Source: Arthrobacter sp. HY1533 (GTDB taxonomy: Bacteria; Actinomycetota; Actinomycetes; Actinomycetales; Micrococcaceae). From it: a stretch of DNA of 64,000 bases. Positions within the stretch are counted from its first letter, which is position 1, and each line of letters begins with the position of its first letter. Where the stretch lies: contig NZ_JANKZF010000016.1 in NCBI RefSeq assembly GCF_027568515.1, positions 1 to 64,000 on the forward strand, read 5' to 3'. Position numbers and translations under genes: made by a program. The notes beneath the pieces are model-generated. The model saw only the letters and a program-made list of their open reading frames with translations, was not told where the DNA came from and did no database searches. Shown one piece after another: positions 1 to 64,000 of the stretch.

Positions 1-46
1 GCGGGGTGGGACCCCGACCAACGCAGAACCGCCGCGGTGGCCTCGC

Positions 47-84
47 AGTTGTGGCCCCCAAACCTGAGTTTGGGGGCCACAACT
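47..84. terminator. Perfect hairpin downstream of glnK
   Basis: A 17-bp perfect inverted repeat (arms 47-63 and 68-84, loop CTGA) lies about 40 bases beyond the glnK stop codon and probably ends the amt-glnK transcript. There is no strong T-run. The first 46 bases of the window hold nothing I can assign. Confidence 0.65.
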
Positions 85-125
85 GGGAGTTCGCCGATGA
101 CGCGGAGTCTCACTTGCCGGACTGG

Positions 126-464
126 CTAGATGGCGGCTACGCCCCGCTCACCGGTCCGGACGCGAACGGCGTCGTACACTTCCACCATCCACACCTTGCC
201 GTCGCCGGCGGTCCCGGTGTTGGAGGTGGCAACGATGACGTCCATGAGGTCGTAGGCCTGTTCGTCAGTGGCCAGGACCTCGATGCGGACCTTGGCGTGC
301 AGGTCCACGGTGTATTCGGCGCCGCGGTAGATCTCGGTGTGGCCGCGCTGGCGGCCGTAGCCGTGGGCGCTGCTGACGGTCAGGCCCTGGACTCCGTAGC
401 TTTCGAGGGCGTTGCGGACTTCGTCGAGCTGTTCGGGCCGGATGATGGCCGTTATGAGTTTCAT
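126..464 (-). CDS. glnK: Nitrogen regulatory protein PII (GlnK/GlnB)
   Basis: This 112-residue protein has the normal PII length. PII trimers sense 2-oxoglutarate, ATP and ADP and bind the ammonium channel and other partners in the cytoplasm. The T-loop reads GHTEIYRGAEY, with the Tyr51 that is the usual modification site (adenylylated in actinobacteria). The motif TGTAGDGKVWM near residues 83-95 is the second PII signature. The ATG overlaps the amt stop codon in an ATGA, so the two are translationally coupled, as in most amt-glnK pairs. The GlnR-like site upstream of amt would control both. GlnK rather than GlnB is inferred from the amt linkage. glnD, which often follows, would lie outside the window. 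Confidence 0.96.
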   Translation of the reverse strand: MKLITAIIRPEQLDEVRNALESYGVQGLTVSSAHGYGRQRGHTEIYRGAEYTVDLHAKVRIEVLATDEQAYDLMDVIVATSNTGTAGDGKVWMVEVYDAVRVRTGERGVAAI

Positions 465-1822
465 GCGTCGACCTTCTCATCACTCGTGTGGGAATCGGCG
501 GATGCCGCGGACTTGAGGGGCCGTTCCAGCATGGGCTGGAAGCTGCCGGAGGTGCGCCCGCCAATGTCGTAGGCGGACTCGGCGTGGACGGAGACATCGA
601 TGCCGGCGGACTCGTGTTCGCTGGAGATGCGGAAGCCCATGGTCTTGTTGATGACCCAGCCAATGGCGTAGGCCAGCACGAAGGAGTAGACCATGACGGC
701 GCCGGCCGCGATGGCCTGCTTGCCCAGCAGTTCCAGTCCGCCGCCGTAGAACAGGCCCTGGCCGCCGGCAGGCGAGTTGGGATCGGCGGCGAGGCCGATG
801 AACAGGGTGCCGACGATGCCGCCGACGAGGTGGACGCCGACGACGTCGAGCGAGTCATCGATGCCCAGGCGGTACTTCAGGCCGACGGCCAAGGCGCACA
901 CTGCACCGGCCAGCAGGCCCAGCGCCAGGGACCACATGGGGGTCAGTGCGGAGCAGGCGGGGGTGATGGCGACCAGGCCGGCCACGGCACCCGATGCGGC
1001 ACCCAGCGAGGTGGCGTGTCCGTCGCGGATCTTTTCAACCAGGAGCCAGCCGAGGATCGCGGCAGCCGGAGCGGCCAGGGTGTTGATCCAGGCGTATCCT
1101 GCAACGGCGTTAGCGCCCAGGGCGGATCCTGCGTTGAAGCCGAACCAGCCAAACCAGAGCAGACCGGCGCCCAGCATGACGAAGGGGAGGTTGTGGGGGC
1201 GGTGGCTCGGATCCTTGCCGAAGCCCTTGCGCTTGCCCAGGATCAGTGCCAGTGCCAGTGCAGCGGCGCCTGCGTTGATGTGCACGGCGGTGCCGCCGGC
1301 AAAGTCGATGGCGCCCAGGCCCTGGCCAATCCAGCCGCCTGTGGGGTTGCCGTTGGCGTCTTCGGTGAAGGAGAAGACCCAGTGGGCCACCGGGAAGTAG
1401 ACAACCGTTACCCAGATGGCCGCGAAGGTCATCCAGGCGCCAAACTTGGCGCGGTCCGCGATGGCGCCGGTGATGAGTGCCACCGTGATGATCGCGAAGA
1501 CGGCCTGGAAGCCAACAAAGACGATTTCAGGGATGGAGCCCACCAGGGGTGCGCCTTCACCTGTGTCGAGAACGCCCTGCAGGCCCAGCTTTTCAAGCGG
1601 GTTGCCGAGGAGTCCGCCGCCCACGTCCGAGCCGAATGTTGCGGAGTAGCCAAACAGGACCCACAGGACTGCAACGACGCCGATGGCTCCGAAGCTCATC
1701 ATCATCATGTTCAGTACGGCCTTGGCACGCGTCATGCCGCCGTAGAAAAACGCCAGTCCCGGTGTCATGAGCAGCACCAGGGCTGCTGAAACTAGGACCC
1801 ATGCTGTATCGCCAGTGTTCAT
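461..1822 (-). CDS. amt: Ammonium transporter (Amt family)
   Basis: The 453-residue polytopic membrane protein conducts ammonium/ammonia across the cytoplasmic membrane. It begins with a hydrophobic segment typical of Amt, MTPGLAFFYGGMTRAKAVLN, and contains the conserved DFAGGTAVHINAGAAALA stretch and a later DVVGVHLVGGIVG segment with the pore histidine. The cytoplasmic C-terminal tail (about 45 residues) is longer than the minimal family form and rich in Ser. The downstream glnK overlaps it by 4 bases, consistent with GlnK gating the channel. Expression is likely raised under nitrogen limitation through the GlnR-like operator about 90 bases upstream. Confidence 0.96.
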   Translation of the reverse strand: MNTGDTAWVLVSAALVLLMTPGLAFFYGGMTRAKAVLNMMMMSFGAIGVVAVLWVLFGYSATFGSDVGGGLLGNPLEKLGLQGVLDTGEGAPLVGSIPEIVFVGFQAVFAIITVALITGAIADRAKFGAWMTFAAIWVTVVYFPVAHWVFSFTEDANGNPTGGWIGQGLGAIDFAGGTAVHINAGAAALALALILGKRKGFGKDPSHRPHNLPFVMLGAGLLWFGWFGFNAGSALGANAVAGYAWINTLAAPAAAILGWLLVEKIRDGHATSLGAASGAVAGLVAITPACSALTPMWSLALGLLAGAVCALAVGLKYRLGIDDSLDVVGVHLVGGIVGTLFIGLAADPNSPAGGQGLFYGGGLELLGKQAIAAGAVMVYSFVLAYAIGWVINKTMGFRISSEHESAGIDVSVHAESAYDIGGRTSGSFQPMLERPLKSAASADSHTSDEKVDA

Positions 1823-1909
1823 TGGGCTGGCCTTTCATTGCAAGAGTTGCGTGCGTGCCGCGTCATCGGGGCTGTGCGCTTTGGACTCTTTCAATGCTGG
1901 GCTGCGCGT

Positions 1910-1947
1910 GTTTCACATCGGCGCGGAAATGATTTCCGCCTCGTTAC
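1910..1947 (-). promoter_or_regulatory. GlnR-like operator upstream of amt-glnK
   Basis: Read on the minus strand, blocks GTAAC, GAAAT, CGCGC and GAAAC are each separated by exactly 6 bases. The established actinobacterial GlnR box is GTnAC-n6-GaAAC-n6-GTnAC-n6-GaAAC, so blocks one, two and four match well and the third is degenerate. The site lies 88-125 bases before the amt start, where an activator would bind. A shorter palindrome, GGAAATGATTTCC, sits inside it. The rest of the 306-base gap between amt and ftsY holds only the ftsY hairpin. Confidence 0.6.
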
Positions 1948-2073
1948 ATCTGGTGCCCGTGGGTTAAGTCGGCGCGACGGGCTTGTTTCCGGATTGTTTC
2001 GGGTTGTGATTCACCTCATGTGAGCGGCTGCTGGCGCTAATCCCTGCCCGGCAACGGGACAGCCGTTAAAGAC

Positions 2074-2103
2074 GAATGGTGCCCGCCGAAGCGGGCACCA
2101 TTC
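2074..2103 (-). terminator. Hairpin terminator after ftsY
   Basis: A 13-bp perfect stem (2074-2086 with 2091-2103, loop CGAA) lies 26 bases beyond the ftsY stop codon. Read on the minus strand it is followed by a short T-containing stretch (TCTTTAACGG). It separates the ftsY transcript from the amt promoter region. Confidence 0.75.
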
Positions 2104-2128
2104 GCCATCACGTCACATTCGCAGGCAC

Positions 2129-3313
2129 TCAGGCCAGAAGCGCGTCCACAAAACTCTCGGCGTCGAACGGCGCAAGGTCATCGGCGCCTTCGCCCAGTCC
2201 CACGAGCTTGACGGGCACACCCAGTGTTTTCTGGATTGCCACAACAATTCCGCCCTTTGCGGTGCCATCCAGCTTGGTCAGCACAATGCCGGTGATGTTG
2301 ACGACCTCGGCAAAAACCTTGGCCTGGGTCAGGCCGTTCTGTCCTGTGGTGGCATCCAGGACCAGCAGCACCTCGTCCACGGTGGCCTGCTTCTCAATGA
2401 CGCGCTTGACCTTGCCCAGCTCGTCCATGAGGCCCACCTTGTTCTGCAGGCGGCCGGCGGTGTCGATCATGACCACGTCAACCTCGGCGTCGATGCCCGC
2501 CTTCACGGCCTCGAAGGCGACGGACGCGGGGTCCGCACCATCGACGTCGGACTTCACGGTGGGAACCCCCACGCGGGCACCCCAGGTTGCCAGCTGCTCG
2601 GCGGCGGCGGCGCGGAAGGTGTCGGCCGCACCCAGCAGCACGTCCTTGTCCTCGGCCACGAACACACGGGCCAGCTTGCCCACGGTGGTGGTCTTGCCGA
2701 CGCCGTTGACGCCAACCACCATGAGCACGGCGGGGCGGTCGTCGTGGCGGTCAATGTTCAGGCTGCGGTCCATGGTGGGGTCGACCAGCTTGATGAGTTC
2801 CTCGCGCAGCATGGCCTGCACGTGCTCGGGGCTGCGCACGCCCAAAACCTTCACGCGTTCGCGCAGGGTGTCCACCAGTTCCATGGTGGAATCCGTGCCG
2901 ATGTCCGCCAGCAGCAGGGTCTCCTCGACCTCTTCCCACACATCCTCGTCAATGGTGTCGCGGGACAGCAGGGCCAGCAGCCCCTTGCCCAGCGCATTGT
3001 TGGACTTGGCCAGGCGCGCACGCAGGCGGACCAGGCGGCCCTCGACGGGCAGGGGCGTCTCGATGGACGGGGCGGCCGGCGCTTCCGGCTCCTCTTCAAC
3101 GTCCGACGGCGGCGCCTGGGTTTCCGGGCGGTCCTCCACCAGGGTGCCGCCACCCTGGGCAGCGTCGGCGTCCAGCGGGGCGGGATCGTTGGCATCGCGC
3201 GGGCCGGTGTAGTTCTGGCTGCTGCGGCGGGCCTTCAGGAAGACGGGGATGAGACCGCCAATGACGGCAAGCCCAACCACGATGGACAGGATGATGGGGA
3301 GAATATCGTTCAC
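2129..3313 (-). CDS. ftsY: Signal recognition particle receptor FtsY
   Basis: This 394-residue SRP-type GTPase receives ribosome-SRP complexes at the membrane for co-translational insertion. It starts with one membrane segment (about residues 4-26), followed by an acidic, Pro-rich linker to about residue 95. The N and G domains come next. G-domain motifs include GVNGVGKTTTVGKLA (P-loop), DTAGR and TKLDGTAKGG, which set SRP GTPases apart from other GTPases. A single anchoring helix before the acidic A region is normal for actinobacteria. In related genomes smc usually lies next to ftsY, but here about 20 kb of accessory genes separates them. Confidence 0.97.
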   Translation of the reverse strand: MNDILPIILSIVVGLAVIGGLIPVFLKARRSSQNYTGPRDANDPAPLDADAAQGGGTLVEDRPETQAPPSDVEEEPEAPAAPSIETPLPVEGRLVRLRARLAKSNNALGKGLLALLSRDTIDEDVWEEVEETLLLADIGTDSTMELVDTLRERVKVLGVRSPEHVQAMLREELIKLVDPTMDRSLNIDRHDDRPAVLMVVGVNGVGKTTTVGKLARVFVAEDKDVLLGAADTFRAAAAEQLATWGARVGVPTVKSDVDGADPASVAFEAVKAGIDAEVDVVMIDTAGRLQNKVGLMDELGKVKRVIEKQATVDEVLLVLDATTGQNGLTQAKVFAEVVNITGIVLTKLDGTAKGGIVVAIQKTLGVPVKLVGLGEGADDLAPFDAESFVDALLA

Positions 3314-3382
3314 CCTCCCAGTCTCTCACGCGGGCTGCCGGCGCCCGGATACGCAACAAAACATCCAATGTCTGACAAACCC

Positions 3383-3411
3383 TTGACGCACTGATATCGA
3401 TAACAAATACT
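3383..3411 (+). promoter_or_regulatory. Possible promoter for the alpha-galactosidase gene
   Basis: TTGACG (3383-3388) and AATACT (3406-3411) are separated by 17 bases, giving a fair sigma-70 match. The spacer contains the palindrome TATCGATA (3395-3402), which could be an operator. The 5' leader to the ATG would be about 190 bases, and nothing else stands out in it. This is inferred from base patterns only. Confidence 0.4.
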
Positions 3412-3604
3412 TGGGATGCCTGCAGTTTTGTGATCTTTACAGGACAGTTACGATCCAAATCTCGCAGACAACCTGGTTCTGGCGGCTTAAAGGTCGGACT
3501 GCTGGCCCGGCGTCGTCGTTGACGCCCCTCCTGCACCCACGGCAGCTGCCAGTCCCGGACTTCACTTGCGCCCCAATGGAACCCACAGACAAGAGACACG
3601 CTCC

Positions 3605-6600
3605 ATGAAACTTGGAAGACGACATGCACCTGCCATGGCGGCAGCCCTGAGCCTGGTACTCGGCTCGGCGCTCATGCCGCTGGCCGGCGCCGCCGCAGCA
3701 CCCGAAGGCGTGGTCGCCGCACCCGCATTCGAGATCCCCAACACCCGGCCGGCCTGGCAAAACCTGGCCCTGACCCCGCCCATGGGTTACAACAACTGGG
3801 CCTACTTCACCTACAACTTCGATGAGGCCAGCCTGCTGGCACAGGCCCAGAAGATGAAGGATTCCGGGCTCATTGCCGCCGGTTACGACACTCTCACCAT
3901 TGACGACGCGTGGATGACCAAGGACCGCGGCCCCGACGGCAAGCTCGTGGTGGACACCGCCAAGTTCCCCGACGGCATGAAGGCCTTCGGCGACAAACTG
4001 CACGCCCTTGGCCTGAAGTTCGGCATCTACGCCGATGCCGGCACCCGCACCTGCGGCAACTACGCCGGCTCCCTCGGTTTCGAGGACGTCGACGCCAAGC
4101 AGTTCGCCTCCTTCGGCGTTGACTTCGTCAAGGTGGACGGCTGCAACATGCCCGGCGGCGGGCCCGACGCCTACAAGGCCGCCTACCAGAAATGGTCCGA
4201 CGCCCTGGCCAATGCCGGCCGCCCCATGGTCTTCTCCGTTTCCGCCCCCGCCTACTTCCAGCACGGCAACGAGGCCACCTGGCACGACATGATCGACTTC
4301 TCCGGCGACATCGGCAACATGTGGCGCGAGGGCGACGACATCGCCTACGCGAGCTATGGCCATGACCGCGTCTGGAACTCGATCATGAACAACTACAACT
4401 ACAACGTCAAGTTGCCCCAGTTCGCCGGCCCCGGCCACTGGAACGACCCCGACTTTGTGATGGTTGGCACCAACGGCCTGACGCGCGACGAGGAGCAGGC
4501 GCAGTTCTCCCTCTACGCCCAGATGGCCGCCCCGCTGTTCCTGTCCACGGACCTGACGGCGCTCTCCCCCGACCAACTGGCCACCGTCAGCAACCCCGAG
4601 GTCATCGCCATCAACCAGGACACGCTGGGCGCGCAGGGCTACATTGTCCAGCAGAGCAGCGAATTTGAGGTGCTGACCAAGCCCCTGGCCAACGGCGACA
4701 CCAGCGTGGTCCTGTTCAACAAGTCCACCACGGCCCGGACCATCTCCACCGACCTGAAAACTGTCGGGGCCACCGGCACGGTTGAACTGCGCGACGTCTG
4801 GAAGAAGCAGTCCGCCGGCACCAGCGATTCGGCGATCAGCGCCGTCGTGCCCGCCCACGGCGTGGCCATGTACCGCCTGTCCAAGGCAGCCGTCCCCGCC
4901 AACCAGGCCCGCCTGGGCGGCTCCGGCACCGGATCCGTGTCCTCGGGCGCCTCCGGCACCGCCCTCGTGACGGTCAGCAACAACGGCTCGGCAGCAGCCA
5001 GCAATGTGCGCGTCAAGCTCGGGTCAGCGGGCGGCGTCACGCCGGCCGCAGCGTCCGAGGTGGTGGTCCCCAAGCTCGACGCCGGGGCTTCCGCCACCAT
5101 CCCCGTGGCCGTCACCGCAGCTGCAGGCACCGTGGCCGGCACGGCAACACTGACCGCGAGCGCCGTCGCAGCGGACGGCACGGCTGCGGCCCTGCCCGTC
5201 AATGTCACGGTATCGGCTTCGACGATTGCCGGGGATTCGTTCCTGAGCGACCTCAAGCCGAGCGCCTGGAAGCTGTTCGACAACACGAAATTCGGCATGG
5301 ACACCCAGTTCGACCCGTCCCGCAAGATCATCCTGGCCGGCAAGACATACGAGAAGGGCCTGGGCGGACAGGCCGGCGGCAGCGTCACCTTTGACCTCAA
5401 TGGCCAGTGCACGTCCTTCTCGGCCACGATTGGCATTGATGACTACAACCTGGACTACGCCGTCACCCACGGCCAGCCCAAGGTCTGGTCCACGTTTACG
5501 CTGACCGACCAGGCAGGCACCGTCCTGAAGAACGTTGACTTCACAGCGCCCGACACCGCCGTCCAGCCGTTCACGGCGAACGTCACGGGTGTGCAGCGCC
5601 TGACCATCGCCAACAACAACTTTGGCGCCAACGGCTACTACGCCCACGCCAACTGGGCCGATGCAAAGGTCACTTGTGCCGGGGCAGCAGCAGTTTCTGC
5701 TCCCTCCGTCACGGCCCATCCCGCAAACGCCACCGTGGCCGACGGCGCGGAAGCCACCCTGGCTGCGGCCGCCAACGGCACGGCCACTTCCTACTCCTGG
5801 CAGGCCTCGCGTGACGGCGGCACAACCTGGCAGGCCGTCTCAGCGGCACCGACGGCCCCGGCCACCGGCGCAACCACCGCCACGGCCACGCTGAAGGTGC
5901 CGGCCTCGGCCAGCGAGTCCGGCGTCAAGTACCGCGCGGTGTTCAGCAACCAGGGCGGCACCGTTGCCTCCAACCCGGCAACGCTCACCGTCACCGGTCC
6001 TGCCGCAACCCCCGTGGCAACCACCGTGGCGGCGACTCTCACTGACGGGGTGGCACAGGCCCGCCCCGGCCAAGTCCTGCCCTACACGGGAACAGCCACG
6101 GTCGGGGCGCAGCCCGCCACCGGGCTGAACCTGGTGCTGGCGGCCTCGGCCAAGGCACCTCTGGGCGCGGCCCCCGTGGTCACGGCCAAGACACCGGCAG
6201 GGGTGGCCATCCCGGTCACCACCACCCTGTCCGTGGCCGGAAACGTCCACACCATGAAGGTCAACGGCACGCTGCCCGCCGGAACCATCCTCACAGTCAA
6301 CGCCCTGGGCATCGTGGCCGATGGCCTGCTTGACGGTTCGGGCAACATCACGGCAACCCTGGCGATCTCGGCCGATCTCTCGGGTGCCGCAGTGACGGCA
6401 ACGGAGAACACGGCACTGGCCTACAAGGCGGCCCTGGACAGCCTGTTCACGGACACCACGCGGGCCCCGCTTCCGGGCACGGCGTTGAACTACACCTCCA
6501 CCACCATGGTGGGCCGCAGCGGGTTCCTCAACGCCGGCGCCAACTACGGCCCGGCCGAGTCCGTGACACTCACGCTCACCCCGGACGCGGCACTGCCGTT

Positions 6601-8725
6601 CACCGCACAGCCCACTGTCTCTGTCCTGGATGCCAACGGCACCCCCGTCACGGTGCCGAACACGATCACCGGTGCGGGCACCAACGCCTCCCCGTACGTG
6701 GTCACCTTCAACGCCCCGGTCCCCCAGGGCACCATCACCACCAAAACCCCGGCCACGGTTCCGGCCGGCGCGGCCTACGGCACCAGCTACACGGCCAAAC
6801 TGACCAGCAACCTCAGCAACAACGGGCGGACAGCGGCACCCGCAGCGGCAACCGACGTCGACCTTGTGGACAATGCGCCCACAGTGCAGAACACGCTGAC
6901 GGCCGATGCAACCACCATCAAGCCCGGCGAAAGCTACAACTTCACAGCCAAGACCAAGGTGGCCAACGGAGCCGCAAAGAAGCTGCTGATCAACCTCTAC
7001 GGCACACCGGCCGCACCCCTGGATGACAACCCGGTGGTTACCGCCGAACTGCCCAACGGGGACAACTTCCCGGTCACGGCAACTGTTTCACGTTCCGTCA
7101 CGGCCTACACGGTGAACATCCACGAGGTGGTGCCGGCCAACAGCACCGTGACCGTCAAGGGCAGCGGCACGGTTGTGGCCGAACCCGCCACGGGGGCCCG
7201 TGTCAGTGTCCGCCAGACGGCACACGCCGTGAACATGGGTGGGGACCCCACCTCCATCGGCGGCACCGAGGTGGCAATCGCACTGCAGGCACCCGTCAAG
7301 CCGTCGGTTCCGCTGCCGGAAGGCTGCACCAACAACGCCATCCGCCCCACCGGCGCCACGGCCAGCTCACAGGAGACCTCCGGGGAAAACACGCCTGCCT
7401 CCAACGCCATCGACGGCTCCACCAGCACGTTCTGGGGCAGCCGCTGGTCCACCGCCGGGGCGGCCTACCCGCACCAGCTCATACTGGACCTGGGCAAGGA
7501 AGCATCGCTGTGCGGCATCAACTACGTTCCTCGCCAGGGCAACTCCAACGGGCGCGTGGCCACCTACAAGGTGTACGTGAGCAACGACCCCACGGTTAAG
7601 GGGACGGCTGTTGCCAGCGGCTCGCTGGAGGACTCCAACGAGGTCCAGACCATCCTGTTCGGTGCTGCCGCGCAGGGCGCAGCGGCCAAGGCTGCACCGG
7701 TCCAGGGCCGCTACGTGGTCTTTGAGGGCCTCAGCGAAGTTGCCTCCGTCTCCACGGGCACCATGACGGTGGCCGAACTGAGCGTCAACAGCTTTGCCGA
7801 GGGCCCCGTGGAACCCGTGGACGCCAAGGCCACGCTGACCAACGCGCTGACGGCCCCGGCCACAGTTGCACCAGGCGGAGCCATTGCCTACCAGGGAACT
7901 GTGACCGTGGGCAGCACAGGCTTTGCCAACCCGGACGCCATTGCCGGGCCGGCAGAGGAGCTGAAGCTGACGCTGACCCCGGGAACCGGCGCACCGTTCA
8001 CCGGCGCACCCGTGGTGGTGGTCCGCAATGCGGCCGGCGCCACAGTGACTGTTGCCTCAACTGTCACGGGAACCGGAACCTCGGCCAGCCCCTTCGTGGT
8101 GGCCTTTGGCGCTCCGGTCCCGCAGGGAACTGTCACGGTGACGGTCAACGCCACCGCCCCGGCCTCCGGTTCGGTGTCGGCCACCTTGGGCTCGGAACTG
8201 CTCAACAACGGTTCCACCGCCTCGCCCAAGGCTGCGACTGCCGCCACCGCGGTCGAAGTGACGGCGACGCCGACTCCCACTCCCACTGAGTCGGCAACGG
8301 CGACGCCGACAGAGAGTGCAACACCGACGCCCACGGCCACGGCCACACCGTCGGCGTCGGCAACCCCGACGCCGACGGCAAGCGCTACACCGACACCGTC
8401 GGCCAGCGCTACGCCCACCGCGTCCGCCACGCCGTCGGCAACCGCAACACCCACAGGTGCGGCAACGGCAACCACGTCGGCAACGCCGGGTGAATCGCCG
8501 TCGCAAAGTGCCACCCCAACACCCGGGGGCGGCGCGACGACGTCGAACTCCGCTGCGGCACCGACCGGGGCACCGTCCCCGGCCCGGTCCACGGGGGCCG
8601 TTGCCGTGGTGGACGGCCTGCCCGACACCGGTTTCCAGAACGCGGCTGCCGCCCTCGGCGCACTCGTGCTGGTGGCCGGATGCGCCGTCCTCATCGGGGC
8701 ACGGCGCAGGAAGGCCGCGCACTGA
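3605..8725 (+). CDS. Secreted, cell-wall-anchored GH27 alpha-galactosidase with NPCBM and F5/8C modules
   Basis: This 1,706-residue protein should release alpha-linked galactose from plant-type oligosaccharides or polysaccharides outside the cell. A Sec signal peptide covers about residues 1-36. The GH27 catalytic domain (about 55-420) shows TPPMGYNNW, the nucleophile motif VDFVKVDGC, and the general-acid region SGDIGNMW. Next come a NEW3-type domain (about 433-537), an NPCBM domain (about 542-695, SFLSDLKPSAWK), Ig-like and repeat modules, and an F5/8 type C (discoidin) domain (about 1244-1395). Two homologous repeats start near 6505 and 7905. A Thr/Pro-rich stalk leads to LPDTG at residue 1672, a membrane helix and RRRK, which form a sortase signal. 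I chose ATG 3605 because the signal peptide begins there; an upstream in-frame ATG at 3566 adds 13 hydrophilic residues. Most GH27 enzymes are far shorter. Confidence 0.93.
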   Translation: MKLGRRHAPAMAAALSLVLGSALMPLAGAAAAPEGVVAAPAFEIPNTRPAWQNLALTPPMGYNNWAYFTYNFDEASLLAQAQKMKDSGLIAAGYDTLTIDDAWMTKDRGPDGKLVVDTAKFPDGMKAFGDKLHALGLKFGIYADAGTRTCGNYAGSLGFEDVDAKQFASFGVDFVKVDGCNMPGGGPDAYKAAYQKWSDALANAGRPMVFSVSAPAYFQHGNEATWHDMIDFSGDIGNMWREGDDIAYASYGHDRVWNSIMNNYNYNVKLPQFAGPGHWNDPDFVMVGTNGLTRDEEQAQFSLYAQMAAPLFLSTDLTALSPDQLATVSNPEVIAINQDTLGAQGYIVQQSSEFEVLTKPLANGDTSVVLFNKSTTARTISTDLKTVGATGTVELRDVWKKQSAGTSDSAISAVVPAHGVAMYRLSKAAVPANQARLGGSGTGSVSSGASGTALVTVSNNGSAAASNVRVKLGSAGGVTPAAASEVVVPKLDAGASATIPVAVTAAAGTVAGTATLTASAVAADGTAAALPVNVTVSASTIAGDSFLSDLKPSAWKLFDNTKFGMDTQFDPSRKIILAGKTYEKGLGGQAGGSVTFDLNGQCTSFSATIGIDDYNLDYAVTHGQPKVWSTFTLTDQAGTVLKNVDFTAPDTAVQPFTANVTGVQRLTIANNNFGANGYYAHANWADAKVTCAGAAAVSAPSVTAHPANATVADGAEATLAAAANGTATSYSWQASRDGGTTWQAVSAAPTAPATGATTATATLKVPASASESGVKYRAVFSNQGGTVASNPATLTVTGPAATPVATTVAATLTDGVAQARPGQVLPYTGTATVGAQPATGLNLVLAASAKAPLGAAPVVTAKTPAGVAIPVTTTLSVAGNVHTMKVNGTLPAGTILTVNALGIVADGLLDGSGNITATLAISADLSGAAVTATENTALAYKAALDSLFTDTTRAPLPGTALNYTSTTMVGRSGFLNAGANYGPAESVTLTLTPDAALPFTAQPTVSVLDANGTPVTVPNTITGAGTNASPYVVTFNAPVPQGTITTKTPATVPAGAAYGTSYTAKLTSNLSNNGRTAAPAAATDVDLVDNAPTVQNTLTADATTIKPGESYNFTAKTKVANGAAKKLLINLYGTPAAPLDDNPVVTAELPNGDNFPVTATVSRSVTAYTVNIHEVVPANSTVTVKGSGTVVAEPATGARVSVRQTAHAVNMGGDPTSIGGTEVAIALQAPVKPSVPLPEGCTNNAIRPTGATASSQETSGENTPASNAIDGSTSTFWGSRWSTAGAAYPHQLILDLGKEASLCGINYVPRQGNSNGRVATYKVYVSNDPTVKGTAVASGSLEDSNEVQTILFGAAAQGAAAKAAPVQGRYVVFEGLSEVASVSTGTMTVAELSVNSFAEGPVEPVDAKATLTNALTAPATVAPGGAIAYQGTVTVGSTGFANPDAIAGPAEELKLTLTPGTGAPFTGAPVVVVRNAAGATVTVASTVTGTGTSASPFVVAFGAPVPQGTVTVTVNATAPASGSVSATLGSELLNNGSTASPKAATAATAVEVTATPTPTPTESATATPTESATPTPTATATPSASATPTPTASATPTPSASATPTASATPSATATPTGAATATTSATPGESPSQSATPTPGGGATTSNSAAAPTGAPSPARSTGAVAVVDGLPDTGFQNAAAALGALVLVAGCAVLIGARRRKAAH
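8264..8520 (+). repeat. Thr/Pro/Ser/Ala low-complexity coding stalk
   Basis: Irregular repeats of TPT, SAT and SATPTP-type units encode a wall-spanning linker between the last beta domain and the LPDTG anchor. The DNA is imperfectly repetitive (variants of GCCACGCCGTCGGCAAC), so it could change length by slippage. Confidence 0.8.
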
Positions 8726-8750
8726 TTCAACTGAACTGAGCCCGGACAAG

Positions 8751-8790
8751 GCAAAGGGTGGCTGCTGCGATTGCAACAGCCACCCTTTGC
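8751..8790 (+). terminator. Terminator after the alpha-galactosidase gene
   Basis: A 14-bp perfect stem (GCAAAGGGTGGCTG at 8751-8764 with its complement at 8777-8790) and a 12-base loop follow the stop codon by 25 bases. An in-frame ATG for the next gene (8771) lies in the loop, which argues for the later start at 8810. Confidence 0.75.
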
Positions 8791-8809
8791 TGTGGCAAAC
8801 TCATTGCCG

Positions 8810-10027
8810 ATGGCAACGCTGAATCCCGACCCAAAAACCACAGCCGGCACCCCGGCCAAGCTCCCCCGCGAGATCAAGGTCTTGGTGGCCGCGGCCTTCC
8901 TGATCGCGATTGGATTTGGCATTGTGGCCCCCGTGCTGCCGCAGTTCGCGCGGAGCTTCGACGTGGGCGTGACAGCAGCCGCCGTGGTGGTCAGCGCCTT
9001 CGCGTTCACCCGGCTCATCTTTGCCCCGCTCAGCGGCACGCTCGTGGAGCGCATGGGCGAACGCCGCACCTACATCCTTGGCATCCTGATCGTGGCGGCC
9101 TCCTCGGCGGCCTGCGCATTTGCCCAGGACTACTGGCAGCTGCTCATCTTCCGAGGACTGGGCGGCATCGGCTCCACCATGTTCACGGTGGCTGCCATGG
9201 GTCTGCTGATCCGCATGGCGCCGCCGCAGTCGCGCGGCCGGGTCTCCAGCCTGTATGCAGGATCCTTCCTGCTGGGCAACATTGCCGGACCCGCCGTGGG
9301 CGGGCTGCTCGCGGGCTTCGGCATGCAGCTGCCCTTCCTGGTCTACGCCGGGGCGCTGGTCCTTGTGGCCCTGCTCGTGGCGACACAGCTGCCGGCGGTT
9401 GCCGCCGTTGCCGGCATCTCCGCTGCAACGCCCAAGAAGGAAATCCTGCCGCTGCGTGAGGCACTCGGGATCCCGGCCTACCGCGCTGTGCTGACCTCCG
9501 GATTCGCCAACGGCTGGTCCGCCTTCGGCATCCGCATGGCGCTGGTGCCGCTGTTCGCCACCGCGGCACTGGGCGCCGGCCCCCAGGTGGCCGGAATCTC
9601 CCTGGCGGTTTTTGCCATCGGCACCGGCATTGCGCTGTCCTTCTCCGGCAAGCTGGCCGACACCTGGGGCCGCAAGCCCATGATCCTCTCGGGCTTGGCC
9701 GTGAACGGCATCGCCATGGGAGTGCTTGGCTTCACGGGCAACGAGTTCTGGTTCTTCATAGTTTCCGCCATTGCGGGCTTGGGCAGTGGGCTCATGGGCC
9801 CGGCCCAGCAGGCCACGGTGGCCGACGTCATTGGCAACGAGCGTTCGGGCGGGAAGGTGCTGGCCACATTCCAGATGAGTTCCGACTTCGGCGCCATCAT
9901 CGGCCCCATTGCCGCCGGGGTCCTGGTGGACGCGTTCTCCTACGGGCCGGCGTTCCTCATGGCCACTGCCGTGGCACTGCTCAGCTTCCTGTTTTGGCTC
10001 CCGGCCAAGGACACAAGGCTCAGCTAG
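8810..10027 (+). CDS. MFS transporter (drug/metabolite efflux type)
   Basis: The 405-residue protein has about 12 predicted membrane segments and the general major facilitator layout. The loop between helices 2 and 3 (PLSGTLVERMGERRT) and the half-repeat GKLADTWGRKPM near residue 280 are the typical MFS loop motifs. The FQMSSDFGAIIGPIAAGVL stretch resembles the TetA/YdhP-type exporter subgroup, so proton-driven export is likely; the substrate is unknown. ATG 8810 is preferred because the upstream ATG at 8771 is inside the previous gene's terminator. It has no apparent operon partner: the downstream gene is convergent. Confidence 0.85.
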   Translation: MATLNPDPKTTAGTPAKLPREIKVLVAAAFLIAIGFGIVAPVLPQFARSFDVGVTAAAVVVSAFAFTRLIFAPLSGTLVERMGERRTYILGILIVAASSAACAFAQDYWQLLIFRGLGGIGSTMFTVAAMGLLIRMAPPQSRGRVSSLYAGSFLLGNIAGPAVGGLLAGFGMQLPFLVYAGALVLVALLVATQLPAVAAVAGISAATPKKEILPLREALGIPAYRAVLTSGFANGWSAFGIRMALVPLFATAALGAGPQVAGISLAVFAIGTGIALSFSGKLADTWGRKPMILSGLAVNGIAMGVLGFTGNEFWFFIVSAIAGLGSGLMGPAQQATVADVIGNERSGGKVLATFQMSSDFGAIIGPIAAGVLVDAFSYGPAFLMATAVALLSFLFWLPAKDTRLS

Positions 10028-10051
10028 CCGTCATCAACGGCCGCCGGCGCC

Positions 10052-10573
10052 TCAGACCACCGGGCCCAGTTTCCCCAGTGCCGCCGATCCCCTGACCGCA
10101 GCGGCCAGGTCCACCAGGGCCTGGCCGTGCAGTTCCGCCAGCTCTGCCGCCCTCCCGGCGGGCCCACCTTCCGGACCGAAATCAGAACCCTTGAAGTACA
10201 GGTCCGGCGCAAGCACCTGTGTGCCAAAGAATCCGGCAACGCTGGCGGCCAGCTCACGCGTGCCAAGGAAATGCTCGCCCGAGGCGCCGGTCATCACCAC
10301 GGCCACCGGCGTGCCGGCCAGCGGCTCGGCGCCCGGCTTCCGCTCAATCCGTTCAAGCAGTGTGCGCAGCGCCGCCGTGTGGCTGGCCCGGTAGGTGGGG
10401 CTGCCCAGCACGACGGCGTCCGCTGCGGCAATGCGGGCCAGGACCTCCGGGTGGTCGTGGGAGACAAGCTCGGTTTCGGCACCCCGGGATGCGGCCCCGG
10501 CCAGCACTGCGGCCACCGCTGCGGCGGTCTTTCCCGGACCGTGCGGGCTGCCGTCAATGCCCAGCACAATCAT
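10052..10573 (-). CDS. NAD(P)H-dependent FMN reductase (SsuE/ArsH-like flavodoxin fold)
   Basis: At 173 residues this fits the NADPH-dependent FMN reductase family. It opens with a beta strand and phosphate-binding loop, MIVLGIDGSPHGPGKT. It also has the flavin-contacting motif GSPTYRASHTAALRT and a GASGEHFLGTREL stretch. It probably supplies reduced FMN to the luciferase-like monooxygenases of this island, the role SsuE plays for SsuD. The ATG overlaps the stop of the upstream flavin reductase (ATGA), so the two are co-translated. An upstream in-frame extension of 50 residues is Arg/Pro-rich out-of-family sequence and was rejected. Why the locus needs two flavin reductases is unclear; one may serve a different monooxygenase subfamily. 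Confidence 0.85.
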   Translation of the reverse strand: MIVLGIDGSPHGPGKTAAAVAAVLAGAASRGAETELVSHDHPEVLARIAAADAVVLGSPTYRASHTAALRTLLERIERKPGAEPLAGTPVAVVMTGASGEHFLGTRELAASVAGFFGTQVLAPDLYFKGSDFGPEGGPAGRAAELAELHGQALVDLAAAVRGSAALGKLGPVV

Positions 10574-11079
10574 GCGACGGCTCCCACGAGCGCCGGCTGG
10601 ACGCGGGCGTAGGCACCCTTGTAAAACAGCAGGGGTTCGGCCTCGGCCCGTGCGTCCAGGGCCCGCACGGAACCCACCACAATGGTGTGGTCGCCGCCGT
10701 CGTACTCTTGGTGCAGCTCGCAATCCACCCAGGCCAGGGCCTGGTCCAGCACCGGGTTCCCCAGCGGCGACGGTGAATGGCCAACCCCGGCGAACTTGTC
10801 GGCGCCGGAGCGGGCAAACTGCACGGACAGGTGCTGGTGCTCGGCCGGCAGGATGTTGACGGTGAAGCGGCCGGCGGCCCGCAGCAGGGGCCAGGTGCTG
10901 GAGGTGCGGGACGGGCTAAAAGTCACCAGCGCCGGTTCCAGCGACAGCGAGGCAAAGCTTTGGCAGGTGAAGCCGATGGGTCCCTGCGGCGTCGCGGCGG
11001 TGATCACTGTCAGGCCTGTCGCGAAGTGGCCCAGCACGTTGCGCAGCTGCTGCGGCGTGACGGGGAGGTGGCTTGTCAT
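10570..11079 (-). CDS. Flavin reductase (HpaC/NtaB-like, split-barrel FMN-binding)
   Basis: This 169-residue protein belongs to the flavin reductase-like family, which uses NAD(P)H to reduce free FMN or FAD for two-component monooxygenases. It shows LGHFATGLTVITA, GFTCQSFASLSLEPALV and the FTVNILPAEH segment typical of NtaB and HpaC proteins. A purine-rich ribosome binding site (AAGGAAG) precedes ATG 11079. The gene is followed directly by the second, flavodoxin-type reductase. NtaA-type LLM genes at 11.2 and 14.0 kb are its likely clients, because NtaA enzymes classically pair with NtaB reductases. Confidence 0.88.
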   Translation of the reverse strand: MTSHLPVTPQQLRNVLGHFATGLTVITAATPQGPIGFTCQSFASLSLEPALVTFSPSRTSSTWPLLRAAGRFTVNILPAEHQHLSVQFARSGADKFAGVGHSPSPLGNPVLDQALAWVDCELHQEYDGGDHTIVVGSVRALDARAEAEPLLFYKGAYARVQPALVGAVA

Positions 11080-11210
11080 GGGGCTTCCTTTCGTGGCGGT
11101 AATGCCACAAAACCACTTCCGGCAACCGGCCGCCAAGACCCCTGCAATGTGCTGAAACACCGCTCAACGTGGCTCAACATGACGTGACGCGGCGTAACAC
11201 CCCGGGTGGA

Positions 11211-12440
11211 TCAGGCCGGCATTTTCGCCACCACGAGCTCCATGCGCAGGTTCAAATCAAGGCGCACGTCGCCGAGTTCGTCTGCCTCCACCACGGGCAG
11301 GGCATGGGTGCTTGCCCGGCCACGCTCCTGTTCGGTTTCCGGCAGGCCCAGGTTGCCGCGCAGCGTCGCCGCTGCGTAGCGGGTGGGGTAGATGCCGCGC
11401 CGCTGCAGCTCCGGGACCAGGTGGTTCACCAGCTCGGCCAGCTCACCCGGAAACATCCACGGCATGACCGTGAAGCCGTCAACGGCACCGGAGCGGGCAA
11501 AGTCCAGCAGCTGCTCCGCCACACCGGCGGGCGAACCAACGAACGCCGCCGCGTCCCAGGCGTCCGGCGGGAGCTGGGCACGCATGGACTCGGCCCTTTG
11601 GCGGGCTTCTTCATCCGTGGCCGCGAGGATGATTGTTGCGGACTGAATGATCTTGACGTCGTTGGCGCCGCGTCCGGCGTCCACGGCATGCGCCACGATC
11701 TCCCGCCTGACGGCCAGTGCCTCGGCAAGGCCGGCCGGGGCGGAGATGACCACATCGGCGTGCCGGGCGGCGAAGGCACGTTCCCGGGCCGATCCGCCGT
11801 CGTGCACCAGCACGGGCCCTGACTTGGTGGCGGGCCCTTCCAGCCTGCCGAGCCCCAGGCTGTACATTTGTCCGCCGTGCTCGAAGGCCCCGAGCGTCTC
11901 CACCGGCCCGGCGTGCGCATCCCTGGGCTTGGGGGCCCGCCAGGTGCGCCGCGCCGATTCAATGAAACCGTGCCGGCCGTCCGCGGAGGCGACGCCCTCG
12001 CCGTCGGGCCCGTCCGCTCCCCCGCCAGCGGAAACGCCGGATGCGCCGTCCGCCAAGAGATGCCAGGCTGCCCGCCCGCCGGACAGACTGTCCAGGGAGG
12101 CAACCCTGTGGACAAGGTCCGCGGGGTCGTCGTAGTCGGGCGCCGCCGCCACGACCACCCCGATGCTGGTGGTAACGGCCGCGATCGCGGCGAGCATTGT
12201 GGCGGCATCGTTGCTGCCTGCAGGGTCAGTGGCCGACGCGGCACCGGGATCATCCCGCAGCCAGTACCTCTGATCCAGGGAAAGCAGGGAGAACAGCCCC
12301 CGCTCGGCAGTCTGGGCGTGGCTGCGCAGCTGCTCGAAGTCCAGCTCGGAAGGCGGGCCGATGAGGCTCACGCCCAGGTGGATCCGGCCCGTGGGGGCAA
12401 ACTCCGCAAGTGGTTCGTGGATGTCCGTCATGGTGTTCAT
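11211..12440 (-). CDS. LLM class flavin-dependent monooxygenase, divergent NtaA-like
   Basis: A 409-residue luciferase-like monooxygenase. It shares the family signatures TAERGLFSLL, MLAAIAAVT, DPADLVHRVASLDSLSGGRAAW and a C-terminal AVDGFTVMPWMFPGELAELV segment with the 14.0-kb paralog. These enzymes use reduced FMN and oxygen to cleave C-N or C-S bonds or to oxidise thioethers. The central region is Gly/Asp-rich (SAGGGADGPDGEG) and shorter than in standard NtaA (about 440-490), so the substrate pocket may be altered. Start ATG 12440 was chosen; ATG 12431 is possible, and neither has a strong ribosome binding site. It lies just upstream of the two reductase genes on the same strand. Confidence 0.85.
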   Translation of the reverse strand: MNTMTDIHEPLAEFAPTGRIHLGVSLIGPPSELDFEQLRSHAQTAERGLFSLLSLDQRYWLRDDPGAASATDPAGSNDAATMLAAIAAVTTSIGVVVAAAPDYDDPADLVHRVASLDSLSGGRAAWHLLADGASGVSAGGGADGPDGEGVASADGRHGFIESARRTWRAPKPRDAHAGPVETLGAFEHGGQMYSLGLGRLEGPATKSGPVLVHDGGSARERAFAARHADVVISAPAGLAEALAVRREIVAHAVDAGRGANDVKIIQSATIILAATDEEARQRAESMRAQLPPDAWDAAAFVGSPAGVAEQLLDFARSGAVDGFTVMPWMFPGELAELVNHLVPELQRRGIYPTRYAAATLRGNLGLPETEQERGRASTHALPVVEADELGDVRLDLNLRMELVVAKMPA

Positions 12441-12736
12441 TTCTGCTTGGCTGGACCGCTGCCTGCCCCTCCGCGCAAACACGTCAGTGCCGGCACCGGC
12501 GGGGCGGTGGCTTGTTCGATAGAGCGTTTCACAGTGGCCCGGGGGCGAAGTTGCAATCCGTAACAAAGCGGTGCCGGAACTGCCGCCGAGGGCACCCGTT
12601 CAAGTCCCGGCGCGACGCCGGACGACTTCCCTTTACCCCCTGCAACCCCGTGTTTCAAAGGTTTTGGCAGCTGCCCTTCGACTGCCCGAGGGTTGAGTCA
12701 CCACAGCAAAAACACCAACGAACAGCAGAGGAAATC

Positions 12737-13741
12737 ATGACCCCCATCATCACCAGAAGCGCCCTTTCCATCGCCCTGGCGGCCTCCGCCGCACTCGGCC
12801 TGGCCGCCTGCTCAGACCCGGGCGCCGCGGCCAACGCGGGTGCCAATGCCGGGGCCGGGGCGGCAGGCGCGCCATCCTCAACGACCAAGACGTTCAACCT
12901 GTCCCCCGAGCAGGGCCGCACCCCGGCGGCCCCGGATCCCGCCGCCGTCGCCCTGGTCCCGGCCAGCATCAGCAAGGACGGCAAGCTCACCGTGGCCGTC
13001 AGCCCGTTCGCAGCACCGCTCGCGGTGTACGCGACGGACAACGTCACCCCTGTTGGCAACGAGGTGGACATCGCCGTGGCGCTGGCCCAGACCCTGGGCC
13101 TGGAGGCGGACATTGTGCCCACAACCTGGGCCGACTGGCCGCTGGGTGTGTCCTCGGGCAAGTACGAGGCAGTCATCAGCAATGTCACCGTCACGGAGGA
13201 GCGCAAGCAAAAGTTCGACTTCGCCAGCTACCGGGAGGACAAGCTGGGCTTCTACGCCAAGGAGGACAGCACTGTCACGAAGGTGGAGTCCGCCCCAGAT
13301 GTTGCCGGCAAGAAGGTGATCGTGGGCTCCGGAACCAACCAGGAGGCCATCCTGCTGGCCTGGGACAAGGAGAACAAGGCCAAGGGCCTGGCCCCCGTGG
13401 AGTTCCAGTACTACGACGACGACTCCGCCTCGACCCTGGCGCTGCAGTCCGGCCGGGCTGACCTCACCTTCGGCCCGAATGCCACAGCGGCGTACAAGGC
13501 GGCCACGGACGGCAAGACCAAGCTCGTGGGACTGGTCGACGGCGGATGGCCGCTGAAGGCCAGCATCGCGGCCACCACCAAGAAGGGAAATGGGCTGGCC
13601 GCGGCGGCGCAGGCCGGCCTGAACCACCTGATCGCCGACGGCACGTACGGCACGTACGGCAAGATCCTGGACAAGTGGGGGCTGGGCACCGAGGCCGTGG
13701 CCAAGTCCGAGCTGAACCCGCCGGGCCTGCCGGCCAGCTAG
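12737..13741 (+). CDS. Lipoprotein amino-acid-type ABC substrate-binding protein
   Basis: This 334-residue SBP_bac_3-type receptor has a lipoprotein signal (SAALGLAACSDPG, lipidated Cys after LAA) and a low-complexity Ala/Gly linker. The bilobed domain follows, with ISKDGKLTVAVSPFAAPL and VGSGTNQEAILLAWDKEN segments. It is clearly related to the receptor at 18.6 kb: both have SDPGAAA, SPEQ(N/G)R and ISKDGKLTV. It has no permease of its own and probably delivers a related ligand to the 19.6-21.5 kb transporter. An AGAGGAAA ribosome binding site supports ATG 12737. It is a single-gene unit between convergent or divergent neighbours and ends at a strong terminator. The preceding 296-base gap shows no clear promoter. 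Confidence 0.9.
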   Translation: MTPIITRSALSIALAASAALGLAACSDPGAAANAGANAGAGAAGAPSSTTKTFNLSPEQGRTPAAPDPAAVALVPASISKDGKLTVAVSPFAAPLAVYATDNVTPVGNEVDIAVALAQTLGLEADIVPTTWADWPLGVSSGKYEAVISNVTVTEERKQKFDFASYREDKLGFYAKEDSTVTKVESAPDVAGKKVIVGSGTNQEAILLAWDKENKAKGLAPVEFQYYDDDSASTLALQSGRADLTFGPNATAAYKAATDGKTKLVGLVDGGWPLKASIAATTKKGNGLAAAAQAGLNHLIADGTYGTYGKILDKWGLGTEAVAKSELNPPGLPAS

Positions 13742-13753
13742 CCTGCCTCCACG

Positions 13754-13806
13754 CACGACGACGGGAGCCCACCTTTTGCAACGAAAGGTGGGCTCCCGTC
13801 GTCGTG
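13754..13806. terminator. Strong 23-bp hairpin terminator
   Basis: Arms 13754-13776 and 13784-13806 are perfect complements of 23 bases with a 7-base loop. It lies 13 bases after the binding-protein stop codon. The convergent monooxygenase gene ends beyond the following repeat cluster. Confidence 0.85.
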
Positions 13807-13823
13807 CCGCCCCCGCCGCCAAA

Positions 13824-13948
13824 ACGCTCCCTCACTTCCAGGGCACCTTTCCCGCACGCTCCCTCACTTCTGGGGCACCTTTGCCAAACGCTCCCTCACC
13901 GGAAGTGAGGGAGCGTAATGGGTAAAAGCCCCAGAAGTGAGGGAGCGT
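13824..13948. repeat. Cluster of four ACGCTCCCTCACTTC-type repeats
   Basis: Two direct copies (13824-13850 and 13856-13882) share ACGCTCCCTCACTTC followed by a GGGCACCTTT segment. A third (13888-13899) pairs with GTGAGGGAGCGT at 13905-13916 to make a 12-bp hairpin. A fourth, inverted copy (13929-13948) is a perfect 20-base complement of the start of copy two. The set lies between two convergent genes. The look is of a dispersed intergenic repeat family, not CRISPR: units are unevenly spaced and inverted. Confidence 0.8.
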
Positions 13949-13971
13949 CGGGGAAGGCGGGCGGGTGGGCG

Positions 13972-15447
13972 TCAGAGGTGGAGTGATCGGGCAGCCAGTT
14001 CAAGCCTGACGTCCGCAGCTGTTTCACCCCCGCCGTCTGTTTCACCCCCACCGTTGCTCGGCCCTGCGTCGGCGCGCCGGGGAACGGGCAGGCCCAGGTG
14101 TTCGCGCAGCGTGCTGCCGGCGTACTCGGTGGGGTACACGCCGCGGGCCTGCAGCTCGGGGACCAGATGGTTGACGATCTCATCCAGGCCCGTGGGGACC
14201 AGCCAGGGCGAGATGTTGAAACCGTCCACGGCACCCGTGGCGGCGTAACCGGCCAGCTTGTCTGCCACCTCCGTGTAGGAGCCGGAGAACGTGGCGTCGA
14301 CCCGGCTGGTCCTGCTGCTCACAAACTGCCGGATGGACAACCCTTTGTCCAGCGCCTCCGCCCGCCACTGGTCCGCCAGCTGCCGGGCCTTGGCGCCGTG
14401 GAAGCCGCTCCCCCGGGTCTCCGAGGTTTCCGCCACCACGGGGTCGATGTCCGGCAGAGGACCGTCGGGATCGTAGGCGGAGAGCTCCCGGCCCCAGAAC
14501 TGCTCCAGGTAGGCGATGGCCTGCTGCGGGCCAATTTGCAGGCTGCGGACCCACGCCTTTTTCTCGGCTGCTTCCTTTGCCGTGGCCCCGAGAATGAACT
14601 CGCTGGCGGGCATGATCTGCACGTCATTGGGGCCACGGCCGGCGTTGACTGTCCTGGCCACGATGTCACGCCTGAACGTCAGTGCCGCCTCCAGGGCGGG
14701 GTGGGCCGAGAAGATGACATCCGCCTGCCTCGCCGCAAAGTCACGGCCCTCCGGGGAATCCCCGGCCTGGAACAAGATGGGCCGGTGCTGGCCGCTGGCG
14801 GGCAGCCGGGGCGCATAGTCCACCGAGTAGTGCTGGCCCTTGTGCCCCACCGGCCGCACCGCGCCCGGTGCCAGCCAGGCCGGGGCCGTTTCCGAGGAGG
14901 CAATGGCGTCCGGTTCCCAGCTGTCCCACACCAATTTCGCTGTCTCCACGAAGGCCTCGGCATGACGGTAGCGGTCGGCATGGTCAAGGTAGCCGCCGCG
15001 GCGGAAGTTCTCCCCCGTCCAGGCGTTGTCCGTGGTGACAATGTTCCACGCCGCCCGCCCTCCGGAGAGCAGGTCCAGGCTGGCCAGCCGGTGCGCCAGG
15101 TGGGCGGGGTCGTTGTAGGTGGTGTTTTGCGTGGCCACCAGGCCAATCTTGTTGGTCACGGCCGCCAGCGCGGCCAGCATGGTCTGGGCATCCGGGCGGC
15201 CCGCCACATCAAGGGCGTGGGGGCGGCCCAGGTGCTCGCGCAGCCGCAGCCCCTCGCCCAGGAAGAATGCTGCGAAGAGCCCGCGCTCGGCGGTCTGGGC
15301 CAGGTGCCGGAAGGATTCAAAGTCGGTTTGCGAACCCGATTCTGCGGCCTTCCACACGGTGCCGGAGTTGACCCCCTGGAAGAAGACGCCAAACTGCAGC
15401 TGCCCGCTGGGGACGAATCCGTTGCCAATCCCGCTGTTTTCACTCAT
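13972..15447 (-). CDS. NtaA/SnaA/DszA-type flavin-dependent monooxygenase
   Basis: A 491-residue LLM enzyme of the nitrilotriacetate monooxygenase/DszA/SnaA group, which oxidises thioethers, sulfones or amines with reduced FMN supplied in trans. Motifs: LFAAFFLGEGLRLREHLG, YNDPAHLAHRLASLDLLSGG, AAWNIVTTDNAW and a long NFRRGGYLDHADRYRHAEAF segment characteristic of this group. The C-terminus ends in a Gly/Glu repeat (GGGETDGGGET) unlike its relatives. ATG 15447 has an AAGGAG ribosome binding site and overlaps the previous gene's stop by 8 bases. It is the last gene of the operon running from the ABC permease at 21.5 kb. NtaB-like reductase at 10.6 kb is the obvious partner. Confidence 0.92.
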   Translation of the reverse strand: MSENSGIGNGFVPSGQLQFGVFFQGVNSGTVWKAAESGSQTDFESFRHLAQTAERGLFAAFFLGEGLRLREHLGRPHALDVAGRPDAQTMLAALAAVTNKIGLVATQNTTYNDPAHLAHRLASLDLLSGGRAAWNIVTTDNAWTGENFRRGGYLDHADRYRHAEAFVETAKLVWDSWEPDAIASSETAPAWLAPGAVRPVGHKGQHYSVDYAPRLPASGQHRPILFQAGDSPEGRDFAARQADVIFSAHPALEAALTFRRDIVARTVNAGRGPNDVQIMPASEFILGATAKEAAEKKAWVRSLQIGPQQAIAYLEQFWGRELSAYDPDGPLPDIDPVVAETSETRGSGFHGAKARQLADQWRAEALDKGLSIRQFVSSRTSRVDATFSGSYTEVADKLAGYAATGAVDGFNISPWLVPTGLDEIVNHLVPELQARGVYPTEYAGSTLREHLGLPVPRRADAGPSNGGGETDGGGETAADVRLELAARSLHL

Positions 15448-16585
15448 GGTCTTCTCCTTGCTCTTGGGTGGTTGTGTTGCGGTTGGCGGGCCGGGCCAGC
15501 CCGAGAAGGTCCCGGAAGGTGGCATCGGGGCCCACCGGGGCCAGCACTCCGAGCCGGCGCAGCTGCGGCAGGACCTGCCGCGACAGTTCGTCCAGGTCCA
15601 CGTCCAGCACGGCCGGGTGCAGCCGCACGCCGTCGGCCTCGGCAAGAATCTCCGCCAGCAGTTCCACAAGTCCGGCGGTCCCGCCTGTGTAGCGGGCGCG
15701 GCTGCTGGTCCATGGAGTGTGTGAATCCAGTTCGGCCACGCGATCTGCGGCGCTTTGGCCACGGGCGTCGAGCACCACGTCCAGCTCGGCAATGACCGCC
15801 ACGGCACCCTGGGCCCTCTCACGCACCCGAACGGCCTCGGCTGCCAGTGCCTCCGTCTCCGGTGCCGTGAACAGCACGGCATCGATTCCTGAGTCCAGCG
15901 AGCCGCCCAGCAGCCCGGCCGGGGCCAACACGGGCAGCTGCCCCTGCAACGGCCGCGGAATGATGGCCGGCCCCTTGACCGAATAGCCCTGGCCGGGAAA
16001 ATCGAGGCCCGTTTCAAAGTCGGCATAGTGGAGCTTGCCGACGTCCAGGTAGCGGCCGGAGTCGACGTCGCGGATCACCGCACCGTCCTCCCAGCTGTCC
16101 CAGAGGCGGCGGCCCACCTCGACGGAGGCGGCGGCCTCGGCCGCCAGTGCCGCACCTTCCACGGCCGGACGGCCCACGGCGGAGCCCTCCGCCTCCGTGC
16201 CCCCGGCCGCAACGAGCCAGCCGGCCCGGCCGCCCGAGACGTAGTCCAGGCTGGCCAGCTGCGTGGCCACGTGGAAGGGCTCCGTGTAGACGGTGTCCAC
16301 CTCCGGCACCAGCACAATGCTGTGCGTCAGGGGCCCGGCGAATGCTGCCCGCTGAACGGCATCGAGCCGGCCCCCAATGCCGGCCCGGGCATCCAGCGGC
16401 CCATCGGAGAACGTTGCGACATGGAAGCCCGCGGATTCCGCCGCCAGCACGGTGTTGCGGATGCGGTCCCCCGTGAGCAGTTCGGCGGGTGCGTGCCGGG
16501 CGGCGCGCCAGGCGGCCGGGTGGGCGCCGTCGCCGTCGAGCTCAAGGGCCAGGAATCCGCGTGCCTGCGCTTCGGCGGCGCTCAC
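15440..16585 (-). CDS. LLM class oxidoreductase, NtaA-related
   Basis: A 381-residue luciferase-like protein. LTHSIVLVPEVDTVYTEPFHVATQLASLDYVSGGRAGW follows the LLM pattern in which substrate-side residues precede the SGGRxGW loop; the segment RRLWDSWEDGAVIRD matches the NtaA helix after it. The C-terminal part (VRLHPAVLDVDLDELSRQVL) ends with a paralog-like ELxRRGVL region. The start is GTG 16585, which overlaps the DUF1684 stop (GTGA). It is much less conserved than the 14.0-kb protein and might be a partner or degenerate paralog; whether it binds flavin cannot be judged from sequence alone. Confidence 0.8.
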   Translation of the reverse strand: MSAAEAQARGFLALELDGDGAHPAAWRAARHAPAELLTGDRIRNTVLAAESAGFHVATFSDGPLDARAGIGGRLDAVQRAAFAGPLTHSIVLVPEVDTVYTEPFHVATQLASLDYVSGGRAGWLVAAGGTEAEGSAVGRPAVEGAALAAEAAASVEVGRRLWDSWEDGAVIRDVDSGRYLDVGKLHYADFETGLDFPGQGYSVKGPAIIPRPLQGQLPVLAPAGLLGGSLDSGIDAVLFTAPETEALAAEAVRVRERAQGAVAVIAELDVVLDARGQSAADRVAELDSHTPWTSSRARYTGGTAGLVELLAEILAEADGVRLHPAVLDVDLDELSRQVLPQLRRLGVLAPVGPDATFRDLLGLARPANRNTTTQEQGEDHE

Positions 16586-17436
16586 TTGGCGGCCTCGCGC
16601 TCAAACGGGGTCTTCTCGCCTGCAGCGATGGCAACCGGCAGGTGGTTCTCCGCCGGCGGCAGCGGGCAGGTGGCCAGGCCGGTGTAGGCGCACGGCAGGT
16701 TCACGGCCCGGTTGAAGTCAAGGATTGCCGCGCCTCCCTCCGCCGGGGCGGCAAACGCCAGGGACCTGTTGGCAGCGTAGGTGGTGTCCCCCGATGTTTC
16801 GTCAGTGAACAGCACCTGAAACGTGCCCGGCGCGGAACCGTTGAACGCGGTCAGTGCCAGTTCCTGGCCGCCGCAACGGAACCGCACTTCACCGGGTGCC
16901 TCGTACACGTGCTGGATGCCTTCGACGGCGGCGCCCACGGTGGTTTCGCGGGGCTTGCGGAACGGGATGTAGGTGGCTGCGAGCGCGAACTGAGGGTCCG
17001 GGGCGTAGGCAGGCGTGCCCCTGTGGTTGCGCAGCAGGGCGTTGTTGGGGTTGCGCGGCCGCAGGATGTACTCCCCGCCGCGCTTGGCCAGCTCCAGCAC
17101 GGAGTCGCCAAAGCCGAGGTTGATGCCGTCGCGTTCGGCGATGGGCCCGAACACGAGCTCGCCGTCCACATTCAGGTTCCCGGGTGTGTTCAGTTCCACG
17201 CCGTCACGGAGCAGGCTGTCGCCGGCATCCAGGGTGAGGTGGACGGCGTCGTCCTGGATGCGCCACGTGCCCGGCGCCCCGGCGAGCGCCGTGGCCTCGG
17301 CCGTGAGCCAGTGGAGGTCGGTGATGGCCAGGATGCCATGGGGGTCGCGGCGTTGCTGTTCGTGGGCGCTGTGCCATTGTTGCCAGTCGGCGTCGAACAG
17401 GGACTGGCGGTTTTCAGTGGCTGAGGCTGTGGACAT
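16582..17436 (-). CDS. DUF1684 family protein
   Basis: A 284-residue protein whose last third carries the DUF1684 signature: DFNRAVNLPCAYTGLATCPLPPAENHLPVAI split across residues about 245-275. The Cys pair (PCAYTG..ATCP) and the IAAGEK end are family hallmarks. An N-terminal HGILAITDLHWL segment is also typical. Function in the family is unknown; members are cytosolic and often described only as hypothetical. It is embedded in an operon of flavin monooxygenases and an ABC importer, so it may handle a product or intermediate. ATG 17436 was chosen because the family begins there; it overlaps the upstream monooxygenase gene by 23 bases. The upstream frame extension is Pro-rich shadow of that gene. 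Confidence 0.88.
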   Translation of the reverse strand: MSTASATENRQSLFDADWQQWHSAHEQQRRDPHGILAITDLHWLTAEATALAGAPGTWRIQDDAVHLTLDAGDSLLRDGVELNTPGNLNVDGELVFGPIAERDGINLGFGDSVLELAKRGGEYILRPRNPNNALLRNHRGTPAYAPDPQFALAATYIPFRKPRETTVGAAVEGIQHVYEAPGEVRFRCGGQELALTAFNGSAPGTFQVLFTDETSGDTTYAANRSLAFAAPAEGGAAILDFNRAVNLPCAYTGLATCPLPPAENHLPVAIAAGEKTPFEREAAK

Positions 17437-18580
17437 GGTTGCTCCTGTGGGTGAGGTGGTCGGCATGGATGGTGGCTGCGGCGTCGGGTTCCTTGGCGCC
17501 GGCGAAGGCCGGGCGCCCGGCGTAGGGGTCGCCGGGTTCCCAGAGTGTGGTGGGTGCCGCGGCCCTGACGGCGGGGACCACGTCGGTGGCGAACCGGGCC
17601 AGCAGTTCCAGTTGCTGCTCGAACGGCAGCGTGGTGGGCAGGGAGATGGATTGCAGGTCGTGGCCATACAGTTCGTGGTAGCCCAGGATCTTGTCGATGA
17701 GCTGTTCGGGACTGCCCACAAGGGCGGGTCCTTCGGCAATGGCGTGGTCAATGTCGCGGTACGGGGAGTTGTTCCCCGGCACGTTGCGCCCCACGGTCAG
17801 CGCCTCATACACGGGACCGAACTGGCGCTTGGCCTCCTGGGTGGTGTCCGCGATGAACAATCCGCCGGCGCCGCTGCCCGAGCCCAGGTACTGGTGCCGG
17901 GGGTCGTGCCCGTGCCGCTCGTACTCCTGGCGGTAGTGGTCAATGAGCACCTTGTAGTTTTCGCGGGGCTGGATGGCGTTTGCCGTGAACAGGGGGTCCC
18001 CCCATTCGGCGGCGAGCGCGGCGGAGGCCAGGGAGGTGGCGGAGCCGTGCCACACCCGGGGCGCCCCGGCGTAGGGGCGCGGCGTGGTGGTGGTGGGGAC
18101 CGTCAGGGAGGGCCGGAACTGGCCGTGCCAGGTGACTCCTTCCTCGCGCCACAGCCGGTGCAGCAGGGCGTACTTTTCCTCGAGCAGATCCCACAGGTTG
18201 TCCAGTGACAGGCCAAAGAGCGGATACTGCAGCGCCTCGTTGCCCTTGCCGATCACCAGTTCCAGCCGTCCGCGGCTGAGCTGGTCAATCGTGGCGTAGT
18301 CTTCGGCAACCCGAACGGGGTCAAGCACCGAGAGCACCGTGACCCCGCTTTGCAGGCGGATGGTGCTGGTGGTGGCTGCAATGGCCGCAAGGACGGTGGT
18401 GGGCGAGGAGGAGATGAATTCCCCCGCGTGCCGTTCCCCCACGGAGAAGCTGTCGTAGCCGAGCTCCTCTGCCAGCTGTGCGGTCTGCACCACCTGGTTG
18501 AGCCTGTCCGCCGTGGAGACAATTTCCCCCGTCACCGGGTTTTTCAGGTGCGGGATGATGTCAAGGACCTGGAATTTCAC
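17414..18580 (-). CDS. LLM class flavin-dependent oxidoreductase (bacterial luciferase-like)
   Basis: A 388-residue luciferase-like monooxygenase of a different subfamily from the NtaA-type genes nearby. It shows ELGYDSFSVGERHAGEFISS, RLQSGVTVLSVLDPVRVAEDYATIDQLSRGRLELVIGKG and RENYKVLIDHYRQEYERHGHD. These match the LuxA-like group in which the active-site His follows the E-R pair. Start GTG 18580 overlaps the binding-protein stop (GTGA). Position directly after the transporter genes suggests it acts first on the imported compound, but that is inference. The C-terminal tail is His-rich (HLTHRSNHVHSLSH) and probably non-essential. Confidence 0.9.
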   Translation of the reverse strand: MKFQVLDIIPHLKNPVTGEIVSTADRLNQVVQTAQLAEELGYDSFSVGERHAGEFISSSPTTVLAAIAATTSTIRLQSGVTVLSVLDPVRVAEDYATIDQLSRGRLELVIGKGNEALQYPLFGLSLDNLWDLLEEKYALLHRLWREEGVTWHGQFRPSLTVPTTTTPRPYAGAPRVWHGSATSLASAALAAEWGDPLFTANAIQPRENYKVLIDHYRQEYERHGHDPRHQYLGSGSGAGGLFIADTTQEAKRQFGPVYEALTVGRNVPGNNSPYRDIDHAIAEGPALVGSPEQLIDKILGYHELYGHDLQSISLPTTLPFEQQLELLARFATDVVPAVRAAAPTTLWEPGDPYAGRPAFAGAKEPDAAATIHADHLTHRSNHVHSLSH

Positions 18581-19569
18581 TTGGCGCCTGCCTTGTAGTT
18601 GGCGGCCGTGACGGTTTCCGAGGCCGGGAGGGCTTCATCGGACAGGCCCCAGCGGGCCAGGACCTTGCCGTAGCTGCCATCCTTGATGACGGCGTTCAGG
18701 GCGTCGGTGACGGCCGGGGCCAGGCCGTTGTCCTTCAGGGTGGTGGCCGCCACGAGGGTTTCGTTGGGCCAGCCGGCGTTGACCTTGCCCACGATCTTCA
18801 GGTCTTCGCGGGTGTTGGCCCGGTAAACGGCCGACGGGTACGGAGTGATGTTCAAATCCGTGCGTCCCGAGCCCAGGGCCAGGATGGTGTCCGCGTCGGA
18901 GGAGTAGTACTGCAGTTCTGCCGGGGCCTTGCCCTTGGCCTCAAGTTGCTTGTTCCAGGCGAGCAGGATCTTTTCCTGGTTGGTGCCCGAGCCCACGGAG
19001 ATTTTCAGCCCGGAGATGTCATCGGACCCCTTGATGTCGTAGCTGGAGCTGCTCTTGGCTTCAAAGGCCATGAACGCGGCCCGGTAGGTGGAGAAATCAA
19101 AGAGCTTGACGCGGTCGGCGTTGATGCCCACGTTGGAGAACACCACTTCAAGGTCCCCCGACTGTGTCTTCAGCGGCCAGTTTTCCCACGCGGTGACCTG
19201 CACGTCGAGTTGCAGGCCGAGCTTGTCCGCGACGAGCTGGGCCAGGTCGATTTCCGAGCCGATGGGTGTGGTGTTGTCGGTTGCGTGGAAGCTCAGCGGC
19301 ACGGACCCGGCCGTGGTTCCCACGGTGAGCTTGCCGTCCTTGGAGATGGCAGCCGGCACCTCCGCCGCCAGTGCCGGGTCTTTTTCGGCGCGGATGCGGT
19401 TTTGCTCCGGGGAGCTGTTGTAGCTGATCCCGTTGGCGGCGGGTTTCGCAGCATCGGCGGCGGAGGCTGCGGCGCCGGGGTCCGAGCAACCCGTCAGGAC
19501 TGTGATGCCGGCCAGGACGACGGCGGGGAGTGCTGTGAGGGTGCGAAGGCGTGGGTGTTGCTGTTGCAT
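18577..19569 (-). CDS. Lipoprotein ABC substrate-binding protein (amino-acid type)
   Basis: A 330-residue lipoprotein receptor. The signal reads VVLAGITVLTGCSDPG, with lipidated Cys, then the bilobed SBP_bac_3 domain with AISKDGKLTVGTTAGSVPLS, ATDNTTPIGSEIDLAQLVADKLG and VGSGTNQEKILLAWNKQ. It resembles cystine, cysteine or other polar-amino-acid receptors. It sits first after the ATPase and permease genes (10-base gap to the ATPase stop) and is the transporter's dedicated receptor. The paralog at 12.7 kb shares residue patterns throughout. ATG 19569 was taken because the lipoprotein signal begins there; 53 residues upstream in frame are antisense-like noise from the ATPase end. Confidence 0.92.
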   Translation of the reverse strand: MQQQHPRLRTLTALPAVVLAGITVLTGCSDPGAAASAADAAKPAANGISYNSSPEQNRIRAEKDPALAAEVPAAISKDGKLTVGTTAGSVPLSFHATDNTTPIGSEIDLAQLVADKLGLQLDVQVTAWENWPLKTQSGDLEVVFSNVGINADRVKLFDFSTYRAAFMAFEAKSSSSYDIKGSDDISGLKISVGSGTNQEKILLAWNKQLEAKGKAPAELQYYSSDADTILALGSGRTDLNITPYPSAVYRANTREDLKIVGKVNAGWPNETLVAATTLKDNGLAPAVTDALNAVIKDGSYGKVLARWGLSDEALPASETVTAANYKAGAK

Positions 19570-19579
19570 GGCTGCGTCC

Positions 19580-20392
19580 TTAGATGTTGAAGGCTGGTTC
19601 GATGATTTTGGAGAGGAAGCCCTTGGTGCGTTCTTCCTGGGGGTTGGTGAATATTTCTGCCGGCGTGCCGCTTTCCACGATCTGGCCCTGGTCCATGAAC
19701 ACCACGGTGTCTGCCACGTCCCTGGCAAAGCCCATCTCGTGCGTGACGATGACCAAGGTGGTGCCGGAGGTGGCCAGTTCCCGGATCACGTCCAGGACTT
19801 CGTTGACCAGTTCCGGGTCCAGGGCGCTGGTGGGCTCGTCAAACAGCAGGATCTTCGGGTCCAGGGCCAGGGCCCTGGCTATGGCAACGCGCTGTTGCTG
19901 CCCTCCGGAGAGCTGCCGCGGGTAGGCTGCGGCCTTGTCCAGCAGGCCCACCCGGTCCAACAACTCCAAACCACGACGGCGGGCCTCGGCTTTGGTCCTG
20001 CCCTGCGCCACGACGGGTGCCTCGGCAACGTTTTCCAGCGCCGTGAGGTGGCCAAAGAGGTTGAAGTTCTGGAAAACCATGCCGATCTCGGTGCGTTGCT
20101 TCAGGATTTCCTTTTCCCGGAGTTCGTGCAGGCTCTGGCCGCGTTTCTTGTACCCCACCAGGGAGCCGTCAATGGCGATGTAGCCCGAGTCCACCTTTTC
20201 CAGGTGGTTGATGGTGCGCAGCAGCGTTGACTTGCCCGATCCGGAGGGGCCCAGGATGGCCGTGACGGACCCCGGCTCCACCGTCAGCGACACGCCCTTC
20301 AGGACGTGCAGGGCGCCGAAGCTCTTGTGGACGCCGGTGATCTCAACCAGGCCGCGGGTTGCGGCCGGGGCTTGGGCTAGGGTGGCGGTCAT
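19580..20392 (-). CDS. Polar amino acid ABC transporter ATPase (GlnQ/TcyC-like)
   Basis: A 270-residue ABC ATPase of the PAAT family, energising import of a polar amino-acid-like solute. Walker A is [11 protein letters not shown], signature [15 protein letters not shown], Walker [17 protein letters not shown], and switch His in VTHEMGFA. Specific family marks are the [24 protein letters not shown] region. ATG 20392 overlaps the permease stop (ATGA). An N-terminal extension of about 15 residues ([12 protein letters not shown]) is unremarkable. Together with the permease and the two lipoproteins it forms the island's only importer. Confidence 0.96.
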
Positions 20393-21459
20393 GTCAGCTC
20401 CTTGGCATTGTTGCGGATGGTGAAGAACTTCCTGGCCTTCTGCAGGGGCGTCAGGGGCAGCGTGCGCACTGCCCCCTTCGCGTAGTGCCGCTCGATGTAG
20501 TACTGGAAGACGCTCAGCACCGAGGTGATGACGATGTACCAAAGCGTTGCCACGAGCAGCAGCGGCAGGACCTGCTGTGTGCGGTTGTAGATGACCTGAA
20601 CCGTGTAGAACAGTTCCGAGTAGGCCAGGACGTAGACAATCGAGGTGCCCTTGACCAGGCCGATGATCTCGTTGAAGGCCGTGGGCAGGATGGAGCGCAT
20701 GGCCTGTGGCAGGACGATTCTTGTGGACCGCCGCCAGGCCGGGATGCCCAGTGCGGCCGCGGCCTCCAGCTGGCCCTGGTCCACGGAGAGGATTCCGCCG
20801 CGGATGATCTCAGCCGAGTACGCCGCCTGGTTCAGGGTCAGCCCCAGGATGGCCGCGGCAAATTGGCTGACCAGCGTGGTGGTCTGGACCTCGAAGAAGG
20901 TCACGCTGGTGAAGGGGATGCCCAGGCTGATCTTTTCGTAGAGGTAGCCCAGGTTGTACCAGAGCAGCATCTGCACCAGCAGGGGTGTGGAGCGGAAGAT
21001 CCAGGAGAACGTCCAGGACACGGAAACCAGCAGGGGCGAGGCCGAGAGCCGCATGAGCGCCAGGATGAAGCCGAGCACAAATCCCAGGGCGCCGGCAATG
21101 ACCGTCAGCTTCAGTGTTTCGCCCAGGCCGCGGACCACGGATTCGGCCGTGAACCACTGCGCCACCACATCCCACTCCCAGCGCGGGTTGGTGGCCAGCG
21201 ACCACAGGACGGCCGCCACGCCAAGCGCGACGACGGCGGTGCCGACCCAGCGCCACGGGTGTTTGGCCGCGACAACCCGGTACCCCGAATAGTCGGCGGC
21301 TGCCCGCCCCTGCCCCGGGCCGGACGGCGGTTGTTGCGCGGTGCCTGTCCGTGCCCCGGTCCCGGGGCCCTCATGGCTTTGCCGGCCGGCTGTGTCCTGC
21401 CCTGTTGCGGTGGCTGCCTGCTCCACGTCCATTGGTGCGTAGCTCACGCGCCACCTCAT
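20389..21459 (-). CDS. Amino acid ABC transporter permease
   Basis: A 356-residue membrane protein of the His/Glu/Gln/Arg/opine permease family. After a long hydrophilic N-terminus (about 65 residues, Gly/Gln/Thr-rich, unusual for the family) come about five membrane helices. Conserved are [34 protein letters not shown] and the EAA loop [23 protein letters not shown] split over residues about 255-280. It likely works as a homodimer. ATG 21459 is preceded by a GGGAAGAA ribosome binding site and begins the seven-gene minus-strand operon ending at 13972. The opposite strand upstream starts the FAD protein gene, so the region between is a divergent promoter. Confidence 0.93.
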
Positions 21460-21603
21460 TTCTTCCCTTGGCTGCTTGCCGTTTTTGCGGCTCCGATGGC
21501 TGCAAATCTAGGCGCCGTGGGGGCGGCGTCAAAGGCGACCGTTGCACGGGTTCATGTTCGGACGCGGGGCGTCATATGACCGTCCGTGAAGTGATGCAAC
21601 GCC

Positions 21604-21637
21604 GCGTGACAAGGCATGAACGGGCGTGACCAAGGCA
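21604..21637. promoter_or_regulatory. Paired direct repeats in the divergent promoter region
   Basis: GCGTGACAAGGCA (21604-21616) and GCGTGACCAAGGCA (21624-21637) lie 20 bases apart, about two helical turns, between the permease and the FAD protein genes. Around them, GTTCATG (21550-21556 area) and CATGAAC (21615-21621) form an inverted pair. Such spacing suits a dimeric regulator, but none is encoded nearby. No clear sigma-70 promoter is seen in the 290-base gap. Confidence 0.4.
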
Positions 21638-21749
21638 CTTTTTTGGCTGCCTGCACGGCCATAGCATGGGGCTTCCAACCCCGCCTGCGGACCTGTTCAT
21701 GGGCCCGCGGGCGCACCGCAAAACCAGCACGGCAGAACCAGGAGCCACC

Positions 21750-23678
21750 ATGCCCATCCACGTCCCCACCGTCGCCTTCATTGGCGGGGGCCCGCGCACC
21801 GCCGGCCTGCTGGAACGGCTCGCCGCCAACAGGCCCGAAATGTTCGCCGGGGCACTGGACATTCATGTGGTGGAGCCCTTCTCCCCCGGGTCCGGACGGA
21901 TCTGGCGCCTTGACCAGGACCCCGGGCTGCTGCTCAATTCCATGGCCGGGGACGTGACCATGTTCACCGATGCCTCGGTGGTGTGCGAGGGACCGGTCGC
22001 CGACGGGCCGGACCTGGCGCAGTGGGCTGCCGAGGTGGCCGCCGGTTCGCTGCCGGATGCCCCCGTGCTGCCGCCGCACCTGCTGGCCCAGGCCGCCGGG
22101 CTGGGCCGTTCCTCGTTTCCCACCCGCCAGCTCCACAGCGCCTACCTGGAGTGGTTCTTCCGCCGGGCCGTGGCTGCCCTGGCACCGCAGGCCAGCGTCA
22201 CGGTCCACGGCGACTCCGCCACGGAACTGGCCCCCGGGCCCGCTGGCGGCTGGCTCATTCGGCTGGCAGGGGGCAACACCCTGGCGGCCGACGTGGCGGT
22301 GCTGGCGCTGGGCCACAGCGATGCGGAGGTGCACGGGCGCTCGGCGGAATTCGCGGACTTCGCCGCCCGCCATGGCGCCTTCCATGCGGCCCCCGCCTAC
22401 ACCACCGACGTTGACTACTCGGCGCTGGCCCCCGGCCAGGACGTGATTGTCTCGGGCATGGGGCTGGCCTTCATTGACCTGTTGGTGCTGTTGATGGAGG
22501 GCAGGGGCGGACAGTTCGTGGAGAAGGACTGCGGCGGCCTCGACTACCTGCCCTCCGGCCGGGAGCCGCGGCTGTGGGCCGGCTCCCGCCGCGGCGTCCC
22601 CTACCATTCGAAGATTTCCGCGGAACTGCGCGGCCATGCGCCCGGCCCCGCCCGCTTCTTGTCACCGGATGCCGTGTCGGGGCTGTTGGCCGGGCACAGT
22701 GAGCTGGACTTCCGCACCCAGCTCTGGCCGCTCATGGCCAAGGAGGCCGCCCATGCCTACTACCTGGAATTGTTCACGGGCAGCCCGGAACGGGTGGCCA
22801 TGGACTGGGCCGGTTTTTCCGCCTCCTTTGCCCGTCTGGACTGGAACAGCGCCGGGATGGCCCGGCTCGTGGCCGCGGCCGTGCCCGATCCGGCGCTGCG
22901 GCTGGACTTTGAAAGCCTTGACCATCCGCTGGAGGGAACGCCCCTGGAGCGCCCGGACAGCATTGCCGCCGCCGTGGTGGCCCACATTGAACGTGACCTG
23001 AATCTGCGTGACGGCGGTGAAAACCCGGAAACACTTGCACTTTTCTTGGGCCTGCTGCGGGTCTACATGGACGTGGCGTCCATTGTTCCGGCCCACCGCC
23101 TGACGGCAGCATCCCAGGCAGCCGTGCACAGCTGGTGGCACGGCTTCTTCAGCTTCATGGACTCCGGCCCTCCGCCGCACCGGCTGCGCCAGGTGCTGGC
23201 CCTCCACCGGGCGGGGTTGCTGGAATTCCTGGGCCCGGGGCTGGGCGTGCACACGCAGGAATCGACCGGCCTGTTCGTGGCCCGCCACGCAAACGGCAGC
23301 CAGGCGTTGACCGCCGCAGCCTTCATCGAAGCCCGGCTGCCCGCCCCGACCGTGGCCAACTCGGCCAATCCCCTGCTCGCCCACCTCCACGCCAGCTCGC
23401 TTGGCTCGGAGCAGCTGCTGCTCACGGCGGACGGCACGGTCTCCACGGGCCGCCTGCTGGTCACGGCCGAACACCGGCTGGTTGGCCGAAGCGGGGAACC
23501 GGCGGAGGGGCTGTTTGCCGTGGGCCCGGGCACCTCGGCGTGGGCGTCCGGCGCCTTTGCCCGGCCCGGAAGCAACGCAGCGCCCTTCCGGGAAAACGAC
23601 GCCCTGGCGCGGAAGGTCCTGCACACCCTCACGGCACATGCCGATCTCGCACTTCTCAGTGGAAGGACACAATCATGA
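21750..23678 (+). CDS. FAD/NAD(P)-binding protein
   Basis: A 642-residue Rossmann-fold protein. The N-terminal FAD motif is VAFIGGGPRTAGLLERL and is followed by DIHVVEPFSPGSGRIWR, SFPTRQLHSAYLEWFFRRAV and ADVAVLALGHSD, typical of the FAD-NAD(P)-binding (NAD_binding_9) family. These are cytosolic flavoproteins of poorly known role; some act in amino-acid N-hydroxylation-like chemistry. ATG 21750 has GGAG upstream; 28 residues earlier in frame look unlike the family. The next gene, a GNAT acetyltransferase, overlaps by four bases (ATGA). The pair is divergent from the importer/monooxygenase operon and probably belongs to the same pathway. I cannot assign the reaction. Confidence 0.82.
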   Translation: MPIHVPTVAFIGGGPRTAGLLERLAANRPEMFAGALDIHVVEPFSPGSGRIWRLDQDPGLLLNSMAGDVTMFTDASVVCEGPVADGPDLAQWAAEVAAGSLPDAPVLPPHLLAQAAGLGRSSFPTRQLHSAYLEWFFRRAVAALAPQASVTVHGDSATELAPGPAGGWLIRLAGGNTLAADVAVLALGHSDAEVHGRSAEFADFAARHGAFHAAPAYTTDVDYSALAPGQDVIVSGMGLAFIDLLVLLMEGRGGQFVEKDCGGLDYLPSGREPRLWAGSRRGVPYHSKISAELRGHAPGPARFLSPDAVSGLLAGHSELDFRTQLWPLMAKEAAHAYYLELFTGSPERVAMDWAGFSASFARLDWNSAGMARLVAAAVPDPALRLDFESLDHPLEGTPLERPDSIAAAVVAHIERDLNLRDGGENPETLALFLGLLRVYMDVASIVPAHRLTAASQAAVHSWWHGFFSFMDSGPPPHRLRQVLALHRAGLLEFLGPGLGVHTQESTGLFVARHANGSQALTAAAFIEARLPAPTVANSANPLLAHLHASSLGSEQLLLTADGTVSTGRLLVTAEHRLVGRSGEPAEGLFAVGPGTSAWASGAFARPGSNAAPFRENDALARKVLHTLTAHADLALLSGRTQS

Positions 23679-24193
23679 CAACTCCCCTGGACACCGAGGA
23701 CTTCACCGTCCTCTCCCTGCCCCTGGATGATCCTCGCGTGCGCCCGCTCCTGGACGAACTGGCTGTGGAGTACGAGAGCCGCTACGCCGACCTCTTCGGC
23801 GAGGGCAATGCCGCCAAGGAGCTGGAAAAGTATCCGGCCGCGGAATTTGCCGCACCCGGCGGTGGCCTGCTGATCCTGCAGGAGGCGGGCGAATCCGTGG
23901 CGGGAGGTGCCTTCCGGCGCTATGACGCGGACACCGCCGAGTTCAAGCGCATTTGGACGCACTCGCGCCACCGGCGGCGAGGACTGGCCCGCAAGGTCCT
24001 GGCGGAACTGGAGGACAGGGCCGCCGAGCTGGGCTACCGGCGCGTCTACCTGACCACGGGCCCGCGCCAGCCGGAGGCCCGCGCGCTCTACCTCAACACG
24101 GGATACGAACCCCTGTTCGACGTCGACGCCCCGCCGGCCACGCTGCAGTTCCTGGCATTCGCCAAGGAGCTGCCGCGCCCGTCACAGGGGTGA
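23675..24193 (+). CDS. GNAT family N-acetyltransferase
   Basis: A 172-residue acetyl-CoA-dependent acyltransferase. The acetyl-CoA loop is visible as FKRIWTHSRHRRRGLARKVLAEL (R-R-x-G-x-A form), then YRRVYLTTGPRQPEARALYLNTGYEPL as the final beta-alpha-beta motif. It is translationally coupled to the FAD protein and has a GGAAGG ribosome binding site. In the Bacillus yxe and ytm loci, a GNAT enzyme N-acetylates an S-substituted cysteine before an LLM monooxygenase acts. The same role is attractive here but is inference. A deacetylase of the YxeP type was not found in the window. Confidence 0.9.
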   Translation: MTTPLDTEDFTVLSLPLDDPRVRPLLDELAVEYESRYADLFGEGNAAKELEKYPAAEFAAPGGGLLILQEAGESVAGGAFRRYDADTAEFKRIWTHSRHRRRGLARKVLAELEDRAAELGYRRVYLTTGPRQPEARALYLNTGYEPLFDVDAPPATLQFLAFAKELPRPSQG

Positions 24194-24235
24194 GGCGGCG
24201 TCTGTGGCGCCAGGACGGCCACGCCTTCCGCCTGC

Positions 24236-24299
24236 CCGGGGGCAGCTGTTAAGATCCGCCCCTTGTGCACAAGGCTCGGATCTTAACAGCTGCCCCCGG
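24236..24299. terminator. Bidirectional hairpin between GNAT and smc
   Basis: Perfect 23-bp arms (24236-24258 and 24277-24299) enclose the self-complementary CCTTGTGCACAAGG (24261-24274), so the stem can extend almost throughout. It separates convergent genes. A 13-base direct repeat, CTGCCCCCGGACG, follows at 24290-24302 and 24311-24323, just before the smc stop codon. Confidence 0.85.
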
Positions 24300-24323
24300 A
24301 CGAGAAATAACTGCCCCCGGACG

Positions 24324-27300
24324 TCACACGACTGACGGTTCACGGTCCAGGCGCTGGCTGATGACGGTTGAGACGCCGTCGCCCCTCATGGACACGCCGT
24401 ACAAGGCGTCGGCCACGTCCATGGTGCGCTTTTGGTGGGTGATGATGATGAGCTGGCTGGACTCGCGCAGTTCCTCGAAGATGGTGATGAGCCTGCCCAG
24501 GTTGGTGTCATCCAGCGCCGCCTCCACCTCGTCCATGACGTAGAACGGCGAGGGGCGGGCCTTGAAGATGGCCACGAGCAGTGCCACCGCCGTCAGTGAG
24601 CGCTCCCCGCCGGACAGCAGCGAGAGGCGCTTGATCTTCTTGCCTGCCGGGCGCGCTTCCACCTCGATGCCTGTGGTGAGCATGTCCGAGGGGTCTGTCA
24701 GCACCAGCCGGCCCTCACCGCCCGGGAAGAGGCGTCCGAAGACGCGTTCAAACTGGGCGGCGGTGTCGGCGTAGGCGGCCGTGAAGACCTCCTCGACGCG
24801 GGCGTCCACTTCCTTGATGATGTCCATGAGGTCCTTGCGGCTGGACTTGAGGTCCTCCAGCTGCGTGGAAAGGAACTGGTGGCGTTCCTCCAGCGCGGCA
24901 AATTCCTCCAGCGCAAGGGGGTTGACCTTGCCCAGCGCGGCCAGGTCGCGTTCGGCACGCTTGAGCCGCTTTTCCTGTTCCTCGCGCACAAACGGGGTGC
25001 CCTCGCGGATCTCCGCACCGGAGTCGTCCACCTCCACGCGCAGTGCCGCCCACTTGTCGGTGACCTCGCCGGGCCCCAGGGGAACCAGCGTGTCCGGCCC
25101 GTACTCCTTGATGAGGTGGTCCACGGACAGGCCCAGTTCCTCGATGGACTTGTTCTCCAGTGTTTCGATGCGCAGCTTCTGCGCCGCCCGCGCCATCTCG
25201 TCCTTGTGCACGGTGTCGGTCAGCCGGGCCAGTTCCTTCTCGGATTCCACAGTGGCGCTGCGCACGGCCATGAGGTCCACCTCGCGCGCCGCACGCTCCT
25301 CCTCGGCCGCGTCGCGGTGCTGTTCGGCCAGCTCGATCGACGCCTCCACAAACTCAATCACCTGGGCGGCTGCGGCGGCCACGGCGGCGGCCTTGCTTGC
25401 CTGGAACAGCCGGCGCTGGGCCCGCTGCGCCGCCTGTTCACGCGCCATGCGCTCCGTCGCGGCGGCGCGCTCCAGCCCGGCGGCCCGGGTGCGCACCGTG
25501 TTGAGCGCCTCCTCGGTGCTGCGCAGCGACAGCCTGGTTTCCATTTCCACGGCCCGTGCGGCAGCTGCGGCAGCGGCAAGCGTGTCGCGCTCCTCCATGG
25601 AAGGCCCGACGTCGGCCGGCGCCTCCTGTGCCTTGGCCAGCCGGCCGGCAATTTCCTCCAGCGAAGCCTGCTCGCGGGCCAGGTTGGCGTTTGCCGCATC
25701 CAGGGCCTGGGCATGGCGTTCCGACTCGCCGGCGGCGGAGCGCAGCGTGGCGCCGAGCGCGCCGAGCCGTTCGGCCACGGCGGCAAGGCGGGCATCGGAT
25801 TCGTGCAGCGCGGCCAGCGCACCGGATTCCGCCTCGGCCAGCCCGGTGCGCCGTGCCGCCAGCCCGGCCAGGGCAAAGCGTGCCTGCTCGCCGCGGGCCG
25901 TGGCCGCCCGCAGCTGCGCCTCGGTTTCATCCACGGCGGCCTGCAGTTCCAGCAGCGACGGCGCCGTGGCCGACCCTCCCCGGACCCCGTGGGTGGACAT
26001 GACGTCGCCTTCGGCAGTCACGGCGGTCAGCCCGGCGTGGTGCGCCAAAACTTGCTGTGCCGCGGCCGCGTTGGGCACCAGCACCACCCCGGCCAGCAGC
26101 CTGTCCAGCGCAGGGCCCAGCCCGTCCGGGCCCTGCACCTGGGTGCGCGCCACGGCGGCACCGGACACGGCACCCGCGGCGGCCACGGCTTCCTGTTGCA
26201 GTTCGGCAAGGCGTGCCAGCTCCGCAGCTTCCCCGTTTCCGGGCGCACCAGTGCCAAAGCCGCCGGCCAGCACCAGGGTGACCCGTCCGGCGTCGTTGTT
26301 CTTGACCAATTCCAAGGCATGCAGAGCGGCCGCGGCATCGGCCACGGCAACTCCCTCGGCCGCGGCGTCCAGGGCGGCCGCGATGGCCGTCTCGTGGCTC
26401 GGGACCACATGGATGAGCTGGGCCATGGACGCCATGACCCCCTCCGGCCGGGCCTCCAGCAGGTGGGCGCCGGCATCCTTGCGCAGCAGGCCCACGGCAA
26501 GTGCATCCCGGCGGGCCGTCAGGGAGTCGCGCTCACGCTCAGCGGCGAGCTGCCCGGCCGTGGCGTCCTCAATCTGGGCATCCAGTTCGGCCAGGGCGCC
26601 TGCGGCAGCCTCGTAGTCGGTGTCGAGGCGCTCCTCGCCGGCCTCCACCCCGGCCACCTGCGATTCCAGTGCCGCAAATTCCTCCGCGGCTGTGCTGTGC
26701 CGCTCGGTGCCGGCGGCCTTGCTTTGGTGCAGGCGGCCGATCTCCGCCTCCGCGGACTCCACGCGGGAACGGGCCGAGGACACCTTGCCGGCCAGCCGGG
26801 CCAGACCCTCGCGGCGGTCGGCCGTGGCGCGCAGCTGCTCGCGGACGCGCTGCTCCTCGGCGCGCACCGCGGCCTCGGCATCTTCCTTGATTTCCATGGC
26901 CGTCTCCAGCCCATAGCGCCGTTCCTCCAGCGCCAGGTCCAGCTCGGCCTCTTCCTCGCGCAGCCGCGCTGCCTGTCCGGCCAGCTTGTCGGGGTCCCGG
27001 CTGGGGTCGGGGGCGGCCTCCTGCGAGCCGAGGTGGCGCCGGCGCTCGGCCGCCAGCATGCCCAGGGCCTTGAGCTGCTCGCGGGTTGAGCTCAGCTGGT
27101 ACCAGTTGTCGCGGGCGGCGTTGAGCACGGGGGTTGCCGCGGCGGCTGCCTGCTCCAGCGCGGCCTGCCGCTCCCGTCCCTCCTGCAGTTCCTTTTCCAC
27201 TTGTTGGCGGCGCTGCTTGAGTGCCAGCTCGGCTGCCTCGTCGCGTTCGACGGCGGTGCTCAGGCTGACGATGTCGTCGGCCAGCAGGCGGGCGCGGGCG

Positions 27301-27971
27301 TCGCGGACGTCGAATTGCACGGACTGGGCGCGGCGCGCCACGGCTGCCTGCTTGCCCAGGGGCGTCAGCTGGCGGCGGATCTCCCCCGTCAGGTCGGTGA
27401 GCCGGGCCAGGTTGGCGGACATGGCGTCCAGCTTGCGCAGCGTCTTTTCCTTGCGGCGGCGGTGCTTGAGGATGCCGGCCGCCTCCTCAATGAAGCCGCG
27501 GCGTTCCTCCGCCGTGGCGTGCAGCACCTTGTCCAGCTGGCCCTGGCCCACAATGACGTGCATCTCCCGGCCCAGGCCAGAATCGGACAGAAGCTCCTGA
27601 ATGTCCAAAAGCCTGCAGGCTGTGCCGTTGATGGCGTATTCGGAGCCGCCGGCCCGGAACAGGGTGCGCGAGATGGTGACCTCGGCATAGTCGATCGGCA
27701 GGGCGCCGTCGGCGTTGTCTATGGTGAGGGACACATGGGCGCGGCCCAGCGCGGGCCGGCCGGAGGTGCCGGCAAAGATGACGTCCTCCATTTTGCCCCC
27801 GCGCAGCGTTTTTGCACCCTGCTCGCCCATGACCCAGGCCAGGGCGTCAACCACATTGGATTTGCCCGAACCGTTGGGGCCCACCACGGCAGTTACGCCG
27901 GGTTCAAAGTCAAAGGTGGTGGCCGAGGCGAAGGACTTGAATCCGCGCACTGACAGGCTCTTTAGATGCAA
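24324..27971 (-). CDS. smc: Chromosome segregation protein SMC
   Basis: A 1,215-residue SMC ATPase that organises and segregates the chromosome with ScpA and ScpB. The N-terminal head has SVRGFKSFA and GPNGSGKSNVVDALAWVMGE (Walker A); the C-terminal head has LLSGGERSLTAVALLVAIF (ABC signature) and FYVMDEVEAALDDTN (Walker B). Between lie two long Ala/Glu/Arg-rich coiled coils and a hinge near residue 500-640. The start is TTG 27971, giving LHLKSLSVRGFKSFA, the usual family beginning, with AGGAG 11 bases upstream. An in-frame ATG 43 codons earlier gives a non-family extension. In related genomes smc is next to ftsY and mutM; here it stands alone. Confidence 0.97.
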   Translation of the reverse strand: MHLKSLSVRGFKSFASATTFDFEPGVTAVVGPNGSGKSNVVDALAWVMGEQGAKTLRGGKMEDVIFAGTSGRPALGRAHVSLTIDNADGALPIDYAEVTISRTLFRAGGSEYAINGTACRLLDIQELLSDSGLGREMHVIVGQGQLDKVLHATAEERRGFIEEAAGILKHRRRKEKTLRKLDAMSANLARLTDLTGEIRRQLTPLGKQAAVARRAQSVQFDVRDARARLLADDIVSLSTAVERDEAAELALKQRRQQVEKELQEGRERQAALEQAAAAATPVLNAARDNWYQLSSTREQLKALGMLAAERRRHLGSQEAAPDPSRDPDKLAGQAARLREEEAELDLALEERRYGLETAMEIKEDAEAAVRAEEQRVREQLRATADRREGLARLAGKVSSARSRVESAEAEIGRLHQSKAAGTERHSTAAEEFAALESQVAGVEAGEERLDTDYEAAAGALAELDAQIEDATAGQLAAERERDSLTARRDALAVGLLRKDAGAHLLEARPEGVMASMAQLIHVVPSHETAIAAALDAAAEGVAVADAAAALHALELVKNNDAGRVTLVLAGGFGTGAPGNGEAAELARLAELQQEAVAAAGAVSGAAVARTQVQGPDGLGPALDRLLAGVVLVPNAAAAQQVLAHHAGLTAVTAEGDVMSTHGVRGGSATAPSLLELQAAVDETEAQLRAATARGEQARFALAGLAARRTGLAEAESGALAALHESDARLAAVAERLGALGATLRSAAGESERHAQALDAANANLAREQASLEEIAGRLAKAQEAPADVGPSMEERDTLAAAAAAARAVEMETRLSLRSTEEALNTVRTRAAGLERAAATERMAREQAAQRAQRRLFQASKAAAVAAAAAQVIEFVEASIELAEQHRDAAEEERAAREVDLMAVRSATVESEKELARLTDTVHKDEMARAAQKLRIETLENKSIEELGLSVDHLIKEYGPDTLVPLGPGEVTDKWAALRVEVDDSGAEIREGTPFVREEQEKRLKRAERDLAALGKVNPLALEEFAALEERHQFLSTQLEDLKSSRKDLMDIIKEVDARVEEVFTAAYADTAAQFERVFGRLFPGGEGRLVLTDPSDMLTTGIEVEARPAGKKIKRLSLLSGGERSLTAVALLVAIFKARPSPFYVMDEVEAALDDTNLGRLITIFEELRESSQLIIITHQKRTMDVADALYGVSMRGDGVSTVISQRLDREPSVV

Positions 27972-28225
27972 ACTGTTTTCTTCTCCTGCGCCGGACTGTT
28001 CTTCACTGTCCAATCTACCGTGGAATTGCCCCACCCACCCGGGATGGCCCGGCGTGTATGCAGTGTGGCGCATGTGCGTGATGGCACCTACAAGGTGCAT
28101 AGTTAAGGTTGGGTCTTGATCTGCATGGGGGGCCGTTCACGGCAGTTCCCGCCCGCATCACGGCAAGGTCACCGGAATCTTTTCGGTGCCGTCCCACCCG
28201 AACTCCACAAGAAAAAGGCTGGAAC

Positions 28226-29251
28226 TTGATCGGCAACGCTACTTTTCGTCACCACAACACCGCCTTGCTCGCGGTCTCAAGCGTTGAGGCCCCGGTAGTG
28301 GTCAAGTCCAGCGACTTTGACGCCCGGCTGGCCCCGAGCCTGAAGCGGCTGCGGCTCTCCAAGCGCTTGCTGGAGCGGGTTGCGGGCGTTGAGGAGCGGC
28401 GCTGGTGGGCCCCCGGAACGGACTTTGACGACGCCGCCATTGAGGCAGGCGCCAAGGCCCTGGCGGAGGCCGGCATCGAGGCCGGCCAGGTGGGCCTGTT
28501 GATCAACACCTCCGTGACCCGCCGCAACCTTGAGCCGTCAGTGGCTGTGAAGGTCCACAACGGCCTGGGCCTGCCTTCCTCCGCCATGAACTTTGACGTG
28601 GCCAATGCGTGCCTGGGCTTTGTCAACGGCATGACCCTGGCCGCCAACATGATTGATTCGGGCCAGATCAAGTACGCCCTGATCGTGGCCGGCGAGGACG
28701 CCCAGGCCACCCAGGAAACCACCTTCAAGCGCCTCAATGCCGAGACGTCCACGCGCGAGGACTACCTGCGCGAATTCGCCACCCTGACCCTGGGCTCCGG
28801 CGCCGCCGCGGCCGTCATGGGCCCGGCCGACCTCCACCCGGGCGGCCACCGGATCATCGGCGGCGTCTCCCGCGCCGGCACCGAGCACCACGAGCTGTGC
28901 GTGGGCGGGCCCGACGGCATGTTCACGGACACCAAGGGCCTGCTGGACAATGGCCTGGAACTGGTCACCGATGCCTGGCACGAGGCCCACACGGACGGCT
29001 GGGAGTGGCGCTCCATGGACCGCTACGTCACCCACCAGGTCTCCAACTCCTACACGAACGCCATCATCAAGTCGGTCAACCTGGTCAAGGGCCGCGTGCC
29101 CATCACGTTCCCCAAGTGGGGCAATGTGGGCCCGGCCTCCCTGCCCATGACGCTGGCGCAGGAATCCCAGAGCCTGAACCCCGGCGACCGTGTGCTGTGC
29201 ATGGGCGTGGGCTCCGGGCTGAACACCGCGATGATGGAAATTGCGTGGTAG
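28226..29251 (+). CDS. oleA: OleA: acyl-CoA Claisen condensing enzyme for olefin synthesis
   Basis: A 341-residue thiolase-fold enzyme joining two fatty acyl-CoA molecules head to head into a beta-keto acid, the first step of long-chain olefin synthesis. Catalytic residues fit OleA: Cys129 in ANACLGF, His270 in THQVSN, Asn300 in WGNVGPAS, and Glu103 in NLEPS at the place of the OleA general base. The family opening IGNATFRHHNTALLAVSSVEAP starts right after TTG 28226, which has AAAAAGG upstream; the upstream ATG at 28109 is not supported. The next genes are oleBC and oleD, so identity as OleA rather than FabH is firm. Divergent from smc across a 254-base gap containing the palindrome GCACCTACAAGGTGC. 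Confidence 0.95.
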   Translation: MIGNATFRHHNTALLAVSSVEAPVVVKSSDFDARLAPSLKRLRLSKRLLERVAGVEERRWWAPGTDFDDAAIEAGAKALAEAGIEAGQVGLLINTSVTRRNLEPSVAVKVHNGLGLPSSAMNFDVANACLGFVNGMTLAANMIDSGQIKYALIVAGEDAQATQETTFKRLNAETSTREDYLREFATLTLGSGAAAAVMGPADLHPGGHRIIGGVSRAGTEHHELCVGGPDGMFTDTKGLLDNGLELVTDAWHEAHTDGWEWRSMDRYVTHQVSNSYTNAIIKSVNLVKGRVPITFPKWGNVGPASLPMTLAQESQSLNPGDRVLCMGVGSGLNTAMMEIAW

Positions 29252-31941
29252 CAGTGGCTTCCGTGCAGTCCACCCTTCCGCAGCCGTGGCCCGGGGTGGA
29301 AGCCCACTGGCGCCGCACCCTGGCCGTCCCCTCAACCTCCGCAGTTGACGGCCCCGGCGCCTCCCGCCACTGGCACTTCCTGGACAACCGGGACGACGTC
29401 CTGGCCACCGGCATGGAGCCCGTGGGCACCCTGCTGTGCGTGCACGGCAACCCCACTTGGAGCTACCTCTGGCGCACCCTGCTGGCCGGCGCCACCTCCC
29501 CCGAAACCCTCGCCGCCGGCGGCCCGTGGCGCGTGGTGGCCGTGGACCAGTTGGACATGGGCTTCTCCGAGCGCACCGGCACCTTCCGCCGCCTCGAGGA
29601 CCGCATCAACGACCTCTCCGATTTCACCGCCGAACTGGGCCTCACTGGCCCGGTGGTCAGCGTGGGCCATGACTGGGGCGGGCTCATTTCCCTGGGCTGG
29701 GCAAACCTCCACCGCGAGCAGCTGGCCGGCGTGGTCCTGACCAACACGGCCGTGCACCCCTCCGGCTTCTCCCTCCCGCCGGCCCTGCAGCTGGCCCTGC
29801 ACCCCGCCGTGCACAAGTGGGGCACGACGACGTCTTCCGCATTTTTGCGCGTCACGCACGGGCTCGCCCAGCCGGCCCTGGCAGACGATGTCCGCGCCGC
29901 ATTCATGGCCCCGTACAAGACAGTGTCCCGCCGCGCCGGCGTGGGCAACTTCGTCGCCGACATCCCGGCAACCCCTGAACACCCGTCATGGGCAGCCCTG
30001 GATGAGGTCTCCTCCGGCATCCGCACCCTGGATGTGCCTGCCCTGATGATGTGGGGGCCCAAGGACCCCGTGTTCTCCGACCGCTACCTGCGCGACCTGG
30101 CCGCCCGCCTGCCGCAGGCCGATGTGCACCGCTTTGAGGGCGCCAGTCACCTGGTCCAGGAAGACCGCGACATTGCCGCGCCCGCGTTTGCCTGGCTGGC
30201 GGCGAACTGCCTGCCGGGATCAGTGGTTTCGACAAGCTCAACCACCGAGGCAAGCTCAACCACCGGGGCAAGCCCGGCTACCGGCTTCGTGCCCATGCTG
30301 GCCGAGCTCGACGCCCGGCGCGGAGACGCCTCCACGGCTGTGGTGGACATGCTGCCTGAGGGCGGCACAAGGTCGCTGAGCTGGGCGCAGCTGGCCCGCG
30401 ACGTGGACGACCTCGCCGCCGGCCTGCGCGAGCTTGGCATCACCGCCGGCAAGCGGGTCAGCCTGCTGGTGCCCCCGGGCATCAACCTGACCACGCTCAT
30501 TTACGCCTGCCTGCGCCTGGGCGCCGTCATTGTGGTGGCCGACGCAGGCTTGGGCACCAAGGGGCTCAGCCGCGCCATCAAGGGCGCCGGGCCTGACTTC
30601 CTCATCGGCATTGACCGCGCCCTGGCCGGGGCCAAGCTGTACAACTGGCCCGGGACCAGGATTGCGGCTGAGGACTTCACGCCGTCCACCGCGAACACCA
30701 AGAAGGCTGTTCTGGGCGTTGCCGCAACCGTGCCCCAGCTCATGGCCAACGGACGCGTGGTGCGCCTGGCCGGAAATGCCGTGCGGTTTGCCCCGGTTGA
30801 CCCCGATGCCGATGCGGCCGTGCTGTTCACCTCCGGCTCCACCGGACCGGCCAAGGGAGTTGTGTACACGGGCCGCCGCCTGGCCGCGATGCGCGACACC
30901 CTCAAGGACACGTACCGGCTTGAGGCCGGTACTTCCCTGGTTGCCGGCTTTGCGCCGTTCGCCCTGTTGGGCCCGGCCCTGGGCGCCACCACGGTCACCC
31001 CCGACATGGACGTGACCGCACCGCGCACGCTCACGGCCACAGCACTGGCAAATGCCGCGGCGGCCGTGGACGCCACAGTGGTCTTTGCCTCCCCCGCCGC
31101 CCTGGTCAACGTCATGGCGACCGCAGCGGAACTGACGGATGCCCAGCGCACAGTAATGGCCGGCGTCGAACTTGTCCTTTCGGCAGGCGCACCGCTCGGG
31201 GTGGCACTGCTGGAGCAGGTGCAGCAGCTGGCCCCCAACGCGGCACTGCACACCCCGTACGGCATGACTGAGGCCCTTCCGGTGACCGACATCGACCTGC
31301 CCGGGATCCGTGCTGCGGGCGCCGGCAACGGCGTGTGCGTGGGGACGCCTGTCAGCGGCGCGTCCGTGGCGATTGCCCCGCTCGACGCCGACGGCGCGGT
31401 TCTGGCGGAAGCCACCACGGGCGCCGGCGTGACGGGCGAGATCCTGGTGTCCGCCCCGCATGTGAAGGAGCGCTATGACCGGCTCTGGATCACCGAGGCG
31501 CACAGTTCGTACATTCCCGGCTGGCACCGCACAGGCGATGTGGGCCACCTCGACGCCGAGGGGCGCCTGTGGGTTGAGGGGCGCCTTGAGCACATCCTGT
31601 CCACGCCCGCCGGCGTGAAGACGCCCGTTGCCGCCGAACAGGCCGCACAGGGCGTTGCCGGTGTGGCGCGTGCCGCCGTGGTGGGCGTGGGCCCGCTGGG
31701 CACACAGGCCGCCGTGGCAGTTGTTGAGACCCTGCCTGCCGTGAAGCGTGCCGGTCTGGCACCTGCCGGGCTGGCGGCCGAGGTCCGGGCGGCCTCTGCC
31801 GCCGCCGGCGTGCCGCTGGCCTCCGTGCTGCTCATTGACGCCATGCCGACGGATGTGCGGCACAACTCCAAAATTGACAGGGCCCGGCTCTCGCGCTGGG
31901 CCGCGAAGGTGCTTTCCGGCGGGAAGGCCGGCAAGCCTTGA
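29245..31941 (+). CDS. oleBC: OleBC fusion: beta-lactone decarboxylase plus beta-lactone synthetase
   Basis: An 898-residue fusion. The N-terminal alpha/beta hydrolase (about 1-325; HGNPTWSYLWR oxyanion segment, nucleophile Asp143 in GHDWGG, DRYLRDLA) corresponds to OleB, which decarboxylates a beta-lactone to the olefin. The C-terminal AMP-binding domain (about 350-898; LFTSGSTGPAKGVVYTG, TPYGMTEALPVTD, GDVGHLDAEGRLWVEGR) corresponds to OleC, which makes the lactone from a beta-hydroxy acid with ATP. Fused OleBC is known in actinobacteria such as Micrococcus. The linker (about 325-350, Ser/Thr/Ala-rich) is encoded by a dispersed-repeat sequence. Start GTG 29245 overlaps the oleA stop by 7 bases; GTG 29254 and 29263 are alternatives. 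Confidence 0.94.
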   Translation: MVAVASVQSTLPQPWPGVEAHWRRTLAVPSTSAVDGPGASRHWHFLDNRDDVLATGMEPVGTLLCVHGNPTWSYLWRTLLAGATSPETLAAGGPWRVVAVDQLDMGFSERTGTFRRLEDRINDLSDFTAELGLTGPVVSVGHDWGGLISLGWANLHREQLAGVVLTNTAVHPSGFSLPPALQLALHPAVHKWGTTTSSAFLRVTHGLAQPALADDVRAAFMAPYKTVSRRAGVGNFVADIPATPEHPSWAALDEVSSGIRTLDVPALMMWGPKDPVFSDRYLRDLAARLPQADVHRFEGASHLVQEDRDIAAPAFAWLAANCLPGSVVSTSSTTEASSTTGASPATGFVPMLAELDARRGDASTAVVDMLPEGGTRSLSWAQLARDVDDLAAGLRELGITAGKRVSLLVPPGINLTTLIYACLRLGAVIVVADAGLGTKGLSRAIKGAGPDFLIGIDRALAGAKLYNWPGTRIAAEDFTPSTANTKKAVLGVAATVPQLMANGRVVRLAGNAVRFAPVDPDADAAVLFTSGSTGPAKGVVYTGRRLAAMRDTLKDTYRLEAGTSLVAGFAPFALLGPALGATTVTPDMDVTAPRTLTATALANAAAAVDATVVFASPAALVNVMATAAELTDAQRTVMAGVELVLSAGAPLGVALLEQVQQLAPNAALHTPYGMTEALPVTDIDLPGIRAAGAGNGVCVGTPVSGASVAIAPLDADGAVLAEATTGAGVTGEILVSAPHVKERYDRLWITEAHSSYIPGWHRTGDVGHLDAEGRLWVEGRLEHILSTPAGVKTPVAAEQAAQGVAGVARAAVVGVGPLGTQAAVAVVETLPAVKRAGLAPAGLAAEVRAASAAAGVPLASVLLIDAMPTDVRHNSKIDRARLSRWAAKVLSGGKAGKP
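30224..30265 (+). repeat. Dispersed-type repeat inside the OleB-OleC linker
   Basis: TGGTTTCGACAAGCTCAACC (30224-30243, continuing to ACCG) is followed by a second partial copy, CAAGCTCAACCACCG, ending at 30265. Sequences of this type are common between genes in Arthrobacter relatives (from general knowledge). Here it is read in frame as a Ser/Thr-rich linker. Confidence 0.6.
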
Positions 31942-32969
31942 CGTCCGGCGGGCCGGGCACGGAGCCGGGCACGGGCCCTGGCGTGCAGCGGCGGGTCCTG
32001 GTGACCGGCGCCAGCGGCATGCTGGGACGGGCCGTTGCCCAGCTGCTCCACGACCGCGGCTATCTTGTCCGCACGCTGCAGCGCCGCCCCGTCGACGCCC
32101 CCTGGGAATCAATGCAGGGCTCGGTGGCCGACCCCGACGTGGCGGCAGCCGCGGTGGAGGGCATGGATGCCGTGGTGCACCTCGCGGCCAAGGTTTCCTT
32201 CACGGGCGACTGGAACGACTTCGTCACCACCAACATCGTGGGGACCAGGCAGCTGATTGCCGCGGCAAGGCATGAGGGGCTGCGTGACTTCGTGTTTGTC
32301 TCCTCCCCGTCGGTGGCGCACTTTGGCTCCTCCATTGTGGGTGCCGGCGCCGGTGCGGCGGACCCCGCGCTGGCCCGCGGCCACTATGCACGGTCCAAGG
32401 CCGCGGCCGAGGAAATCGCCCTCGCCGAGGACTCCCCCGAATTCCGGGTGGCCGCGATCCGGCCCCACATTGTGTGGGGACCGGGCGACACCCAACTCGT
32501 GGAGCGGGTGGTGGAACGCGCCCGCGCGGGGCGGCTCCCGCTGCTGGACGGCGGCCGCGCCCTCATCGACACCACCTATGTGGACAATGCGGCCGAGGCC
32601 ATTGTGCGCGGGCTCGAACGCATGGACCACGCGCACGGCCAGGCCCTGGTGGTCACCAACGGCGAACCACGGGCCGTGGGCGAACTCATCGGCGGCATCT
32701 GTGCCGCCGCCGGCGTGCGTGCGCCCGGCTACTCCGTGCCGGGCTGGCTGGCCCGCGGGGCAGGTTCCGTCATTGAAAAAGCATGGACTGCTGCCGGCGC
32801 CCGCGGCTGGGTCAAGGATGAGCCGCCCATGACCCGCTTCCTGGCCGAGCAGCTGTCCACCGCGCACTGGTTCGACCAGCGCCACACCCAGGCCGTGCTG
32901 GACTGGACACCTTCAGTTTCCCTCGATGAGGGCCTGGCCCGGCTGGCCGAGCACTACCGCCGGCAGTAG
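31938..32969 (+). CDS. oleD: OleD: NADPH-dependent beta-keto acid reductase
   Basis: A 343-residue extended short-chain dehydrogenase/reductase that reduces the OleA product to a beta-hydroxy acid before lactone formation by OleC. It has the cofactor loop VTGASGMLGRAVAQLL, the HLAAKVSFTG strand, catalytic YARSK (Y-x3-K), and RPHIVWGPGD, as in 3-beta-HSD-like OleD. Start TTG 31938 overlaps the oleBC stop (TTGA). The N-terminal 18 residues (Gly/Pro/Thr-rich) precede the Rossmann fold. The cluster order oleA-oleBC-oleD is that known in Micrococcus luteus. It ends at a strong bidirectional hairpin. Confidence 0.94.
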   Translation: MTSGGPGTEPGTGPGVQRRVLVTGASGMLGRAVAQLLHDRGYLVRTLQRRPVDAPWESMQGSVADPDVAAAAVEGMDAVVHLAAKVSFTGDWNDFVTTNIVGTRQLIAAARHEGLRDFVFVSSPSVAHFGSSIVGAGAGAADPALARGHYARSKAAAEEIALAEDSPEFRVAAIRPHIVWGPGDTQLVERVVERARAGRLPLLDGGRALIDTTYVDNAAEAIVRGLERMDHAHGQALVVTNGEPRAVGELIGGICAAAGVRAPGYSVPGWLARGAGSVIEKAWTAAGARGWVKDEPPMTRFLAEQLSTAHWFDQRHTQAVLDWTPSVSLDEGLARLAEHYRRQ

Positions 32970-32987
32970 GAAGCTGCACGCCGGCAC

Positions 32988-33045
32988 GCCGGCACGCCAA
33001 AGGCCCGGCACCAGGTTCCTGGGGCCGGGCCTTTGGCGTGCCGGC
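32988..33045. terminator. Bidirectional hairpin between oleD and the peptidase gene
   Basis: A perfect 22-bp stem (32988-33009 with 33024-33045) has a 14-base loop. It begins 18 bases after oleD and ends 8 bases before the convergent peptidase stop codon. Confidence 0.85.
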
Positions 33046-33053
33046 GGTGCGGC

Positions 33054-35186
33054 TCAACGCACCACGATGGTGATCTCCCGGCTTGACCGGTCCACCGTGA
33101 CCCGGTCCCCTCCGGGTTCCCCGGCGACTGCCCCGGCCAGCCCCGGCCCGGCGCTGGCGGTGTCGGGGGTGGCAGGCGTTCCGCCGGATCCGCTTCCCTC
33201 AACCGTGCCACCGTTGGCGCTGAGCCCCTGGCTTTCGTCCAGCACCCCCGCGCCGGCGTCGGCTTCCATGGACCCCAGGGCGAAGGCCGGAGCGCTGGGG
33301 CGCCAGAACGTGTAGTCCCAGTTCGCCGACCAGTTGTACGACCAGCTGTTCTGGTTCCCGTTGGCCCGCAGCAGCAGGTTCGCGAAACGGACGTCGTGGC
33401 CGCTGCGGGCCAGCATGACCGGCCCCGGCGTGCCCCGGAAGGAGAACTCATCCAGCACGGTTCCGTTTGCTGCGTGGGAGCGGAACGAAAGCCCGTTCAG
33501 CCGCACCGTGTTGATGCCCGGGTTGAACATCCTGACCTGGACCCTCAGGAACGTCTCGCGGCCTGCCCCGAGGAAGACCGGCACCACCTGGATGTCGTAC
33601 CAGATCTTTGATGCCGCCTCCAGTGCGGCCCGGGCGTCGATCCGGCCGAAGCCGAACTGCTGGTCCCGGCCCGCTGCCCCCAGGTCCCGCGCGGTGAGCT
33701 TGATGATGTCCTCCACCTCCCACGAGCGCAGCTCCGGATCGACCGCCAGGGTCAGGGCCATGAGGCCTGCCACGTGCGGCGTTGCCGAGGACGTGCCGTT
33801 GAACGTGCCCACGTAGTTGCCCGAGGTGTACCCGCCGGCGCCCATCATGTCGGTGGTCGGGATCTTGACCCCGGGCGCCACAACGTCCACCTCGGGACCG
33901 TAGTTGGAACCCCACCAGGTCTCGCCGTCCAGGCTGGTCATGCTCTTGCGCTGGTCCCACTGGTTGCTTGCTCCCACGGCCAGAAACCCGCGAATCACTG
34001 GGGACAACCTTGCCGGGTAGCCAACACCGAGGATGTCGCCGTTGCCGGTGGCGGCCGCGATGGGGGTGCCACGCCCGCCGCGTCCGTTGGTCTGGGCGTA
34101 CACAAACGCATTCGTGACCACTGTGCTGGCGCCGCTGCCCCAGGAGTTGGACAGCACGTCAGCCCCCAGGTCGACGGCGCGGCGGACCCCGGCGGCGATG
34201 ACGGCATCCGTCGTGGACCAGAAGCCCCCGCCGATACCGTAGGCAATGCGGACGTGGCGCACCCGGCTGTTGGGTGCAACGCCGGCGATGCCCCTGCCGT
34301 TGCCGGCCGTGCCCACAGCGATTCCGGCACAGGCCACCCCGTGGCCGTCGGCCGGGTTCGGGGTGGGGTCGGAATCGTTGAACCGGGCATCAAAGCCGGG
34401 TGCCTGGACGTAGTCCTCGTGGGCGTTTCCGCCCTCGTCGATGATGGCCACCGTGATGGCCGAGCTACCGCGGGAAATGTCCCACGCCTCGGGGCAGCGG
34501 ATCTTGGCGATGCCCCACTGGCTGGACAGCAGCGGGTCGTTCGGGGTGAAGGCGGGGCCGGCGTCCCCCAACGCCTCCGGCCGGGCCGCCCCTTCAAGGG
34601 TTGCGGTCAACCTGGGTGAGAGACGGACGAAGTTCGGGACGGCGTAGTCGATCCCGTCCAGCTCGTGCAGCTCGTTGGCGAGTGCCACGGCGGAATCCGC
34701 CCGTCCCGCCGTCATGACCAGGACGGCTCCGGGCTCCGGGTAGTCGGCCTGGATGGTTTCGAGCCGGTACTTCTTCAGGACCCGTGCCATGGTGGCCGCA
34801 TCGCCGCCGAACTTGACGATCAACTCGCCGTTGTCGATGAGCGCGGTTGGCGTTCCGCCGTTTGCCGCTTCGGCCCCGTCACCGGGTTCGTAGACGTCGG
34901 GCCCCGGGGCGGCATCGTCTGCCAGAGCGGCCTGCGCAGCCATGATGCCGGGGGCAGCCCCGGGCACGCCGGCGCCGGCGACCTTGAAGACCACCAGGTC
35001 CTGGTCGGTCACGCGGAAGATTTCAACGGGCTGCTGGGGGTCGGCGGACAGGGCAGCGGCGCCCTGGACCATCGAGTCGGCATCCTGCGGCGTCGCCCGG
35101 ACGGCGACGAAGTGGCTCGAGGGGGCCAGGGGGACCCGCTCGCCATCGGCATAGTAGTAGGCCGTGGATCCAGTCTTGTCCGACAT
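33054..35186 (-). CDS. Intracellular S8 (subtilisin-like) peptidase B of the sigma/CHAT module
   Basis: A 710-residue S8 protease. It shows Asp250 (VAIIDEGG), His282 (GHGVACAGI), Asn382 (AATGNGD) and Ser466 (NGTSSATPHVAG), so the triad and oxyanion Asn are intact. No signal peptide or membrane segment is present, so it probably acts in the cytoplasm. Residues 1-215 form a prodomain-like region (ELIVKFGGDAATMARVLKKY); a beta-rich C-terminal part (about 530-650) and a Gly/Pro/Ser tail follow the catalytic domain. AAGGAG precedes ATG 35186. It is preceded by the same promoter-like element as the first peptidase gene, 54-82 bases upstream. The CHAT gene ends 114 bases before it. Confidence 0.92.
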   Translation of the reverse strand: MSDKTGSTAYYYADGERVPLAPSSHFVAVRATPQDADSMVQGAAALSADPQQPVEIFRVTDQDLVVFKVAGAGVPGAAPGIMAAQAALADDAAPGPDVYEPGDGAEAANGGTPTALIDNGELIVKFGGDAATMARVLKKYRLETIQADYPEPGAVLVMTAGRADSAVALANELHELDGIDYAVPNFVRLSPRLTATLEGAARPEALGDAGPAFTPNDPLLSSQWGIAKIRCPEAWDISRGSSAITVAIIDEGGNAHEDYVQAPGFDARFNDSDPTPNPADGHGVACAGIAVGTAGNGRGIAGVAPNSRVRHVRIAYGIGGGFWSTTDAVIAAGVRRAVDLGADVLSNSWGSGASTVVTNAFVYAQTNGRGGRGTPIAAATGNGDILGVGYPARLSPVIRGFLAVGASNQWDQRKSMTSLDGETWWGSNYGPEVDVVAPGVKIPTTDMMGAGGYTSGNYVGTFNGTSSATPHVAGLMALTLAVDPELRSWEVEDIIKLTARDLGAAGRDQQFGFGRIDARAALEAASKIWYDIQVVPVFLGAGRETFLRVQVRMFNPGINTVRLNGLSFRSHAANGTVLDEFSFRGTPGPVMLARSGHDVRFANLLLRANGNQNSWSYNWSANWDYTFWRPSAPAFALGSMEADAGAGVLDESQGLSANGGTVEGSGSGGTPATPDTASAGPGLAGAVAGEPGGDRVTVDRSSREITIVVR

Positions 35187-35239
35187 TGTGCTGCTCCTTC
35201 AAGGGGAGCAAGTGCACCGCGTCTTTGCGTTGCACCCAC

Positions 35240-35268
35240 TAGGAGCAGGGCCGGATCCGGTTGATACA
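35240..35268 (-). promoter_or_regulatory. Promoter-like element TGTATCA-N16-CTCCTA (copy 2)
   Basis: Read on the minus strand: TGTATCA (35268-35262), 16 bases, CTCCTA (35245-35240), then the peptidase B start about 54 bases later. It is identical in both blocks and in spacing to the element before peptidase A. The most likely reading is a recognition site for the ECF-like sigma factor encoded in the module. Confidence 0.6.
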
Positions 35269-35300
35269 CAGGCTGGCAAGAAAATTTTGCCGGACGCCGC

Positions 35301-37787
35301 TCAGGCCCGCCCCGGGGCCCGCCAGGGGGAACCGAACCAGGTGAAGCTGGCGTCGAGCACGCCGTCGCACGCGTCCGCCAGTGCTGCAGGACCGTCCTGC
35401 CCCAGGGCCAGGCGCCGGTGCATCTCGCCCATGACTCGGCACGCGGCGGCGTCGGGGACGTCGGTCAGGGGCGCCACAACGGCCCGCACGCCCATGGCCA
35501 ACAGGCTGGCGGCAAGCCCCAGGGCTTCATCGCCTGGGCGGAGCCGGCCCCGCCCGGCACTGCAGGCCGACAGCACCACCAGCGACGCCCGGATGTTGAC
35601 ATGTTCCAGTTCGTGGGCAAAAAGCGAGCCGCCGTGCAACCGCAGCGAGGAAAACAGCGGACTGTCCTCACGGTGCCTGCCATGGGCGGCAATGTGCACA
35701 ACGTCGTACGTGGCCAGGGCCTGCACAATGTGCCCCGAATCGGCAGTCACGGTGTGCGCACCCTCCCAGTGGCTTGCCACGCCGGCGCACTCCTCCCCTG
35801 CCAGGGCCAGGCCCGGCCCGGCCGCCACGGCCACCCGGGGAACCCTGTCCAGGACCATGGCGCCGTCGTGCCAGGAACGCACCGAGCGGCTGACCACCAC
35901 GCCTCGTCCCCGCAGGCCCGGCAACATGCCCCATGGCAGCCGGGCCAGCCCGCCGCTGGGCACCACAAGGAGCGGTCCCTGGCCGGGGTTGCCGGGCAGA
36001 AGCACCTTCCCGAGCCGGTCCAGGGATTCAGTGAGCGAGGACAGCACCACGGCGGACAGCGGGCCGGGAGGCGCCTGTCCGCCGGCCTGGGCATCGGCCA
36101 CCGCCCGGTCCAGCAGGTCATCGATGTCCCGCCGGCCGCCAAGGTGCAGCAGCTGCGCGGGAAGCCCGGGCTCGATCCGCACGGCGTGCAGCGAATCGCC
36201 GGCCCAAAAGTAGGCCATGACGCCGGTGTTCCCCAGCCAGTTCCGGGCCAGGCGCTGCGCGGGGACTGGCCGCCCCTGCGGCTGGCCTGCCCAGTAGCGC
36301 TCACGCAGTTGCCGCTCAATGAGGCCAATGGCCTGCCGCAGTGCCCTGCCCTCCGGGGCCGTGGCCGTCCTCAGTTCCTCATTGTGCTGGCGCAGGCTGG
36401 ACCACAGGCCGGCCAGTTCCGCGTTGGCAGGTGGCACCACCGACGGCTGCCCCTGCAGGGCCGCCCGCCAGCGTTCGGTGGCCAGCAGTGCGGCCCAGCC
36501 GTTTCCCCCGGCCGCCACCCGTTCAAGGTCCAGCCTGATGAGCGGGCTCAAGTGGAGGGCGACGGCGGTCCGCACGTCCAGGCTGGCCGCGCCGGCCCGG
36601 GCGGTGGATGTGTCCGCGGCGGCCTCGCGCAGCAGCCTGTTCCGGCCGGCCGGGCCGCCGGGCAGGGACAGCTGCGCCGAGATGCCCAGAATCCGGGTGG
36701 AAAGGTAGGGGGAATTCCGCAGCCGCCTCAGTGCGCCTTGCGTTTCCGAACCCACGGGCCCGCCGCCGCCGGCCCAGGCCAGGACTTGCACCGCGGCGGC
36801 CCTGTCGGCCAGCCAGCTGCGGCCGGCCGCCCGTGCCCGGGCCGCCAGCTCCCCCGCCTCGCCGGCCAGTCCGGCGTCGCCCGAAACGACCGCCGGCAGC
36901 CTGGCCTCAAGGGCAACGAGCCCGGCTTCCTGCGACCGGGCCTCCTCACCCCTCCCCGTCGCATCCAATGCCACGCCCTGGGCCATGCCTGCGCCTTGGC
37001 CTGCCCGGCCGGCGAGCATGGAGCAGCGGGCCTGGTCGAGCCGGGCCTCGGCCCATTCCTGGACCAGTCCCGCCGTGCGCAGGCCGTCCACGGCCTGCGC
37101 CAGCAGCCCTGCCGCCTCCTCCAGCAGCCCGGCTTCCATGAGGACCCGTGCCCGGTCGTGCCAAGCCACGGAGCGCTCAACCTCGACATCGAGCTGGTCC
37201 GCCGCCGCCATGTCCCGCAGCGCGGCAGGCAGGTCACCCCTGAGATATTCGACGAAGCCACGGTTGTGAAGGGCCATGAACCGGTACTGGGGCAGCCCGG
37301 TGGCCAGCTCGGCAGCCTCCTGGAGGTCGGCGGCGGCCTCGTCCAGGGAGCTGGTCCTGGACGCAATGGTCCCCTTGTTGATCAGCAGCCGCACGCGGTC
37401 GTCCAGGGGCAGGACGGAGGAGAGCGCGGCTGCCTTGCGCAGTCGCCCCAGTGCGGTGTCAAATTCTCCCGCCCGGGCCAACAGGACTCCGGCCTGCAGC
37501 TGGGCCAGGGCACGGATGTGCTCATTTTCCGGGGCGTCCGCCTCCGCGAGCACGCCGTCGATTTCCGCCAGGGCGGCGGGCAGGCCTTGTTCGTCGCAGC
37601 TCAGCCAGGATCCCGTCAGGCGGATGCGAAGCGCCAGCCCCGCGGCGTCGGGGCCTTTGCATCCGGCCAGGAGGTTCCGGGCCGTGTCCAGGTGTTGCCG
37701 GACCCCGGCAAGGTCGTATCTGGCGACGGCGGCGCGCGCTTGCCGGTAGGCCGCGTCGGCGGCCGAAAGCGTGCTGGGGCCCTGCAT
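35301..37787 (-). CDS. TPR-like repeat and CHAT (caspase-like) peptidase protein
   Basis: An 828-residue two-part protein. Residues about 1-330 are Ala/Leu-rich helical hairpins with TPR-like spacing (AGVLLARAGEFDTALGRLRK, LQEAAELATGLPQYR, EAAGLLAQAVDGLRTAGL). The C-terminal CHAT domain (about 560-828) belongs to the caspase/separase clan of Cys proteases and has the catalytic dyad His702 (VVHIAAHGRH) and Cys742 (VVLSACSAG), both intact, then EALGLAASLLAMGVRAVVAPL typical of the fold. No signal peptide. The TPR part should sense or bind a partner. It starts one base after the stop of the 157-residue protein, so the two are made together. Confidence 0.9.
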   Translation of the reverse strand: MQGPSTLSAADAAYRQARAAVARYDLAGVRQHLDTARNLLAGCKGPDAAGLALRIRLTGSWLSCDEQGLPAALAEIDGVLAEADAPENEHIRALAQLQAGVLLARAGEFDTALGRLRKAAALSSVLPLDDRVRLLINKGTIASRTSSLDEAAADLQEAAELATGLPQYRFMALHNRGFVEYLRGDLPAALRDMAAADQLDVEVERSVAWHDRARVLMEAGLLEEAAGLLAQAVDGLRTAGLVQEWAEARLDQARCSMLAGRAGQGAGMAQGVALDATGRGEEARSQEAGLVALEARLPAVVSGDAGLAGEAGELAARARAAGRSWLADRAAAVQVLAWAGGGGPVGSETQGALRRLRNSPYLSTRILGISAQLSLPGGPAGRNRLLREAAADTSTARAGAASLDVRTAVALHLSPLIRLDLERVAAGGNGWAALLATERWRAALQGQPSVVPPANAELAGLWSSLRQHNEELRTATAPEGRALRQAIGLIERQLRERYWAGQPQGRPVPAQRLARNWLGNTGVMAYFWAGDSLHAVRIEPGLPAQLLHLGGRRDIDDLLDRAVADAQAGGQAPPGPLSAVVLSSLTESLDRLGKVLLPGNPGQGPLLVVPSGGLARLPWGMLPGLRGRGVVVSRSVRSWHDGAMVLDRVPRVAVAAGPGLALAGEECAGVASHWEGAHTVTADSGHIVQALATYDVVHIAAHGRHREDSPLFSSLRLHGGSLFAHELEHVNIRASLVVLSACSAGRGRLRPGDEALGLAASLLAMGVRAVVAPLTDVPDAAACRVMGEMHRRLALGQDGPAALADACDGVLDASFTWFGSPWRAPGRA

Positions 37788-37788
37788 G

Positions 37789-38262
37789 CTAGAACTCGAT
37801 CACCGGCGTCATGATGGGCCGGTCCCCGGGGTCGGCCGGGCGGAGCAGGAAGCGCAGCGGACCCCGGGCGACCGCACGCCAGAGCAGCCGGCCGTGGGCG
37901 TCCGAGGTGCTCCACAGCGCCGTTGTTCCGGCCAGCACGGCCACGGCGATGCCGCCGCCGGTCACCCATCCGTCAATTCTCAGGCTGCCGTCGTCCTCCT
38001 CGCTGGTCCTGACCATGAGTTGCAGGGCCGAACTGGTGAACGTCACCGTGTTGGTCGCTTCGGTTTCCGCAGAACGCAGCGCCGGCATGCCTTCCTCCGT
38101 CAGGGTCGCAATTTCGGCGTCGAGGGCCTCCAACGACAGTGCGAAGAGAACGTCACCGTCCAGGGACGACGGCGGCGGGTCCACGGCGTCGTAGAGCGCG
38201 GCAATGCCTTCCAGCAGTTCCGCGTCGAGTGCGTCCATGGGTAGGTCTGGTGAGTTGCTCAC
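37789..38262 (-). CDS. Unrecognised 157-residue protein between sigma factor and CHAT
   Basis: I do not recognise this family. Visible: an acidic, helical N-terminal half (ALDAELLEGIAALYDAVDPP, DVLFALSLEALDAEIATL) and a C-terminal half predicted to be beta strands (SLRIDGWVTGGGIAVAVLAG, GPLRFLLRP), ending TPVIEF. It has no membrane helix or signal peptide. GTG 38262 overlaps the sigma stop (GTGA), and CHAT starts one base after it. Position between a sigma factor and a protease suggests an anti-sigma-like or adaptor role, possibly a CHAT substrate, but there is no direct evidence. Confidence 0.75.
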   Translation of the reverse strand: MSNSPDLPMDALDAELLEGIAALYDAVDPPPSSLDGDVLFALSLEALDAEIATLTEEGMPALRSAETEATNTVTFTSSALQLMVRTSEEDDGSLRIDGWVTGGGIAVAVLAGTTALWSTSDAHGRLLWRAVARGPLRFLLRPADPGDRPIMTPVIEF

Positions 38263-38840
38263 GGCATGCTCCAGCTCGGATCGGAGGAAAGGGCACTGCG
38301 CAGGGCAGCCAGGCAGCGCCCCCGGGTTGGGCCGATCGAGCCCACGGGGATTCCCAGCGACTCGGAGAGGGCCGCATAGTCCGGCGGCCCGCCACGGCTG
38401 ACCACCCGCAGGATTGCCTGGCAGCGCGGGCTGAGCCGGGAGATGTGGTTCCACAGCGTGCTTTGTGATTCGGCCGCCAGCACGGCCGTCTCTGGCCCCG
38501 GGGCGGGGTCCTGCGCGCCGGCAAGGGCCTCGGGTTCCTGTGCCGGGTCATTCTTCCTGCGTTCGCCGGCCACGCGCCATGCCTCGCGGCGGACGGTTGT
38601 CCCGAGCCAGGCCAGCACGGCCTGGGGATCACGGATTGCCCCGGCGTTGCCAACCAGCTTCAGCCAGGCCAGTTGGATCACGTCTTCGGCATCAACTTGT
38701 TCCAGCCCGCAGCCCCGGGCAAGGTGCCACAGCGTGGGGTTGAGCAGCCGCACCATCGGCTCGATGCGGCTCCTGTCCCCGCCCTGGAACTGCCTGAACA
38801 ACTCCGCCGCTTCCCCCACGAGGCCGGATTGCCCGGTCAT
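38259..38840 (-). CDS. ECF-like sigma-70 family factor
   Basis: A 193-residue regulator with region 2 (about 8-85: MVRLLNPTLWHLARGCGLEQ, DAEDVIQLAWLKLVGN, a sigma2 -10 recognition helix pattern) and region 4 (about 135-190: WNHISRLSPRCQAILRVV and a helix-turn-helix YAALSESLGIPVGSIGPTRGRCL). No region 3 or 1.1, so it is ECF-like. ATG 38840 overlaps the peptidase A stop (ATGA). Its likely targets are the two identical promoter-like elements at 40.4 and 35.25 kb. An N-terminal extension of 47 residues in the same frame is encoded inside peptidase A and was rejected. Confidence 0.88.
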   Translation of the reverse strand: MTGQSGLVGEAAELFRQFQGGDRSRIEPMVRLLNPTLWHLARGCGLEQVDAEDVIQLAWLKLVGNAGAIRDPQAVLAWLGTTVRREAWRVAGERRKNDPAQEPEALAGAQDPAPGPETAVLAAESQSTLWNHISRLSPRCQAILRVVSRGGPPDYAALSESLGIPVGSIGPTRGRCLAALRSALSSDPSWSMP

Positions 38841-40351
38841 GGCCGCTTCCACCCCAAGACTTCGCCGCAGGCGTTCCATGCCCTGTCCAGCCGGGCCGAA
38901 AGAAGCGGGTCCGTGGAGTCCACAAGGTGCTGGGCCAGTTCCGCCGCGAGGACGGGAGCGGCAAATGAGGTGCCGCTCCACACCCCAAACCCGCCGCTGA
39001 AATCGTCCGGATCAATGGTTGCGCGACGGATGCCGGCTCCGGGGAGCGCGGCAATCATCTGCCGGTCCCCGCTCAGGCGCGGCGGCATGGTGGAGACCAG
39101 GGCGGCTCCGGGCCGGTGGCAGCTGACCCACGCCCCCGCATTGCTGAAATAGGCCACCGTCCCGTCAGGGTTCAGGGCGCCCACGGCCGCCAGGGGCAAT
39201 TGACCCGGCGCCGTCGGCTGGCCGGCGAAGGCGGCCGGGTACATGGGTGCCGTGGTTGAGTTGTTGCCGGCCGCCGCGACCACCAGGACCCCGGCCTTGC
39301 CGAACTCGCCGAGCAGTTCATTCAGCGGCGCATCTGCCAGCTGGTCCTGGGGCTGCTCGTGGTAGTAGCCCAGGGACAGGCTGAGCACGTCGATGAGTGA
39401 ATCCGTGTCGCCCTCTTCCAGCGCGCCTTGCTGCCGGGCCAGGAGGGAATTGAGTGTCGCGATGAGGCAGGATTCGGACACGACGCCGTCGTCGGCCATG
39501 ACCGGGATGCCCAGGATGACGGCGGTGGGGCAGATTTGCCGGATGATGCCTGCGATGAAGGTGCCGTGCCCGGCGAGGGGAAGAAGCGTGCCGTCCAGCG
39601 GGTTGCGCACCGGTTCCGGGGCCGTGGACCCCGGGACAGTGCCGTGCCGGCCCAGCAGCTGGCCGCCGGCAAAAACGCTTGCGGTTGCCTGGGCCGGGTC
39701 ACGGAACCACGGGTGGTCTTCCAAGCCGGTGTCCGGGACCACCACAACAGGGGGCCGTTGCCCGCGCTTGGCGGCCGCTGCAGGATCCGGCAGGACCACT
39801 GACACAGGCGACCGCCCTCCCATGCCCGGGTTTGCATAGCTGGTGGCGGGTGCGCCAACGCCGGCGTAATAGGGCACCCCTGCGTAGTACGGAACGCCCG
39901 CGTAGTAGGGAACGCCCTGGTAGTCGGGCCCGGATCCCGGCGGAGGCTGTGCCGCGGCCATCGCATGGTCCAGCCAGACGCCGTCGGCCACGCCCGCCGC
40001 CCTGAGGTGTTCGAGCAGCCGCCACGCATCGACGTCGCCCGCCTTGCCGTGGAGGACCAGCCGGCTGATGGAGGAGGTGGTCTCCCCGGACGGCCTCTCC
40101 TTCACGCCCCGGACGCCGAGTGGCATGGATTCAACGCCAATGCCCAGCTTGGCAGCGGCCTCGCCAATGGATTTGATCCGTTCCGCAGCGTCCCGTTCGG
40201 GCACCGACAGCAGCAAGGCATCGGCCACGTACAGCGTGCTGCGGCCTGCTGGCGTGGTGACCATGCGGAATTTCCACGCCATGGCGGCTTGCGGGTCCAT
40301 GTGCAGCACCGGATTGTCAGGCACCTGCACTGCTTCACTCGTATCGCTCAT
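38837..40351 (-). CDS. Intracellular S8 (subtilisin-like) peptidase A, first gene of the sigma/CHAT module
   Basis: A 504-residue S8 protease. Catalytic Asp207 (VVVVPDTG), His262 (GHGTFIAGI), Asn363 (AAAGNNST) and Ser462 (WSGTSFAAPVLAA) are intact. It lacks a signal peptide. Residues about 1-140 hold an N-terminal domain (SETTSSIS), followed by a three-fold repeat of a GVPYYA unit (about 146-165), perhaps a flexible hinge or processing site. GGAGAGG precedes ATG 40351. The shared promoter-like element lies 32-60 bases upstream. As the first gene of an operon with the sigma factor, the unknown protein and CHAT, it is probably produced at the same level as its own regulator. Confidence 0.92.
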   Translation of the reverse strand: MSDTSEAVQVPDNPVLHMDPQAAMAWKFRMVTTPAGRSTLYVADALLLSVPERDAAERIKSIGEAAAKLGIGVESMPLGVRGVKERPSGETTSSISRLVLHGKAGDVDAWRLLEHLRAAGVADGVWLDHAMAAAQPPPGSGPDYQGVPYYAGVPYYAGVPYYAGVGAPATSYANPGMGGRSPVSVVLPDPAAAAKRGQRPPVVVVPDTGLEDHPWFRDPAQATASVFAGGQLLGRHGTVPGSTAPEPVRNPLDGTLLPLAGHGTFIAGIIRQICPTAVILGIPVMADDGVVSESCLIATLNSLLARQQGALEEGDTDSLIDVLSLSLGYYHEQPQDQLADAPLNELLGEFGKAGVLVVAAAGNNSTTAPMYPAAFAGQPTAPGQLPLAAVGALNPDGTVAYFSNAGAWVSCHRPGAALVSTMPPRLSGDRQMIAALPGAGIRRATIDPDDFSGGFGVWSGTSFAAPVLAAELAQHLVDSTDPLLSARLDRAWNACGEVLGWKRP

Positions 40352-40382
40352 GATGGTCCTCTCCAGGGTGGCTCATGCGAGT

Positions 40383-40411
40383 TAGGAGGGCACCGGGCGC
40401 GTCCTGATACA
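40383..40411 (-). promoter_or_regulatory. Promoter-like element TGTATCA-N16-CTCCTA (copy 1)
   Basis: Read on the minus strand: TGTATCA (40411-40405), 16 bases, CTCCTA (40388-40383), then a start codon 32 bases later. It matches copy 2 exactly in blocks and spacing, although the spacers differ. It probably drives peptidase A, sigma factor, unknown protein and CHAT as one transcript. Confidence 0.6.
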
Positions 40412-40480
40412 TGTCAGCGCACTGTCCATCCGCCATGCGGCCATGATCCCACGTGCGCGTCACGATTACACGCGCCAGTT

Positions 40481-40516
40481 GCCGCATGCCGGCGCCCGTG
40501 GGACGCCGGCAGCGGC
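40481..40516 (-). terminator. Hairpin after the PfkB gene
   Basis: Arms TGCCGGCG (40487-40494) and CGCCGGCA (40504-40511) extend by GCCGC/GCGGC with a one-base bulge, giving about 13 pairs. It lies directly at the PfkB stop codon (40517) and ends the GntR-controlled operon. Confidence 0.55.
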
Positions 40517-41479
40517 CTACCCTGCCAACTGCTGTGTGCCAGCCATCCGGCCTGCATGGTATTCCTCGATCATGCTCCTGCTGGCGACCCCGCCCCGGGG
40601 CCCCTGGATGGTGACGGCCCGTGATGCCGCGGCCACGGCAAATGCCACGGCGTCCGCCAGGGCCTCCCCATCGGACAGAGCATGGACCAGGGCACCGCCG
40701 AAGGTGTCGCCTGCGCCCGTGACGTCAACCACGGGCACCTGGTGGCCGGGCACGTGCTGCACAGTCTTGCCGTCGTAGATTTCGGCCCCTTCGGCCGACA
40801 ACGTCCGCACCACGGCCCTGACGCCATGGCTGAGGATCCACTCGTTGACTGCCTGGGCGTCCTGTCCACCGAAGGAGTGGCCGAATCCGATCTTGTTCAT
40901 GATGACCACCTCCGCGTCGCGCAGGAGTTCGCCGTCGACCATGCTGAAACCATCAACGTCCAGGTCAAAGATGGCGCGCCGGCCATGGGACCTCAACTCG
41001 GCCAGGACGTCCGCACCGGCCCGCGCCCCGTCGCTGAGGCGCTTGGCCCGCGCAAGCGTGGTGTAGAGGTAGCCGGGTGACTTTAGTGCCTCCATCGTCG
41101 CTGGTCCCAGAAGCATGGGTGCCTGCCCCGTTTCCGCATAGAGAACCACGTGTTCGCCACCGACCAGGAAGATCAGGTTGAGCGGGTCGGGCACGGTCTC
41201 ATCGTGCAACATGTGGGAGGTGCCAACACCGTGAGCGGCCAGGTCATGGCACATGCGTTCCGTCAGGGCGCCCGTGTTGAGCAGGGAGATGAACTCGGTG
41301 GCACCGCCCAGGCCGGCGTGCACGGCGGCGGCGTTGGCAATCATCCCGCCCACGTAGCTGGCGGAGGCCTCCATGCCTGCCTTGTCAGCCACGCCCGGCC
41401 ACCGTTCCACGGTGAAGTACTTGTCCAGCCCGACGTCGCCAACGAAGAATGCGGTTCCCGCAGCTCCCCGCTCAGCCAC
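40517..41479 (-). CDS. PfkB family carbohydrate (or nucleoside) kinase
   Basis: A 320-residue ribokinase-superfamily kinase that phosphorylates a sugar or nucleoside with ATP. N-terminal FVGDVGLDKYFTVERWPGVADKA contains the substrate-side Gly/Asp motif; the C-terminal PfkB signature is VTGAGDTFGGALVHAL, with the catalytic Asp. IFDLDVDGFS is an uncommon insertion. GTG 41479 overlaps the upstream stop by 8 bases. It is the last gene of the operon; the substrate is unknown and may be the sugar part released from an imported glycoside. Confidence 0.9.
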   Translation of the reverse strand: MAERGAAGTAFFVGDVGLDKYFTVERWPGVADKAGMEASASYVGGMIANAAAVHAGLGGATEFISLLNTGALTERMCHDLAAHGVGTSHMLHDETVPDPLNLIFLVGGEHVVLYAETGQAPMLLGPATMEALKSPGYLYTTLARAKRLSDGARAGADVLAELRSHGRRAIFDLDVDGFSMVDGELLRDAEVVIMNKIGFGHSFGGQDAQAVNEWILSHGVRAVVRTLSAEGAEIYDGKTVQHVPGHQVPVVDVTGAGDTFGGALVHALSDGEALADAVAFAVAAASRAVTIQGPRGGVASRSMIEEYHAGRMAGTQQLAG

Positions 41480-42002
41480 GCTGTGTCCCTTGGCTTGATT
41501 CCTGCAGCTCGGCATGGACCGGGCCGCCGGCAACGTCGGTCCAGGTGGGGCCGCCATCGCCCCCACAGCTGGCCATCCAGTAGTAGTTGGTGGGGCCGTC
41601 AACACCGCGGCACGCGTCATGCCACGTCCCCGGGTGCAGCACCACGGCCGTTCCGGGATTGATGACAAAGGCCCTGACGTCCTCCGCGCGGGGGAAGGTG
41701 GCGTCGCCGGCCTCGGCAACGGCCAGCACCACGGCGGCTCCAGCGGTGAACAGCGCCTCCTCCGTGTGCAGGTGCCGCTCCATTTGGTGAGTGACAAAGG
41801 GGCTGCCGCCGCCGAAGGTTATGCCCAGGCTGCCATTGGTGCTGATGAGCGGCGCCTTGGTGTAGGCGTCCTGCCAGCCGGGACCTTGGGTGAGCACCAG
41901 TCCGCCGTCCTTGTCTGCGTCGGCACCGTGCCCTGTCATGTGGTGGACCCTGCCGAACGGGGCAAAATCGGCGGCGTTGACATCGAGGGCAGGAATCCTC
42001 AC
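41472..42002 (-). CDS. Ureidoglycolate lyase-like (AllA/cupin) protein
   Basis: A 176-residue protein with a beta-rich cupin-like fold. The motifs FAPFGRVHHMTGHG, HQMERHLHTEEALFTAG and VINPGTAVVLHPGTWHDAC match the AllA family, including a HxxxE-type metal or substrate site. AllA splits ureidoglycolate into glyoxylate and urea. Neighbours do not form an allantoin pathway, so the true substrate may differ. GTG 42002 overlaps the BtpA-like stop (GTGA). Confidence 0.75.
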   Translation of the reverse strand: MRIPALDVNAADFAPFGRVHHMTGHGADADKDGGLVLTQGPGWQDAYTKAPLISTNGSLGITFGGGSPFVTHQMERHLHTEEALFTAGAAVVLAVAEAGDATFPRAEDVRAFVINPGTAVVLHPGTWHDACRGVDGPTNYYWMASCGGDGGPTWTDVAGGPVHAELQESSQGTQRG

Positions 42003-42775
42003 CGCAGGGCACCTTCGCGTGGCGCAGCCTGGCTGCGCGCCGTTTCCACCTCGTGCATGAGTTCATGCACGTGGGCTGCCAGGACCCGCCCGGTGTCCAC
42101 ATGGGTGTCCTTGAAGTAGCTGCCCACGATTGCGCCGTCGGCCACCGCCAACTGGGCGGCGGCATTCTGCACGGTCATTCCGGCCCCAATCAGGAGGGGG
42201 AAGTCGTTGCCCACGACCGAGCGGAAGCGTTCAACCTTGGCAATGTCGGTTTCCTCGCCGGTGGCTGTCCCCGTGACCACAAAAGCGTCGCAACGGCCCT
42301 GGCCAATCAGCAGGTCCTCTTCTTCTGTCCTTCCGGAATTGACCGGCTGGTACTTGAACCGCACACCACCCAAAAGCGCGGCGTCCACCTGGCCCCGCAA
42401 TGCTTGCAGCTCTTCGGCGAAGTCCAGGTCGGCAACGGGGTCAAGGTGCCCTGCGACGGAGTCCATCTGGATGAAGTTGATCCTGAATTGCCGGGCGAGC
42501 TCAAAGGCCATCCGGTGGTCGTGGAGCACGTTGACGCCCACTGTCAGGTCAGGGTATTTTCCCTCAAGCCATTCCAGGACACTGCGGACGTCGTCCTTGT
42601 CCCCAAAGTAGTTCTCCACGACCACGGCATCCACGCCGCCGCCGCGGAGGTCTGCAAGTTCCTGCTTCGCAATGTCCAGTTTCTGCGCAGCGGTGCCACC
42701 GGAAAGGTGCAGCATGCCCAGGATGGGCTTGGGGTTGGGGAAGGCCAGCGAATAACGGCTGTTGGTGGTGTTCAC
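41999..42775 (-). CDS. BtpA/SgcQ family TIM-barrel protein
   Basis: A 258-residue protein of the BtpA family. FPNPKPILGMLHLSGGTAAQ, GGGVDAVVVENYFGDKDDV and QLAVADGAIVGSYFKDTHVDTGR are family hallmarks. Members are predicted TIM barrels; SgcQ is from a sugar operon of unknown substrate and BtpA was first linked to photosystem I assembly. GTG 42775 has AAGGA upstream, giving a VNTT N-terminus. Function unknown here. Its place between GntR and AllA-like genes suggests sugar or nucleoside-type catabolism. Confidence 0.82.
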   Translation of the reverse strand: MNTTNSRYSLAFPNPKPILGMLHLSGGTAAQKLDIAKQELADLRGGGVDAVVVENYFGDKDDVRSVLEWLEGKYPDLTVGVNVLHDHRMAFELARQFRINFIQMDSVAGHLDPVADLDFAEELQALRGQVDAALLGGVRFKYQPVNSGRTEEEDLLIGQGRCDAFVVTGTATGEETDIAKVERFRSVVGNDFPLLIGAGMTVQNAAAQLAVADGAIVGSYFKDTHVDTGRVLAAHVHELMHEVETARSQAAPREGALR

Positions 42776-42827
42776 AACGTGTTCCTTACATTTGAAATCT
42801 GATATTTGCCCGCGGCAAGATGCCTGG

Positions 42828-43577
42828 CTACGAATTCGGGTGGTTGGCTGAGGTCCCGTTCCACGAGGTCCCCACGCGCATCTCAAGATCGGGTGAGTAA
42901 ATCACGGAGGTGTGTTCCACAAGGGCGTCCTCGTTGGTGAAGACCTCACCGCTGGCGCAGATGAAACCGGAGGCTCCAGGCAGTTCGCCGAAGACGTTTC
43001 TGGTCAGCTCGGACGGCACGGCCACGGACAGCATCAGCTCCGAGCGGACGGGGACAACCTCATAGTGTTCGCGAAGAATCTGGTACAGCGACTGCCCTTC
43101 AAAATCGAATTTCTCCAGGCCCGGATAGCGGTCCAGCCTGAGCAGGGAGGTGTCGATGTTGAGGAACTTCGTGCCATTCTCGGTGGCGACGCCGCGGGCC
43201 CGCACCAGGCGCAACTGCGGGCCGGTGGCAGCATCCACCACAGACTGCGACAGGACGGTTGTCACCGGCTTCTCATTGCGTGCCTTGGAGAAGTCGGTGA
43301 ATCCGCCAAAGTTCCAGATGCTGTGGTTGATCGGGGTGTATGTGACGATGGTGCCCTTGCCCCTGAATTGCTGGACCAGTCCCTCCGAAACCAGCAGGGA
43401 CACGGCATGCCGCACCGTGCTGCGGGTGATGCCGTGGCGGTCCCGCAGCACGGTCTCGGAGGGGATCGCATCCCCTTCGGGAATTTCCCCGTCAAGAATC
43501 CTTTGCCGCAGATCGCGGTATAGCTGCGTGTACAGCGGTGCAGGATTCATGGGATCGAGCAGAAATTCAGCGGTCAT
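42828..43577 (-). CDS. GntR family transcriptional regulator (HutC/UTRA type)
   Basis: A 249-residue regulator. The N-terminal winged helix has PLYTQLYRDLRQRILDG, PSETVLRDRHGITRSTVRHA and FRGKGTIV; the C-terminal UTRA effector domain follows (LVRARGVATENGTKFLNID). It probably represses the operon and is released by the imported compound or a derivative. A matching 26-base inverted repeat overlaps the operon start. Unusually, it is encoded in the middle of the operon it would control. Confidence 0.93.
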   Translation of the reverse strand: MTAEFLLDPMNPAPLYTQLYRDLRQRILDGEIPEGDAIPSETVLRDRHGITRSTVRHAVSLLVSEGLVQQFRGKGTIVTYTPINHSIWNFGGFTDFSKARNEKPVTTVLSQSVVDAATGPQLRLVRARGVATENGTKFLNIDTSLLRLDRYPGLEKFDFEGQSLYQILREHYEVVPVRSELMLSVAVPSELTRNVFGELPGASGFICASGEVFTNEDALVEHTSVIYSPDLEMRVGTSWNGTSANHPNS

Positions 43578-43604
43578 GAGATTGTCCCCCGTGGATGGTG
43601 TTGG

Positions 43605-44537
43605 CTATTTGCCGTCGTTGACGGTGATGGAATCAAGGGCAGCTGCCTTGAGGCCGTAGTTGTCCAGGATTTTGGCGTAGCTTCCATCCTTCTGCATGGC
43701 TTCCATGGTGGCCTTGATTGCGTCCCGCAGTTCGGTGGATTTCTTGGCCACGGCAATTCCGTAGTTCCCGGGCTCCAGCAGGTCCCCGATGGCGTAGTAC
43801 TTGCCCGGTTCCTGCTTCTGCAGGTCAAGAATGCCTTCGAATCCGATCAAGGACGCCTGGGCGCGGTCCTGCTTCATCTGCAGGATTTCCTCGGCCTGGG
43901 TGGGAATCTGGAGGATCTTGATCGGCTTGTCGGCCGCGCAGGTGGACTTGGAGAGGTCCTCCACCGAGCCAACCCAGCTGGTTCCCGTTGACACCGTGAC
44001 TGTGTAGCCGCAAAGGTCGGCCAGCTCCTTGATCTTGTCCTGGTTCGCCACCGGGGCAAAGAACTGGTTTCCGGTGCGGAAGTAGTCAACAAAGTCCAAT
44101 TCGCCCTGGCGCTTCTTCAAGTCCGAGAAAGCGGTCCAGATGATGTCCGAGCGGCCCGTGGTGACGGAGACGATGAGCTGGGAGAAGTCAACGTTCTGGA
44201 AATTCGGCTTGAGCCCGAGCCGGGCTGCAACTTCCTTGGCCAGGTCAATGTCTGCGCCCTTGAGGTCCGTGGATCCAGCCTCGGAGTATTCCATGGGCGG
44301 GTAGGCGAGGCTGATGGCGATGTTCAGGACGCCCGCGTCCTTCACTGAGGCGGGCAGCATGGCCTGGAGTTCCGGCACGGCGGCCGATTGCGTCTGCGAG
44401 GTTGAGGCGTTGCCCTGGCCGCCGCAACCGCTCAAGGCCAGCCCCGCCGCAAGGACGAGCGTGGCGGCGCCGAGGCGCGCCTTGGCCTTCGCAGTTGCCT
44501 TTGTGGTGGTTTTTGTGGTCGAAGAAATCATCGTCAT
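43605..44537 (-). CDS. Lipoprotein ABC substrate-binding protein
   Basis: A 310-residue SBP_bac_3 receptor. After a short Thr/Lys-rich start the lipobox reads LAAGLALSGCGG; the mature domain has AGVLNIAISLAYPPMEY, LKGADIDLAKEVAARLGLKP and TTGRSDIIWTAFSD. It binds an amino-acid-like or polar ligand outside the cell. ATG 44537 has GGCAGGAA upstream. It is the third gene of the operon, with the ATPase ending 31 bases upstream. It is not closely similar to the two receptors of the LLM island. Confidence 0.92.
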   Translation of the reverse strand: MTMISSTTKTTTKATAKAKARLGAATLVLAAGLALSGCGGQGNASTSQTQSAAVPELQAMLPASVKDAGVLNIAISLAYPPMEYSEAGSTDLKGADIDLAKEVAARLGLKPNFQNVDFSQLIVSVTTGRSDIIWTAFSDLKKRQGELDFVDYFRTGNQFFAPVANQDKIKELADLCGYTVTVSTGTSWVGSVEDLSKSTCAADKPIKILQIPTQAEEILQMKQDRAQASLIGFEGILDLQKQEPGKYYAIGDLLEPGNYGIAVAKKSTELRDAIKATMEAMQKDGSYAKILDNYGLKAAALDSITVNDGK

Positions 44538-44567
44538 TGTTGTTTCCTGCCTGTGGTTGTTGGTTTG

Positions 44568-45332
44568 TCAGTTGAGCACGCGGTTGAGAAAGCTGCGCAC
44601 GCGTGGGTCTTGGGGGTTGGACAGCACGTCGTCAGGGTTGCCGATTTCACGGATGGAGCCGTCCACCATGATGGCCACCCGGTCGGCGACGTCCCGGGCG
44701 AAGGCAATCTCGTGTGTCACCACGATCATGGTGGTGCCGGCGAGTGCCAGCCGGCGCATCACATCCAGCACCTCGCCCACCAGTTCCGGGTCAAGTGCGG
44801 AGGTCGGCTCGTCGAAAAGCATGACCTTGGGCTGCATCGCCAGGGCCCGGGCGATGGCAACGCGCTGCTTCTGGCCGCCGGAGAGCTGCGAGGGGTAGGC
44901 CGCGCCGCGGTCGCCCAGGCCCACAGCTTCCAGCAGTTCCACTCCCCTGGCGGTGGCTGCGGCCCTGGATTCCTTGCGAACCGTTACAGGGCCCTCAATC
45001 ACGTTCTGCAGGGCGGTGAGGTGGGGAAAGAGGTTGAAGTGCTGGAAGACCATCCCGATTTCACGCTGCTGCTGGCGAACTTTGCGCGGGGGAAGCTCGC
45101 GCAGGGTCTCCCCTCGCAGTTCGTAGCCAATCACGGAACCGTCGATCCAGACCACGCCGTCGTCGACGGTCTCCAGGTGGTTCAGGCAGCGCAGTAGGGT
45201 GCTCTTGCCCCCGCCGGAGGGACCGAGGATGCAAAGGACTTCGCCGTCGGCAACTTCCAGGTCCACGCCGGCCAGCACCTCGCGCCCGTTGAAACTCTTG
45301 TGGATGTTGATCGCCTTGACCATGGTTTTCAC
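44568..45332 (-). CDS. Polar amino acid ABC transporter ATPase
   Basis: A 254-residue PAAT ATPase: Walker A GPSGGGKSTLLRCL, signature [15 protein letters not shown], Walker [16 protein letters not shown], switch VTHEIAFA. Start GTG 45332 overlaps the permease stop (GTGA); ATG 45323 is a possible alternative that keeps the family beginning MVKAINIHKSF. Works with the permease 45329 and receptor 43605 genes. Confidence 0.95.
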   Translation of the reverse strand: MKTMVKAINIHKSFNGREVLAGVDLEVADGEVLCILGPSGGGKSTLLRCLNHLETVDDGVVWIDGSVIGYELRGETLRELPPRKVRQQQREIGMVFQHFNLFPHLTALQNVIEGPVTVRKESRAAATARGVELLEAVGLGDRGAAYPSQLSGGQKQRVAIARALAMQPKVMLFDEPTSALDPELVGEVLDVMRRLALAGTTMIVVTHEIAFARDVADRVAIMVDGSIREIGNPDDVLSNPQDPRVRSFLNRVLN

Positions 45333-46276
45333 GATTGTTCCTCCGCGGGTGCCTGGGTTTTGGGCCGGACCAAGCCGAACTTGAATTTGAAGGGAGCCTT
45401 GGTGGATGCCCCGGCAACACCACGGCCGTAGTGCCGTTCAATGTAGAACTGGACGATGTTCAGCACAGTGGTTCCGAGCATGTACCAGACGGCACACACC
45501 AGCAGGAGCTCGATCACGGCACCGTTGACGAAGTACACCTGCTGTGCCGCATTGAGCATTTCCGTGAAGGATATGACGGTGGCCAGGGAGGAGAACTTCA
45601 GCATTCCGATGGCGGAATTGCCCATGGGCGGAATGATCAGCCGCATGGTTTGCGGCAGGATGATCCGGCGCAGCATCTGCATGCGGGACATGCCAATGGT
45701 GTGGGCGGCCTCGGTCTGGCCGTGGTCCACGGAGCTGATGCCGGCACGGACCACCTCAGTCATGTAGGCGCCTTCGTTGATGCCCAGCCCCAGGAGGGCG
45801 GCAACGAAGGGGGTGACCACGTCAACGGTGCGGGCTTCGAAAAGCCCGGGAATGCTGAGCGTGGGAAACACCAGGGCAATGTTGAACCAGATCAGCAGCT
45901 GCAGCAGGACCGGTGTCCCCCGGAAAACCCAAACATACAGCCAGGCCACGAACCGGGTGACCGGGTTGCTGGAGAGGCGCATCACGGCAAACAGTGTGCC
46001 CAGCCCCATGGCCAGGATCATGGCCAAGAATGAGATGAGCAGGGTGTTGGCGAATCCGCGCAGAATGACGTCGGCGGTCAGGAACTCCCCGACGGTGGTC
46101 CAGTCAATTTGGCCCTCGGCGAAGGATTTGATCAGGAAACCGAGAAATGCCACCACAATTGCGCCAGAAATCCACTGGCCCGGGTGCTTGAGCCGAACGA
46201 TCTTGTAGCTGCGCTGCTGCAGGTCGTTGACATCTATGCCGGCGCCATTGCCGGTTTCGGATGAAAGCAACGTCAT
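45329..46276 (-). CDS. Amino acid ABC transporter permease
   Basis: A 315-residue membrane protein with about five helices. Conserved permease parts: VFRGTPVLLQLLIWFNIALVF region, LGLGINEGAYMTEVVRAGI and EAAHTIGMSRMQMLRRIILP, the EAA loop for the ATPase. ATG 46276 has a strong GAGGAGGTG ribosome binding site, immediately downstream of the GntR-type operator and promoter. It is the first gene of the operon. An extra 21 residues in frame upstream overlap the operator and were rejected. Confidence 0.94.
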   Translation of the reverse strand: MTLLSSETGNGAGIDVNDLQQRSYKIVRLKHPGQWISGAIVVAFLGFLIKSFAEGQIDWTTVGEFLTADVILRGFANTLLISFLAMILAMGLGTLFAVMRLSSNPVTRFVAWLYVWVFRGTPVLLQLLIWFNIALVFPTLSIPGLFEARTVDVVTPFVAALLGLGINEGAYMTEVVRAGISSVDHGQTEAAHTIGMSRMQMLRRIILPQTMRLIIPPMGNSAIGMLKFSSLATVISFTEMLNAAQQVYFVNGAVIELLLVCAVWYMLGTTVLNIVQFYIERHYGRGVAGASTKAPFKFKFGLVRPKTQAPAEEQS

Positions 46277-46290
46277 CACCCACCTCCTCG

Positions 46291-46316
46291 AAGTTGTATG
46301 GTCAGGTGTACAACTT
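46291..46316. promoter_or_regulatory. Inverted repeat operator, likely GntR site
   Basis: AAGTTGTA (46291-46298) and TACAACTT (46309-46316) are perfect 8-base arms with a 10-base spacer. It lies immediately downstream of the -10 box, over the expected transcription start, an ideal place for repression. The TTGTA/TACAA half-sites fit GntR-type operators. Confidence 0.7.
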
Positions 46317-46317
46317 A

Positions 46318-46346
46318 AAATTAGGGTGACGCGCCTCACTTGTCAA
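46318..46346 (-). promoter_or_regulatory. Promoter of the ABC/GntR operon
   Basis: Read on the minus strand: TTGACA (46346-46341), 17-base spacer, TAATTT (46323-46318). The -35 is consensus and the spacing ideal, so this is among the clearest sigma-70 promoters in the window. The operator follows directly. Confidence 0.72.
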
Positions 46347-46387
46347 GCGGGATTTGCCTGCCGGACCTCGCGGCCAGGGCGGGAACG

Positions 46388-47332
46388 CTACAGCCGGGCG
46401 TTGCGGGGCTTCGGCTGGCAGGCCGGGCAGCTGTAGGACGAGCGGTTCATGAACGTGTCCCTGCGGATCCTGGTGGACAGGCCCACGGCAGCGCAGCGGT
46501 GGCAGGGCTCGTCCTCGCGTCCGTACGCATTCAGGGAACGTGAAAAGTAGCCGGAGGCACCGTTGACGTTCACGTAAAGCGAGTCAAAGCTGGTGCCGCC
46601 GGCATCCAGGGCACGGGACATGACATCGCGCGCCGCATGGATGATGCGCTCGGTGTCCGGTCGGCGCAGGGTGTCGGTGGGCCGGGCGTAGTGCATCCGG
46701 GCCGCCCACAGCGCCTCGTCGGCGTAAATGTTGCCAATGCCGGAGACCAGGGCCTGGTCCAGCAGGGCCCGCTTGAGCCCGGTCTTGCGGGCACGGAGCT
46801 TTTGGTGCAGCGCCTCAATGTCAAAGTGAGGGTCCAGGGGGTCGCGCCCGATGTGGGCGGCCTCATCGGGAATCAGCGCCCAGGGCGAACCGCCCCCGCC
46901 GGGAAGCCCGTCAACCGTGGGGACCAGTGAGGTGACAAACAGTCCGCCAAAAATGCGCTGGTCAATGAAACGCAGTTCCTCGGGGTCTGAGCCACGTGGG
47001 GAAAAGGAGAGCCGCACCTTCAAGTGCTTCTCATGCGGCTGTTCCGGCGATTCCACCAGCAGCTGGCCGCTCATGCCCAGGTGTGCCACCAGGGCGGTGT
47101 GGGGTTCCACGGAGGAGGAAGGGGAATCCGACAGCGGCATCCACAGGAACTTTCCGCGCCGGACCACGTCCAGGACAGTGGCGTCGAGCAGGTTGCCGCG
47201 GAAGTCTTCACTGCCCAGGGAGTGCCTGCGAATGGAGCGCGGGTCAACCACGGACACTGCCGTGATGCGCCGGCCGGCAACCCAGCGTTCCAGGCCGCGC
47301 CGGACAACTTCGACCTCGGGCAGCTCAGGCAT
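46388..47332 (-). CDS. mutM: Formamidopyrimidine-DNA glycosylase (Fpg)
   Basis: A 314-residue base-excision repair glycosylase/lyase removing oxidised purines. It begins [14 protein letters not shown], with catalytic N-terminal Pro2 and Glu3 after Met removal. The H2TH region has [14 protein letters not shown], and a C-terminal zinc finger has Cys residues in CHRC and SCPAC. KFLWMPL includes the catalytic-site Lys region. About 20-30 residues longer than E. coli Fpg, with an insertion near residue 110. It starts 2 bases after rnc, so the two are co-transcribed. Confidence 0.97.
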
Positions 47333-47334
47333 GG

Positions 47335-48165
47335 CTACTCGGCGGAGGCGGCGGGTGCGGCGGGTGCGGAAGCGGCGGGGGCCGGGGTGCCCGCGGAGGG
47401 GGCACCGGCGTCGTGCTTGCCGGCGGCGGAGGTCTGTGCGAACGGGTTCTCGCCAAAGCGCTTCTGCAGTTCCTGCCAGCCGGCTGACGCTGCCGAGCGC
47501 TCGGCTTCCTTCTTGGAGGGGCCCGTACCGGTACCGTACTCCGTGCCGCCGATCAGCAGGACGGCTGAGAATGTCCGGTTGTGGTCGGGGCCGGTGCCGG
47601 TGATGTCGTAGGCAATGGTGCCGAGGCTGCGCACTGAGGCAATTTCCTGGATGTTTGTTTTCCAGTCAGTGCCGGCGCCGAGGACGGCGGAATCGGCAAG
47701 CAGAGGGCCAACCAGGCGCATGACCAGCTGGCGGGCTGTCTCGATGCCGTGGGTGAGGTAGGTTGCGCCGAAGAGGGCTTCCATGGTGTCGGCCAGGATG
47801 GAGTCTTTGTTGCGGCCCTTGGTGAGGCGCTCCCCCTGGCCCAGGTAGATGAATTCGCCCACACCGAGCCCGCGGGCAATCGAGGCGAGGGCGCGGGTGG
47901 AGACCACGGCGGAGCGGCGCTTGGCCAGCTCACCCTCGGGAAGCGAGGGGTTGTCGCGGTAGAGGGCGTCGGTGACGGAGAAGCCCAGGATGGAGTCGCC
48001 CAGGAATTCGAGGCGCTCGTTGGTGGGGATGCCACCGTTTTCGTACGCGTAGGAACGGTGTGTCAGGGCAAGACGAAGCGTCCCGGCATCAATAGTGACA
48101 CCGAGACGCTTCATGAGCAGGATCTGTCCGTCCGTGAGCTTCGGTGAGGGAAGTTCTGCGGACAT
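47335..48165 (-). CDS. rnc: Ribonuclease III
   Basis: A 276-residue double-strand RNA endonuclease for rRNA processing and RNA decay. The signature [12 protein letters not shown], the DTMEALFGA acidic site and a C-terminal dsRNA-binding domain ([19 protein letters not shown]) are intact. A low-complexity Ala/Pro tail (about 30 residues) is unusual for RNase III. ATG 48165 has AGGAG upstream. Preceded by rpmF and followed by mutM on the same strand, the usual actinobacterial order. Confidence 0.97.
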
Positions 48166-48223
48166 GGCACTCCTGCTAAATATTAAACAATTCGACAAAG
48201 ACCTGTTGGCCCCTGCGGACGTC

Positions 48224-48427
48224 TTAGACGTCGGCTACCTTGCGGCCCTTGTATTCAAGGAACAGCGCGGTGCCGGCAGCGTCGGTGACGACCTTGGCCT
48301 GGTGCGGCAGGCTGTAGACAACCTGGCCGTTTTCGATGGTCTTGACCAGAGCAGGCGCGGTGGCCTTCCACTGGGAACGGCGTGCACGCGTATTGGCACG
48401 GGACATCTTCCGCTTGGGAACAGCCAC
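48224..48427 (-). CDS. rpmF: 50S ribosomal protein L32
   Basis: A 67-residue protein of the large subunit beginning [19 protein letters not shown], the L32 signature. The zinc-binding Cys residues of many L32 proteins are absent, so it is a C-minus form, as in other actinobacteria. Lies between the DUF177 gene and rnc. Confidence 0.97.
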
Positions 48428-48485
48428 GGCAAACTCTTTTCTCTCGATAACTTACGAACTGAGTGTCCGTAAGTAAAACTTTTTG

Positions 48486-49088
48486 CTAGTTTTCTTCGCC
48501 GGCAAAGCCCTGTAGGGCAGCCCATCGAGGATCAACGACCTCGTGATGGTGCCCCGGCTCATCTGCAAGGTGTATTCCGCATTCGGAACACAGACCCTCA
48601 CAGTCTTCCCGGCACACCGGCTGGAACGGCAGGGCGGTTACCACTGCGTCCCGCAACACCGGTTCAAGATCGATAGAATCGTGCTCGACCCAACGTTGCT
48701 CATCTTCGTCTTCCGCAAGCATGTCCGCGGACGGCTGCTCGTAGAAGAAAAGTTCTTGCACATTGACTTCAAGGTCATCCTCGAAGGTCTCCAGGCATCG
48801 GGAGCACTGGCCTGTCACATCGACAAGCACATTGCCCGAAACCAGAATTCCTTCATGAACGGCCTCAAAACGGAGTTCCACATCCAAAATGGATCCGGGC
48901 GTCACGCCAATGAGCGGAGTGCCAAAATCTTCCGGCACAGGTACATGCTCTTCGAACTTCCACATGCTGCCCGGGCTGCGCCCGAGCTCCCTGACACCAA
49001 CGGTGAGGGGCGTGCCATGGTTGGACTTGTTGCCCAACGTGGTTTCGCTAATGAGAACTCCTGTAAGAACATATGACCGACGCACCAT
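48486..49088 (-). CDS. YceD/DUF177 family protein
   Basis: A 200-residue protein of the DUF177 family, generally encoded before rpmF and linked to 23S rRNA or L32 metabolism. Shown are TVGVRELGRSPGSM, GQCSRCLETFEDDLEV, a Glu/Asp-rich central region and the C-terminal Cys pairs CREDCEGLCSECG. The start is uncertain: ATG 49088 is the first ATG with no ribosome binding site, while a strong AGGAG at 49058-49062 precedes in-frame codon ATT (49052-49050). The conserved domain begins near residue 27 either way. Confidence 0.9.
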   Translation of the reverse strand: MVRRSYVLTGVLISETTLGNKSNHGTPLTVGVRELGRSPGSMWKFEEHVPVPEDFGTPLIGVTPGSILDVELRFEAVHEGILVSGNVLVDVTGQCSRCLETFEDDLEVNVQELFFYEQPSADMLAEDEDEQRWVEHDSIDLEPVLRDAVVTALPFQPVCREDCEGLCSECGIHLADEPGHHHEVVDPRWAALQGFAGEEN

Positions 49089-49398
49089 CTTAGCCCGAAA
49101 GCTTGCGGGCATCAAAACGTGCGGTGCCGGACCAAATTGGCCTCATCCAGTCTACGACAATTGCCTGCCCCGCGGCGACCCCATTGGCGCGTGCCGGGCG
49201 TGATGTAACTCTCAGCTGCTCTTTGTGTTGATGTTCGACGCCGGACACGCCGGTTTTCGTCCCACGACGGCCCGCCTGGCGCACCTATGCGCCACACCCG
49301 GCTCAGGTGGTGCGCAGGAACACTTATGCGCAGTACTTGCACCCGGGTTGCGCGCAGGGCGGATGGCAAAAAGGCCCAAGCGCAGGTGTGGTTGACAG

Positions 49399-49914
49399 CT
49401 ATTTCCGCGGCGGGACGACTGTCACGGGCCGGGTGTCCGGGCCAACATCACCCTGCAGCCGGCGCAGCACGGCGCGCGGCACAAAGTCGGCCACGTCCCC
49501 GCCCAGGGTGTGGACTTCCTTGATCAGGGTCGAGGAGAGGTGCAGGTAGCGGCTGTCGCCGGGCAGGAACACGGTCTCCACCCCGGAGAGCTGCCGGTTC
49601 ATGGTGGCCATGGGCAGTTCGTAGTCGAAGTCGGAGGAGGAACGGAGCCCCTTGACAATGGCCGACACCCCGCGGGCATGGCAGTACTCCGAGAGCAGCC
49701 CCTCCCCCATGGGCTCAACAACAATTCCGGACAAAGCGGAGAAGGTGTTGGCGGCCATCTCGAGCCGCTCGTTGAGCGAGAACCGGTACTTCTTGGCGTA
49801 GTTTGTGGAGACCGCCACAATGACCTCGTCAAAGAGTCCCGCCGCTCGGGCAATCACTTCAATGTGGCCCTTGTGGATGGGGTCAAAGGATCCGGGGCAA
49901 ACGGCGCGTCGCAT
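49399..49914 (-). CDS. coaD: Phosphopantetheine adenylyltransferase
   Basis: A 171-residue nucleotidyltransferase making dephospho-CoA from 4'-phosphopantetheine and ATP. Motifs: RRAVCPGSFDPIHKGHIEV (T/SFDP and HxGH), KYRFSLNERLEM, KGLRSSSDFDYELPM and STLIKEVHTLGGD. ATG 49914 begins the family; 14 residues upstream are not. The 283-base gap to the DUF177 gene holds only GC-rich sequence with TATGCGC-type repeats and no clear promoter. Confidence 0.97.
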   Translation of the reverse strand: MRRAVCPGSFDPIHKGHIEVIARAAGLFDEVIVAVSTNYAKKYRFSLNERLEMAANTFSALSGIVVEPMGEGLLSEYCHARGVSAIVKGLRSSSDFDYELPMATMNRQLSGVETVFLPGDSRYLHLSSTLIKEVHTLGGDVADFVPRAVLRRLQGDVGPDTRPVTVVPPRK

Positions 49915-50100
49915 ACCCACGAATGTAGCCCACTGAAGGCCCCGGTTCCACTGCATTTGCCCGTTTTGGACGCCTTCTTTGAACTACCGGCCAGTAGCTG
50001 GCGCGTGGCATGACACGGGGCCGGCCAGGGGCCCGCTAGGGCTTGGCTGCCCATGGCCGGTAACGTTGCCCGGGTACCCGCACTACAAAAAGGAGCACCC

Positions 50101-51297
50101 ATGAGCACGCCCTGGCACCGGACCGCGCAAGGCGCCAACCTGTTGGGCCCGGACGGCTCCCTCGGCGTGACCATTTTCGAGGAAATCACTACCCTGGCAA
50201 ACCACCACCAGGCCATCAACCTGGGCCAGGGCTTCCCCGACGAGGACGGCCCTGCCGAGCTCAGCCGCCTCGCACAGCAGGCCATTGCCGCCGGCAACAA
50301 CCAGTACGCACCGGGCAAGGGCATCCTGGACCTCCGCCAGGCAGTGGCCGAGCACCAGCAGCGCTTCTACGGCCTCACGCTGGATCCGGAAACCGAGGTC
50401 ATCATCACCACGGGCGCCACCGAAGCAATTGCCGCCGCCGTGCTGGCCCTGACCGGACCCGGGGACGAGGTGCTGACCTTTGAGCCGTTCTACGATTCCT
50501 ACGGCGCCATGATTGGCCTCTCCGGCGCAAGGCACACCACCGCCGCGCTCCTGGCCCCCGACTTCATGCCGGACCTGACCACGCTGGAGGACAGCTTCAG
50601 CCCGCGCACCAAGATGGTCATCCTGAACAACCCGCACAACCCCACGGGCGCCATGTTCCCGGAAAAGGTGTTGGCCGAGGTGGTCCGCCTGGCCATCAAG
50701 TACGACGCCGTCATCCTCACCGACGAGGTCTATGAGCACCTCACGTTTGGTCCCCGGCACATACCCGTGGCCACGCTGCCCGGCGCCGCCGACCGGACGC
50801 TCACCATTTCCTCCGCCGGCAAGACGTTTTCCTTCACGGGCTGGAAGATCGGCTGGCTGTCCGGGCCCGCGGAACTGGTTGCTGCGGCGCGCACCGTCAA
50901 GCAGTTCCTGAGCTACTCCTCCGGCACCCCGTTCCAGGGCGCGATCGCCGCGGGCCTGCGCATGGAGGACAGCTTCTTCACCGATGCTGCAGCAACGCTG
51001 GCCCACAAGCGGGACATCCTGGCCGACGGGTTGCGCGCGGCCGGCCTGGACGTCTACCTGCCGCAGGGCACCTACTTCATCAACGCGGACACCTCCGCGC
51101 TGGGCATCACCGACGCCACGGCCCTGGCCCGCAAGCTGCCCGAACTGATCGGCGTGGCGGCCATCCCGGTCCCCGTGTTCTGCCACCCCGAGGGGGCCCG
51201 GCGCACCCGCTCGCTGCTGCGCTTTGCCTTCTGCAAGCAGGTCCCGCTGCTGGAGCAGGCAGCCGAACGCCTGGCCACCTTGAAGGACAGGATCTGA
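50101..51297 (+). CDS. Class I/II PLP-dependent aminotransferase
   Basis: A 398-residue fold-type I aminotransferase. INLGQGFPDEDGP, NNPHNPTGAMF, DEVYEHLTFG and the PLP Lys241 in SSAGKTFSFTGWKIGW are present. The pattern is that of the kynurenine/methionine aminotransferase group (YbdL-like); N-succinyldiaminopimelate aminotransferase is also possible. AAAAAGGAG precedes ATG 50101. It overlaps the next gene by one base (TGATG). Confidence 0.92.
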   Translation: MSTPWHRTAQGANLLGPDGSLGVTIFEEITTLANHHQAINLGQGFPDEDGPAELSRLAQQAIAAGNNQYAPGKGILDLRQAVAEHQQRFYGLTLDPETEVIITTGATEAIAAAVLALTGPGDEVLTFEPFYDSYGAMIGLSGARHTTAALLAPDFMPDLTTLEDSFSPRTKMVILNNPHNPTGAMFPEKVLAEVVRLAIKYDAVILTDEVYEHLTFGPRHIPVATLPGAADRTLTISSAGKTFSFTGWKIGWLSGPAELVAAARTVKQFLSYSSGTPFQGAIAAGLRMEDSFFTDAAATLAHKRDILADGLRAAGLDVYLPQGTYFINADTSALGITDATALARKLPELIGVAAIPVPVFCHPEGARRTRSLLRFAFCKQVPLLEQAAERLATLKDRI

Positions 51298-52070
51298 TGG
51301 CCAACCCCAGCCGCTTCCTGCGCACCAGCGGAGTCCATGCAACCGTGGAGCCCGACCCGTGGCACCCCGACGCCTTTGTGCTGAGCATTGACGGTGCCGA
51401 GCAGTCCCACGTGAACCTTGCCAAGCCCCAGGAGGTGTTTTATGAATACCTGCGCCGCATAGCCAACGCCATTGACCTGCTCAAGCCGCCCGGTGAGCCT
51501 GTCACGGCCCTGCACCTGGGCGCCGGCGCGCTGACCCTGGCCCGGTACATCCAGGCCACCCGCCCCGGCTCCGTCCAGCATGCCGTGGAACTGGAACGCG
51601 AACTGCTGGACTTTGTGCTGGAACAGCTTCCCCTGCCTGAGGGGAGCGAGTTGACCAGCCATGTGGGCGACGCCCGGGAGGAACTGGCCGGGCTGCCGGC
51701 GGAACTGAAGTTCGACGTCGTCATCCTGGACATTTTCAGCGGCCCCGAGGCGCCGGCCCACCTGGCCTGCGCGGACTTCTACCGCGAGGCCGCGGCAGTG
51801 CTGGCGCCGGGCGGGCTCCTGGCCGTCAACGTGGGTGACGAGCCCGGCTTCACCCTGGTCCGGAGCCAGACGGCTGCCATGCAGGAGGCCATGGGCAGCG
51901 TGGCGGCATATGGCACAAGCATGCTTTTCAGCCGCCGCTACCCGGGCAACATCATCCTGCTGGGCACGGACGGTGCGTGGCCGGCCGGCTGGGCTCAGGC
52001 CCTCGTGGCGGCCGGGCCGCACCCGGCAACCGTGCTGACAGGAGTGGAGCTGGACGACCTCACGGGGTGA
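51297..52070 (+). CDS. Spermidine synthase-like methyltransferase-fold protein
   Basis: A 257-residue soluble protein with the Rossmann-like fold of polyamine synthases: LHLGAGALTLARYIQATRPG, HAVELERELLDFVLEQL and FDVVILDIFSGPEAPAHL. The AdoMet-type loop is present but the spermidine synthase active site is only partly recognisable, so substrate is unknown. Many actinobacteria carry such a 'fused' paralog without the membrane half. Co-transcribed with the aminotransferase. Confidence 0.8.
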   Translation: MANPSRFLRTSGVHATVEPDPWHPDAFVLSIDGAEQSHVNLAKPQEVFYEYLRRIANAIDLLKPPGEPVTALHLGAGALTLARYIQATRPGSVQHAVELERELLDFVLEQLPLPEGSELTSHVGDAREELAGLPAELKFDVVILDIFSGPEAPAHLACADFYREAAAVLAPGGLLAVNVGDEPGFTLVRSQTAAMQEAMGSVAAYGTSMLFSRRYPGNIILLGTDGAWPAGWAQALVAAGPHPATVLTGVELDDLTG

Positions 52071-52085
52071 CGCCCCACGGGAATC

Positions 52086-53084
52086 CTAGGCGTCAAGCAG
52101 GGCCAGCACATCGGCGCTGGAGAACTCCACCGGCTCACCCAGGGCGATGGAGGCGTAGGCCGCCTCAGCCAGCGCAACGGCCATGACGCCGTCGTGCGGG
52201 GTGACGCGGGATGCCTCCCCCGACGCCCTGGCCGCGGCAAACTCGGCAAGCTGCAGGGTGTAGGGGCTACTCGCGGGCGTCTGCGCGGGCAGGTAGTCGC
52301 CCGGCGCGTTCTCCCCGGCAGGGTCCGCTGCGGCCACCTCCGGCCATGAATACAGCGACATGCCATCCGCGGCCTCGATGCCAATGCTGGTGCTGAAGGG
52401 CTTGCCATCCGGGCCCCACTCCCCCGACAGCCGGCTCACGGCACCGTTTTCATGCGTCAGGACCACCGTGGCGCTGACGGGGCGCGGCACCACGCCATCC
52501 ACGGTGGGCGGGTCCTGCACGGCGTGGACCCGCAGCACCTCGCCGGCGAGCCAGCGGGCCTGGTCGATGTCGTGGATCATCTGGTCGCGGATGATCCCGC
52601 CGCCCACGGTTTCGTCAAAGAACCAGGATCCTGCCGCGGGCGCCGCGCTGGCGCGGCTGAGCCGCAGCACGGCCGGGGCTGCACTAGTCTCGAGTGCATG
52701 GTGGGCCGCAAGGTATTCGGGGAAGAAGCGGACCACGTGGGCGGGAAAGAGCCGCACACCGGCGTCGGCCGCCGCCTTGGCGATGTCCGCCGCACGCGCC
52801 GCGTTCTCGGCCAGCGGCTTCTCGCAGACAATGTCCTTGCCGGCGGCGATCGCGGCCATGGCATAGCCGTGATGCGTGGTGGTGGGCGTGAGGATGCAGA
52901 TGACGTCGGATGCCTCCAGCAGCTCCTGGAGGGTGGCCGCCTCGGCAACACCGTATTTCTGCACCAGGTGGGCTGCGCCGGAGCGCGAGTACACGCTGAC
53001 CTGGGCGCCCAGCTGCTGCCAGCCGGTGATGTGTACGCCGGCAATGCCACCGGCGCCGATGAGGCCTACTCGCAGCTGGGTCAC
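52086..53084 (-). CDS. Gfo/Idh/MocA family oxidoreductase
   Basis: A 332-residue NAD(P)-dependent dehydrogenase acting on a sugar, inositol or related substrate. N-terminal GLIGAGGIAGVHITGW, CEKPLAENAA (the catalytic Lys) and ADGMSLYSWPEV; the C-terminal half has GGGIIRDQMIHDIDQARWLAG with the substrate-facing Asp and His. Substrate unknown. The preceding gene on the plus strand is convergent. Confidence 0.88.
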   Translation of the reverse strand: MTQLRVGLIGAGGIAGVHITGWQQLGAQVSVYSRSGAAHLVQKYGVAEAATLQELLEASDVICILTPTTTHHGYAMAAIAAGKDIVCEKPLAENAARAADIAKAAADAGVRLFPAHVVRFFPEYLAAHHALETSAAPAVLRLSRASAAPAAGSWFFDETVGGGIIRDQMIHDIDQARWLAGEVLRVHAVQDPPTVDGVVPRPVSATVVLTHENGAVSRLSGEWGPDGKPFSTSIGIEAADGMSLYSWPEVAAADPAGENAPGDYLPAQTPASSPYTLQLAEFAAARASGEASRVTPHDGVMAVALAEAAYASIALGEPVEFSSADVLALLDA

Positions 53085-53157
53085 AAAACATCCTTCGGGG
53101 CAGGGAACTGGGGAATCAACCCAACCCTACTGTGGGCGCACCCCCGGGCGGCAAGCG

Positions 53158-53427
53158 TTACGGCAGCGCCCCGCCGCCGTCCCCGCCCCGGGAATGCGAC
53201 AGGAAATCTGGCAGCGCCTCAACATAGACCGTCTGCGGCGGGTCCAGGTACATGACAAGCACCCGCCCGCCCACGGCAAACACGCTGCTGCCGTCGTAGG
53301 GGCGGGCCAGGTAGGCGGCCGTTCCGCCCCTGACCTCCAGCATCACCTCGCCCAGGGTGCCCGGACCGACCTCCCCCGTGACCCGGCCGATCTTCCCCGT
53401 CAGGCTCCTGTCCAGGTCCCTACGCAT
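53158..53427 (-). CDS. Small NfeD-like OB-fold protein
   Basis: An 89-residue protein with LTGKIGRVTGEVGPGTLGEV and AVGGRVLVMYLDPPQTVYVE strands, resembling the C-terminal OB fold of NfeD without the membrane part. NfeD proteins partner with flotillins/stomatins, and this gene overlaps the flotillin gene by 8 bases, so the pair is likely functional. Its Gly-rich end is disordered. Confidence 0.7.
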   Translation of the reverse strand: MRRDLDRSLTGKIGRVTGEVGPGTLGEVMLEVRGGTAAYLARPYDGSSVFAVGGRVLVMYLDPPQTVYVEALPDFLSHSRGGDGGGALP

Positions 53428-54832
53428 GCGGCGGCTCCTTCGCCGGTGCCGGCTTCGCGTTGGCGGCGTGCCCGTCCCGGAGCGCGGCTGTCAGGGCGGG
53501 CAGGTAGTTGCCCACCTGGGACAGGATGCCGCCCACCATGTTGTTGATGCCTTCGCCGCCGTTGAGGACCGTCAGCTGGCCCACGTGGGCAAAAGGTTCG
53601 GCGGCCGCTGCCACGATGGCAGGCATGTTTTCGGCCAGCTGCTGGGAGATGACGGCTTCCTGGTTGGCGCCGAGGGCCTCCGCGCGGGCCTTGATGCCGT
53701 CGGCCTCGGCCAGTGCCCTGGCCTTGATGGACGACGCTGTTGCCTCCCCGCGCGCTTTCGTTGCCGCCGCCTCGGCCTCGCCCGTGACCCGGGTGGCTCC
53801 CGCCGTGGCTGCGGCCGCGGTCGCGTTGGCCTGCGCCTCCAGCTCGGTCTTGCGGGCCCGCGCCTCGGCTGCGCTGATGTCGGCGGCCTTCTGCGCCTCC
53901 GCCTCGGTGCGTTGTGCGTAGGCCTTGGCGTCGGCAGGCTTGCGGACGGAGGTTTGGAGCTTCTGCTCCTCCCTGTCCGCCTCCAGCTTGGCCACCTCGG
54001 TTTCCTGGACCACCACCTGCTGGCGTGCCGTGGCGTCGGCCAGCGGGCCGGCCTGGGCTGCATTGGCCCTGGCTGTTTCGGCGTTCGCCTGGGCGGCGGA
54101 CTGCTTGATCGCGGAAATGCTTTGGGCGTCGGCAATCAGGGACGCGGCCTCGGCCTCCTTTTCGGAGGCCTCCCTGTTTCGGGTGGCCTCGGCGATCCTG
54201 GCCTCCATCTGGACCTGGGCAATGTGCGGCTTGGCCAGGTTTTGGATGTACCCGGTGGGGTCCTCAAGGTCCTTGATCTGGAGGGAATCGACCACCAGCC
54301 CCAGCTTCTCCATTTCAACGCCGCTGGCGCTGCACACCTGGGATGCCAGCTTGTCGCGCTCCCTGATGATTTCCTCCATGGTCATGCTGCCAATGATGGA
54401 GCGCAGGTGCCCCTCAAAGACGTTGTAGACCTGGCTTTCCATTTTGGGCTGCTGGCCAAGGAAGCGGCGGGCGGCGTTGGCAATGAACGGCGTGGAATCG
54501 CCGATCTTGAAGATGACAACGCCCTGCACCACCACCTGGATGCCCTGGGAGGTGACGCAGTTGACCTGGAGCTCGGTTTCGTTCAGGGTCAGCGACAAGG
54601 TCCTGACGGTCTGCAGGCCGGGGATGACAAAGGCGCCCTTGCCGGTGACGATCTTGAAGTCCATGCCGTCGGTTGTGCCGGCACTGCCGCGGGTAAACCC
54701 GGAGATGATGAGGGCCTCGTTGGGTTCGGCCACCTGCCACATCAATTTCACAGCGCCGCGGACCACCAGGACGGCGATGGCCACGGCAACAATCACAACA
54801 AGCAACGGTATGAACGGGAGAAGGTATTGCAT
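53420..54832 (-). CDS. Flotillin/SPFH-domain protein (YqiK-like)
   Basis: A 470-residue membrane-scaffold protein. One N-terminal membrane helix (about 4-28), an SPFH domain (about 35-210, with KIVTGKGAFVIPGLQTV) and a long Ala/Glu-rich coiled coil (about 215-400; EAEAASLIADAQSISAIK, EAEAQKAADISAAEARARK). These organise membrane microdomains. The C-terminal Ala/Pro/Lys tail is short. It lies with the NfeD-like gene. The 174-base gap upstream to rsmD shows no clear hairpin. Confidence 0.92.
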   Translation of the reverse strand: MQYLLPFIPLLVVIVAVAIAVLVVRGAVKLMWQVAEPNEALIISGFTRGSAGTTDGMDFKIVTGKGAFVIPGLQTVRTLSLTLNETELQVNCVTSQGIQVVVQGVVIFKIGDSTPFIANAARRFLGQQPKMESQVYNVFEGHLRSIIGSMTMEEIIRERDKLASQVCSASGVEMEKLGLVVDSLQIKDLEDPTGYIQNLAKPHIAQVQMEARIAEATRNREASEKEAEAASLIADAQSISAIKQSAAQANAETARANAAQAGPLADATARQQVVVQETEVAKLEADREEQKLQTSVRKPADAKAYAQRTEAEAQKAADISAAEARARKTELEAQANATAAAATAGATRVTGEAEAAATKARGEATASSIKARALAEADGIKARAEALGANQEAVISQQLAENMPAIVAAAAEPFAHVGQLTVLNGGEGINNMVGGILSQVGNYLPALTAALRDGHAANAKPAPAKEPPHA

Positions 54833-55006
54833 GACCGGAGTCCTTCCAAAAGTGGATCGGTCGCAGCGGTGGACCTCTCCCCTCCGGGGACAATCTCAAC
54901 GGCCTGTGTATGAAGTTGCGGGCCAAACCATGGCAGGCACCGTTCCATGAGGGGCCCAAGTTCAAAAATACTCGCCTTTTCCCCGCATGGCCTGTGAATC
55001 CTGCGG

Positions 55007-55585
55007 CTACTGTCCCGAGGGCTCGGCGAACCACAGGCGTGTTTCGCCGTACTTCTTCTCGGCAAAGCGGTCCAGGCCGGCCGGCCATGTTGGCTCCGGC
55101 GTGCGGGAGGAGCGTTCCACCACCACCACGGCGTAGGGGCTAAGCCGCGGCGCAAGCAGGTCAAGGACCAGCGACAGTTCTGTTTCGGTCAACGGGTAGG
55201 GCGGGTCCATGAAGACCAGGTCCCACTGGTCCACGCCGGCGTCGGCCACCCGGGCCAGGAACGTCTCCACGCGGGAGCGCTGCACCGTGACCACCTTGGA
55301 GCCAACAGTCTTGTTGACCAGCTCAGCGTTGCGCTGGCACACGGCGGCTGCCTTGTCGTTGAACTCCACGAGCTCCACGGACTTGGCGCCGCGGCTGGCG
55401 CTTTCCACCCCGAGCGAGCCGGAACCGGCGTACAGGTCAAGGACCCTGGTTCCGGCCAGCATGTTCATGGATTCAAGGCGTGAGAACAAGGCTTCCTTGA
55501 CCCGGTCCGTGGTGGGGCGGGTGCCGTCGCCCGGCACGGAGACCAGCGGGCTGCCGCCGGCGGCCCCGGCAATGATCCGGCTCAT
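55007..55585 (-). CDS. rsmD: 16S rRNA (guanine966-N2)-methyltransferase
   Basis: A 192-residue AdoMet-dependent methyltransferase. It has MSRIIAGAAGGSPL, TDRVKEALFSRLES, DLYAGSGSLGVESASRGA (AdoMet site) and the NPPY-like catalytic motif FMDPPYPLTE. Located just after recG on the same strand, as is common. Confidence 0.95.
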   Translation of the reverse strand: MSRIIAGAAGGSPLVSVPGDGTRPTTDRVKEALFSRLESMNMLAGTRVLDLYAGSGSLGVESASRGAKSVELVEFNDKAAAVCQRNAELVNKTVGSKVVTVQRSRVETFLARVADAGVDQWDLVFMDPPYPLTETELSLVLDLLAPRLSPYAVVVVERSSRTPEPTWPAGLDRFAEKKYGETRLWFAEPSGQ

Positions 55586-55618
55586 GCCCGGGCCCCCGCT
55601 TCATGTGCTGCGGAGTTT

Positions 55619-57880
55619 CTAGCCACGTTCAAGGAATGCCTCATTCTTTTCTGTCACGTACATGTCAATTTCCATCTTGAGGGCCGGATGCAGCAGCAGC
55701 TGCGGGTCCGCATCAACAATAGCCGTGGCGTCGGCCCTGGCCCGTTCAATGAGTGCCTCGTCCCGCAGCACGCTGAGCATGCGCAGGCCGCTGTTTCCGC
55801 CCGACTGCCGGGCGCCGAGGATGTCGCCCTCGCGCCGCATGTCAAGGTCGTCCCTGGCGAGGGCAAAGCCGTCATTCGTGGCGGCGACTGCTTCCAGGCG
55901 CTTGCGGCTGGGGTGCCCCGGTTCCAGCCCCGTCACCAGCAGGCAAGTGCCCTGGTTGCCGCCACGGCCCACGCGTCCGCGCAGCTGGTGCAGCTGGGAC
56001 ATGCCGAAGCGGTCAGAATCCATGATGACCATGAGCGAGGCATTGTGCACGTCCACGCCCACCTCGATGACCGTGGTGGCCACCAGGACGTCGATCTCGC
56101 CCGCGGCGAAGTCGGCCATGGTGGCCTGCTTTTGCGCCGAGTCCATGCGCCCGTGCAGGAACTCAACGCGTTTCCCGGCAAGCGCCGGATGGCCCTGCAG
56201 GTACTGGGCCACCTCGAGCACCCCGGCCATGGCGCGCGGTTCCCCGCCGGCTGTGGAACCGAATTTCTCCAGGGGTTCGAACAAGGCGCCAGCCTCCAGC
56301 TGAGAGCCCCCCTCGTCGTCGCCGATCTTGGGGCAGACCACGTAGACCTGGCGCCCGGAGTCCACTTCTTCACGGGTGCGTGCCCAGACCCGCGGCTCCC
56401 ACGAGGGGTGCTCCGCCAGCGGGGCCACATGGGTCACGATGGGTGTGCGGCCAGCAGGAAGCTCGGTCAGCTCGGACACTTCCAGGTCGCCAAAAACCGT
56501 CATGGCCACGGTGCGCGGGATGGGCGTGGCCGTCATGACCAGCAGGTGCGGGGGCTTGAGGGCCTTGGCGCGCAGGGCATCGCGCTGCTCCACGCCAAAG
56601 CGGTGCTGCTCGTCCACCACGATCAGGCCCAGGTCGGCAAACTGCACATTCTCCGATAAAAGCGCGTGCGTGCCAATAACGATGCCGGCCTCGCCGGAGG
56701 CCGCCGCCAGCATGGCCTTCTTGCGCGCGGCAACTGGCATGGACCCGGTCAGGAGGGTGACGGCCGTGGCGTGCGGGCCGCCCAGCATGGTGCCCTGGCC
56801 CAGCGGGCCTAGCAGGGCCGAGATGGACTGGAGGTGCTGCTGCGCAAGGACCTCGGTGGGGGCCAGGAAGGCTGCCTGCCCGCCGGCGTCGACCACCTGG
56901 AGCATGGCGCGCAGGGCTATGACCGTCTTGCCGGAGCCCACCTCGCCCTGGAGCAGGCGGTGCATGGGGTGCGCGCCGGCAATCTCGGCGGCCACCAGTG
57001 TGCCGATCTGCTCCTGCCCGGCGGTCAGGGTGTAGGGCAGCTGGGCGTCGAAAGCGTCCAGCAGGCCGCCCTGCACGGGGGCGCGGCCCGTGGCGTCCTG
57101 CTGCATGGACTCGTAGCGTTTCTGGGCCAGGGCCGTCTGTAGTGCAAGTGCCTCCTGAAAGCGGAAGCGCTTGCGGGCGCGCGGCCACGTGTCCATGGTC
57201 GAGGGCTGGTGGATCTCCTCGTAGGCCTCGGACAATGCCATGAGACGTTCCCGCTTGGCGATGGCCGCCGGCACGGGGTCGGGCATCTGGGCCAGGTCCA
57301 GGACGGGCAGCAGCATGTGGATCAGCTTCTGGCTGTGCCAGCTGGGGAAGTTGGCCGTTGCCGGGTAGACGGGAACCGGCTTGGATGCCTGGATCTCCAC
57401 CTCAAGCTCGGCGAACTCGTCGTCGGGCATCAGGGAATAGCCGGGGTTGGTCAGCACCTTGTGGTCCTGGAAGGAGCCCACCTTCCCGGAAAACATGGCC
57501 AGGACGCCCGGCTGGAGATCCCGCCTTGCCTGGAAGCCGTTGAAGAAGCTGATGACCAGGGAACTGGGGCGGCCGGAATTGTCCGTGATGACCACGTCGC
57601 TGATGCTGCCGGCGCGCCGCTGCATTTGGCGGGTGCTCAGCTTCACCACGCGGGCCAGGATGGTGACGTCCTCGCCCACCTCCAGCTGGTCCAGGTCCGT
57701 CAGCTCGCCGCGGGGAATGTAGCGGCGGGGGAACTGGTGGATCATGCCCCCCACAGTGGTAATTTCCAGTGCCTTGGCCACCTTCGTGGCCGAGGACTTG
57801 CCCACCAGCCGCGACAGATCCTGGTCCAGCGCGTGGTAAGGCTGTGCCGGCCCGGGCGCGGGGTTGCTAGAGGAGGTCAT
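55619..57880 (-). CDS. recG: ATP-dependent DNA helicase RecG
   Basis: A 753-residue helicase that reverses stalled forks and processes junctions. An N-terminal wedge/OB domain (about 1-190, with MIHQFPRRYIPRGEL) is followed by the two helicase lobes: LLQGEVGSGKTVIALRA (Walker A), VVDEQHRFGVEQR (DEQH), TATPIPRT, LHGRMDSAQK and QLRGRVGRGGNQG (motif VI). Overlaps the DAK2 gene by 14 bases, so they are co-translated. Confidence 0.97.
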   Translation of the reverse strand: MTSSSNPAPGPAQPYHALDQDLSRLVGKSSATKVAKALEITTVGGMIHQFPRRYIPRGELTDLDQLEVGEDVTILARVVKLSTRQMQRRAGSISDVVITDNSGRPSSLVISFFNGFQARRDLQPGVLAMFSGKVGSFQDHKVLTNPGYSLMPDDEFAELEVEIQASKPVPVYPATANFPSWHSQKLIHMLLPVLDLAQMPDPVPAAIAKRERLMALSEAYEEIHQPSTMDTWPRARKRFRFQEALALQTALAQKRYESMQQDATGRAPVQGGLLDAFDAQLPYTLTAGQEQIGTLVAAEIAGAHPMHRLLQGEVGSGKTVIALRAMLQVVDAGGQAAFLAPTEVLAQQHLQSISALLGPLGQGTMLGGPHATAVTLLTGSMPVAARKKAMLAAASGEAGIVIGTHALLSENVQFADLGLIVVDEQHRFGVEQRDALRAKALKPPHLLVMTATPIPRTVAMTVFGDLEVSELTELPAGRTPIVTHVAPLAEHPSWEPRVWARTREEVDSGRQVYVVCPKIGDDEGGSQLEAGALFEPLEKFGSTAGGEPRAMAGVLEVAQYLQGHPALAGKRVEFLHGRMDSAQKQATMADFAAGEIDVLVATTVIEVGVDVHNASLMVIMDSDRFGMSQLHQLRGRVGRGGNQGTCLLVTGLEPGHPSRKRLEAVAATNDGFALARDDLDMRREGDILGARQSGGNSGLRMLSVLRDEALIERARADATAIVDADPQLLLHPALKMEIDMYVTEKNEAFLERG

Positions 57881-58889
57881 GGGCGTCCTCTGCTGCGTGT
57901 GCGGTCAGGGCCGAAATGCTCACGTTGCTGGGATCACCCACAGCCTGGATCGCATCCAATGCCACGGCGGCCGTGGGCACATGGACGTGGAGGCGCCACG
58001 GGTAGGCGCCCATGGCGTCTGCCTGCTCGGAGACAGCGCTCATGATGACCGAATCCCCCAGGCTGTCCAGCTCCAGGCGCAGCCCGGCGGCCGCGAGCGG
58101 GGTGAGGGTGATGGAGCACATGACTTCGACACCTTCCTGCTCGGGCATGTCCAGGGCAATGTTGGGGTCCTGGACCTTGTAGCCGGAGAGCCCGTCCAAC
58201 AGGTCCTCCTGCATGGGGTCGCCCAGGATGACGGAGCGCAGGCAGTCCAGGATGAGCAGCAGGCCCACGCCGCCGGCATCCACCACGTGCGCGTCGGTCA
58301 GGACGCCCAGCTGGGATTCGGTCAGCACCACGGCCTCGCGGGCCGCGGCGACGGCGCCGTCAATGGTCTCGGCCAGGGCCAGGTTGGATTCATCCCCGTG
58401 CAGATTGGACTCCACGGACGCGGCGCCGCGGGCTGCCGCCTCGAGCACGGAGAGGATGGTGCCGGGCATGGGCTCGCTCAGCGCGCTCCAGGCCCGCAGC
58501 TGGGCACGGTGCAGTGCGGCAGCCAGCAAGGGGCCGTTGAGGCGCTGGGCGCCGAGCAGGGGTTCGGCCATGGCGGCGACGGCCACGGCCACGAGGGTGC
58601 CGGAATTTCCGCGGGCCTGCTCCATGGCGGCCCGGCCGGCAATGGACAGGGTGGCGCCCACGTCGGTGGGGTCGGATTCGGCCACTGCGTGGGCGGCCGC
58701 GCGGACCGTCAGGTACAGGTTGGTGCCCGTGTCCGCGTCTGCCACCGGGTAGATGTTGATGGCATTGAGGCGGTCGCTGTGGTTGGCCAGTGTTTGTTCG
58801 GCCATGGCCAGCCAACGGCGAACCACGGGTGCAGTTGCGGTGATCTTAGACTGCAAAGTGATCCCATCCCAGGGCGCCCTCGAGGGCAC
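57867..58889 (-). CDS. DAK2 (DhaL/FakA-like) domain protein
   Basis: A 340-residue protein with a DhaL-type kinase domain: INIYPVADADTGTNLYLT (metal-ATP Asp triad), QARGNSGTLVA and AHVVDAGGVGLLLILDCL. It resembles the FakA N-terminal domain, which phosphorylates fatty acids with FakB, but here the substrate is not shown. It lies between thiL and recG as in many Gram-positives. Start is uncertain: GTG 58889 or TTG 58856 (LQSKITA); both overlap thiL, by 44 or 11 bases. Confidence 0.85.
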   Translation of the reverse strand: MPSRAPWDGITLQSKITATAPVVRRWLAMAEQTLANHSDRLNAINIYPVADADTGTNLYLTVRAAAHAVAESDPTDVGATLSIAGRAAMEQARGNSGTLVAVAVAAMAEPLLGAQRLNGPLLAAALHRAQLRAWSALSEPMPGTILSVLEAAARGAASVESNLHGDESNLALAETIDGAVAAAREAVVLTESQLGVLTDAHVVDAGGVGLLLILDCLRSVILGDPMQEDLLDGLSGYKVQDPNIALDMPEQEGVEVMCSITLTPLAAAGLRLELDSLGDSVIMSAVSEQADAMGAYPWRLHVHVPTAAVALDAIQAVGDPSNVSISALTAHAAEDAHDLL

Positions 58890-59862
58890 CTTTTACGTTC
58901 TGTCCATCCACCGTCACGGGCTCGCGGCCTGCTTCCGGGGACACTACTGAGCCTATCCCAATGAAGCCTTCCGGGAGTGTTGCGCCCGCCGGGAATGTGG
59001 ATAACAGGCCGTGGTCCTCCCCGCCTGTGAGCACCCATTCCAGCGGATTTTTGCCCAGCGCCGCGGCGGTGTCCCCCAGCTTGGCAGCCAGCCCCGCCAG
59101 GACCGCGCCGTCCAGGTCAAGGCCCGCACCGCTGGCCCCGGCAATGCGGGTGGCGTCGCGCAGCAGGCCGTCGGAAATGTCCATCATGGATGTTGCGCCG
59201 GCCTTGGCTGCGGCGGGCCCGGCAGCCAGCGGCGGCTCGGGCCGTGCGAACAGTGCCGCGGCGGCGGCCATGGCGGGGGTCTGTGCAGCGGGGACAATGG
59301 AGCTCTCCTGCACGGCCCAGCCGGCGGCAGAAACCCCAACGTTCCCGCAGACAGCCACCTGGTCGCCCACGCGGGCGCCGCTGCGCAGCACGGGGTCCAG
59401 GCCCTCGAGGGAACCGGTGACGGCCACCGTGACAACAATTTCACTGCCGCCGGACAGGTCCCCGCCGGCGATCGAGCACTGGGGCGCACCGAGCGCAACT
59501 GTTGCCGCGCTCAGGCCCTCGGCGAACTCCTCAACCCAGCGCACCGGCGTCGTGCCCGGCAGGGTGAGGCTGACAACCATGGCGGTGGCGACGGCGCCCA
59601 TGGCATTGATGTCGCTGAGGTTCTGTGCGGCTGCCTTCCAGCCCACGTCATGGCCGGAGGATGCGGTGCCGTTGGGCCAGAGAAGGCGGAAGTCGCGGTC
59701 CTGCACCTGGGTGTCGATCGAGATGACGGTGCGGGAGTCGGGTGCGGCGATGATGGCGGCGTCGTCCCCGGGGCCCAGGAGTGTGGTGGTGCCGGCGTTC
59801 AGGCGCGGGAAAATCCGTGCCAGGAGCTCGGATTCGGAGAGTTGGGCCACGGTGAGGGTCAT
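58846..59862 (-). CDS. thiL: Thiamine-monophosphate kinase
   Basis: A 338-residue kinase making thiamine diphosphate from TMP. It has GPGDDAAIIAAPDSR, DINAMGAVATAMVVSL, CSIAGGDLSGGSEIVV and DISDGLLRDATRI, all diagnostic. It overlaps the DAK2 gene, and together with recG and rsmD forms a housekeeping run on the minus strand. Confidence 0.96.
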   Translation of the reverse strand: MTLTVAQLSESELLARIFPRLNAGTTTLLGPGDDAAIIAAPDSRTVISIDTQVQDRDFRLLWPNGTASSGHDVGWKAAAQNLSDINAMGAVATAMVVSLTLPGTTPVRWVEEFAEGLSAATVALGAPQCSIAGGDLSGGSEIVVTVAVTGSLEGLDPVLRSGARVGDQVAVCGNVGVSAAGWAVQESSIVPAAQTPAMAAAAALFARPEPPLAAGPAAAKAGATSMMDISDGLLRDATRIAGASGAGLDLDGAVLAGLAAKLGDTAAALGKNPLEWVLTGGEDHGLLSTFPAGATLPEGFIGIGSVVSPEAGREPVTVDGQNVKGALEGALGWDHFAV

Positions 59863-59918
59863 GCTTCAACCGTAGCGGAGGCGTGCGACATTGCTGGTGC
59901 CGGGCGGCCTGGACTGCA

Positions 59919-60713
59919 TCAGGCGAGAGCGCGCAGGAACGCCACGGTGTCCGCGGCCACCCGGTCCGGGCATTCCCAGAGGACCAGGTGCCCCACGCCG
60001 TCGTAGACCTTCAGCACTGCGCCGTCGAGCTTCTCCAGCAGGGCGTCCTGCTGCGAGCGCGGTAGGACGTTGTCCGCGCCGCCCCAAAGGACCAGGGTGG
60101 GCGCCCCGATGGACCCCGCCTCCGTGGGCGGGATGGCGGCACACAGCCCGGCCATGATGTTTTTCCAGGCGTGCGCCGGCATGGCGGTCCCGTCCCGCAC
60201 CCGGTCCTCGAGAAACCACTGCGGGATGTGGTGCAGCAAGGGAAACCAGGCGAGCGATGCCCTGACCCAGTCCTCCGAAATGGGGTCGGCCAGGGCCTCG
60301 ACTTCTGCCGCCATGCCGGGCCTGCCGTTGAGGGTCTGCGGTGCACCGACCAGGACAAGTCCCGCCACCATCCCGGGGTGCATGACGGCCAGCTGCTGCG
60401 CCACATAGCCGCCGCTGGAGGAACCCAGGACAAAGGCGCGCGGCACGCCGAGGGCGGAAAGGATGGCTGCGGCGTCTTCGGCCTGCCCGGCCAGCGAATA
60501 TCCGCCGTCGGGCTTGTCTGCCCCGCCCTGCCCGCGCAGGTCCGGCGCAAGGATGCGGAAACCGCGCAACAGGGGCACCAGGCGGTCAAAGCTGCGGCCG
60601 GACTCACCCCACGCGTGCAGCAGCAACAGTGGCGGAGCACCGGGGTCGCCCACCTCGAGGCACGGGACGGTGATACCGGTCCCCAGCTCCAGCCTCCTGA
60701 CAGCGGATTCCAT
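59919..60713 (-). CDS. Alpha/beta hydrolase
   Basis: A 264-residue serine hydrolase. PPLLLLHAWGESGRSFDRL gives the oxyanion-hole HxxG-like region, VLGSSSGGYVAQQLA the nucleophile Ser elbow (GSSSGG), and the catalytic His is in GVGHLVLWECPDR. Substrate unknown; the short lid region suggests an esterase or enol-lactone hydrolase. It stands apart, with a 56-base divergent gap to the next plus-strand gene. Confidence 0.85.
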   Translation of the reverse strand: MESAVRRLELGTGITVPCLEVGDPGAPPLLLLHAWGESGRSFDRLVPLLRGFRILAPDLRGQGGADKPDGGYSLAGQAEDAAAILSALGVPRAFVLGSSSGGYVAQQLAVMHPGMVAGLVLVGAPQTLNGRPGMAAEVEALADPISEDWVRASLAWFPLLHHIPQWFLEDRVRDGTAMPAHAWKNIMAGLCAAIPPTEAGSIGAPTLVLWGGADNVLPRSQQDALLEKLDGAVLKVYDGVGHLVLWECPDRVAADTVAFLRALA

Positions 60714-60770
60714 GCAAACAGGCTACGCCTGCGGCCTGCCGGGCGCCCGCGGCGGTGCTAGTCTCCCAGC

Positions 60771-61136
60771 ATGACGAGTTCACCGCGCCGCTACACCATG
60801 AACCACAGCTGGGTGTGGGGGCCTGACAACCCCCTGCTGGAGAAGGCGGCAAGCCTGGAAATGGAGCTCAGCGGCGCAGACGAGTCACAGCTTGGGCCGC
60901 TGCTGGACGGGTGGCTGGCAGGGCTCAGTCTCGACCCCGACACCGGCCACTACTTCTGGGGCGGCTGGAGCGTGGAGGTGGTGGCCCGGGGCGGCGGATC
61001 GGCGTCTATGGTGTTCACCTCCGGCGGGCAGGACGTGGCCGAGTCCCTGGAACACGGCGTCGACACTTTCTTTGAACAAGTACTTGAGCCGCTCTCAATG
61101 GGCAGGGTGGAGTGGACCGAACTGCCGCTGCGCTGA
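60771..61136 (+). CDS. Hypothetical protein, 121 residues
   Basis: Not recognised. It opens with MTSSPRRYTMNHSWVWGP and continues through an acidic helical stretch to a beta-rich end (WGGWSVEVVARGGGSASMVF). No signal peptide or membrane helix. It is single and followed 64 bases later by a GNAT gene on the same strand, so the two may be co-transcribed. Confidence 0.65.
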   Translation: MTSSPRRYTMNHSWVWGPDNPLLEKAASLEMELSGADESQLGPLLDGWLAGLSLDPDTGHYFWGGWSVEVVARGGGSASMVFTSGGQDVAESLEHGVDTFFEQVLEPLSMGRVEWTELPLR

Positions 61137-61200
61137 ACACAGCGGCGACGGTGGCGCGGGTCACTTGCCCCGGGCGTCCGTGCCTGACAGGCTGAACCCA

Positions 61201-61989
61201 ATGACTATCAAAGAGCGCTACCTGCAGGCCTACGACGAACAACTCCGCACCGAGGCTGAAACGCCCAGTGCGCTCAGCGTGACACTGCTGGGTCCCCTGC
61301 GCCTGGCCACGTTTGCCGGCGGGCTCGGCTTCATCACCTACCGGGACCTGGGCGGCGCCCAGGCCGCGGACATGCCAGCCCTGGTGTCCGGCGCCCTGGA
61401 GCACTACCGGGCCGATCCCGGGATCGAAAAGGTTGAGTGGAAGGTCCGCCTGCACGACGACTCCCCCGGTCTGCCGGAGGCCCTGGTGGCGCACGGCTTT
61501 TCCGCTGAGGAGGCCGAATCCATCATGGTGGGACCGTTGGAGGGCCTGTGCGCCGATGTTCCCGAGCCCGACGGCGTGGTGCTGAGAAAGGTCACCTCCG
61601 ACGCCGATGTGCGGGCCATGAGCGCCATGGCCGATGAAGCCTTCGGCGAGGCAGTCGACATGCGCCAGGCCGATGCCCTGATCGCCAGGCTTGCCCGCAA
61701 CGACGGCATGGAACTCTGGGTGGCCGAGATTGACGGACAAATGGTCAGTTGCGGACGGCTCGAACCCGTCCCGGACTCCGACTTTGCCGGCATCTGGGGC
61801 GGCGCCACTCTGGAGGCCTTCCGGGGCCGCGGCATCTACCGCGCCCTGACCGCCGCCCGGGCCCGCTCCGCCATGGCCCAGGGCAAGACGCTGGTCCACA
61901 GCGATTCGTCCGAATTTTCACGCCCGATCCTGGAACGCTCGGGCCTGCTGAAGGTCTCCACCACCGTCCCGTACTTCTGGCGCCGCTAA
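61201..61989 (+). CDS. GNAT family N-acetyltransferase
   Basis: A 262-residue GNAT protein with a longer N-terminal half than usual. The acetyl-CoA segment WGGATLEAFRGRGIYRALTAARAR (RGRGIY) and the closing strand HSDSSEFSRPILERSGL are typical. Substrate unknown. ATG 61201 is used because upstream frame is antisense to nothing conserved. Ends just before a strong bidirectional hairpin. Confidence 0.85.
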   Translation: MTIKERYLQAYDEQLRTEAETPSALSVTLLGPLRLATFAGGLGFITYRDLGGAQAADMPALVSGALEHYRADPGIEKVEWKVRLHDDSPGLPEALVAHGFSAEEAESIMVGPLEGLCADVPEPDGVVLRKVTSDADVRAMSAMADEAFGEAVDMRQADALIARLARNDGMELWVAEIDGQMVSCGRLEPVPDSDFAGIWGGATLEAFRGRGIYRALTAARARSAMAQGKTLVHSDSSEFSRPILERSGLLKVSTTVPYFWRR

Positions 61990-62007
61990 ACCACTACGCC
62001 GGCCTGG

Positions 62008-62070
62008 CCGTGACGTCGCATTCGTTGCCCTCCACATCGCCTCAGGTGGGCAACGAATGCGACGTCACGG
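62008..62070. terminator. Bidirectional hairpin between GNAT and the FAD oxidoreductase
   Basis: Perfect 23-bp arms (62008-62030 and 62048-62070) with a 17-base loop lie between convergent genes. The arm begins with the palindrome-like GTGACGTCGCATTCGTTGCC. Right arm ends one base before the FAD oxidoreductase stop. Confidence 0.85.
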
Positions 62071-62071
62071 A

Positions 62072-63550
62072 CTAGGACCCCTCTGTTGCCAATTCCTTGA
62101 AACCGTGGAGGGTGCCCGTGGCGAAGCCGATGGTCACCGGTTCCGGGGTGCCGCAGCAGCCGGACTCTGCAACGGGAGCAGGCTCCGCACCGCAGCCGGT
62201 GGGTTCGGGCTCCGCGCCGCAGCCGCCTGCCGCAGAGGCCGGGGCTGCAGCCGGGGCGTCGCAGGAACCGGCAAGGTCGGTGGAACAGACACCGGTTTCG
62301 GGCAGCTCCAGCTCAACAGCATCTGCCGCCGCGCGGTCCCCGGCCAACGCCGCTGCGATGGAGCGAACCTGCTCGTAGCCCGTGGCCATCAAGAACGTGG
62401 GTGCACGGCCGTAGCTCTTCATGCCCACAATGTAGAAACCTTGTTCCGGGTGGGCCAGGACGCGTTCGCCGTGGGCCTCCACTGTTCCGCAACTGTGGAA
62501 CTCGGGGTCGATCAATGGCCCCAGTGCCCGCGGTGCCTCAACGTCGGGGTCCAGGCCCAGGCGCAGTTCGGCCAGGGGCGCCAGGTCGGGGCGGAAGCCC
62601 GTTGCCGGCACCACGAGATCTGCGGCCAGGCTGCGCCCGTCGGCAAGGTTCAACAGCAGCTGCTCGCCCTGTTCCATGGAGGCAACGGCAACGTTTTCGA
62701 CAATCGTGATGTCGCCGTTTTCCACGAGCCGGCGCAGGCTGGAGCCCAGTTGCCCGCGGGCCGGGAGCTCGTCCGCGGCACCTCCGCCATACAACCGGAC
62801 CGGGTTGGCAGTGCCGCGTAGTCCCCACAGCACGGTTGTGCCAGGTTCCTGCTGGCGCAGCCGGCCCAGGCTGATCAGGGTGTTTGCGGCCGAGTGCCCG
62901 GCGCCAAGCACCAAGACGGTCTTCCCGGCAAAGCGCTCGCGTTCGGCGCCCAGGACATCGGGCAGGGGTGAGGTAACCACACCGGCTGCCCGGGCCTCGG
63001 ACTCACCGATGGCCTCGATGCCTGAGCGGCCCACGGGGTTGGGGGTGTTCCACGTTCCCGAGGCGTCGATGACGGCCCGGGCAACCATGTCCCGGGGACC
63101 CGCGGCGGTGTCGGCCCGCACCAGGAACAACGACTCGCCTCGCCCAGCGGTGCGGGTCTTGTCCACCCCGGCCCCGTCTTCGTCGATTCGGCTGACATTG
63201 GTGACGTGGTGGCCGTAGCTGATCCTGCCTGCGAGCGCAGGGTGGGCAGCGAGCGGCTCAAGGTACTCATCGACCATTTCTGCACCCGTGGGCAGGCGGG
63301 TTTCGCGCGGTGCCTGCCAGCCGCCGTCGTACCCGGGAACACGGGTCTCCAGCAGGCGGCGGGCCGCGGCGTCGATGTTGTAGCGCCACGTGGAGAACAG
63401 CTTGATGTGGCCCCACTCGCCCATGGCGGCGCCGGCACTGTCGCCTGCTTCGAGGATGCGGACGTCCTGCCCTCGCTCGATGAGCTGGGCGGCGGCTGCC
63501 AGGCCAATGGGTCCGGCGCCGATGATGATTACGGGGTGTTGGGAATTCAT
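62072..63550 (-). CDS. FAD-dependent oxidoreductase of an arsenic locus, Cys-rich tail
   Basis: A 492-residue flavoprotein. N-terminal FAD motif VIIIGAGPIGLAAAAQL, then GHIKLFSTWRYNIDAAARRLLE, a second NADPH Rossmann loop VLVLGAGHSAANTLISLG and VVPATGFRPDLAPL, as in thioredoxin reductase-like or ArsO-type proteins. The last about 65 residues are low in complexity and carry at least seven Cys: SCDAP, GGCGAEP, TGCGAEP and SGCCGTP. It begins 31 bases after the arsC stop, on the same strand, with GGAG upstream of ATG 63550. A role in arsenic chemistry is inferred from position and Cys content. Confidence 0.85.
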   Translation of the reverse strand: MNSQHPVIIIGAGPIGLAAAAQLIERGQDVRILEAGDSAGAAMGEWGHIKLFSTWRYNIDAAARRLLETRVPGYDGGWQAPRETRLPTGAEMVDEYLEPLAAHPALAGRISYGHHVTNVSRIDEDGAGVDKTRTAGRGESLFLVRADTAAGPRDMVARAVIDASGTWNTPNPVGRSGIEAIGESEARAAGVVTSPLPDVLGAERERFAGKTVLVLGAGHSAANTLISLGRLRQQEPGTTVLWGLRGTANPVRLYGGGAADELPARGQLGSSLRRLVENGDITIVENVAVASMEQGEQLLLNLADGRSLAADLVVPATGFRPDLAPLAELRLGLDPDVEAPRALGPLIDPEFHSCGTVEAHGERVLAHPEQGFYIVGMKSYGRAPTFLMATGYEQVRSIAAALAGDRAAADAVELELPETGVCSTDLAGSCDAPAAAPASAAGGCGAEPEPTGCGAEPAPVAESGCCGTPEPVTIGFATGTLHGFKELATEGS

Positions 63551-63581
63551 GGTGTTGCAGCTCCTGGTGTGGATGGAAGTG

Positions 63582-63995
63582 TTACGCGGCGCCTGGCAGC
63601 AGTTCGGAGATGAGCGTTTCGATGCGGGCACGGATCTCGTCGCGGATGGGCCGTACAGCCTCCACGCCCTGGCCGGCCGGATCCGCCAGTTCCCAGTCCT
63701 CGTAGCGCTTGCCGGGGAAGATCGGGCAGGTGTCGCCGCAGCCCATGGTGATGACGACGTCGGATTCCTGGACGGCCGCCGTCGTGAGGATCTTCGGGAC
63801 CTCGGCTGACATGTCGATGCCCACCTCCGCCATGGCGGCCACGGCAGCGGGGTTCACGGAGTCGGCGGGGGCGGATCCGGCGGAGCGGACTTCGATCTGT
63901 CCGGCCGAGAGGTTGCCCAGGAAGGCGGCTGCCATTTGCGAGCGCCCGGCGTTGTGGACACAGACGAACAGGACGGAGGGCTTGGGGTTGCTCAT
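63582..63995 (-). CDS. arsC: Arsenate reductase (low-molecular-weight phosphatase fold)
   Basis: A 137-residue ArsC reducing arsenate to arsenite for export. P-loop CVHNAGRS gives Cys12 and Arg18; Cys86 and Cys90 in MGCGDTCP are the shuttle residues, and PGKRYEDW is diagnostic of this type. In actinobacteria the partner is thioredoxin or mycothiol/mycoredoxin. The gene is complete and ends 5 bases before the window edge on its start side; upstream genes (arsR, arsB) would be outside. Confidence 0.95.
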   Translation of the reverse strand: MSNPKPSVLFVCVHNAGRSQMAAAFLGNLSAGQIEVRSAGSAPADSVNPAAVAAMAEVGIDMSAEVPKILTTAAVQESDVVITMGCGDTCPIFPGKRYEDWELADPAGQGVEAVRPIRDEIRARIETLISELLPGAA

Positions 63996-64000
63996 GCGGA

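Follow-up and report, generated by a model that had tools for sequence, protein, structure and literature searches.

The release of an ECF sigma factor triggered by a protease has been worked out in two CRISPR-linked systems, Craspase and CalpL (available sections of PMC10028731 and PMC11417357). In the type III-E CASP/Craspase system (Csx29, Csx30 and CASP-sigma), a TPR-CHAT protease is combined with a separate inhibitor that is also the substrate and with an ECF-type sigma factor (PMC10028731, same sections). The CalpL/CalpT/CalpS triad likewise comprises a protease, an anti-sigma factor and an ECF sigma factor, the protease being a Lon protease with a SAVED sensor and the trigger a cyclic oligoadenylate (available sections of PMC11417357 and PMC11229360). 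SAVED-CHAT is another case of a CHAT protease within a proteolytic cascade; there, the SAVED domain senses cA3, and the survey located the system in three type III CRISPR loci (PMC11229360, same sections). Finally, sigma factors of group ECF54 (a grouping from Casas-Pastor 2021 and Huang 2015, cited through PMC8999054) are described in section 3.3 of PMC8999054 as having a conserved neighbourhood of subtilase, CHAT and "carboxypeptidase" genes, and the mode of control proposed for them is proteolysis without an anti-sigma factor (PMC8999054).

Here, we analyzed computationally a five-gene locus in a 64-kb stretch of DNA (the window), and compared it with these systems. First, the locus resembled ECF54 in that an ECF-type sigma factor was accompanied by subtilase, CHAT and carboxypeptidase-type neighbours, a likeness of gene context; the carboxypeptidase-type character was based on CarboxypepD_reg matches below the curated cut-off in homologues of the 157-aa protein (p157), not in p157 itself. 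Thus, the gene composition, which the original prediction took to be undescribed, is not new. What is new here is a bipartite promoter-like motif, conserved tandem hexapeptides in the first subtilase (S8A) and an Arg-small residue site in the p157 linker, none of which occurs in the available text of PMC8999054; the arrays and the motif were also unmentioned in the titles and abstract openings of the open-licence literature searched. Second, in contrast with Craspase, the cassette of this locus lacked CRISPR genes and had an additional S8 protease with an array, and p157 has 157 aa versus at least 565 aa for Csx30 as judged by residue numbers (available sections of PMC10028731). Unlike CalpL, the protease here was of the TPR-CHAT type. 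In Actinomycetota, the module seems to represent a widespread form of Craspase/CalpL-type circuits that works without CRISPR, and it may reveal the role of protease-sigma circuits apart from CRISPR.

The features of the locus are shown in Table 1. As predicted from the sequence, there are five consecutive minus-strand genes, four of them tightly joined: all ORFs were intact, the S8A/sigma and sigma/p157 junctions are 4-nt overlaps, and gaps of 1 nt and 114 nt separate p157 from CHAT and CHAT from the second subtilase (S8B), respectively. A Pfam scan identified Peptidase_S8 in both subtilases (E 5e-14 for S8A and 2e-37 for S8B), CHAT in the TPR-CHAT protein (E 4e-26) and Sigma70_r2 in the sigma factor (E 6e-7, above the cut-off). 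The sigma70-ECF model scored 42.5 bits (E 5e-11) versus a cut-off of 42.9, both sigma results being obtained with a longer 240-aa ORF as query, and the PDB matches of this protein were ECF-type sigma factors. All eight catalytic residues named in the prediction were found; the S8 Asp-His-Ser triad of S8A (D207/H262/S462) did not vary in any of the 47 rows aligned, and neither did the His-Cys dyad of CHAT (H702 and C742; caspase clan) in 48 of 48. In line with the predicted absence of secretion signals, inspection by eye showed no signal peptide.

Table 1. Positions of the genes, motifs and sites of the locus within the window
Feature	Position	Strand	Details
Promoter-like motif GTATCA-N16-CTCCT	40384-40410	minus	32 nt upstream of S8A start codon
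S8A subtilase	38837-40351	minus	504 aa; ORF without internal stop
Hexapeptide array in S8A	39857-39916	minus	GVPYYA x3.3, residues 146-165
Sigma, ECF-type sigma factor	38259-38840	minus	193 aa; overlaps S8A by ATGA
p157, probable anti-sigma factor and substrate of a protease	37789-38262	minus	157 aa; GTG start
p157 R63 codon, proposed cleavage site (Arg, then small residue)	38074-38076	minus	Alignment and AlphaFold model
TPR-CHAT caspase-like protease	35301-37787	minus	828 aa
Second GTATCA-N16-CTCCT motif	35241-35267	minus	54 nt upstream of S8B start codon
S8B, second subtilase, accessory member	33054-35186	minus	710 aa

The cassette shared with locus L003 (window positions 33002-40451) contained only the five genes and no CRISPR parts (Cas7-11 or array), and neither Rfam matches nor tRNAs were found within the window. 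A known defence system and a plasmid or phage origin were considered and rejected. PADLOC did not assign the locus to a known defence system: BovA matched over 79 CHAT residues only (E 1e-5), S8B matched a generic subtilase model (E 5e-16), and S8A, sigma and p157 were unmatched. Four plasmid records matched S8A, none of them covering more than 80% and one being 11.9 Mb in size, and the one phage-collection record that matched p157 (96% coverage, 42% identity) was an unannotated 7.5-kb faecal contig.

Among 62 loci retrieved through a match to p157 or S8A, 52 contained all of S8A, sigma, p157 and CHAT, mostly in two gene orders, and sigma, p157 and CHAT occurred together in 57. p157 was found in 22 of the 94 genera of the order. 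At E 0.001, relatives of it were detected in 126 of 394 genomes at the class level and in 35 of 296 at the phylum level, some of these matches being weak and partial. S8A-sigma-p157-CHAT is a conserved actinobacterial module. Since the gene set recurs, together with its order, in many genera, the five-gene association is not due to chance and the gene order extends beyond one strain. Within the genus, 2 of 23 genomes carried the locus, the window's own included, making it accessory. Sigma-p157 pairs with no CHAT on the fetched stretch accounted for 22 of 60 later loci, several of them on short contigs. In L097, a 20-kb stretch with sigma and p157 showed neither CHAT nor S8A. The originally predicted module stood as a four-gene core, and S8B did not hold as a member of it. 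The original interpretation was supported in part: there is good evidence for a controlled proteolytic circuit inside the cell, in the form of module conservation, the retained catalytic residues, the sigma/p157 overlap and the common motif before S8A and S8B.

In the 4.3-Mb genome, exact GTATCA-N16-CTCCT had two matches only, one before S8A and one before S8B, which suggests that the sigma factor is dedicated to its own locus; we infer that the motif is the promoter of this sigma factor. Among 41 non-redundant loci, the motif was present upstream of the operon exactly in 20 and with at most one mismatch in 30, compared with 0.0 and 0.2, respectively, in dinucleotide shuffles, and it was absent at 11; the spacer was 16 nt in 26 of the 30 motif-bearing loci. 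Of the 44 system-bearing genomes, 27 had the exact motif at the locus (placed by hand), eight of them with no exact motif elsewhere (G000, G016, G060, G124, G203, G238, G377 and G463). The other 17 had no exact motif at the locus: eight had none anywhere and nine had it elsewhere only, with a maximum of 9 matches in G113. Because 36 genomes without a detected system also held 26 exact matches in all (~0.7 each), matches outside the locus may reflect chance or a wider regulon.

p157 itself had no Pfam match. Both homologues scanned (2/2) showed a weak CarboxypepD_reg match below the curated cut-off, one of them (L118) also Big_6, and neither matched a peptidase family. The AlphaFold model of p157 (pLDDT 82.7, pTM 0.63) consists of two helices, a linker and a beta-sandwich. 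Arg was found in the linker in 56 of 57 aligned rows, followed by G/S/T/A in all 57, and in 54 of 60 further homologues searched with a loose regular expression. Residues 58-65, including R63, form the sole segment of at least three residues with pLDDT below 50, and the near-invariant Arg-small site is predicted to lie in a disordered linker. Distant sigma-p157 pairs whose fetched stretch showed no CHAT retained this Arg as well, so that the residue may be used by a different protease or have a different function. Neither sequence nor fold of p157 matched a known anti-sigma factor (Foldseek search of the model: nothing at E <=0.001, best E 0.028), and a zinc anti-sigma factor (ZAS) was rejected, as HxxxCxxC was present in none of the 57 p157 sequences. 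An overlap with the sigma gene is a usual location for an anti-sigma factor. From its position, this overlap and the AlphaFold model, we infer that p157 is probably both an anti-sigma factor and a protease substrate. Through the motif and the Arg site, both the specificity of sigma and the cleavage of p157 are open to direct testing.

With regard to the TPR-CHAT protein, residues ~28-275 had TPR-type PDB matches, and the PDB chains matched by the catalytic profile bore the names CHAT domain protein and separase (8rot, E 6e-13; 8d9f and 7x8a, ~5e-7). The latter two, which we take to be Craspase structures, are named CHAT domain protein, and a chain labelled Csx29 had E 1.9. The full CHAT alignment yielded mostly TPR proteins among the best 60 of 206 PDB matches, with no CHAT protease named there.

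S8A is composed of an N-terminal prodomain-like part (by eye), the repeat array and the S8 catalytic domain. The three units of the window array encode one peptide by three different DNA sequences, and the PYYAGV-coding pattern had 3 matches in the genome, all within this array. Exact tandem hexapeptides upstream of the catalytic domain were present in 49 of 61 S8A orthologues, with 37 different units, and array copies differed almost solely by synonymous codons (pN/pS 0.016, 58 arrays). The unit is lineage-specific. Two loci (L094 and L130) had S8A with no repeats, and in four of five S8A-less loci an unrelated, trypsin-like protease carried such arrays. Covariation between the TPR domain and the array gave a partial r of 0.238 that none of 500 permutations reached (33 loci, statistics ignoring kinship), and was strongest at CHAT residues 61-120 and 181-240. 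However, residues 321-380 in the catalytic part of S8A scored as well (partial 0.193), and the lead of the TPR domain shrank once column numbers were made equal (0.345 versus 0.296 for the S8A catalytic part). Exact lineage-private repeats are an unusual evolutionary pattern and offer a direct experimental handle on the circuit. The promoter-like motif, the hexapeptide array and the p157 Arg site were all missing from the original prediction.

We propose, with moderate confidence, that the locus is a self-amplifying, locus-dedicated proteolytic switch, similar to Craspase and CalpL-T-S but without CRISPR. At rest, the helical N-terminal domain of p157 would hold sigma. Activated TPR-CHAT, the presumed cutter, would cleave p157 after the conserved linker Arg and release sigma, which would then transcribe its own operon and S8B from the GTATCA-N16-CTCCT promoters, and the build-up of proteases would close a positive loop. 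S8A would be tied to the complex by its tandem hexapeptides, most likely read by the TPR domain of CHAT, and elsewhere the array-bearing trypsin-like protease would take its place.

Other readings differ in what p157 and the array do. According to the published ECF54 proposal (PMC8999054, section 3.3), the sigma factor itself would be degraded by the proteases and the system thereby kept off, with no anti-sigma factor and with p157 as an accessory carboxypeptidase-like protein. This appears unlikely here, given that a 4-nt overlap joins p157 to sigma in 41 of 61 loci and that so short a protein, itself unmatched in Pfam, has homologues with CarboxypepD_reg rather than a peptidase family. A zymogen cascade, in which CHAT would first cut S8A between the array and the catalytic domain (GGR-x-P motif) and S8A would then destroy p157 and other proteins, the array acting chiefly as a flexible spacer that offers cut sites, would fit the prodomain-like S8A N-terminus, R180 directly past the array (conserved as Arg in 41 of the 47 sequences aligned) and the trypsin-like replacements, where the array also sits between the catalytic part and a terminal segment. 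However, neither a spacer nor a cut site needs exact repetition, let alone copies whose protein sequence is unchanged although their codons differ, or a unit private to each lineage, and we regard this cascade as unlikely.

The variation of the unit between lineages and the accessory nature of the locus would also agree with an array serving as bait for foreign (e.g. phage) proteases, whose cleavage would free S8A and start the loop; but identical copies are needless for bait and no direct phage link was found beyond the faecal contig mentioned above, which makes this reading highly improbable. In RRNPP systems, TPR receptors bind short peptides cut from a precursor, in some cases by subtilases. 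The array might similarly be an intracellular multi-copy peptide precursor: S8A would cut its own linker, and the identical, lineage-specific hexapeptides so freed would act as an intracellular messenger by binding to the CHAT TPR domain, switching CHAT on and releasing sigma from p157. In contrast with RRNPP, the protein that contains the repeats here is itself a protease, with no export signal visible. We consider this version unlikely. If true, each lineage would have a private peptide code resembling a pheromone precursor, but housed in a protease and with a bacterial caspase as its reader.

Besides its S8 domain, S8B matched Fervidolysin_NPro (E 6e-5), indicating a Fervidolysin-type prodomain. 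S8B was rejected as a core member, since a separate gene was limited to the window, L002, L003 and L004 in a scan of the loci fetched before the 60 later ones; the weak S8B score in L117 came from the ORF that also scored as S8A. S8B is an accessory add-on to the module.

The five genes of the original prediction were confirmed as intact and lying on the minus strand in the order S8A, sigma, p157, CHAT and S8B (S8A and S8B, subtilases; p157, a 157-aa protein read as a probable anti-sigma factor and substrate), and the catalytic residues and gene junctions it gave were correct. Pfam assigned S8 to each subtilase, region 2 to the sigma factor and CHAT to the CHAT protein, and a profile scan of p157 returned neither a Pfam nor an NCBIfam match. 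A gene-order search across actinobacterial genomes, which had been proposed as a check, revealed that the module (S8A, sigma, p157 and CHAT) recurs well beyond this strain. The locus is real and conserved; it is probably mobile and probably acts as a self-amplifying proteolytic sigma switch.

Matches to the p157 profile were found in 55 of 297 genomes of the order, and to the S8A profile in 114 of 345 genomes of the class (E 0.001), 17 of these below E 1e-50 (window's genome counted in the 55 and the 17). Apart from the window's genome, 54 genomes of the order matched p157; loci were fetched from 53 of them, omitting G062 and the second match in G130, and 7 more were taken for S8A. With L003 and L004 added, 62 loci were compared. 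The whole five-gene set was found in Arthrobacter sp. E3 (L003), ordered as in the window, and in an uncultured Arachnia (L004), ordered S8A-S8B-sigma-p157-CHAT. The order sigma-p157-S8A-CHAT was observed in 28 loci and S8A-sigma-p157-CHAT in 19, two more also having S8B; sigma-p157-CHAT alone was present in 5, and 8 were cut short or otherwise arranged. A second set of 60 loci, chosen for diversity from later searches, had the module with S8 proteins that diverge further; in 22 of the 60, several on short contigs, p157 or sigma was seen but CHAT gave no match at E 1e-4. In one of the latter (L134), the neighbour genes scanned were of housekeeping type.

The p157 model (pLDDT 82.7, pTM 0.63) had two helices, 11-27 and 34-45, followed by a linker and then a beta-sandwich over 71-157; pLDDT fell below 50 in a single segment, residues 58-65. 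Of 57 aligned rows, 56 had Arg at R63, and in all 57 the next residue was G, S, T or A. The pattern [AVTSLGMP]R[GSTAQ] occurred in 54 of 60 later homologues; it is a permissive pattern, and L168 and L169 at least match it outside the linker. The other six comprised three IR[SGA], two with R then D or P, and one misread by the rule. Many clan CD enzymes are Arg-specific, and we infer that CHAT cuts p157 at the conserved Arg, a reading weakened by the fact that Arg is also kept where no CHAT was found.

The CHAT catalytic profile matched PDB CHAT chains, the best being 8rot (E 6e-13), which we take to be a SAVED-CHAT entry. The original prediction knew of no described system with this composition; however, the composition is already known in outline as the ECF54 context, and a review describes ECF54 with these neighbours and a proposal that proteolysis, with no anti-sigma factor, provides the control (PMC8999054). 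The nearest systems in mechanism are Csx29-Csx30-CASP-sigma, in which an inhibitor of sigma is cut by the CHAT protease (PMC10028731), and CalpL-CalpT-CalpS (PMC11417357). The likeness to CRISPR-linked systems stands by analogy of mechanism, and the module lies outside CRISPR systems because its cassette has no CRISPR genes. No prior description of the motif, private repeat arrays or candidate cut site was found in the open-licence literature searched.

Upstream of the operon's first gene, a bipartite motif, GTATCA-N16-CTCCT, was conspicuous; it was exact in 20 of 41 non-redundant loci and had at most one mismatch in 30 (shuffled controls: 0.0 and 0.2, respectively). The reverse strand gave 3 exact and 13 matches at this tolerance, perhaps because divergently oriented genes, the trypsin-like gene among them, carry a copy themselves. 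The copies before S8A and S8B were the sole exact matches in the window's genome, where a reversed-motif control gave zero. Among 80 genomes, with placement counted by hand, the 44 with the system had an exact motif at the locus in 27 (there and nowhere else in 8), elsewhere only in 9 and absent in 8; the 36 without a detected system had 26 exact matches altogether. Position, spacing and co-occurrence suggest that the motif is the sigma factor's own promoter. Separately, in L101 a HopA1-domain protein (Pfam PF17914, E 4e-13) is the product of a gene that is divergent from the operon and directly preceded by a motif copy; similar ORFs were seen in L100, L102, L103 and, at ~30% identity, L174.

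Coordinates of features in the window and in locus L101
Feature	Sequence	Position	Remark
Motif before S8A	window	40384-40410	exact match
Motif before S8B	window	35241-35267	exact match
S8A R180 codon	window	39812-39814	possible second cut site
DNA similarity to L003	window	33002-40451	
Accessory region	window	32970-46386	
PfkB-type kinase	window	40517-41797	in accessory region
Epimerase-type gene	window	31938-32969	left neighbour
ORF pair of olefin-biosynthesis look	window	28897-32969	
HopA1-domain gene	L101	12849-13817	divergent
Motif before HopA1-domain gene	L101	12816	one mismatch

The S8A array, a tandem short-peptide repeat, is flanked by a conserved LDH motif on one side and a GGRxPV-type motif on the other, ahead of the catalytic Asp. 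By script, exact arrays of 2-9 copies were detected in 49 of the 61 core S8A (those scoring 350 or more against the profile), with 37 distinct units and an aromatic residue in 45 of the 49. Among the other 12, spaced exact copies were present in 8 (L077, L087, L092, L100-L103, L118), L090 had an imprecise pair by eye, L068 was interrupted by a contig end, and L094 and L130 had none. Pairwise copy comparison over all 58 arrays gave 1465 synonymous versus 71 nonsynonymous differences (pN/pS 0.016), a ratio biased downward by detection through exact repetition; an extension allowing 40% mismatch added few changed copies. Divergent S8 proteins had exact arrays in 3 of 29; NPAYQG-type arrays of 6-8 copies in L181, L184 and L186, from genomes outside the class, may have arisen independently or be very old. 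S8A was absent from five loci with sigma, p157 and CHAT. In four of them an adjacent, divergent gene codes for a trypsin/NAL1-like protease bearing PFTE or TQPF arrays, called by Pfam matches under curated cut-offs (L073, L078, L079) or by similarity to those (L082); L088, the fifth, lies on a contig of 6.7 kb. Six of 10 trypsin-like genes had arrays, and the four without all came from loci also holding S8A. R180, directly behind the array and Arg in 41 of 47 S8A, is a possible second cut site. L175 has CHAT, p157 and S8A genes in two copies each, side by side, with one sigma gene found; its S8A units differ (PFTSGG versus HPMYDG) and would offer a natural test of private codes.

Unit distances correlated best with those of the CHAT TPR region (r 0.696; partial 0.238 given six other regions, 0/500 permutations), followed by the p157 N-terminal part (partial 0.104, 10/500), in the 33 loci common to all alignments used and with permutations that ignore the tree. 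Besides the array segment itself, the top segments by partial correlation were CHAT 61-120 (0.275), CHAT 181-240 (0.236) and S8A 321-380 (0.193). When column numbers were equalized and sigma and p157 served as controls, values were 0.345 for TPR, 0.296 for S8A catalytic and 0.228 for CHAT catalytic regions. This covariation is no more than suggestive of the TPR region as the array reader.

This CHAT was present in 2 of 23 genomes of the genus (window's genome counted), and the epimerase-type gene in all 23. Similarity to L003 ends at the limits tabulated, beyond which the L003 flanks continue for 5.9 kb and 3.3 kb with no further match. In at least 10 relatives, sequence matching the window from ~46.4 kb lies within ~1.5 kb of the epimerase-type gene, so ~33.0-46.4 kb is an accessory region. 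In G016, the locus and the epimerase-type gene are on separate contigs (C81 and C99). The accessory region also contains a PfkB-type kinase and further genes. The ORF pair ending at its left border, the second ORF belonging to the epimerase family by scan, is presumably of OleBC/OleD type.
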